Positions 1 to 32,996 of a stretch of 32,996 bases of DNA are shown here, piece by piece (positions within the stretch are counted from its first letter, which is position 1; every line of letters begins with the position of its first letter). The translations under genes were made by a program, and so were the position numbers. Source of the stretch: Porphyromonadaceae bacterium (lineage in GTDB: Bacteria; Bacteroidota; Bacteroidia; Bacteroidales; Porphyromonadaceae); NCBI GenBank assembly GCA_030528555.1, contig JAUMYQ010000017.1:1-32996 (forward strand), read 5' to 3'. The notes beneath the pieces are model-generated. The model was not told where the DNA came from. It saw only the letters and a list, made by a program, of their open reading frames with translations, and searched no databases.

Positions 1-1
1 G

Positions 2-94
2 GAGCTTACAGCAGAGCTTACAGCTCGTCAAAAGCAATATGAACACTATAGAGGTAAATTGCTGACTTTCAGTGATATAAATGGGGGGGGGTAA
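2..94 (+). CDS. hsdS: HsdS, 3' end of upstream half (partial, phase-variable)
   Basis: Only the last 30 codons are in the window; the start lies beyond the left edge. The frame reads ELTAELTARQKQYEHYRGKL and ends in three glycine codons and TAA at 92-94. The RQKQYEHYRGKLLTF stretch is the conserved helical spacer that follows a target recognition domain in type I specificity subunits, and it matches RKKQYEYYRDRLLSF at the end of the next ORF. The three glycine codons are a run of nine G (83-91). Losing one G would join this frame to the next ORF and give a standard two-domain HsdS. As read, the protein stops here, so it would be a half-subunit with one recognition domain. A homopolymer sequencing error cannot be excluded. 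Confidence 0.8.
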   Translation, partial: ELTAELTARQKQYEHYRGKLLTFSDINGGG

Positions 95-632
95 AACGAA
101 GATAACTTATAAGATGCTTGGAGAGATCGGTAAATTAGTTAGAGGAAAAAGATTAGTAAAAAGTGAGTTGAATGATTCCGGAAGCTTTGCTGTTTATCAA
201 AATAGTATGACTCCTCTTGGTTATTACCATAAGAGTAATGTTCAAGCTGATACTTTTTTTGTAATCAGTGCTGGCTCCGCAGGTTCAATAGGTTATAGTA
301 ACGTGAAATTTTGGGCGGCTGATGATGTTTATTACTTCAAGTCTATTGAAGGACTAAAAACTAAGTATTTGTATTATTATCTATTGACCCAGCAAACAAG
401 GCTTTTGGGACAGGTTCGACGAGCTAGTGTCCCGCGCTTATCAAAAAGCGTGTTAGAGAAAATTGCGATCCCGATTATTCCGTTTGAAGAGCAAGAACAT
501 ATCGTTGCTATTCTTGATAAGTTTGATACCCTTACGAGGTCGATTACCGATGGCTTGCCCAAAGAGATTGAATTACGCAAAAAACAATACGAATACTATC
601 GAGATAGATTATTGTCATTCCCTAAATCATAA
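81..632 (+). CDS. hsdS: HsdS downstream half (second target recognition domain)
   Basis: This 183-residue frame holds one target recognition domain (residues about 10-150, starting KMLGEIGKLVRG) and the conserved terminal helix (IELRKKQYEYYRDRLL, about 162-177). It would set half of the bipartite DNA target of the methylase and restriction complex. The length is about half that of a normal HsdS (roughly 370-450 residues). The ATG at 81 overlaps the stop of the upstream half by 14 bases and has no clear ribosome-binding site, so in the 9-G state translation would depend on coupling to the upstream frame. In the 8-G or 11-G state it is simply the C-terminal half of one HsdS. hsdR follows after 6 bases, so the two are very likely co-transcribed. 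AVYQNSMTPLGYYHK and the following FVISAGSAGSIGY are typical of type I recognition domains. Confidence 0.85.
   Translation: MGGGKTKITYKMLGEIGKLVRGKRLVKSELNDSGSFAVYQNSMTPLGYYHKSNVQADTFFVISAGSAGSIGYSNVKFWAADDVYYFKSIEGLKTKYLYYYLLTQQTRLLGQVRRASVPRLSKSVLEKIAIPIIPFEEQEHIVAILDKFDTLTRSITDGLPKEIELRKKQYEYYRDRLLSFPKS
83..91 (+). repeat. Poly-G tract (9 G) in hsdS
   Basis: Nine consecutive G residues lie at the junction of the two HsdS halves and also supply the G of the ATG at 81-83. With 9 G the upstream frame stops at 92-94 while the ATG at 81 is in frame with the downstream half. With 8 or 11 G the halves fuse. With 10 G both frames stop almost at once. This is the arrangement expected of slipped-strand phase variation. 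Confidence 0.85.
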
Positions 633-638
633 ATACTT

Positions 639-3600
639 ATGAGCACATATATTCCCATAGCAGAGTCCAACAACTTTATCGTCCTTGATAAATACACGAA
701 GTTCTCAAAGCTGAATGAAGTCTCCTTTACCTATCAGACAGAGGCTGCTCTCGAGCGTGAGTTTATCGAAGATCTCAGAAATCAGGGATATGAGAGACTT
801 ACGGGTGTCACTACTCAGGAGAGTATGCTTGCTAATGTGAGGACGCAACTCCAAGCACTCAATGAGATGACTTTCTCTGACGGTGAGTGGAGGCGCTTTG
901 TGGAGGAGTATTTGGACAGACCGGGAGACTCGCTCACGGAAAAATCTCGGAAGATCCACGACAACCATATATATGACTTTGTCTTTGACGATGGGCATAT
1001 CCAAAACATCTATTTGGTAGACAAGGAGAACATCACTCGCAACAAGGTGCAGGTCATCTCTCAGTTTGAGCAACAAGGGAAACACCTCAACCGCTATGAT
1101 GTGACCATCCTTGTCAATGGTCTGCCGATGGTACAGGTAGAGCTGAAGAAGAGAGGTGTGGCTATCCGAGAGGCGTTCAATCAGGTGCATAGGTACTCCA
1201 AGGAGAGTTTCAATAGTGATAATTCGCTATTCAAGTATTTGCAGCTCTTTGTGATTTCCAACGGGACAGACACCCGCTACTTTGCCAACACGGTGAAGAG
1301 AGAGAAAAACAGCTTTGACTTCACGATGAACTGGGCCAAGGCGGACAACACCCTGATAAAGGACCTCAAGGACTTTACTGCAACATTTTTCCAAAAGAAC
1401 ACCCTTTTGCAGGTATTGCTGACTTACTCTGTCTTTGATACGGAGGACACTCTACTCGTCATGCGCCCATATCAGATCGCAGCCACGGAACGAATCCTAT
1501 GGAAGATCAGAAGTGCATACGAGGCAAAACAGTGGAAGACCACAGAGGGAGGGGGTTACATATGGCACACGACGGGCTCGGGCAAGACCCTCACGAGCTT
1601 CAAGGCTGCACGGCTTGCTACGAGGCTTGACTTTATCGATAAGGTCTTCTTCGTGGTGGATCGCAAAGACCTCGACTATCAGACGATCAAGGAGTACCAA
1701 CGATTTTCGCCCGACAGCGTGAACGGCTCGGACAGTACTGCCGGACTGAAAAGAAACATCGAAAGGGACGACAACAAAATCATCGTCACCACCATACAGA
1801 AGCTCAACAACCTGATGAAGTCCGAAAAGGACTTGGAGATCTACGGTAAGCAGGTCGTCTTTATCTTTGATGAGGCACACAGGTCTCAGTTCGGCGAAGC
1901 ACAGAAGAACCTGAAAAAGAAGTTCAAGAAGTACTATCAGTTCGGATTTACGGGCACGCCTATCTTCCGGGACAATGCCCTGGGTACGGAGACGACGCAA
2001 AGTGTCTTCGGAACAGAGCTACATGCGTACGTGATCACGGATGCCATCCGAGATGAAAAGGTATTGAAGTTCAAAGTGGACTACAACAATGTGAGGCCCC
2101 GATTTAGAAGCCTTGAGACAGAGACGGATGAGGCTAAACTGACCGCAGCGGAGACTCGAGAACTGCTGATGCATCCGGAGCGTATCAAAGAGGTGTCACA
2201 GTACATCCTGAAAAACTTCCGAGTCAAGACTCATAGGGGCATGGGAAACAATAAGGGATTCAACGCTATGTTTGCCGTGAGTAGCGTTGATGCAGCCAAA
2301 CTCTACTATCAGGAGCTGAATGAACTTCAAAAAGAGGCTGAAAAGCCTTTGAGGATCGCTACTATATTTTCATATGCCCCTAATGAGGAACAAAGTGCGG
2401 TGGGTGAGATCGCGGACGAGAACTTTGATCCGACAGCAATGACGCTCAGTGGCAAAGAATTTTTGGAAAATGCCATCAAGGACTACAACGCAATGTTCCG
2501 GACGAGTTTTGGGGTCGATAGCCAAGAGTTTCAGAACTATTATAGGGATTTGGCCAAGCGTGTGAAGTCCGGGGAGGTTGACCTTGTGATCGTTGTCGGG
2601 ATGTTTTTGACGGGTTTTGATGCGCCTAAGCTCAACACGCTGTTTGTGGATAAAAACCTCCGCTATCATGGATTGATACAGGCTTACTCTCGTACCAACC
2701 GTATCTATGATGCAACAAAGACCTTTGGCAATATCGTCACGTTTAGAGACTTGGAGAAGGCGACGAAAGAAGCCATTGCCTTGTTTGGCGAGAACAACAC
2801 AAGGAGTGTGATCTTGGAGAAGAGTTACAAGGAGTACTTGGAGGGCTTTACAGATATCCTCACGGGAGAGGTTCATAGGGGATATGTAGAGGTGGTGCGA
2901 GAGCTGAAGACCCGCTTCCCCGAACCGGATGAGATACTGAAAGAGTCGGACAAAAAAGAGTTTGTCAAGCTTTTCGGGGAGTATCTGAGGCTCGAAAATA
3001 TCCTCCAAAACTATGATGAGTTCGGCCACCTAAAGGCTTTTCAGACCATAGATACCAATGACAGTGAGTCTATAAGAGTCTTCAAAGAAACGAACTTCCT
3101 TACCGATGAACAGATAGAGTCCATACAAGGAGTGGAGGTGTTGCCCGAGCGTATGGTGCAGGATTATCGTTCGACGTACAATGACATCAGAGATTGGTTG
3201 AGACGAGAAAGGGATGGGAAAAAGGCTGAGGAGCTGACAATAGATTGGGACGATATCGTGTTTGAGATCGATCTGCTCAAGTCTCAGGAGATAGACTTGG
3301 ACTACATACTGGAACTCCTCTTTGAACGAAACAAAAAGACTAAAAATAAAGAGGCTCTCATCGAGGATATGCGCCGTGTGATCAAAGCCAGCGTCGACAA
3401 CAGAGCGAAGGAGGGGCTGATCATCGATTTTATCAACACGACAGATCTTGATTCTATCCAAAATAAGGCGGATGTCATCTCTGCTTTCTTTGAATATGCC
3501 CAAAAGAGACAAAAAGAGGAGGTAAAGCATCTCATTGAGGACGAGAACTTGGATATAGAGGCTGCCAAGCGCTATATCACGGCTTCCCTCAAACGCGAGT

Positions 3601-3746
3601 ACCCAAGTCAAAATGGTACAGACCTTAATGCCATATTGCCGAAGATGAGTCCTCTCAACCCTCAATACCTGACGAAAAAACAAAGGGTATTCGAGCGTAT
3701 TGTTGAGTTCGTTGAGAAATTTAAGGGCGTAGGGGGCGAACTGTAG
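639..3746 (+). CDS. hsdR: Type I restriction enzyme HsdR (motor and nuclease subunit)
   Basis: HsdR of 1035 residues, close to the size of the EcoR124 (type IC) subunit. It translocates DNA with ATP and cuts unmethylated DNA when bound to HsdM/HsdS. The N-terminal PD-(D/E)xK nuclease shows D154 (NRYDVTIL), E168 and K170 (QVELKK), followed by the QxxxY motif at 182-186. The SF2 motor has Walker A HTTGSGKT at 310-317, DEAH at 411-414, GFTGTP shortly after, and a motif VI-like [10 protein letters not shown]. The C-terminal third is helical and charged, as expected of the HsdM-docking region. It starts 6 bases after hsdS. No frameshift or missing key residue is seen, so the enzyme should be functional if HsdM (left of the window) is intact. 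Confidence 0.96.
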
Positions 3747-3961
3747 ACGCCCCTCCGCCCTCGGGTGGCGAGGGTAGCTCATAGGAACGTCAAGGCTATG
3801 ATCCCTTTATCGACACCGTAGAGGATACCAAGGAAAATGCCATGAGTAAGTATCATGTATAAATACGATCAGGCTTAGTACCATAGGGGCTCAGAGAGGT
3901 GAGACCCGTTTTTGAAATAAGGAAAAAGTAAAATAATAACACACAAAAAAATCATGTCTAT
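3747..3961. other. Intergenic region after hsdR
   Basis: A bulged hairpin lies directly after the hsdR stop (about 3755-3774, CCCTC/GAGGG with an inner GCC/GGC), with no T-run after it. A short in-frame peptide at 3785-3862 (YDPFIDTVEDTKENAMSKYHV then stop) reads like coding sequence, but a stop lies directly before it and it has no start, so at most it is a gene remnant. No consensus promoter was found for the gene at 3962. Confidence 0.4.
3886..3913 (+). terminator. Probable terminator of the hsdS-hsdR operon
   Basis: GGGGCTCA (3886-3893) pairs with TGAGACCC (3900-3907) with one mismatch across a 6-base loop, followed by GTTTTT. The position, about 140 bases after hsdR and before the next gene, suits a weak intrinsic terminator. 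Confidence 0.45.
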
Positions 3962-5353
3962 ATGAGTGTTTGCGTCATTGTCAGAAGCCAAAAGGATTTG
4001 CTTCCCGATGAGATATTTGATTGGTTTTTAGATGGAGGAGAGTCTATAGTGGTCACATCGGGAGATTTTCCGTCTATCAAGCTTGGTACACACTTAGAGG
4101 CTCTCAGAGGTATCGAGATCAATCAAGAAATTGATGGATATGAGGTCAGAGTTTGCTCTTACGCTTCAATCGCAGACTACCGACTCTTTGGGAAAGCTGT
4201 GCGTGCTCTTATGAGTTTGACGGGAGGAAGAGCATATCTTGAAAATGACGATGAAAACGAAATCACGAATCCTCTACAATCTTTTGATGATTGCTGGATC
4301 CAACAGCAGCGAGAGTCTGACTTCAGTGTGATGCGTCTCATGACGAATCATTCGGGATCTCCGATGGTGATGTTTGGGCTGTTTTTTAAGTTCTGTGTCG
4401 GAGCACGGTTGTATCAGAGATTTGGGATACCCATGACAGGGGATTATAAAAGGGAGCGCGTGGATGAACTGCAGGACTATCTGCTTGGCTTGCAGTGGTA
4501 TTTAGCCAACAGCCAAGATACGAGTAGTCAGCTGGTGGTCGCTCCGGAGGCCGGAGATGCGGATAATCAGCTCACCATATCGGCTATTTATATAAATGGG
4601 GGGAAGGTAGATCCGTTCGACTATATCTCAGAGGCTTCTCTGTTTGGAATGATAGATATGGATAACACCGGTAATCCGCCTGTTCTCATCCCATTCGGGG
4701 AGTTGTGGAAGATACTACCCGGAGATATATTTTGTCCTATTGATGACTTGCAATATGAGCGTACGGGTGAGGTGAGCGTTGAGATGGTTCGTCAGATGAT
4801 GGCACGGGCTCGCCAACTCGAACCAAACGATCTCCATTATCGCCCTACATATCCCGGAAAAGGATTTGATGAGCAGCAAAATACGCTTATCCTGAAGTGG
4901 GATCCTGAGATGTCAGGTGTCTCTGTTGAAGATCACAACAAGCGGATCCCAACAATGCTGACAGCCTTTTTCTACTGGACTCTGTACGAATTTCAGCGTA
5001 CGAAGTGCGGAGACCGATTCTTCTTCGTTAAGGTAGGAGCCGGGAAAACGGGTATCGTCATGAGTGGAGTATTCAATTCGAGACCTTATAATATCGAAGA
5101 TACTTATGGCAGACCCCGATTTCACATCGATATGCACCCGAATATCATTCTCAACCCGGATGAAGTCCCGATGATAACGACGGAACAACTTGCCGAGGCT
5201 ATACCTTCATTCAATTGGGATACCTGTCCCTCAGGTAGTATACTCCCGCCTGAGGATGCTCGAAAGCTCGAAGCCTTGTGGCAAAAATATCTGATAGAAA
5301 TGCGAGATCGTGTCGATGGAGTAACGGTAAATGCGATTGGTTTAGATTTCTGA
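3962..5353 (+). CDS. Unrecognised 463-residue protein
   Basis: A full-length ORF with convincing coding character and no signal peptide or membrane helix. I do not recognise the family with confidence. It vaguely recalls DUF4299-like bacterial proteins, but that is from memory only. It appears to have two parts: residues about 1-180 (start MSVCVIVRSQKDLLPDE, a GDFPSIKLG turn, an aromatic-rich FGLFFKFCVGARLYQRFG segment) and about 195-463 (acidic, rich in I/Y/W, including FFYWTLYEFQRTKCGDRFFFVKVGAGKTGIV split over 330-365). GAGKTG here is not a proper Walker A motif. The soluble acidic character and place in accessory DNA would suit an immunity or regulatory protein, but that is inference. A coding-like stretch in another frame follows directly (5354-5475), so the C terminus may be frameshifted. 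Confidence 0.75.
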   Translation: MSVCVIVRSQKDLLPDEIFDWFLDGGESIVVTSGDFPSIKLGTHLEALRGIEINQEIDGYEVRVCSYASIADYRLFGKAVRALMSLTGGRAYLENDDENEITNPLQSFDDCWIQQQRESDFSVMRLMTNHSGSPMVMFGLFFKFCVGARLYQRFGIPMTGDYKRERVDELQDYLLGLQWYLANSQDTSSQLVVAPEAGDADNQLTISAIYINGGKVDPFDYISEASLFGMIDMDNTGNPPVLIPFGELWKILPGDIFCPIDDLQYERTGEVSVEMVRQMMARARQLEPNDLHYRPTYPGKGFDEQQNTLILKWDPEMSGVSVEDHNKRIPTMLTAFFYWTLYEFQRTKCGDRFFFVKVGAGKTGIVMSGVFNSRPYNIEDTYGRPRFHIDMHPNIILNPDEVPMITTEQLAEAIPSFNWDTCPSGSILPPEDARKLEALWQKYLIEMRDRVDGVTVNAIGLDF

Positions 5354-5475
5354 ACAAGCCCGAAGATCCCTCTCACAGCGTGGCTGAGATACTCGCTTTA
5401 TTGGAGCAAGAAGCAAGAGACCTTATGCCGGAAGAGAATAGGTATCTACGCTCAACAGAAAACGGCTCGATCTGA
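5354..5475 (+). pseudogene. Possible frameshifted tail or gene fragment
   Basis: In the frame beginning at position 1 modulo 3, the bases after the 463-codon gene read NKPEDPSHSVAEILALLEQE and on to YLRSTENGSI before a stop at 5475. This is amphipathic, helical and natural-looking, unlike a random frame. It has no start codon of its own downstream of the preceding gene. Either the preceding gene lost its last roughly 40 residues to a one-base change near TTAGATTTCTGA (about 5340-5353), or this is a relic of another gene. Confidence 0.35.
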
Positions 5476-5664
5476 GAGATGCTACCATCGGCGACTTGGT
5501 AGTATAGTTCTGGTAGTTACGGATTTAACCTTTGTGGATTTGTGTTATTCGGATGTATTTAACCCTCGCAGAGGCATGTCAGGAGTCTGCATATTGAATG
5601 GACGGTCTTCACGGATAGCCAAATCTTCGAACCGAATAGGATGATTGAATAAATAATCTATAAT

Positions 5665-6198
5665 ATGAATTATAGGATTAAACAAATGCTTGGAGATGAG
5701 ACAACTCACCGTTATATCTTACCCAGTGAAGGTGACAACCCTTTGGTTGTAATCGGTGTCAACCCCAGCACGGCTAATGAAACCGAGCCGGATCCCACCG
5801 TGAGGAAAGTTATGGGCTTTGCAGAGCAAAATGGTTTTGACAGTTTTATTATGCTCAATGTCTATCCCCAAAGATCGACAGACTTTTGTGGAGTACCTCA
5901 AATTAGAAATGAGGATTTGCATCAAAAGCACCTTTTGGAGGTCAAAACATTCCTTTCAGAATATAAGGAACTGCATGTTCTTGTTTCTTTTGGGACATTG
6001 ATAACCCAACGGTCTTATTTATTAGACTGTTTTCAGGATATTGTCGATATGTTACAACATAATGGGCGGAAAGTACACTGGTGCCAAATTGGAGCGTTGA
6101 CTAAAGACGGTCATCCGAGACACCCTCTCTATGCTAGATATGATTGGGGATTGCAAACATTTGATGTTAATCGTTATCTCGAAAAAAGAAAGATGTAA
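5665..6198 (+). CDS. DUF1643 domain protein
   Basis: A 177-residue protein with the hallmarks of the DUF1643 family: VVIGVNPSTANETEPDPTVR near residues 28-47, an LNVYPQRSTD segment near 64-73, and the C-terminal signature ALTKDGHPRHPLY near 145-157. The biochemical function of DUF1643 is not known to me; members are small soluble proteins often found in accessory or phage-related DNA. It stands alone: about 190 non-coding bases precede it and decayed DNA follows. Its base composition is more AT-rich than hsdR, suggesting separate acquisition. The ATG at 5665 is the natural start because the conserved domain begins about 25 residues later, as is usual for the family. Confidence 0.85.
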   Translation: MNYRIKQMLGDETTHRYILPSEGDNPLVVIGVNPSTANETEPDPTVRKVMGFAEQNGFDSFIMLNVYPQRSTDFCGVPQIRNEDLHQKHLLEVKTFLSEYKELHVLVSFGTLITQRSYLLDCFQDIVDMLQHNGRKVHWCQIGALTKDGHPRHPLYARYDWGLQTFDVNRYLEKRKM

Positions 6199-6415
6199 AA
6201 TGCTTGAGAGATGAAATGCTCATTAATCTCATATCTACCTTGTTTGCATCGAATGAGCTTGTCGCTCTGTTCTTACCGTTTGAGTTCTGCCTCAACTCGT
6301 AACAAAATAGACCAAGCACAGCCGACTACAGGAGAATGAAGCCTTATATCAACATTGCAGATGATGTCATGGTTAATCCAACGACCAGATTTAATTAATA
6401 TGTTATAAACTAATC

Positions 6416-6766
6416 ATGTGCGAAATTTATATAAGCTAAGCTGTTCTACCCGGCAAGTATAGAGCGTTACGTGGTGATGAAATTTGTGTATTTAACGCTA
6501 ACGACGCTTTTATCATAGAGAATATGCTCAGAGAAGATAGTTGTCAGAGGTATAAATTGGAGGGATTTAATTGATAGGATCTTAGGAGAGTTGACCAAAG
6601 CGACTTTGATCCTATCGCACAAGCTGTTCGCGCGAGAAACTATCTACTGCAGAGAAAGGCAGTTCCCGACGATCTTCGTTCTGCCCTCACAACAATTTAA
6701 GAAGTAGAAGAGGCCCTAAATAGGATTATTGAGGGGTTGGTTAATATAGAAGATAAACATGGTTGA
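6416..6766 (+). pseudogene. Gene relic with four in-frame stops
   Basis: A single frame from ATG 6416 to TGA 6764-6766 reads coding-like throughout: PGKYRALRGDEICVFNANDA, then DSCQRYKLEGFN, then RVDQSDFDPIAQAVRARNYL, then EEALNRIIEGLVNIEDKHG. It is broken by TAA, TGA, TAG and TAA without any frame change. About 113 codons in all. I do not recognise the family. The relic is most likely the remains of a small accessory protein that decayed by point mutation. Confidence 0.5.
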
Positions 6767-6969
6767 TGTTTTTTTGCATCGTAGGGTTAACAATTTTCTT
6801 ACAACCCTCACCTCAGGACTGATTGTGCACAACTTCTTTTCTAAAAGCCTAAACTGAATATAGAAATCGTCATAATGTATAGCACAACCTTCCCAATTGG
6901 GTTTAGGGCGATCTGGCGTTTATATAGAGTGTTGAAAGATGCTCCCATAGATTTGTTGTAAAATAAAGC

Positions 6970-7011
6970 AAGGGTATAAATCGCATGATTTGCTGATTTA
7001 CACCCTTTTTT
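6970..7011 (+). terminator. Intrinsic terminator-like hairpin
   Basis: AAGGGTATAAATC (6970-6982) pairs with GATTTACACCCTT (6995-7007) at 12 of 13 positions over a 12-base loop, and the descending arm runs into a T-run. No intact gene lies just upstream on the plus strand, so it probably belonged to a gene now lost. Confidence 0.65.
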
Positions 7012-7156
7012 ACGGAGAGAGAGGATAATGAACCATATTCTTCAACTCCTTGTATCGTAACCTTTTAACCTTTTTTCTTCTTTTTGTGTAGCCAAATTGT
7101 AGCCACCAGAGAGTTCTTAGAGAGTACGCATAGATACCGCTATTGGAAATACTCAC

Positions 7157-9115
7157 TTGCATTTCTTGGGTTCAAAAATACTCAAAACAGGAAGCAATAT
7201 TTATTTGGATACCAAAACGCAGTGTTACCGAATGAAAGACTTTGGTAATGATATGTATTCGGGAGACTGTTTTTGGTTTGCTGCTACTATTTTGGGATTA
7301 GATGTAAAAACAGATTTTCGTAAGGTCTTGGAGTGTATTATTGAAGATCTACATTTGAATATCTCAGATGATAGTAGTGAAAGGAAGAGATATTTGCCAC
7401 GTCCATCTCCCCCTGTTATCAAGCCTAAGCGACCTATAACAAGCACAGAGCACCTCAAGCGATTCAAGTTATACGAACAAGCCTTTACGAACGAAGAACT
7501 AAAATTTTGGATGCATTATGGCATCAACAATAAGACCCTTGAACGCTTCCATATTCGCTCCTTGGCTCGTTATGAGGCCATTTCATCTCAAGGGAAGCCC
7601 TACTTCCTACAATCCTCTCTGGAGGAGCCGATGTTTGCCTATATATTGGGAGATTTTGTAAAACTCTATCGCCCCAAGAGTAAAGTACGCTTTCTTTATG
7701 GAGGAGAGAAAACAGAGGATTATATTTTTGGATTTGAGCAGCTCCCCAGTAAGGGAGATGTACTCTTCATTACGGGAGGAGAGAAAGATGTACTCACTCT
7801 TGCTGCTCATCATTTTCATGCTATTTGCTTTAACAGTGAAACGGCTCTTATTCCTGAGCCCACTATCGAAAGTTTACAACTCAGATTTCGACACATTATC
7901 CTCCTTTATGACACGGATGAAACAGGACAAAGAGAAGCCGAACGCCAGGCAGAATTACTCTCTCATCGCAACGTGTTGAGCTTGACTCTACCTTTGGCAG
8001 GAAGCAAAAATGAGAAAGATATATCAGACTTTTTCGCTTCGGGTAAAACCGAGGCAGAGCTTAGAGCCCTGATAACTCATAGGCTATCGGAAATATATAC
8101 ACAAACAATGATGATGCTACGTTCTTGTGAGATAGATTATGACAACCCGCCGGATGCTTCCAAAGCCATAGTGTCCGTAAAAGGTGTCCCCCTTGGGACA
8201 CAAGATAATCTTCTCTGTGTTACGGGAGGTGAGGGCACAGGGAAAAGCAATTATATCTCGGCTATTCTTTCCGGAGCCCTTGGCATAGAGCGTTTGAATC
8301 CCGAACAAACCTTGGGCTTGGAGGTTACAGCTAACCCCAAAGGCTTGGCTGTATTGCATTACGACACAGAACAATCGGAAGCTCAGCTGTATAAGAATTT
8401 AGGCAAGACCTTACGAAGGGCTTCTTTATCAACTGTACCTGAATTTTATCACTCGTTATACCTTGCCTCCTTCTCTCGAAAAGATCGTCTCAAACTGATT
8501 CGCGAGAGTATGGATTTGTTTCACCACAAACATGGAGGTATTCATCTGGTTGTAATTGATGGTATTGCAGATCTCATACGCTCGGCCAATGACGAAAGTG
8601 AGAGTATTGCCATAGTAGATGACCTCTATCGTTTAGCCGGGGTTTATAATACTTGCATTATTTGTGTGCTTCACTTTGTTCCCAATGGTATCAAACTCCG
8701 CGGTCATATCGGCTCAGAATTACAACGTAAAGCTGCGGGAATTTTATCTATTGAGAAAGATGATAACCCCGAATATTCAGTGGTAAAGGCTCTGAAGGTA
8801 AGAGATGGCAGTCCTTTGGATGTGCCGATGATACTTTTTGGCTGGGACAAGGATTTAGATATGCACGTTTATCGAGGGGAGAAATCAAAGGAGGAGAAGG
8901 AGAAGCGTAAGACAGATGAACTTATTGCTGTTGTGCGAGAAGCGTTTAAGCATAGCCACAGACTTTCATATCAAGAACTCTGTGAGGTGCTGATGCGAGA
9001 GATGGAAATCAAGGAACGTACTGCCAAGAAGTATATTGCTTATATGAGGGAGCAGGAAATTCTGACTCAGGATACAAGTGGGTATTATCAAAGAGGAGAG
9101 TTATGTCGAATTTAG
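7157..9115 (+). CDS. Toprim primase with RecA-like ATPase domain, N-terminally truncated
   Basis: A mobile-element replication protein of the primase/RepA-like type. Residues 24-50 ([20 protein letters not shown]) are the tail of a CHC2-type zinc-binding region. A Toprim domain follows with GGEKD at 207-211 and YDTDETG at 251-257, then KDISDFF at 287-293. A RecA-like ATPase domain has Walker A GGEGTGKS at 357-364 and Walker B LVVIDG. The C terminus (about 595-645) looks like a winged helix. The only start in this frame upstream of the conserved region is TTG at 7157, and a stop lies at 7118-7120. The zinc-ligand residues that should come first are missing, since GNTHLHF resembles the HPSLHF end of the finger. 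The gene therefore looks truncated at its 5' end, and priming is doubtful. The next gene overlaps its end by 13 bases. Confidence 0.8.
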
Positions 9116-9414
9116 AGAATCAAACCGAAGAACTCTGGCAAAAACGCCTGTTTGAACGTATTTTATCTCTAGAAGAAAAAGTCGACCATCTGCTCGTTCT
9201 ACAAGAGCAATGGATCGACACAAAGATTCACCCTCCCTTAAAGCCCGAGTATCTTGACATTATCGATGTATCTAAACTTCTTAAAGTGGAACAGAAGACT
9301 GTCTACAACTGGGTTTGGTCCGGTAAAATACCCTATCTTAAGGCTAATGGACGATTACTCTTTAAGCGAAATGAGATTGATGAGATGCTAGAAAACGATA
9401 GAATATTGGAGTAG
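9103..9414 (+). CDS. Helix-turn-helix DNA-binding protein (excisionase-like)
   Basis: A 103-residue protein. Residues about 5-40 form a predicted coiled coil ([20 protein letters not shown]). Residues about 48-100 are a MerR/Xis-type helix-turn-helix of the HTH_17 kind: [20 protein letters not shown], then [21 protein letters not shown]. In Bacteroidales mobile elements such genes sit beside primase and integrase genes and act in excision or transcription control. It overlaps the primase by 13 bases and is translationally coupled to it. No integrase is adjacent, which again suggests an element remnant. Confidence 0.85.
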
Positions 9415-9441
9415 ATGTTGCAACAAATAGAATATCAGAAG

Positions 9442-9473
9442 TTTGCATGCTCGAACTTAATTGTCTAAATTTG
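9442..9473 (+). promoter_or_regulatory. Bacteroidales promoter of the abiE operon
   Basis: TTTG at 9442-9445, a 20-base spacer, then TAAATTTG at 9466-9473. This is an exact match to the Bacteroidales -33/-7 consensus (TTTG, 19-21 bases, TAnnTTTG). The -7 box lies inside the left arm of the palindrome at 9467-9509, 60 bases before abiEi. Confidence 0.75.
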
Positions 9474-9509
9474 CAAATGGGGACGAAAAGTGTCCCTATT
9501 TGCAAATTT
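9467..9509. promoter_or_regulatory. Large palindrome, candidate AbiEi operator
   Basis: AAATTTGCAAATGGGGAC (9467-9484) and GTCCCTATTTGCAAATTT (9492-9509) are inverted copies with one difference that would be a G-U pair in RNA; the loop is 7 bases. Each arm contains the self-palindrome ATTTGCAAAT (9469-9478 and 9498-9507), placed 29 bases apart. It overlaps the promoter -7 box. AbiEi antitoxins are known to repress their own operon by binding inverted repeats, so an operator role is likely. A terminator for the upstream HTH gene is the alternative, but no T-run follows. Confidence 0.65.
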
Positions 9510-9533
9510 GAGCAATAGGTAGATTGCCTGAAG

Positions 9534-10307
9534 ATGGTTTACGGAACTTTTATTGAAAGTGTGCTTGCAGAGGGACGACTAACATTCTCTCGCGAGGAAC
9601 TAATTAGTCGTGGAGTATCTCCTGAGTTAGTAAAGAGAACTATCTCTAGATATACTCAGCTGGGTAAACTATATTCTATCAGACAAGGTTTTTATGCAAT
9701 TGTTACTCCAGAGTTTAGTACTCAGAATAGAGTACCAGAGGTGTTATTCATTGATGACTTAATGAAATACCTACATACTCCCTACTATGTTTCTCTATTA
9801 TCTGCCGCAGCTTTACATGGTGCCGGTCATCAACAACCAATGAGTTTCTTTGTAACACAATCAGGCACAAAAATTAGGAATATTGAGACAGGAAAGCATT
9901 TGATAGATTTTACTTTATCCCAACATTGGGAAAGTGAGTCTGTTATGTCATTAAAAACAAGAACGGGATATATCCAAGTTTCCACACCAGAAGCAACAAT
10001 CTTCGATTTGGTTATATCTCAAAAGAAAATCGGTTTAGGGAGAAGTATTGAGGTTATTCAAGAACTGACTGATATTATACAAAAGTCTAAAATGAGATCA
10101 CTAGTTCGTTTCTACCCTGTTGCGATACGACAAAGAGTAGGGTACATCTTGGACTTCATTGGTGTAGATTCAACAATAATAGAATCTTCTCTAAAATCTG
10201 AAATCCTACATAAGGTACCTTTTTCTCTGTCTAAACCAAGAGTTGGTACAGCTGACGAAAAGTGGAAGGTTATAATGAATGAGACAATAACAACGGATAT
10301 CCTATGA
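9534..10307 (+). CDS. abiEi: AbiEi-family antitoxin and transcriptional autorepressor
   Basis: A 257-residue protein with the N-terminal winged helix of AbiEi antitoxins (residues about 10-60, TFSREELISRGVSPELVKRT then GKLYSIRQGFYAI) and the family core YYVSLLSAAALHGAGHQQP near residues 84-102. AbiEi is the antitoxin of a type IV system: it counters the nucleotidyltransferase toxin without binding it and represses the operon. The C-terminal part carries the antitoxin activity in characterised members. The stop overlaps the start of the toxin gene by four bases (ATGA), the usual coupling. The palindrome and promoter just upstream fit autoregulation. AT-rich compared with the restriction genes. 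Confidence 0.92.
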   Translation: MVYGTFIESVLAEGRLTFSREELISRGVSPELVKRTISRYTQLGKLYSIRQGFYAIVTPEFSTQNRVPEVLFIDDLMKYLHTPYYVSLLSAAALHGAGHQQPMSFFVTQSGTKIRNIETGKHLIDFTLSQHWESESVMSLKTRTGYIQVSTPEATIFDLVISQKKIGLGRSIEVIQELTDIIQKSKMRSLVRFYPVAIRQRVGYILDFIGVDSTIIESSLKSEILHKVPFSLSKPRVGTADEKWKVIMNETITTDIL

Positions 10308-11095
10308 TTCCTCAAAGATATATTATAGAGTGGCGACATATAGCTCCGTGGACAAATGATGCCCAGGTAGAGCAGGATTTGGTAATTAGTCGAGCTTTAG
10401 TTGAGATGTTTCAATCTGAGCTGTTGCGCAATGCTTTGGCTTTCCGAGGAGGAACAGCCTTGCATAAGCTATTTATTGCTCCCCAAGTGAGATACTCTGA
10501 GGACATTGATTTAGTTCAAATCTCATCAGAACCCATAAAGCCAATCCTTATGGAAATCCGTAAGCGGTTAGCATTCTTAGGGACAAAACGTGTCGTTAAG
10601 CAACACATTCATAACAACACGATATTGTATCGATTTGAATCAGAGATGCCTCCTATTGTCAATCTCAGACTTAAAATAGAAATCAATACACGAGAGCACT
10701 TCAGTGTTCTGGGACTACAAGACTTCCCTTTTCGTGTTGAGAATTCATGGTTTTCAGGAGAGACCACCATCAATACATACAAATTAGAAGAGTTATTAGG
10801 AACAAAGTTGCGTGCATTGTATCAACGTCGCAAAGGTCGAGATCTCTTTGATTTGTATTGGTCTCTCAAGCAAGGAAATGTTGATTTAGAACAAGTATTG
10901 GCTTGTTACCAAAAGTATATGGAGTTTGTCGTAGACAAAGTCCCTTCTAAAAAACAGTTCTTAGCGAATATGGAAGATAAGATGCAGGACGAGGAGTTCC
11001 TCTCAGATATGAGAGCTATTATTCGTCCAGGGATAAATTACTCTCCGCAGGAGGCTTGGACACTGGTAAAAGAGAAACTAGTTGATTTGTTATAA
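10304..11095 (+). CDS. abiEii: AbiEii-family nucleotidyltransferase toxin
   Basis: A 263-residue nucleotidyltransferase-like toxin. Motif I FRGGTALHK lies at residues 47-55, motif II SEDIDLV at 65-71 (D67 and D69 likely metal ligands), then LKIEINTRE near 120-130, and motif IV KLEELLGTKLRALYQRRKGR followed by DLFDLYW. All four AbiEii motifs are present, so it should be active. Members transfer nucleotides to tRNA or related targets and cause growth arrest; the operon gives abortive phage defence or stabilises mobile elements. It is translated in coupling with abiEi (4-base overlap) and ends at a strong bidirectional terminator. Confidence 0.93.
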   Translation: MIPQRYIIEWRHIAPWTNDAQVEQDLVISRALVEMFQSELLRNALAFRGGTALHKLFIAPQVRYSEDIDLVQISSEPIKPILMEIRKRLAFLGTKRVVKQHIHNNTILYRFESEMPPIVNLRLKIEINTREHFSVLGLQDFPFRVENSWFSGETTINTYKLEELLGTKLRALYQRRKGRDLFDLYWSLKQGNVDLEQVLACYQKYMEFVVDKVPSKKQFLANMEDKMQDEEFLSDMRAIIRPGINYSPQEAWTLVKEKLVDLL

Positions 11096-11123
11096 TGAAT
11101 CTTGGCACAATCATTAGTAAAAC

Positions 11124-11163
11124 AAATTGTGGCAAGCCTTTACTATTAGGCTTGCCACAATTT
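11124..11163. terminator. Bidirectional intrinsic terminator
   Basis: AAATTGTGGCAAGCCT (11124-11139) and AGGCTTGCCACAATTT (11148-11163) form a perfect 16-base-pair stem with an 8-base loop, followed by ATTTTTATATTTT on the plus strand. It separates the convergent abiEii (plus) and methylase-helicase fragment (minus), ending both. Confidence 0.9.
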
Positions 11164-11167
11164 ATTT

Positions 11168-12943
11168 TTATATTTTCCACTTGGGCTTAGAGATTACCAC
11201 ACGACTCATGATGCCCGGGTTTTCTGGCTCGCTCTTCTTAGGAGCGTGCATAGAGGACTGCGGCGTTGTCATGTGTTGGGGCAAAGTGTGAGTAGACTCT
11301 TGCGTTTCCCCTTGAGAGGTCGTGTTTTGTACTCCTCCTTGTTCTTGCCTCTTCTTCTCTCCATCTTTGATTTCTTCCTTCTCAGGCTCAGGCGGAGCAA
11401 GCTCTAAGGCAATTTTTCGGTCGAGTTCGGCAGCTTGTCCTTTGAGCAAACGCAGTTCGTTCTCCTTCTTCCACGATCCATTGGCAATTGTCGTGTACAC
11501 CCCAATATCTGCCGTCGCCTTGGCAAGTTCCTTCTCATGCGTCTCAATGACCTTAGGGATACGTTCGAGGGCATTGACAAAGTTAGCACAGGCAAGTTTA
11601 GGATCACTGGCGAGCTTACCATTGTTATAGGTGTAATAGATACCTTCCTGCCCTTTGACAAAAAATCGATTGGACGACATCTGAAAGAGGTCTTTCATGG
11701 AGCTTTCTGTCTTTACCATGATAGAGAAACCGTAAATCTCTCCGATTTTGTGGTGTTCACCGTTGGTGCGGGCTTTCTCTTCAATCTCCCGCAAGCGTGC
11801 TACCATCGTCTTGATGTCGGCACCCTCTTCTACGCCTTTGAGGACAAGTTTATTGATGGGATTGCCTTCTTCATCACGCTGTACTCGGCTCTCAAATGTC
11901 ACCATATCGGCTTTTGCCTCTTCAACACGCCCCGTGTGATACTCCACTGAGTGCTGCATCTCAGCCAATTTACCGCTGGCGGCATCACGCTCTTTGAGAA
12001 AGGACTTACGCTCTGACTCAAGAGCTGTTATCTTCTTATCAAGCTTGGCTTTCTCCAAAAGGTCTGTATTACCCGAGAGTACGGCCACATATTCCGAGAA
12101 GTTCATACCGCTATCCTCGTCCATAGAACCCTCGTCAATCGTACGAGAGCCGAGCGTATTTGTCTTGAGCTGATTGATGAAGAGCTGCTTGTTGTGCAGG
12201 AGATTGAACTTATAGCTATCTAATGAACGCTCAACGGCATAGATAATGACATCAACCTTATTGTCGGCAAACTCTTTGGCCACAAGGTTCCCCTTACGGA
12301 TAGCCCGTCCGTTGCGCTGCTCAAGGTCTGAAGGACGCCAAGGCGTATCGAGATGATGAATCGCTACCGCTCGCTGTTGGGCATTAACTCCCGTTCCAAG
12401 CATTTCGGTGGACCCGAACAGGATGCGTATACTTCCCTTATTCATACCCTCAATTACTACTTTTTTAGTCTTCTCATTTTTGCATTCTTGAATGAAACGG
12501 ATCTCTGATGAGGGTATGCCATAGTCTTCAGTGAGCTTACGCTTGATTTCCGAATAGACATTCCACTCTCCGGGCTTGTAAGTCCCGAGGTCAGAGAAGA
12601 CAAATTGCGTTCCTTTTTGTGCCTTGTACTTTTGATAGTAGTCGTTAAGCATTTTGGCGCAGTGGGAAGCCTTATTGTCGATGTGGTCTTCGTAGGCAGG
12701 ATCAATCATGCGTAGGTCAAGACTCATCTTCCTCGCGTAGTCGGTTGCGATAAGCATTTTCGCCTTTTCCTCTCGTTCGCTCAGCGGTTCGCGTCCTAAG
12801 ACCGTGGCATTGCCCGTCTTGGCAAACTCCATCAATCGTTTGATGAAGTCCTCCTGTTCAGGCGTTGGCGGAATGTTATGTAGTATCTCGTTTTTCTCTG
12901 GTCGGTCGATACCGATATCCTTAGCCGTACGGAAATCGCAAAT
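11168..12943 (-). pseudogene. C-terminal fragment of methylase-helicase gene (helicase domain 2)
   Basis: About 590 residues that continue the protein interrupted at 27215. Native sequence begins near 12943 with [20 protein letters not shown] and no ATG until 12832, where [15 protein letters not shown] starts. It carries the second RecA-like helicase domain: [20 protein letters not shown], then [20 protein letters not shown] (SF2 motifs V and VI). Long coiled-coil stretches follow, with a low-complexity P/E/Q/T tail. The end lies next to the terminator at 11124-11163. Alone it lacks the ATP-binding domain, so it should be inactive. It could still be transcribed from the outward-facing promoter at 13097-13104. 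The family is the large N6-methylase plus SNF2-like helicase of Bacteroidales conjugative elements; its exact role is unclear. Confidence 0.88.
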
Positions 12944-13096
12944 TTCGCTGTAAAATCGGAATATAAGGAGCTAATGATTTGATATTGAGTAGATAGTGAT
13001 ATGTCTAATCAACTAAGGGGAACGGATAAGAAACGAGCGAGGTGCTTCTTGCTTCTTTATTTTGCAACTTTACAAATATCCCTTACTTCTTACTTG

Positions 13097-13104
13097 CAAA
13101 GGTA
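13097..13104 (-). promoter_or_regulatory. Outward-facing -7 box (minus strand)
   Basis: TACCTTTG on the minus strand, with CGTTTTTC about 21 bases upstream (13118-13125), the same layout as the plus-strand promoter at 13199. It would read out of the element into the 3' fragment of the interrupted gene. The -33 box does not match TTTG well. Confidence 0.45.
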
Positions 13105-13173
13105 CTGATTATCCGATGAAAAACGATTGAAAATAAAGAAAATCGTTGCTCTCGTCAAATAATCTTCTAAATC

Positions 13174-13206
13174 TTTCGTTTTTAACCTCTTGATGTTGTA
13201 CCTTTG
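13174..13206 (+). promoter_or_regulatory. Promoter of the XRE-hsdM-hsdS-fic-hsdR operon
   Basis: TTTC at 13174-13177, a 21-base spacer, then TACCTTTG at 13199-13206. This matches the Bacteroidales consensus at the -7 box and nearly at -33. The XRE gene starts 43 bases after the -7 box. Confidence 0.65.
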
Positions 13207-13248
13207 CATATAACTACTAACATCATCACTATATAAAATCACCATATT

Positions 13249-13458
13249 ATGGCAATGAATAGGATAAAGGCTGTATTGCCAGAAAAACAACTAACAAGTA
13301 AATGGCTTGCCCAAGAACTGGGAAAGGCAGAAAACACGGTTTCTCGTTGGTGTTCTAATAAGGTGCAGCCTTCTTTGGAAAATCTTGTAGAGATTGCCAA
13401 AGTGTTAGATATAGAGGTGAGAATGCTCATCACTCCTACGAAAGATAAGTCGATATAA
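13249..13458 (+). CDS. Small XRE-family regulator ahead of hsdM
   Basis: A 69-residue protein that is almost entirely one Cro/C1-type helix-turn-helix: LTSKWLAQELGKAENTVSRW (residues about 15-34), then KVQPSLENLVEIAKVLDIEV. It is of the size and type of restriction-modification controller (C) proteins and of small transcription repressors. It lies 10 bases upstream of hsdM and behind the operon promoter, so it very likely controls expression of this restriction operon, perhaps through the inverted repeat at 13095-13208. That role is inference from position. Confidence 0.88.
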   Translation: MAMNRIKAVLPEKQLTSKWLAQELGKAENTVSRWCSNKVQPSLENLVEIAKVLDIEVRMLITPTKDKSI

Positions 13459-13468
13459 GCTACATACT

Positions 13469-15067
13469 ATGGCTAAGAAGAAGAAAATCGAAGAGGTGGC
13501 TACACCCAGCCTCGAAACCATACTTTTTAACTGTCGCGAGTATCTCCGCAGTAATGCTTCACTCAACGATAAGCGAGACTTGCTGCTGACGCTCGTTTTC
13601 CTTCGCTTCATTGGCGAGAAGTTTGAGGACGAGCAGCAGGCTCTACGCCAGCAATGCCTCGATAATGGCATGACCGACGAGGACGAAATCAAAGACTTCC
13701 TCGACCAGCCTGGTATGTATAGCGGTGTTGCCTTTGTGCCTGCTGCAGCTCGCTGGGGAGACCTCATTCTGCTTCCCCCGACAAAGCTTAACGCCTCCCT
13801 CGACGATGCTTTGAATGCTCTGGAAGATAGTGGCGAGACCTTCAAGGGCTGTGTGCGTTTGGGGCTCTTCACGAGCATCAACCTTGAGGCAAATGTCATC
13901 AAAAAGGTGATGGACGAGGTAAGTAAGATTTCGCACAAGACGTTCGGTACAGAGCGAGACCTCATCGGTCGGGTGTACGAATACTTCCTCAAGAGCTTTG
14001 CCATCAACGCCACTAAGGAGGAGGGCGAGTTTTATACGCCTCATGATATTGTAGAGCTGATTGCCGCCTTTATCGAGCCTTTCGATGGCACGCTCTACGA
14101 CCCTTGTTGTGGCTCGGGCGGTATGTTTGTGCAGTGTGCCAAGTATGTCGAGGCGAAGCAGGGCGACATCATGCAGGTCAATGTCTATGGGCAGGAGGCA
14201 GACCCAGCCACCTATCGCTTGGCAAAGATGAATCTGGCGATGCGTGGTATCTCGCACCACCTCGGCGAGCGCAATGCCTCCACCTTTACCAATGATATGC
14301 ACCGAGGCTTGAGCTTCGATTACATCATGGCGAACCCACCCTTCAACCTCAAGAAGTGGTACGATGTCTCCCTCAGCCACGATGCACGTTGGGCTGACTA
14401 TGGCTTGCCCCCCGAGGGCAATGCCAACTATGCTTGGATACTCCACATGCTCTCCAAGCTCCGCCCACAGCGTGGTGTGGCTGGCTTCCTCTTGGCCAAT
14501 GGGGCTTTGGGCGATGCCGATGCCGTGGGCATTCGCCAAAAGCTCATCGAGGCGGATAAGGTAGAGGCGATTGTCGTGCTGCCCCGCGAGCTTTTCTATA
14601 CGACCGACATATCCGTTACGCTGTGGATACTCAATCAGAACAAGCGTGGTGGACGCTGGCACGACCGCAAGCTCCGCTCTCGACAGGGCGAAGTGCTATT
14701 CATGGACTTGCGTAGCTGGACGGACAATCCCGTCAAGGGAGAGCAGAAGAAAAAAGTCATGTTTACCGAGGAGCAAATCCAGCGAGCCGTAGCCATCTAT
14801 CACCGTTGGCAGGCAGAGGGGACGGACGGAGCCAGCTATGCCGAGCCCGAACTCTATCGCTCGGTCGGTATAGACGAACTGAGGGCGAATGGCTTCTCGC
14901 TCATTCCCAGTCGCTACATTGAGTTTGTAGACCGTGATAGCCATATAGATTACCAACAAGTGCTGAGCCAGACGGCAAAGTGCGTGGGCGAACTGCTCCA
15001 GCGTCAAGAGCAGAACGATAAGACCCTCCGCAAAGCACTCCAACAACTCGGCTATGACATCCAATAA
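13469..15067 (+). CDS. hsdM: Type I N6-adenine methyltransferase HsdM
   Basis: The modification subunit, 532 residues. An N-terminal helical domain (about 12-150, TILFNCREYLRSNASLNDKR) precedes the N6-MTase domain. The AdoMet motif I is DPCCGSGG at 211-218 and the catalytic motif IV is NPPF at 289-292 (MANPPFN). EGEFYTPHDIVELI (about 185-198) is the usual HsdM segment before motif I. HsdM with HsdS methylates the host target and joins HsdR in restriction. It overlaps hsdS by 14 bases and follows the XRE gene by 10. It is noticeably GC-richer than the flanking CBASS and AbiE genes. Confidence 0.97.
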   Translation: MAKKKKIEEVATPSLETILFNCREYLRSNASLNDKRDLLLTLVFLRFIGEKFEDEQQALRQQCLDNGMTDEDEIKDFLDQPGMYSGVAFVPAAARWGDLILLPPTKLNASLDDALNALEDSGETFKGCVRLGLFTSINLEANVIKKVMDEVSKISHKTFGTERDLIGRVYEYFLKSFAINATKEEGEFYTPHDIVELIAAFIEPFDGTLYDPCCGSGGMFVQCAKYVEAKQGDIMQVNVYGQEADPATYRLAKMNLAMRGISHHLGERNASTFTNDMHRGLSFDYIMANPPFNLKKWYDVSLSHDARWADYGLPPEGNANYAWILHMLSKLRPQRGVAGFLLANGALGDADAVGIRQKLIEADKVEAIVVLPRELFYTTDISVTLWILNQNKRGGRWHDRKLRSRQGEVLFMDLRSWTDNPVKGEQKKKVMFTEEQIQRAVAIYHRWQAEGTDGASYAEPELYRSVGIDELRANGFSLIPSRYIEFVDRDSHIDYQQVLSQTAKCVGELLQRQEQNDKTLRKALQQLGYDIQ

Positions 15068-16175
15068 GACCAAGTGGGTACGCCTCGGGGATTATATTGA
15101 GGAGGTCGACGAGCGCAATAAAGAAGGGTTTGACTATCCGTTCTGTGGTATCAATAAGGATAAAACCTTCATGCCGACAGTGGCTGATACAAACAACTTA
15201 GACAAGACTAAATACAAGTTGGTTACACAAGGTACATTCGTATTTAGTGGTATGCAGACAGGGCGAGATGTTTGTATTAGAATAGCTTTACAGAGTGAAG
15301 AGGAAGTAGTCCTCATTTCTCCTGCATACACAACTTTTAGAGTAAAGAGAGAACTTGAACTCAGACCTTTGTATTTGTATATGCAATTTATCCGTTTTGA
15401 GATGGATAGGTATGGCTGGTTTCTGAGCGATGGAAGTATTCGGTCGAATTTGGACTGGGATAGATTCTGTGACATTCGCATTCCCCTGCCAAGTATGGAG
15501 GTGCAGCGAGATTTGGTGGCGACTTATGAGGGCTTGAAGCGTCTTGCCCAGGACAACGAAGCCTTGATTGCTCCGCTGACCGAAGCCTGCCAGGCATTCA
15601 TCGTCAACTGCAAACGCCAATACCCCTCCGTCCCCCTCGGAGACTATATCGAGGAGGTGGACGAACGCAACAGAGAGAAAAAATACTCAGTAGAGGACGT
15701 AAGGGGGATGACTATCACAAAAGAAGTAATTCCGACCAAAGCAGACTTAAAAAACAGCGACTTATCGAATTTCAAGGTTGTGCGACCTCGGGAATTTATT
15801 TACAATCCGAGAACACACGGAAAGAAAATAGGATTGGGATTTAATGTGACTTCAAAGCCTTTTATCATTAGCTGGAATAACATTGCTTTCAAGGTTACAG
15901 CTATCGACACGTTGCTCCCCGAATACTTGTTTATACTGTTTTGCCGTTCTGAATGGGATAGGAATGCCTGTTTTCGTTCATGGGGTAGCTCGACTGAAGT
16001 TTTCTCTTGGTCTGCTCTATGTGAAACAATTATCCCCTTACCGTCCCTCGAAGTGCAGCAGTCTATTGTGAACCTCTACCATTGTATGGAGGAGGCGAAA
16101 AGCATAGCCCGAGAGGCTCGTGAGCGACTCACGACACTCTGCCCCGCCTTAGTACAACGTGGTATAGATGCCTAA
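15054..16175 (+). CDS. hsdS: Type I specificity subunit HsdS with two recognition domains
   Basis: A complete 373-residue HsdS. Each half begins with nearly the same segment, LGDYIEEVDERN at residues about 11-22 and again near 195-206. Each half ends with IPLPSMEVQ or IPLPSLEVQ before a helical spacer. The two target recognition domains between these repeats (about 23-140 and 207-330) differ from each other and are AT-richer than the frame around them, as expected if domains are exchanged. The start overlaps the end of hsdM by 14 bases. The subunit sets the bipartite DNA target for methylation and cleavage; the target cannot be read from sequence. Confidence 0.95.
   Translation: MTSNKTKWVRLGDYIEEVDERNKEGFDYPFCGINKDKTFMPTVADTNNLDKTKYKLVTQGTFVFSGMQTGRDVCIRIALQSEEEVVLISPAYTTFRVKRELELRPLYLYMQFIRFEMDRYGWFLSDGSIRSNLDWDRFCDIRIPLPSMEVQRDLVATYEGLKRLAQDNEALIAPLTEACQAFIVNCKRQYPSVPLGDYIEEVDERNREKKYSVEDVRGMTITKEVIPTKADLKNSDLSNFKVVRPREFIYNPRTHGKKIGLGFNVTSKPFIISWNNIAFKVTAIDTLLPEYLFILFCRSEWDRNACFRSWGSSTEVFSWSALCETIIPLPSLEVQQSIVNLYHCMEEAKSIAREARERLTTLCPALVQRGIDA
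15084..15119 (+). repeat. hsdS internal repeat, copy 1
   Basis: CTCGGGGATTATATTGAGGA and onward, encoding LGDYIEEVDERN. It matches 15636-15670 at most positions, with mainly third-base differences. Such repeats allow recombination that swaps recognition domains within or between hsdS genes. Confidence 0.8.
15636..15670 (+). repeat. hsdS internal repeat, copy 2
   Basis: CTCGGAGACTATATCGAGGA and onward, the direct partner of 15084-15119 about 550 bases away. It opens the second recognition domain of the same gene. Confidence 0.8.
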
Positions 16176-16193
16176 CAAGATGATACGACGGGT

Positions 16194-17069
16194 ATGAGCA
16201 AGATTTCGATACGATTTTTCAATGACCGAGAGGTGAGAGCCGTTTGGGACGAAGTAGAGTCTAAATGGTGGTTTTCTGTGTTGGACATCATAGGCGTGCT
16301 GAATGACCAAGACGACTACAACAAAAACAGAAACTACTGGAAGTATCTCAAGACGAAGCTCAAACGAGAGGGCAGCGAAGTGGTTAGTGCCACTAACCAG
16401 TTGCGTCTGCTTGCTCCCGATGGCAAAAAGCGTTTGAGTGACACCCTTGATGACAAAGGCGTGGTGGCACTTGCTCAGAGCTTCCCCAACGCACGGGCGA
16501 TGCGCTTCGTTGAGTGGTTTGTAGGCGGAGAAGAAACGATTGATGGGCGTAGTCGCTCCAAGGCTTATGCCCTCTTTGAGAGCGAGCTTTTGGAGGGGAT
16601 CGAGGTCGGTACGGTGCGAGGGCTACAACAGATACATGCCTACCTCTTTGGCGGACTTTACGACTTTGCAGGGCAAATCAGGCAAGTCAATATCGCTAAA
16701 GGGGGATTTCAGTTTGCTATGGCTCAGTTTCTCCCCGCCACGCTTACGCAGATCGAGCAAATGCCAGAGCAATCTTGGGAACAGATAGTGGACAAGTATG
16801 TAGAGATGAATATTGCCCACCCCTTCAGAGAAGGGAATGGGCGTGCTACACGTATTTGGCTCGACTTGATGCTTAAGAAGCAACTTGGGCTGTGTGTAGA
16901 CTGGAGTCGAGTCGATAAGTATGCATATCTCGAAGCCATGAGAGCCAGCGTGTCAGACGCCACTGCGTTGAAACACCTGCTACATCCAGCTATGACAGAT
17001 AAAATTAATGATAGAGAAACCTTTATGAAGGGGATTGACTACTCGTACTATTACGAGCAGGAAGACTGA
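16194..17069 (+). CDS. BRO-N / Fic fusion protein
   Basis: A 291-residue protein with two parts. Residues about 1-115 match the BRO-N (phage antirepressor-like) domain: IRFFNDREVRAVWDEVESKW, then FSVLDIIGVLNDQDDY and ARAMRFVEWFVGG. Residues about 120-275 are a Fic domain with the complete catalytic motif HPFREGNGRATR at 209-220 (H209 catalytic). A segment SELLEG at 130-135 fits the Fic inhibitory motif (S/T)xxxE(G/N), placed before the Fic core as in class II proteins. Fic enzymes usually transfer AMP to a protein hydroxyl. It lies between hsdS (18 bases away) and hsdR (28 bases before the likely hsdR start), so it is part of the operon. Its target and its link to restriction are unknown. Confidence 0.9.
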   Translation: MSKISIRFFNDREVRAVWDEVESKWWFSVLDIIGVLNDQDDYNKNRNYWKYLKTKLKREGSEVVSATNQLRLLAPDGKKRLSDTLDDKGVVALAQSFPNARAMRFVEWFVGGEETIDGRSRSKAYALFESELLEGIEVGTVRGLQQIHAYLFGGLYDFAGQIRQVNIAKGGFQFAMAQFLPATLTQIEQMPEQSWEQIVDKYVEMNIAHPFREGNGRATRIWLDLMLKKQLGLCVDWSRVDKYAYLEAMRASVSDATALKHLLHPAMTDKINDRETFMKGIDYSYYYEQED

Positions 17070-17097
17070 GCATTCCCCCGATAAATATGATAAGCCT

Positions 17098-20000
17098 ATG
17101 AAGTTTTACGAAAGCGAGTACGAAGAAGCCCTCATCGACCTCCTCACCGAGGTAGGTTGGGACTACACACACGGTAGCGAGCTACACCGCACGAATAGAG
17201 AGATGCTGCTGATGGACGACCTCCGTAGCTTCCTCGAGGAGCAATACACCGAGCTGGAGAGCGAAGATGTAACGGGCATCATCGACCACCTCCGCCACAC
17301 GGGTGGGCAGACGCACTTTGCCCAGCTACGCTCCACCTATCGCCTCCTCATTGAGGGCTACCGCTATACAAGACAGAGCGATGGGCAGGCTTTCGATATC
17401 GCTTACATAGACTTTGACGAGGTGGGGCGTAATCGCTTTCGAGTGGTCAATCAGTTTGAAGTGGGCTATGGGCAGGGGGGCGACATCCGCATCCCCGATG
17501 TGCTACTTTTCGTCAATGGCATACCGCTCTGTATCTTCGAGCTGAAAAACCCAACCGATGCCACGGCTACAATCGCCGATGCCTACGAGCAGATTCACAC
17601 ACGCTACAAGAGGGATATCCCCCATCTCTTGAGGTATTGCCCCCTCTCCTGCATCAGCGATGCCACACGCAACAACACCAAGCTCGGCACGACCTATACG
17701 CCCTACGAACACTATTATGCCTGGAAAAAGGTGCGCAACGAAGACCCAGCCGCCCAGAGCGGTATCGACCAAGTGCGTACCATCGTGGGCGGTGTGTACT
17801 CACCCAAACGTTTCTTGGAAATTCTGCGTGACTATGTCTATTTCCCCGATAGGGGGAGCGACCGAGAGGAGGAGGTCGTGTGTCGCTACCCGCAATTCTT
17901 CGCCACACGACAGCTGAGAGACCATGTGCTCAAAGCCTACGCCGAGGGCGACCGCCGTGGAGGTACTTATTTCGGAGCTACGGGCTGTGGCAAGACCTAT
18001 ACCATGATGTTTTTGGCTCGACAACTCTCGCTCCGCTCGCCCGAGCTCGGTTCGCCCACCATTGTGATGATTGTAGACCGAGAGGATTTGCAGTCGCAGG
18101 CTGGCAAACTCTTTCTCCGCTCCGAAGAGTTTCTCTCGCTCGGCTCGACCAAGATTATAGAGAGTCGTGCCGAACTCAAAACTGAGATGAGCCTACGCCC
18201 TTCGGGAGGCTTTTTCATTTGTACGATACAGAAGTTTTGTGAGGAGACGGGACTGCTCAACGACCGCCGCAACATTGTTTGCTTCTCGGACGAAGCCCAC
18301 CGCACGCAAGTCAGGCTCAATACGACGCTCAAAGTCAAAGACAAGATGCCCGAGGGCAAAGAGGGCGATACGGATAAGCTGGGTGCTTTCGTCACCAAGC
18401 CCTATGCCGAGCTGCTGCGTACGGCTTTCCCCAATGCGACCTTCGTAGGCTTTACGGGGACACCTATTGACGACACCATTCAGGTATTCGGGCAGATTGT
18501 CGATAGCTATACCATGCAGCAGGCTGTGGCAGATGGCATTACCCGAGATATTAAGTATATCCCACGCATAGCCAAAGTAACCCTCGAGGCAGAGAAAGTG
18601 CAGCAGATAGATGCCTATTATCAGCAGTGTGCCGAGGAGGGAGCGACCGAAGCGGACATTGCTACGAGCAAGAAAGCGATGAGTGCGATGGAAGTTATCT
18701 TGGGCGATGACGAGCGTCTGGAACGCTTAGCAACCGACATTATAGCGCATTACACACAAGCCTGCGACAATCGTGCCGATGTCGTGCAAAAGGCGATGAT
18801 TGTTTGTAGCAAACGGCACATCGCCTATCGCCTCCTCAAGAAGTTTGAGCAGCTTCGCCCCGACTGGTTCGTGGAGCGTAAGTCGCCCGATGATAGCCAC
18901 CTGAGCAAAGAGGTGCTACAGCGACTCAGCCCCATGCCTACCATCGCTATGGTAGCTACCCGTAGCAGCAATGACGCAGCTGACATGTACCACTATTTGG
19001 GCGATAAGAAGCGTATCAAGGAGCTGGACGAGGCCTTCAAAGCCCCTGAGAGCAACTTCCGTATTGTCATCGTGGTAGATATGTGGATTACGGGCTTCGA
19101 TGTGCCTTGCCTCACTTATCTCTACAACGATAAGCCTCTGCAGAAGCAAACTTTGATACAGACCATCAGCCGAGTAAACCGCAACTATCCAGGCAAGGAC
19201 TTTGGCTATGTGATTGACTACATAGGTATTCACAAAAATATGATGGAGGCGATGCGTCGTTTCGGAGGTGAGGACTTCGGACCCAGCGAGGACGATGTAG
19301 CTCAAGCCCATGAAGCCCTACGCATCGAGTTAGAAGTCATTAGGCAAGTATTCTCTGGCTTTGACCTATCTCCCTTTACGGACAAGGGGGCGACACCCTT
19401 GGCACGCCTCGACTGCCTCTCTCAAGCTGCCGAATATGTGATTACGATGAGCGAGATGCTCCATGTAGACAGTAACAAGGGCGTACCTCAAAAGGTCGAT
19501 GCCAAAACCTTCTTCCTTGCCCATGTGAAGCGACTCAGAGCGGCTTACGACATTTGTCAGCCCTCGAATGTCCTCTCACACGATGAACTCTCCCTCTCGC
19601 AGTGCTACATGGCTGTGGCATCGTATGTACGTAAAACTTCGGGCGAGAAACACGATGTGGAGAGCATGAATAGAGCTGTCGAACGCATGGTGTCGGAGGC
19701 ACTGCGTTGCAACGCTGTGGTGAGCATCCTCGATACAGATGTGGAGGAGCAAATCTTTAGCCCTGAGTTTACCGAGCAACTCAAAGACATTAAGCTCCCT
19801 GCCACAAGGCTCGAGCTCCTCATCAAGATGCTTCGCAAGACCATTAAGGAATACAAAAACACCAATAAAGTAGCTGCCGAGCGATACGAAGAACTCTTAC
19901 GTAAGACGCTGGAGGTTTATCACGAGCGTAGGGCTGCACTCTCTGCGGCAGAAGCCTCAGCCACGCAGAGCGAAGCCGTGAGTGCCATCATTGACGAAGC

Positions 20001-20388
20001 CACAAGGCAGGCGATGGAGTTGCTTCGTCAGTTGGGCGAGGATAAGGAGAGCTTCCGAGGACTGGGATTGACTTTCGAGGAGAAAGCCTTCTATGACATC
20101 TTGATGCACCTCAGGGACAAATACAACTTCGTCTATGGCGAGGACAAACGTGTAGGCTCTCTCATTATCAATGACAAGTGCAAGGCTCTGGCCAAGAAGA
20201 TTAAAGAGCTTATTGATGTGCAGTCGTCCTTTACCGACTGGCTCAACAATCAGAAGATACGTGCAGACCTCAATCAGAAGATCTTCTTCTGTCTTCGAGC
20301 CTCTGGTTATCCCCCTCAGTACAACAAGGAGGTCTTCGACCAAGTGATGGAGCAGGTTGAGCACTTCAAGACCTACGCAGAGGAGTAG
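17098..20388 (+). CDS. hsdR: Type I restriction enzyme HsdR (second system)
   Basis: HsdR of 1096 residues from ATG 17098. A TTG at 17035 would add 21 residues overlapping the fic gene and is rejected because the conserved N terminus starts at MKFYESEYEEALIDLL. The nuclease has D134 (RIPDVLL), E148 and K150 (FELKNP), with Q165 and Y170 after it. The motor has Walker A GATGCGKT at 293-300 and DEAH at 398-401, then GFTGTP and motif VI QTISRVNRNYPG. A long helical C terminus follows. It is only distantly similar to the HsdR at 639-3746, so the window holds two different type I families. It ends the restriction operon; the CBASS genes start 47 bases later. Confidence 0.96.
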   Translation: MKFYESEYEEALIDLLTEVGWDYTHGSELHRTNREMLLMDDLRSFLEEQYTELESEDVTGIIDHLRHTGGQTHFAQLRSTYRLLIEGYRYTRQSDGQAFDIAYIDFDEVGRNRFRVVNQFEVGYGQGGDIRIPDVLLFVNGIPLCIFELKNPTDATATIADAYEQIHTRYKRDIPHLLRYCPLSCISDATRNNTKLGTTYTPYEHYYAWKKVRNEDPAAQSGIDQVRTIVGGVYSPKRFLEILRDYVYFPDRGSDREEEVVCRYPQFFATRQLRDHVLKAYAEGDRRGGTYFGATGCGKTYTMMFLARQLSLRSPELGSPTIVMIVDREDLQSQAGKLFLRSEEFLSLGSTKIIESRAELKTEMSLRPSGGFFICTIQKFCEETGLLNDRRNIVCFSDEAHRTQVRLNTTLKVKDKMPEGKEGDTDKLGAFVTKPYAELLRTAFPNATFVGFTGTPIDDTIQVFGQIVDSYTMQQAVADGITRDIKYIPRIAKVTLEAEKVQQIDAYYQQCAEEGATEADIATSKKAMSAMEVILGDDERLERLATDIIAHYTQACDNRADVVQKAMIVCSKRHIAYRLLKKFEQLRPDWFVERKSPDDSHLSKEVLQRLSPMPTIAMVATRSSNDAADMYHYLGDKKRIKELDEAFKAPESNFRIVIVVDMWITGFDVPCLTYLYNDKPLQKQTLIQTISRVNRNYPGKDFGYVIDYIGIHKNMMEAMRRFGGEDFGPSEDDVAQAHEALRIELEVIRQVFSGFDLSPFTDKGATPLARLDCLSQAAEYVITMSEMLHVDSNKGVPQKVDAKTFFLAHVKRLRAAYDICQPSNVLSHDELSLSQCYMAVASYVRKTSGEKHDVESMNRAVERMVSEALRCNAVVSILDTDVEEQIFSPEFTEQLKDIKLPATRLELLIKMLRKTIKEYKNTNKVAAERYEELLRKTLEVYHERRAALSAAEASATQSEAVSAIIDEATRQAMELLRQLGEDKESFRGLGLTFEEKAFYDILMHLRDKYNFVYGEDKRVGSLIINDKCKALAKKIKELIDVQSSFTDWLNNQKIRADLNQKIFFCLRASGYPPQYNKEVFDQVMEQVEHFKTYAEE

Positions 20389-20435
20389 GGAATGTATAAC
20401 AGAATTGTAAAATAAATAATAAAACAACCCTCTTT

Positions 20436-21482
20436 ATGGATTACAAAAGTAAAATCACTGCTCTTTCAGATAGATATAACCCCGAGAGAACCCAAGTAGT
20501 AGAAAACAGGCAGTTCAGCAATAGTGACCTACGCTTGACAGACAACGACGTTATTCGGTATGTCAAAAGAGCAATGTGTGCAGTAGACGAGGAGTATACT
20601 AGAAGGACAAAACAAGCTGGAGAGAATGCTAAACTTCATCTGAGCAATGCACTAACTGATGTTTCATTTGAGTATCAAGGGTCTATTATGACCGATACGC
20701 ATATTAGGGGAGCTAGTGATATCGACCTTTTGGTGCTTTGTGACAAATTCCACAGCACTGAAATAGCTAAGGTTCGAGACGAGATAAGCAGTCCATCTAG
20801 ATATTACACACTACAAGAACGAGGCCTTCTTGAGAGATATAATCAGACCTTTTCTGCATATCAAGGAAATAGCCTCAGTGATTTGGCTAATCTTAGGGCT
20901 GATATTGAAAGAATAATGAGACAAACCTACGATGAGTGTGACACATCACACGCTAAAGCTGTAAAAATAAGGAATAAGCATCTACATAGGGATGTCGATA
21001 TTGTTACTGCATCTTGGTTTCAATCCTTGGATTATGTTTTACATGATATGCGCAAAGAGAGGCTGGGGATCAAGATATTCAATAAAAATAAGGGGTATGC
21101 AGAAGGCCCAGATTATCCATTCTTGAGTATCTCAAGAATAAACTTGAGAAGTGCTGAAACTTTTGGCCGTTTGAAAAGAATGATCCGTTTTCTCAAAAAT
21201 GTGAGAACAGACTCTAGTCTAAACATTCCTTTAAGTAGTTTCGATATCAATGCGATATGCTATTCAATTCCTATACGAGATTATGCAAATTGTGACTACA
21301 AGCAATTGGTTCATGTTTTGTGGCACACAATGTTTTATCTTTGGTATGATAAGAAAGAAGGTCAGCTAAAATCTGTTATTGGAGATGAGTATGTATTCCA
21401 AGGAAAGCCTGAAAAAGTAGAAGCATTAAAGATGTTAGAGAATGAGGTGTATAAGATCAAAACTGATTTAGAGAAAGCATGA
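20436..21482 (+). CDS. CBASS CD-NTase (cGAS/DncV-like nucleotidyltransferase)
   Basis: A 348-residue nucleotidyltransferase. The active-site signature is GS at 82-83 followed by D95 and D97 (YQGSIMTDTHIRGASDIDLL), with the third acidic position at D186/D188 (HRDVDIV). Lengths and motifs fit the cGAS/DncV-like CD-NTases of CBASS anti-phage systems, which make a cyclic nucleotide on infection. The partner is a TIR-STING effector that overlaps it by four bases. Bacterial STING effectors in characterised systems respond to cyclic di-GMP made by a CdnE-type enzyme, so cyclic di-GMP is the expected product here, by inference. It is AT-rich compared with hsdM/hsdR just upstream. No consensus promoter was found in the 47-base gap, so it may be read from the restriction operon. 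Confidence 0.92.
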   Translation: MDYKSKITALSDRYNPERTQVVENRQFSNSDLRLTDNDVIRYVKRAMCAVDEEYTRRTKQAGENAKLHLSNALTDVSFEYQGSIMTDTHIRGASDIDLLVLCDKFHSTEIAKVRDEISSPSRYYTLQERGLLERYNQTFSAYQGNSLSDLANLRADIERIMRQTYDECDTSHAKAVKIRNKHLHRDVDIVTASWFQSLDYVLHDMRKERLGIKIFNKNKGYAEGPDYPFLSISRINLRSAETFGRLKRMIRFLKNVRTDSSLNIPLSSFDINAICYSIPIRDYANCDYKQLVHVLWHTMFYLWYDKKEGQLKSVIGDEYVFQGKPEKVEALKMLENEVYKIKTDLEKA

Positions 21483-22420
21483 AACCAAGGATATTTATAG
21501 GCTCTTCTTCGGAAGCATTAAACGTAGCCCAACGTATAAAAGATTTTTTCTCCCCAGATTATGAGTGCTTTTTATGGACGGATGATGTGTTCAAAAACAA
21601 TGAATCTTTCTTAGAAACGCTGGTCAAATCTGCGAGTTTATTTGATTTCGGGTTTATGGTTTTCTCCGCTGACGATAAGGGAACCATACGAAATGAGCAT
21701 TTTGAAACACCACGAGATAATATTTTGTTTGAGTATGGTCTATTCCTTGGCAGGGTTGGTTTAGATCGAGCCTTTATCATAGCAGAGGAAACGGTAAAAA
21801 TCCCAACCGACATGCTAGGCATTACTCACACTCGATATATCGTAAAGACTGGCGATCAAGGAAAAAAAGAAGCAACAGATTCTCTAGAAAAGGGACTTGA
21901 GAAATTAAAAAAACAGATTGATGAGAATCTCAATTTAGGCCATCTAGGGCTTCTCCCCTCAACTGTAATTGCGATTTCTTACTTTGAAGGATTTGTTAAA
22001 CTTGCAGCAGAGTGGATTATGAATAGTATCCCTAACATAGAGTTAGAAGGCAAGAGTTATAAGAAATGCATTCTTTACATCAAAATACCAGAAACTCTTG
22101 ATGCAGATATAAAGAAAAGCGCGAAACTGTTCTATAAAAAACAAGGACTTCATGAAACTGAAATAACAACAGGTCATCGGAATTATCCTATACATTTTGA
22201 AGCAAAGGGTAATAGTAATGATACATTAGAAATCTATGATATGCCTACAATACTTAGCGGTATCGACAAAGCTATCGATATGTATTTTAAAGTAGGGCAT
22301 ATTGGAAAAACTAATCAACAGCAATTGGCAGAGGATAATGAGATGAATAACTTCAAACGGGTTCTTCAGTTATTGATTAACGGGGATGCATTTTGTCGCG
22401 AATGTGTGAAGATTATCTAA
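21479..22420 (+). CDS. TIR-STING effector of CBASS
   Basis: A 313-residue fusion. Residues 1-150 are a TIR-like NAD-hydrolase domain: PRIFIGSSSEALNVAQRI, FLWTDDVF, then RDNILFEYGLFLG with E85 as the likely catalytic glutamate. Residues about 153-313 fit the bacterial STING ligand-binding domain: GLLPSTVIAISYFEGFVKLA at 157-176 resembles the first helix of STING, followed by a mixed alpha/beta region. There is no membrane segment, as expected of bacterial STING. In known systems cyclic di-GMP binding makes TIR-STING polymerise and destroy NAD+, killing the infected cell. It shares an ATGA overlap with the CD-NTase. The STING assignment rests on pattern, length and context; a plain TIR effector with another sensor domain is the alternative. 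Confidence 0.85.
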   Translation: MKPRIFIGSSSEALNVAQRIKDFFSPDYECFLWTDDVFKNNESFLETLVKSASLFDFGFMVFSADDKGTIRNEHFETPRDNILFEYGLFLGRVGLDRAFIIAEETVKIPTDMLGITHTRYIVKTGDQGKKEATDSLEKGLEKLKKQIDENLNLGHLGLLPSTVIAISYFEGFVKLAAEWIMNSIPNIELEGKSYKKCILYIKIPETLDADIKKSAKLFYKKQGLHETEITTGHRNYPIHFEAKGNSNDTLEIYDMPTILSGIDKAIDMYFKVGHIGKTNQQQLAEDNEMNNFKRVLQLLINGDAFCRECVKII

Positions 22421-22452
22421 AATGTTATTCTTTCTTTCGATAATCAACGGTA

Positions 22453-22486
22453 AACTCCACAGCTTGCTTGTGCAGGTTGTGGAGTT
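22453..22486. terminator. Hairpin between CBASS and mobilization gene
   Basis: AACTCCACA (22453-22461) pairs with TGTGGAGTT (22478-22486) over a 16-base loop. It sits between the convergent TIR-STING (plus) and mobilization (minus) genes and probably ends both. CTTATTTCTT follows on the plus strand. Confidence 0.6.
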
Positions 22487-22487
22487 C

Positions 22488-22910
22488 TTATTTCTTCTCT
22501 CGACTATCAAAAGCCATCGTTAGCTGTATTGCTTGTACTTGTAGCCTAATGATAGCTACGGAGCAGATTTCGAGCTGATGTATCATTCTTTGTGCTGTTT
22601 TAACCGAGTGGTAGCTGTTGAGCGTCTTGATGGCTTCGTTGTAACTCACACCGATGACTCTCAATCTAGTGATGATGCTGTCCAATTCTCTCAGATAGGG
22701 TTCGGCTGTCTTATCTTGTGTGATGACCTTAAAGGATTGATTTAAGAGCCTCCCTCTGACGTAGTCGCTCTTGGTCTTCGCTCCCGACTTTCGGTATAGC
22801 TCGATGAGCTTTTGCTGGTCTTCGGGCTTGGGTATTCTGATGTGCCATCTGTCCCATCTTGGGCAGGTGGCACATCTGCCGTCTGGCTTGTCTGTCTTCT
22901 TTCTTTTCAT
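22488..22910 (-). CDS. Mobilization accessory protein (MobC-like)
   Basis: A 140-residue basic protein resembling relaxosome accessory proteins of Bacteroidales mobilizable elements. An unusual N terminus KKTDKPDGRCATCPRWDRWH precedes the ribbon-helix-helix-like segment (HIRIPKPEDQQKLIELYRKS, then TKSDYVRGRLLNQ). The helical C-terminal half contains LRVIGVSYNEAIKTLN, comparable to the LNQIARKLN region of MobC. Such proteins bind oriT and help the relaxase nick. Here an oriT-like hairpin lies directly upstream, but no relaxase gene follows on the minus strand; the next DNA is the convergent CBASS operon. Family assignment is moderately sure, function inferred. Confidence 0.72.
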   Translation of the reverse strand: MKRKKTDKPDGRCATCPRWDRWHIRIPKPEDQQKLIELYRKSGAKTKSDYVRGRLLNQSFKVITQDKTAEPYLRELDSIITRLRVIGVSYNEAIKTLNSYHSVKTAQRMIHQLEICSVAIIRLQVQAIQLTMAFDSREKK

Positions 22911-23273
22911 TGGTTTCGTTGTTCTTTAATCACGACTTCGGAGGTGCGGAGCCGCACAGGCGGTTCCCTATTCCCCATGCAAGAAGCAAGGGTCTTTGTG
23001 CGACAAATGGCAATTTGTGGTACAAAGACACACCTTGCTATGGACAAAAGAGGGATAGGTTCAATCGCTGATGGCTTAGCATTCAGTTAGTCATATAGTT
23101 CTTGAGTTCAGAGCTTGTTCTATAATTTCAAGATTGAGTTTAGAGGTCATTTCAGAGGTCGTTATATGACTTCAAAGCTAAGTTTAGAGGTTACTTTTGT
23201 GGTTGGTCTAAATAGACTAACTGACCAATTGACCAACTGACCTAAGTCTATGCTAACTTGAGTCGGTCTCAAC
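22911..23273. other. oriT-like region, no gene
   Basis: About 360 bases between the mobilization gene and the HTH gene. It holds a GTGCGG/CCGCAC stem near 22946-22959, a long hairpin at 22994-23027 followed by CACACCTTGCTATGG, and a repeat-rich part (23090-23260) with repeated AGAGGT, an inverted AGTCATATA/TATATGACT pair, and three TGACCAA-type units. A minus-strand TAGCTTTG (23173-23180) could be the mob promoter -7 box, without a good -33. Confidence 0.55.
22994..23027. other. Candidate oriT hairpin
   Basis: CTTTGT (22994-22999) pairs with ACAAAG (23022-23027) and inside it ACAAAT (23003-23008) pairs with ATTTGT (23013-23018), loop GGCA. A GC-rich palindrome lies 40 bases to the left and CACACCTTGCTATGG directly to the right. 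The location upstream of a MobC-like gene suits an origin of transfer. The nick site was not identified. Confidence 0.5.
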
Positions 23274-23582
23274 CTACTTTCTGACTGTTAGAATGGGGTT
23301 ATAATGCCTTTCGAGCATTGCTTGGATGTCGCTCTGTTTGTAGAGTATCTTCCCTCCTATCTTGTAATAGGCTAATGTGCCGTTGCTACGGTACTCTTGA
23401 AGCGTTCGTGTGCTAAGTTTGAGTAGCTCACAAACCTCCTCGCCAGTGAGGAAGACCTCACCGCCTAACATCGGGCGAGCCGAGGCACAATAACGCTCCA
23501 GCTTGGCTAATACACCCTCCATCATCTGCGTAAACAGCTTCATTTGAGGGTTTTCGCTTGTAATGATTTCATTCTCTGCCAT
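23274..23582 (-). CDS. Helix-turn-helix protein (excisionase-like)
   Basis: A 102-residue protein with an N-terminal helical part (KLFTQMMEGVLAKLERYCAS) and an HTH_17-type winged helix at about 42-95: FLTGEEVCELLKLSTRTLQE, then GTLAYYKIGGKILYKQSDIQ. In Bacteroidales mobilizable elements such proteins act as recombination directionality factors or regulators next to integrases. It lies 7 bases after the HTH gene at 23590 on the same strand, so the two are likely co-transcribed. Confidence 0.87.
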   Translation of the reverse strand: MAENEIITSENPQMKLFTQMMEGVLAKLERYCASARPMLGGEVFLTGEEVCELLKLSTRTLQEYRSNGTLAYYKIGGKILYKQSDIQAMLERHYNPILTVRK

Positions 23583-23589
23583 AGTGCAT

Positions 23590-23859
23590 TCATTCAGTTT
23601 TTGAGTTCAATGCTTCTGTGATGTCGCTCTCTTTGTAGTAGTACTTGTGCCCGACCATTGAAAAGGGGATTTTGCCCGTATCTCTGAGCGTCTGCAAGGT
23701 ACGCTTGCTGATGCTCAACCTACGGCAGACGGCTTCGTTGTCGAGCCACGCTTCTGTTTGGGGCGGATTGCCGATGAGTTGCTCCACTCGGTGGATGAAG
23801 TCAGCAAATGAGGAGCGGAGCTGCTCCCACGCTTTGCCCTCTACGATGATAATTTTCAT
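23590..23859 (-). CDS. Helix-turn-helix protein (excisionase-like), second
   Basis: An 89-residue protein from ATG 23859 (MKIIIVEGKAWEQLRSSF). The open frame extends 51 codons further upstream, but that part (SPNFASKRKGKQAHLPRLAT) looks non-coding and contains the promoter, so the inner ATG is chosen. The HTH_17 domain is at about 40-88: WLDNEAVCRRLSISKRTLQT, then GKIPFSMVGHKYYYKESDI. It is a relative of the gene after it (23274-23582); paired HTH genes of this kind are common in Bacteroidales integrated elements. Confidence 0.85.
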   Translation of the reverse strand: MKIIIVEGKAWEQLRSSFADFIHRVEQLIGNPPQTEAWLDNEAVCRRLSISKRTLQTLRDTGKIPFSMVGHKYYYKESDITEALNSKTE

Positions 23860-23940
23860 TGCTTCGGTTGGTTTTAAGTTGCGTTTCTGTATGGTGGCAA
23901 GTCGGGGCAGATGCGCTTGCTTGCCTTTTCTTTTGGAGGC

Positions 23941-23948
23941 AAAATTAG
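23941..23948 (-). promoter_or_regulatory. -7 box for the HTH gene pair
   Basis: TAATTTTG on the minus strand matches TAnnTTTG. CTTG lies 19 bases upstream (23968-23971). It gives a leader of about 75 bases before the ATG at 23859. Confidence 0.5.
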
Positions 23949-24239
23949 GGCTAAGCATGCACCTCTCAAGAGCCTCAGGAGGAGCAAGGAAATAGCGGGA
24001 AAAGGCAGGCAAAGGAGCAGGGTAAAAAAGGGTTTACTTGCGGTAATGAGATGAGGTGTCGGCTCGTTCCTGCTTATTGAAAATTGGGGTTCTCAATTAA
24101 GCCCTAAAGAGGGCTTTCCTTTGGGTATAAAGTAAAGCCTTGGCTACTCTATACCCAGAGGAGTGTCGGGGTAGTACCTAAGCCTTGCTTGCGTCCAAAG
24201 AGCCTGAGTATGTCGTACTCGTTCGGGCTTTTCTTTACA

Positions 24240-24365
24240 AAGGGCGGTCTTGCCGAGCAAGGTGGGAGGTAACGAATACGACCGCCACAATACAAAAAGT
24301 CCTGCGGTGGAGATTCTTCCCTCCCTCCGCAGGACTTGACCTTGATAGGCAAACAGACCGCCCTT
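24240..24365. repeat. Nested inverted repeats
   Basis: Outer arms AAGGGCGGTCT (24240-24250) and AGACCGCCCTT (24355-24365) are perfect 11-base complements. Inside lie AAGTCCTGCGG (24297-24307) and CCGCAGGACTT (24327-24337), also perfect, plus another GACCGCC near 24280. A plus-strand TACCTTTG (24367-24374) follows the outer arm directly. This could be a structured RNA, an integrase or Xis binding site, or a regulatory site. Confidence 0.7.
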
Positions 24366-24392
24366 GTACCTTTGCCCGAAATGAAGACGACC

Positions 24393-25682
24393 TTAGGCGG
24401 TGGACGGCTCGGCTTCGTTAGCTGTGGCTCGCTTGCGTGGTGGGCAAACTCGCAGAGCCTTGCGAAGCGTCTGCGTCTGTTCGCTACCCATCAGTGGTAG
24501 CATCTCCTTGGCGATTTTCTGCTTGCTGACCTTGGCATATAGCTCTGTAGTACTGATAAAGCGATGCCCTAACATCTTGCTTACCGTTTCAATCGGCAAG
24601 CCGTTCTCCAAACAGATGGTTGTGGCAAAAGTATGCCGTGCGGTGTGCGAACTCGCCTCTGTGTGGGGCGAACATCCAGCCTTGATGAGTAGTTCACGGA
24701 TTTTACGATTGAAGTGGCTGTTTACAGGGAACTCTCGGAAGTATAGTCCCTCTGAGCGTCCCTGCCCTACAAAGGCGAGAATCTCCTCGACAATGGGTAG
24801 CAGTGGCACGATACAACAATTCTGCGTCTTGGTGCGGTAGAGCGAGATGTATCTTCGTCCATCGCCGAGGGTATAGATGTCCTCCATCCGCAATTTCTTG
24901 AGGTCAGAGAACGCCAAGCCAGTAAAGCAACCCAAGAGGAATATCAGTCTGATATGATTGTCCACAGAGCGGTGCGGACGATAAGCCAAGAGCTTCTGGA
25001 GTTCGTCACCGCTGATCGAGTTGCGTTCGTAAGCAGGGGTGTCTATGTCGATGAGGTCAAAAGGGTCTTCTCTCACGACGCCCTCCATCAAAGCTCTGCG
25101 AATTACTTGGTGCAGGTGTCTGAGGCGGTTGGCAACAGAACTCACCTTATTGCCTAAGTCTCGGAGCATATAGAGGCGATAATCCTCTATCAGTCCCTTG
25201 TTCACTTCGTAAGGCATACATTCGCTTTGCCCCCTCGAAGCCAAGAAGCGAGCAAAGCTCTTGTAACTATCCCCAAATGCTCTTATGGTGGCTTTACTAA
25301 GCGATTTACCCTCATAAGCCCTCTTTGCCTCGCAGACCATTTGATATAGCTCTAAGATGGACTGCTGGGGCTTTGCCTTGCGAAGAAACTGCTCCTTGAG
25401 GTACTCGGCTGTGATGTATTGCTCCTCTCGGAGAATGCGTTCATAGAGTGCATTCAGTCCTTGCTCGACGGCATTCAGTGCGTTGTTGATGCCTTGAGCC
25501 TTAGGGGAGCTTGCTTTTACTCTTGCCCTCTGAGCGTTCCAATCTTCGGGGGCTGTTTGTTGCTTGGTAGAGAACGAAGCAGTCTTGCCATTACAAGAAA
25601 TGCGACAACGGATAAGGCATAGCCCCTCCTCATTCGCCTTGCTTCGGTCGATAAAGAATAAAACTGAGAATGTACTTTTCAT
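24393..25682 (-). CDS. Tyrosine recombinase (integrase) 1
   Basis: A 429-residue site-specific recombinase of the Bacteroidales type. An N-terminal arm-binding domain (about 1-105), a SAM-like core-binding domain (about 110-210) and a catalytic domain are present. Catalytic residues visible are H346 and R349 (SHTARHTF), H373 (LGHRF) and the nucleophile Y382 (TELYAK). The position of the first catalytic arginine is TGLAFSDL, so alanine replaces it; the same kind of substitution is known for IntDOT, where another arginine compensates. The C terminus has a basic, degenerate tail after residue 400. It is the downstream partner of the recombinase at 25692, separated by 9 bases. Confidence 0.95.
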   Translation of the reverse strand: MKSTFSVLFFIDRSKANEEGLCLIRCRISCNGKTASFSTKQQTAPEDWNAQRARVKASSPKAQGINNALNAVEQGLNALYERILREEQYITAEYLKEQFLRKAKPQQSILELYQMVCEAKRAYEGKSLSKATIRAFGDSYKSFARFLASRGQSECMPYEVNKGLIEDYRLYMLRDLGNKVSSVANRLRHLHQVIRRALMEGVVREDPFDLIDIDTPAYERNSISGDELQKLLAYRPHRSVDNHIRLIFLLGCFTGLAFSDLKKLRMEDIYTLGDGRRYISLYRTKTQNCCIVPLLPIVEEILAFVGQGRSEGLYFREFPVNSHFNRKIRELLIKAGCSPHTEASSHTARHTFATTICLENGLPIETVSKMLGHRFISTTELYAKVSKQKIAKEMLPLMGSEQTQTLRKALRVCPPRKRATANEAEPSTA

Positions 25683-25691
25683 CGTCTTGGT

Positions 25692-26945
25692 TTAGTTGGT
25701 TAAACGATAGTGGGCAATCTCGGGCAGGATACGCTCTACATCCCGAAACACACGCTCGGGCGAGGTCTCGGCATAAACTTGCGTAGTCTTGATTTGACTA
25801 TGCCCTAACATCTTCGACACGCTTTCGATAGATACCCCCTCGGAGAGGGTCATCTGTGAGGCGAAAGTGTGGCGAGCCATATGGAAGGTCAAGCATTTGT
25901 TGATTTTGCAGAGCTTCGCCATCTTCTTCAGGTGGATATTGACCGTATCACAGCCAGGAATGGGCAGAAGATAACCCTTGGGCGGTTCGTGGCGAAAGGC
26001 TCGGGTGTGAATGCCTCGGTACTGCTCAATGATGGCAGCAGCCTCGGGCAAGAGGGGAATGTGGCACACATTGCCTGTCTTGATGCGAGGCTTGCGTATC
26101 CAAGTCATACCACCCTCCTCGACAAGATGTTCAGCCGTAAGGTGGTAAATATCCGTGTACGATAAGCCCGTATAGCAAGCAAAGACAAACATATCCCTTG
26201 AAACCAGCTCATAATCTCCTAATTGCGTTTCATCAAGGGCAATAATACGCAAAAGCTCCTCTTTCGTAATGTAGCGTGGCGAACCGACATCCCAGCGGAT
26301 AGAATAGCCCAAGAAGGGATAGGTGTCGATGATATGCCGTTTGTATAGGTCTTTCAGTAGCGAAGCCAGCATAGAGAGGTAGCCAGCCGTAGTATTGAGT
26401 TTGAAAGCCTTCTCTCGGGAGAGATACACTTCAAAGTCTTCAACCAAGGCTCTACCAACTTTCTGAACAGGCAAGTCGCTTACTCGATAGTGGTGCTTGA
26501 TGAATGCCTCGAAATGCTTGCGAAATAGCAAAATGCACTTATACCTGCGTTCACTGCGGTCTATACCCACACGCTCTCGAAAGCGTGCCAAATAGCCCTC
26601 CAAATGATAGAGCAAACCTTGGCTATCGCTGTTAAGCCCGAATACAAGGGATTTTACCGCCTCTGCCGTAACATCTTCGCCTTGCTTACGCTGTAAGCCT
26701 TCAAAGGCTCGATGTACAGCGAGTTGTAAGCGGTCGAGTTCTGCGTTTACAGCTACGGCTTCGGAACTCTTGCCCACGAGTCTGCTCTTACGGCTATCCC
26801 ATAGTTTGGGCGAGCAAGCAATTTTACAACTGAATTGCACCATTGTTCGCTCTACACTGAGGCGAGCCATAATGGGGCTTTTTCCTTCCTTACTCTGTGT
26901 GCCTCGCTTGAGGTAAAAGAGCAGTTTCAATGTCTTTTCTTTCAT
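25692..26945 (-). CDS. Tyrosine recombinase (integrase) 2
   Basis: A 417-residue site-specific recombinase with the same domain order as its neighbour: arm-binding N terminus (MKEKTLKLLFYLKRGTQSKE), core-binding domain, catalytic domain. Catalytic residues are H355 and R358 (FHMARHTF), H382 (LGHSQ) and Y391 (TQVYAE). The first arginine is again replaced (CYTGLSYTDI, serine), as in IntDOT. It is the first gene inward from the right end of the element, behind a TAACTTTG promoter box, and is co-transcribed with integrase 1. One or both catalyse integration and excision; why two are kept is not evident from sequence. Confidence 0.95.
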   Translation of the reverse strand: MKEKTLKLLFYLKRGTQSKEGKSPIMARLSVERTMVQFSCKIACSPKLWDSRKSRLVGKSSEAVAVNAELDRLQLAVHRAFEGLQRKQGEDVTAEAVKSLVFGLNSDSQGLLYHLEGYLARFRERVGIDRSERRYKCILLFRKHFEAFIKHHYRVSDLPVQKVGRALVEDFEVYLSREKAFKLNTTAGYLSMLASLLKDLYKRHIIDTYPFLGYSIRWDVGSPRYITKEELLRIIALDETQLGDYELVSRDMFVFACYTGLSYTDIYHLTAEHLVEEGGMTWIRKPRIKTGNVCHIPLLPEAAAIIEQYRGIHTRAFRHEPPKGYLLPIPGCDTVNIHLKKMAKLCKINKCLTFHMARHTFASQMTLSEGVSIESVSKMLGHSQIKTTQVYAETSPERVFRDVERILPEIAHYRLTN

Positions 26946-27168
26946 TGTCTTTTTTGTTTACAAAGTTAGACCTCTAAGGAATAGTTGTCGCTACGCAAAA
27001 CATTGAAAACAAGAGAGAAAACATCATTTTAGTTACCACTTTTTGCTTGCCTCTTCCGAAGCCCCCAAAGGGGAACGATTTGGTAACTGAACTCGCTCTT
27101 TCAACTGCTCTTTTTTGCCTTTTTTCGTGGTGCAAGCCAATGCACCCAAACGAAAGAAAGGCTGTTAA
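26946..27168. other. Right end of the inserted element
   Basis: No gene. An inverted pair AGTTACC (27031-27037) / GGTAACT (27082-27088) encloses CCCCAAAGGGG. A second hairpin at 27123-27155 joins TTTCGTGGTGC to GCACC and ACGAAA. Such repeats next to an integrase and within 200 bases of the junction suit arm-type recombinase sites. Confidence 0.5.
26961..26968 (-). promoter_or_regulatory. -7 box of the integrase operon
   Basis: TAACTTTG on the minus strand, 15 bases before the ATG of integrase 2. No TTTG at the usual distance; GTTTTGCG lies 27 bases upstream, so the promoter may need an activator. Confidence 0.45.
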
Positions 27169-30100
27169 TCAAGCGGATAGCCTTTTCTCGCTTCCCCTTA
27201 CTCTCAGCTCCCATATTTCCGCATAGAAGCTCGCAAGTTCCGGCACCTTAATGAAGGTGCGGAAGCGTTCCTTCTGAATGATTTCATTTGTCACTGAAAA
27301 CTCATAGTCGGTGCTTTTCTTGGCAAAGACTGCTGCCCAAGCATCAAAGCTGTTGATACCTTGCTTTTCAAGGGCTTGCGGACGCAGGTATTTGAAGAGC
27401 AAATAGAGCTCGGTCAAACTATTGGAGATTGTAGTGCCGGAGAGGAAAGTCGCTCCCAAGTCCTTGCCCGACCGCTCCTGAATGGTACGAATCGCAAAGA
27501 GCATATTGAGGGCCCGTTGTGAGCCATCGGGATTCCCCAAGCCTGATACACGGTCATGACGGGTATTGAACATCAGGTTCTTAAATCGATGCGACTCATC
27601 CACAAAGAGGTGATCAATGCCCATCATCTTAAAGTCTACGGCATCGTCCTTGCGTTCGGCTATGCTGTCTTGAATGTCGCGGAGTTTAACCTCTAAGGTC
27701 TGCTTCCGTTTTTCCAAACCCTTGAGCATACCCCGAGAGATGTCCCTACCCTGTTGGCGTAACACCTCGAGGTTCTCTTCCACCGAGTCCATCTCCTTTT
27801 GCAAGATAGCCTGCTGTATTTCGAGGGCTTGAGGGATCATTCCAAACTGCTCGTGGGTAAGGATGATACAGTCCCAGTCGTTGTTCTTGATGTCGTTGAA
27901 AATACGTTGGCGGTTCTGCTTGGTGAAGTCCTCTTTACCGGGATAGAGGATTTTGGCATTAGGGTAAGCTTTGCGAAAGGTATCGGCAATGTCAAAGACA
28001 TTCGCCTTTAGACCGATAATCATCGGCTTATTCACCAAGCCCAATCGCTTCATCTCGTAGGCTGCTGTACACATAATGAGAGTCTTGCCTGCTCCTACTT
28101 CATGGTCGCAGATACCCCCTCCATTGGTTTTGAGCATCCACACAGCATCCTTTTGGCTCTCATACAGGTCGGGAATCCCTAACCTCTTGAGGTCGAGGTT
28201 AGGGAAAGATTGATGCGAGCCGTCAAAGTTTGGACGGACGAAGCAGTTAAAGAGCTCATTGTAGCGATCAGCAAGTTGCTCCTTAAAGCTCTCAGGACTT
28301 CTTCCCAGCCAATCGACAAAGCCTTGGCGGATCTCTTCAATCTTGGCATTGGCTTGCTGTATTTTCTCACCATCTCTGACTTTGATGGTTTTCGTTTCCC
28401 CCGTGATCTTATCTACCACCTCCTTGTTCTTATTGATGTCGGGGATGGTATTATGTAAGGCATGTTTGAGGAGATGTAAACCATCATAGCGACGAAATTC
28501 CCCTTGCACCGCATACTTGTGCCAGATACTGGCATTCTTCCTATCACAGCTAATCGTGTACTCATCCATGTTGGAATGGTAACTGATACGAATGTCCGTT
28601 TCAAAGAACTCGGAGGCAAACTTCTCATATACACTACTCGGAATCCAACGCTCTCCGAAGTTAAAATCAAGGTCGCTAAAAGGAATTGGCGTTGGACGAG
28701 CTGCCATGAGTGCTGCCAAGCTCTGCCGGCCTTCCTCATGGTCGGGGTGGTCAAGCAACCAAGAGGCAAGCCTATCGGCTTTCTCAATCACATTGCCTGA
28801 TACGAACTTGTCGGCAACCTCATAACCATCTATCTCGGGATTGAAATAGATGCGTCCTTCCAAGGCAGAGAGGATATCCGACTCTTCCATCTCAGGAAGC
28901 AGAGAACTCATATAGTCAAGTTCTACCGTTCCGTACTTATTGAGCGAAGCACTGAGTGCTTCCAAGGGGGCGGCAGCAATGGTGAGTTCGGATGTGGAGA
29001 ATGCCGTTGGATGGTCAAAGATATCGGCTTTGACAAATTGACCATTTTCTGACCTTTCGAGGAAGAGCATCTCTACCCCTGTGGCATCCATCTTGATGAT
29101 ATCGATATTGCTCTTCTGATTGAAATGTCCCCAGCGAGCGACATAGCTATCATATAGTCGATTGAGTTTGCTACGCTCCTCTCTTTCTTCGGAGTGGTTG
29201 ATTGCTTCATAGTCGTATAGGCGATGATAGCTCTCACGTACCTCAATATAGGCTTTCAGTCTTGACAGCTGCGCATAAGGCAAATCCATCGGATTGAAAG
29301 TCGGATGCCTTTTCAAATCGGAGATAAACCCCACTTGACCATTTTGTAAGACGATAGAACCATCCCTCAAATGTGAATCGGGAGCAGAGAGAAAAGGGCG
29401 AGGAGAAGCGTCAAAGATTTTCTTAGTCTCGGTAGTGGATGGAGCCGAATAAGACTCGTTTTCATTTGCGAAATCGAAGAGGCTGCGTTCGTAGCCACTT
29501 GCCACTCCCCCTTTTTTGCCGGCTCTATGACGACGCGGTGTGGTTAAATGACCGAGCTTTGTTGCAGGAGTTGTGTCCGATTTCTGCTTGGGCGCAGGGA
29601 TAGGTTCTTTAATACTTTCGTTGAACAGTGCCACCTCTTGTGTCCATAGCGTATACTCCTCAGGAGCAAAAAGAAAAGTTTCAGACCAATTAGGGTTCTC
29701 CATTATGGGATGGTGGTCATCGTCAAAGTAGACCGTTTGCCCATTCATCTCTCGGGGAGGTTCTACATCTGTTCGTATTTCGGGGACCTCCTTCTGGTAT
29801 TGATGGTGTAGCGTCAACGTAGGAACACCTTCGGGAGCGGACTCCTCTTGAGAGGGGAGATTAACCGTAGGCTCTTGTCTTTCTTCTGTATGCCCTACCT
29901 CAGTTTCTCCCTCTTTTGTCTCTTCTTTCTTCTCTTCAACCACAGATTCCATTTGGGGAATAGTTTCTTTAGTATATCGTCCTCGGACAACTTCCTCGAG
30001 TTCTGCGATTTCGTGAAGTTTCTTAGGTTTGAAGTATAGATCTCGCTCTATGCCTAAGCCATGTATGTTGACTTCCGCCATCTCATCGAGGGACATAATA

Positions 30101-31629
30101 CCGAGTTCCCATTCGTAACCCATGGTTACAGCACCGAAGCCGATACGCTCTTTGGGGTCATATTCGAGCAAATAGGCTGTGTAAGCCCCCATCGGAAAGA
30201 AGTAGCGGGCATAGGCAATTTTATTTCCGATCAGTTCCCCTTCAGTGCTGTAGAGTTTAGGTAGCTGTTTCTCGATGCTCTTAGGCAGGAGCGTGTAGGC
30301 ATCATTAATCTTGTCATCCAACTCTGCTCCTTTGCCTTTTTCCTCTTTGGACTCAGACAAGCCTGCTGTTACACCCAATTGACGGAGCTTCTTTTCGGCT
30401 TCAGCCTGTCGCTCTTCCTCTGTCATAGCGATGCCTGTCTCATACAATTTTCTGTCAAAACGCTTCTTTATATCCTCTGAGAGCTGAAAGCGTAGGCTTT
30501 GAGCCATCTCTTCAATACCGCCATCGAACTCATAGACCCACGTGGGCTTGCCATAAGGGTCTGTACCCATTGTACGACTTGTGGCGATGGTGTGCTTCAT
30601 CACTTCCTGCCACTCGCCCTCAAAAAGAGAACTGTGATTAAAGGCAATAGAGAAGCCATCACCTTTGGGTACCGGGAAAGTGCTGACAAAGGCTTGCTCC
30701 ATCCCTTCACCAATATCTTTACCTGACTGCTTTTGCAGGACAATGAGGTCGCTTCCGACCTCTGTGCCGGCAGTCTCACTGAACATACCCGAGGGTAGGC
30801 GAATAGCCGAGATGAGCCGACTGTTTTGCATCAGGTAGCGACGGATAGGTTCGTTACGTGGGGCATCGAGGACGCCTTGTGAAGCGATGAAAGCAAGTAG
30901 TCCACCCTCTTTGAGCGTATCCAGCCCTTTAACGAAGAAATAATTATGAATGGCTCTGGTAGATTCGCTCTTGAGTACATCTTTACCCTTGGTGTAACTA
31001 CGGTCGTAGACCATAAAGTCTCCAAAGGGGATATTACTTGTCACAAGGTCGTATCTATCCTTGTCCTCCACTTCTCCTATTGCCTCAAAGGGTTGGTTCT
31101 GCACGAAGATATTCCCCTCACCATAGGGGTGAAGGGCTTGTGAAATGCGAGCTGTCAGGAGGTCTTTCTCCATGGTATCGACAAGACCTGCCTGCTTGGC
31201 AAAGGTCTCGGCAAAAGCCCCCATGCCTGCGGAAGGATCCAAACATCGCTTAATGGTAACCCCTGTTGTTGCAATGGAGTCGGCAATAGCTGAGACAATA
31301 TGTGTGTCCGTGTAGAAGGAGGTGAGCACACTCGCCTTGATACTATCCCAATAGCGTTTGGCGGTATGGGCATCTATCGCTTCTCGATAAATGAGTTGCT
31401 TGAGTTGTTGCGTGGAAGCAAATAGGTTTTGCTCTGAAGCAGACCAGTGTCGGATGTCCTCGGCTTGGTCACATCTGTTGAGAATACACTTGAGTCCTCC
31501 AAAGCCCTGATATCCTCTTAATATAGTTTTTTCAGCCTCGGTTGCCTCTCGACGTTCTTTCTCTAAGCGGAGTGCGACACGAATAGCTTCGGTATTAGCC
31601 TCTAAAACAACTTTCTTATTGTATGCCAT
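27169..31629 (-). pseudogene. N-terminal fragment of methylase-helicase gene (MTase plus helicase domain 1)
   Basis: A 1486-residue ORF of which about 1472 residues are native. The N6-adenine MTase has motif I DPSAGMG at 131-137 and motif IV NIPF at 199-202 (SNIPFGDF). A long linker with repeated E/P-rich sequence lies at about 570-760. The first helicase domain has Walker A EVGAGKT near 1177-1183 and DESH near 1344-1347. After FYAEI the last 14 residues (WELRVRGSEKRLSA) come from the inserted element. The second helicase domain is on the other side of the insertion, at 11168-12943. The methylase part is complete and could still fold. The family is carried by Bacteroidales conjugative elements, often near topB as here; it may protect or process element DNA, but this is not established. 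Confidence 0.9.
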
Positions 31630-31654
31630 AGTTGTAAATCAGATAAGGTTACAC

Positions 31655-31690
31655 AGTCGATAGTGAAGAGCGCATCTTACACTATCGACT
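31655..31690. promoter_or_regulatory. Hairpin upstream of the methylase-helicase gene
   Basis: AGTCGATAGTG (31655-31665) and CACTATCGACT (31680-31690) form a perfect 11-base-pair stem with a 14-base loop, 26 bases before the ATG at 31629. On the minus strand no T-run follows, so an operator or leader element is more likely than a terminator. A T-run follows on the plus strand, where no gene needs it. Confidence 0.6.
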
Positions 31691-31880
31691 ATTCGTTTTT
31701 TACGGTAAAAATGTCAATTCGATCTAAGGAAATAGGCTCTAAGGTCAATAAGTAAATCAAATAACCTGTGACATTTCGGATATGTAGTGATTTCGAAGCA
31801 GAATCAACTTCTAATCCTTTTGTCCTCAGAAGTAGATAAAAAGCCATCTGAAAGTAATATCTGCACCTGAAAACTCTCAT
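31689..31880 (-). CDS. Possible small protein, 63 residues
   Basis: A weakly supported ORF from ATG 31880 (MRVFRCRYYFQMAFYLLLRT), ending with a TAG that overlaps the hairpin at 31655-31690. It is rich in hydrophobic and aromatic residues and then reads LHIRNVTGYLIYLL. I do not recognise it. It lies in line between topB and the methylase gene, where a small co-transcribed gene is plausible; it could also be chance. Confidence 0.3.
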   Translation of the reverse strand: MRVFRCRYYFQMAFYLLLRTKGLEVDSASKSLHIRNVTGYLIYLLTLEPISLDRIDIFTVKNE

Positions 31881-31925
31881 GCCAAAAATCAAATGTGTCG
31901 ATAAGCCACCTATTCACTTTCAAGT

Positions 31926-32025
31926 CCCGTGAAAAAGTCGTCTAACTTGATGATAAAGGTTGTCTAAAGTGATGTGACAGGTTAGACAAATCGATTTTGA
32001 AGATTAGACTGTCTATCTGCACGGG
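31926..32025. repeat. Repeat array with dyad symmetry before topB 3' end
   Basis: Two tandem 22-base units (GTCTAACTTGATGATAAAGG at 31940 and GTCTAAAGTGATGTGACAGG at 31962, 17 of 22 identical over the full unit) are followed by inverted GTTAGAC (31981-31987) and ATTAGAC (32003-32009). The set is enclosed by CCCGTG (31926-31931) and CACGGG (32020-32025). The spacing is 22, 19 and 22 bases. This looks like an array of protein-binding sites. Confidence 0.65.
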
Positions 32026-32067
32026 AATAGACTTATGTAGAACCGGCGTGTAAAAGAAAAAAATGTT

Positions 32068-32996
32068 TTATCCCTTCTTTTTCTTACCCTCAAACTCAAA
32101 GGTTGTACTGTTGTCGTCTTGGAGAACAAGTCGAGCATTGAACTTCTTACCGGCCTTGCTCACTAAGCCTTTGAGAATGGGTGTTCGTTTGGTATTGATC
32201 AGGTCTCTGAGATTATCCTCAGAAAGAAATGTGCCACAAACTTCTCGGAAGATGACGAAGCCACAGCCCTCATGTCGACACCTAGCAATCTTTGCATAGA
32301 TACCGACACTTTCGTTACCACACTTGGGACAGCGATAAGTCGGGTAGCTCTTTTGTGGAGGCGATAGCTTCAAAAGCTCTTGACAGATTTGCTCGGTATA
32401 CGCTGCAATACGCTGTCCGAACTCTCTGGCGGATGCCGAACCTGCTTCAATCGCAGAAAGAGCAACCTCCCATGTTCCTGTCATCTCAGCATTGGCGATA
32501 CGCTCGTCTTTAACAATCTCATAGACCGAAAGTCCTTTTTCTGTGGGTACGATGCTTTTCTTCTCTCGTCGGATGTACTCTCTCAAAATCAGAGTTTCGA
32601 TGATGTTTGCTCGTGTGGCAGGTGTTCCGATACCACATTCTGCCATCGCTTGACGGCTTTCTGCTTCTTCGACCTCTTTGCCGGCATGTTCCATAGCCGA
32701 GAGCAAAGTCGCCTCAGTATAGAGGGGCTTAGGTTTCGTTTTGTGTGTTGTGATTTCAGCAGAGCTGACCTGAAGAGTTTCTCCTTCTGTAAGGTTGGGA
32801 AGAGATGCCAACTGCTCTTCTTCATTTTCTGTCTCCTCTCCTTTGTTCTTCTCTTTATTCTCTTGGGCAACGGCTTTCCAGCCGGAAGATAAAATATGAC
32901 ATGGCTTCCAAGTATAGGAATGGGTACCATCCGAGAAGATGACCTGCATACGCTCCTCTTCTGAGTTCGGAGAGAAGGCTTCGATAAAGCGCGTAC
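32068..32996 (-). CDS. topB: DNA topoisomerase III (TopB), 3' part
   Basis: The last 309 codons of a type IA topoisomerase; the gene continues past the right edge. In-frame reading of the edge gives TRFIEAFSPNSEEERMQVIF, so the ATG at 32949 is internal. The conserved GIGTPATRANIIETLI segment of type IA enzymes is present, preceded by KPLYTEATLLSAMEHAG, and a C4 zinc finger CPKCGNESVG then CRHEGCGF lies near the end, followed by a domain ending in FEFEGKKKKG. The enzyme relaxes or decatenates DNA by a single-strand break; copies like this ride on Bacteroidales conjugative elements and plasmids beside the methylase-helicase gene found here. The active-site tyrosine lies outside the window. Confidence 0.93.
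   Translation of the reverse strand, partial: TRFIEAFSPNSEEERMQVIFSDGTHSYTWKPCHILSSGWKAVAQENKEKNKGEETENEEEQLASLPNLTEGETLQVSSAEITTHKTKPKPLYTEATLLSAMEHAGKEVEEAESRQAMAECGIGTPATRANIIETLILREYIRREKKSIVPTEKGLSVYEIVKDERIANAEMTGTWEVALSAIEAGSASAREFGQRIAAYTEQICQELLKLSPPQKSYPTYRCPKCGNESVGIYAKIARCRHEGCGFVIFREVCGTFLSEDNLRDLINTKRTPILKGLVSKAGKKFNARLVLQDDNSTTFEFEGKKKKG

Follow-up and report, generated by a model that had tools for sequence, protein, structure and literature searches.

The closest described relatives of the locus considered here are CBASS operons whose effector joins a TIR domain to a bacterial STING domain. According to the available parts of the reports, PcSTING (7EBD) recognizes c-di-GMP through R233, Y235, H238, D252 and F171 and makes its oligomer and activation contacts through K212 and F303 (Ko et al., PMC8748872), and the TIR residues named for SfSTING are R78, N80, E84 and D110 (PMC9402430). 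The CdnE encoded beside TIR-STING in E. lactis is described, in the portion of the paper available, as yielding 3'3'-c-di-GMP as its sole product, with NAD+ cleavage triggered by that ligand only (PMC12421889). On the side of mobile elements, the target of MTnPi1 is given the form TTAC NNNNN AA (PMC4755523, PMC5704250, both in their available parts).

The window, that is, the whole stretch of 32,996 nucleotides analysed here, comes from a draft genome of a Porphyromonadaceae bacterium. We read it as containing a CdnE/TIR-STING CBASS that is cargo, together with a type I restriction-modification (RM) system and a Fic-type gene, of a trans-mobilizable integrative element nested in an integrative conjugative element (ICE), and we put the probability of this whole chain at roughly 0.75. 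The CBASS itself is a standard TIR-STING operon, and its identity as an ordinary two-gene CdnE/Cap12 system, a new member of a known family, is virtually certain. Both open reading frames were found in the sequence as originally predicted, cdnE at 20436..21482 and cap12 at 21479..22420, both on the plus strand, encoding 348 and 313 amino acids and coupled by an ATGA overlap. CdnE, a CD-NTase and predicted c-di-GMP synthase, matches the PADLOC cyclase model at 1.8e-137 and the solved structures 6wt9 and 6wt8 at 9.6e-78 and 6e-50, the latter labelled in the PDB as 'STING-associated CdnE c-di-GMP synthase', and scores 19.8 bits with the general Pfam nucleotidyltransferase model, slightly below the cut-off of 21. 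The residues G82/S83, D95, D97 and D188 lie where they had been placed, D186 being an equally good candidate for the third carboxylate since it falls within the same H184-RDVDIV stretch, and the GS pair and catalytic acidic residues are invariant in an alignment of five sequences.

The effector Cap12 has a TIR domain at about residues 4-120 and a STING domain at about 157-313. The predicted TIR-STING CBASS identity is borne out by family models, by homologues of solved structure, by the motif residues and by a structure model. Pfam places CAP12-PCTIR_TIR at 4-120 (6.4e-29) and prok_STING at 160-297 (3.6e-32), the NCBIfam Cap12 equivalog NF050172 is matched with 514.8 bits over a cut-off of 450, the PADLOC Effector/TIR model gives 4.4e-122, and the full-length solved TIR-STING 9lmq, which we take to be ElSTING of Epilithonimonas lactis, is matched over 1-313 (E 1.2e-87). 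E85 is present in FEYGLF, and the STING stretch quoted in the prediction begins at residue 157. An AlphaFold2 model built from eight input sequences (window and loci) is of moderate quality (pLDDT 74.9, pTM 0.56; pLDDT of the five models 42-75). Its C-terminal domain has the STING fold that had been proposed, the best domain match being PcSTING (Foldseek, 7ebd_A: TM 0.85, rmsd 2.7, 76% identity); the top PDB matches are TIR-STING/c-di-GMP complexes (9lmq, E 2.7e-30), and animal STING is also among them. The full-length model reaches a TM of just 0.50 to 9lmq, so the relative placement of its two domains is not trustworthy. A SAVED or other sensor domain at the C terminus is ruled out by the prok_STING match and the STING fold of the model.

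Calling such proteins described but rare is fair: prok_STING occurs in one of 26 genomes of the genus, one of 38 of the family and three of 393 sampled from the order, the genome studied here being counted each time. No phage-borne relative was found at 1e-5 in 50,697 phage records, and a scan of viral contigs gave 88 pattern matches, not one of which encodes a relative. Among 33 matching plasmid records none covers 80% of the query, and the best 20 of these 33 matches are all confined to residues 1-149, the TIR part.

The CBASS lies in an element of about 14.3 kb. Window positions 10956-12946 and 27209-31678 align at 92% and 94% to adjoining stretches of an uninterrupted homologue (L040), where they overlap by 11 bp; since both flanks meet there, 12947-27208 is an inserted element. 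It is nested in a larger ICE and splits the helicase/methylase gene of that ICE into an N-terminal piece (27169..31629, minus strand; 94.6% amino acid identity over 1-1477 in L040), whose last codons extend into the element, and a C-terminal piece (11168..12946, minus strand; 95.7%). In another genome, G008, a 2065-aa open frame holds a 96%-identical relative of the C-terminal piece, that is, the gene is whole, and comparison with L040 and G008 makes the ends precise and identifies the empty site. In helicase-gene orientation the left junction (12936..12952) reads CCGATTTTACAGCGAAAT|TTGCGATTTC and the right junction (27207..27226) reads TTCTATGCGGAAAT|ATGGGAG. Along the gene, the whole site reads TTCTATGCGGAGATCTGCGATTTC; in the window, element DNA takes over after TTCTATGCGGAAAT, and the other side has element DNA CCGATTTTACAGCGAAATTTGCGATTTC. 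The left junction of the window deviates from the core, with CAGCGAA in place of TATGCGG. The ends are defined by this empty-site comparison and not by repeats, a direct-repeat search having given no pair joining them among the best 20 of at least 60 families.

The host ICE (1-11095) has defence genes of its own, namely a second type I RM system (an hsdS piece at 81-632 and hsdR at 639-3746) and an AbiEi/AbiEii pair (9534-11095), and encodes at 3962-5353 a 463-aa protein that matches no Pfam family at 1e-3. Its helicase gene looks like an insertion hotspot. A second split point, at about residue 63-74 of the C-terminal piece used as query, appears to exist in L073, G012, G023, G024 and G025, and in the first of these (Prevotella nigrescens F0103, NZ_CP072340.1) a Tyr-duo element with ABC-transporter cargo sits there. 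On contig C38 of the genome studied here (L044:16163-18760, G000:C38) a MobC/T4CP-type coupling-protein part is fused in frame to the helicase C-terminal part at TTTCATGCTGAGAT|CTGCGATTTC, near the attachment core of the element; this reflects either recombination between two att-like sites or mis-assembly.

From its left end, the element carries on the plus strand a small gene, helix-turn-helix by eye, at the left edge of the cargo (13249..13458), followed by the PADLOC-identified type I RM genes hsdM (13469..15067), hsdS (15054..16175) and hsdR (17035..20388, start codon uncertain; 1.9e-246). Within this operon, between hsdS and hsdR, lies the Fic-type gene (16194..17069; PADLOC PDC-S04 4.2e-160, SoFic 8.1e-5), whose product contains HPFREGNGR, presumably the Fic motif, and matches PDC-S13 with its N-terminal residues 2-110 (7.9e-29). 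The CBASS comes next, with a G+C of about 0.37 against 0.45-0.56 across the RM genes, a difference suggesting that it entered the cargo separately. The remaining genes are on the minus strand: a MobA/MobC_2 relaxosome accessory protein (22488..22910; Pfam MobC_2 7.3e-43; NCBIfam Bacteroid_MobA 74.3 bits, under the cut-off of 150), an excisionase-like HTH_17 protein (23274..23582; Pfam 4.6e-14, TIGR01764 over cut-off), a second HTH_17 protein (23590..24012; Pfam 9.1e-11) and two Pfam-identified tyrosine recombinases at 24393..25682 (HxxRH 346, LGH 371, Y382) and 25692..26945 (HxxRH 355, LGH 380, Y391). An obvious first catalytic Arg is absent near TGLAFSD/TGLSYTD from both recombinases. Bacteroidetes recombinases such as IntDOT tolerate the loss of this residue.

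The earlier description of the vehicle as mobilizable holds with a correction: integrases and MobA/MobC_2 do lie within a bounded element, but that element sits inside a gene of a larger ICE, and a search for the relaxase family PF03432, the only one searched, found none between 12947 and 27208. Nor was one found in the covered parts of other copies, several of which run into contig ends, while PF03432 matches occur elsewhere in the genome in seven of seven genomes searched. In the genome studied here MobC_2 immediately precedes a relaxase on contigs C36 and C38, the second of which further carries the ICE transfer genes TraJ, K, M and N, all over cut-off. Upstream of the element's own mobC lies a 53-bp palindrome, GCAAGGTGTGTCTTTGT...ACAAAGACCCTTGC (22986-23038, minus strand), whose pattern arose in none of 100 shuffles of the window; the DNA fold of 22930-23045 (z -2.7) was equalled by only 4 of 200. 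The palindrome occurs 28 times in 17 of the 26 genus genomes, C36 and C38 included (reversed-pattern control 0/26), and the block common to the element and C38 measures 112 bp at 83%. Twelve upstream regions were aligned, five from element copies and seven from other loci, six of which adjoin PF03432 (the exception is L069); the exact palindrome stands in eight and CTCC(A/G)AAGTC in all twelve, and farther upstream the element and the ICE-type loci are little alike. The palindrome is read as a putative oriT common to helper ICEs; alternatively, it may serve the mob genes as an operator. The absence of a PF03432 relaxase, taken with a palindrome common to relaxase-bearing loci, leads us to infer that the element is mobilizable only in trans. 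Its excision and integration would take place at a short core (TATGCGG at most of the junctions seen), and its oriT-like site and MobA/MobC_2 would bring in the relaxase, coupling protein and pore from an ICE in the same cell; excision, nicking and transfer are all predicted steps.

Further copies were sought with the left end of the element (window 12947-13240), which gave 15 matches in 12 of the 26 genus genomes; the nine with E <1e-40 (two from this genome, seven from six others) were analysed and the six weaker ones dropped. At six of the nine junctions the sequence is exactly CCGCATAAAATCGG; the other three, in the window, G008:C36 and G018:C17, vary. Four copies (window, G003, G018:C6 and G018:C17) are in the helicase gene at this core and five have other flanks. 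MobC_2 was seen in G003, G004 and G018:C6 and as a fragment in G009, and in these same four copies at least one of the two integrases is disrupted, absent or exchanged for another, so that mobility may be decaying. A named relative comes from Prevotella sp. oral taxon 299 F0039 (OT299; NC_022111.1, a record listed as a plasmid). There, too, the helicase gene is split in the same way, and the element has recombinases with 75% and 68% identity, a palindrome off by two bases and a MobC_2 relative at 44%.

These damaged integrases, and the lack of PF03432 in the covered parts of the copies, are what one would expect if the CBASS were real and its vehicle a relic, with the relaxase lost by decay and the operon now inherited vertically with the ICE. 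We consider this the less likely reading, since the two recombinases of the window retain their full length and their HxxRH, LGH and Tyr, copies stand at the helicase site and at other sites, one draft genome holds two copies whose cargo is the same, and the OT299 relative, with both integrases full length and no relaxase among the seven of its eight cargo ORFs scanned with Pfam, gives the arrangement the look of a stable design.

The second copy in this genome was recognized by its prok_STING match at C20:161436. It aligns to window 12951-15101, 15471-15742, 16056-23038 and 23275-24071 at 84-90% DNA identity; identity is 97% for the small left-edge gene and, at the protein level, 90% for HsdM, 96% for Fic, 94% for HsdR, 97% for CdnE, 99% for Cap12 and 86% for MobC_2. 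Cap12 differs at three residues (74, 126 and 302), none of them a named ligand, oligomer or TIR residue. HsdS, in contrast, is only 50% identical (15054-16175 against L004:10662-11759, with HsdM, Fic and HsdR at 90-96%), and its target-recognition domains have probably been exchanged. The C20 copy adjoins a gene resembling, by eye, an ABC-F ATPase; DNA of this gene matches in all 26 genus genomes, so the insertion site is probably chromosomal. The contig stops short of the integrases, and that end of the copy lies beyond it. Because the genome is a draft (85.6% complete, 42 contigs), C34 and C20 might stem from different strains binned together rather than represent two copies per cell, and the 84-90% identity between the copies would fit such mis-binning. 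This is a serious minority possibility; the listed contamination is 0.29%, and mis-binning, even if true, would still leave two related elements at two sites.

The cargo could be followed in seven of the nine copies, G020:C12 and G018:C17 reaching a contig end. Besides the two CBASS-bearing copies, G004 carries a type I RM system with PDC-S02 and a tyrosine recombinase, G018:C6 a type III RM system with PDC-S13 and an SNF2/HKD helicase, G009 a type II/IIG RM system, G008:C36 a type II methylase and restriction enzyme, and G003 an RHS gene next to one of SUKH type. The stretch of G008:C36 compared gave no match to mobC or to an integrase, so that the slot is not closed on the right. Two opposed HsdS genes lie beside a tyrosine recombinase at L061:7023-11455, as in phase-variable type I RM systems. 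We tentatively propose, at somewhat less than even odds, a family of relaxase-less Bacteroidales elements that use the ICE helicase gene as a recurrent site and an oriT copy as their ticket, and that swap type I, II and III RM systems and TIR-STING CBASS in one cargo slot reaching from the left end to mobA/mobC_2.

Fifteen other Cap12 loci were screened with the proteins of the window only, and the mobC or the two HTH_17 genes of the element appeared at 1e-8 in none, so the evidence that links CBASS to this vehicle comes from two copies within a single genome. Among these loci, the small left-edge gene has a 58% relative in L016, a tandem pair of recombinases in L017 resembles that of the window at 28-35%, L019 has a single one at 26%, and weak type I RM relatives (23-27%) lie nearby in L018 and L019.

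With restriction systems in six of seven cargoes and an RHS locus in the seventh, and with HsdS proteins that differ between the two copies of this genome, one may ask whether the main role of the defence genes is to keep out rival plasmids, ICEs and other copies of the element, serving its stability rather than acting on phages. This seems improbable, as relatives of the TIR-STING CBASS are described as antiphage in the available parts of PMC9402430 and PMC12421889; moreover, the cargo of the OT299 relative is of the TonB-receptor/HmuY/PepSY kind (PADLOC matches 0/8 cargo ORFs), so defence cargo is not obligatory.

By alignment, all seven checked PcSTING residues, F171, K212, R233, Y235, H238, D252 and F303, are matched in Cap12, as F172, K213, R234, Y236, H239, D254 and F305, and R78, N80, E84 and D110 of SfSTING correspond to R79, N81, E85 and D111, unchanged across eight aligned sequences. 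That 3'3'-cGAMP or some other nucleotide is the main signal for Cap12, and that CdnE yields a mixed product, is very improbable: SfSTING does bind 3'3'-cGAMP (~700 nM; PMC9402430) and a preference for it has been proposed for class II bacterial STING (PMC8748872), both as given in the available text, but the RNY of Cap12 is a class I RX(Y/F) motif of the c-di-GMP type, its seven checked residues are those of PcSTING, and the c-di-GMP synthase label belongs to a solved relative of CdnE, 6wt8. On the main reading, phage infection would lead CdnE to make 3'3'-c-di-GMP; this ligand would shut the STING lid and cause Cap12 to assemble into filaments, whose packed TIR domains would hydrolyse NAD+ and stop growth ahead of phage release. 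Synthesis of c-di-GMP, NADase activity and defence are the predicted functions of the pair.

If the proposed family of relaxase-less elements holds, its members would be to conjugative elements what satellites are to phages, disabling a gene of the helper while resident and shielding the host from phage. A bounded vehicle with an identified empty site makes the spread of TIR-STING testable rather than presumed, type I RM and CBASS may be able to travel jointly in one exchangeable slot, and the oriT-like site offers a direct assay target for recognition by a helper relaxase.

Compared with PcSTING (Prevotella corporis, 7ebd), 9lmq and SfSTING (Sphingobacterium faecium, 7un8), the operon has the same two-gene layout and TIR-then-STING order, and it shares with known TIR-STING CBASS the class I RX(Y/F) lid, the catalytic Glu and the STING fold. 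It differs in sequence, Cap12 being 76% identical to 7ebd over the STING domain and 46-47% to 9lmq/9lmr over the full length. The available parts of the PcSTING, ElSTING and SfSTING papers describe no flanking element of this kind, and in the titles and beginnings of abstracts of the open-access literature no TIR-STING operon on such an element was found.

As for the vehicle, the available descriptions of the MTnPi1-3 'Tyr duo' mobilizable transposons of Prevotella intermedia (PMC4755523, PMC5704250) give them two tandem tyrosine recombinases, as here, and the left junction of the window, TTACAGCGAAA, can be likened to the MTnPi1 target form; the comparison is one of descriptions, not of sequences. 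MTnPi1-3 also have relaxases and primase-family genes, neither of which was found in 12947-27208 by the models run. The IMEs inserted in snf2 or traG of streptococcal Tn5252-type ICEs (PMC5357655, in part) are likewise hitchhikers that disrupt a helicase or conjugation gene; those entering snf2, traG and maff2 are described as using serine integrases, whereas tyrosine recombinases are found here, in Bacteroidales, and the terms 'restriction-modification' and 'abortive infection' are absent from the text of that paper. A canonical IME or iMOB carries its own relaxase, and the PF03432 search between the ends of the element found none. The iOriT elements (PMC11389934) are described, in the available portion, as integrative and helper-dependent, with an oriT-like site and no relaxase found, and the same is proposed here. 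Unlike that class as so described, the element retains a MobA/MobC_2 accessory protein of its own next to its putative oriT.
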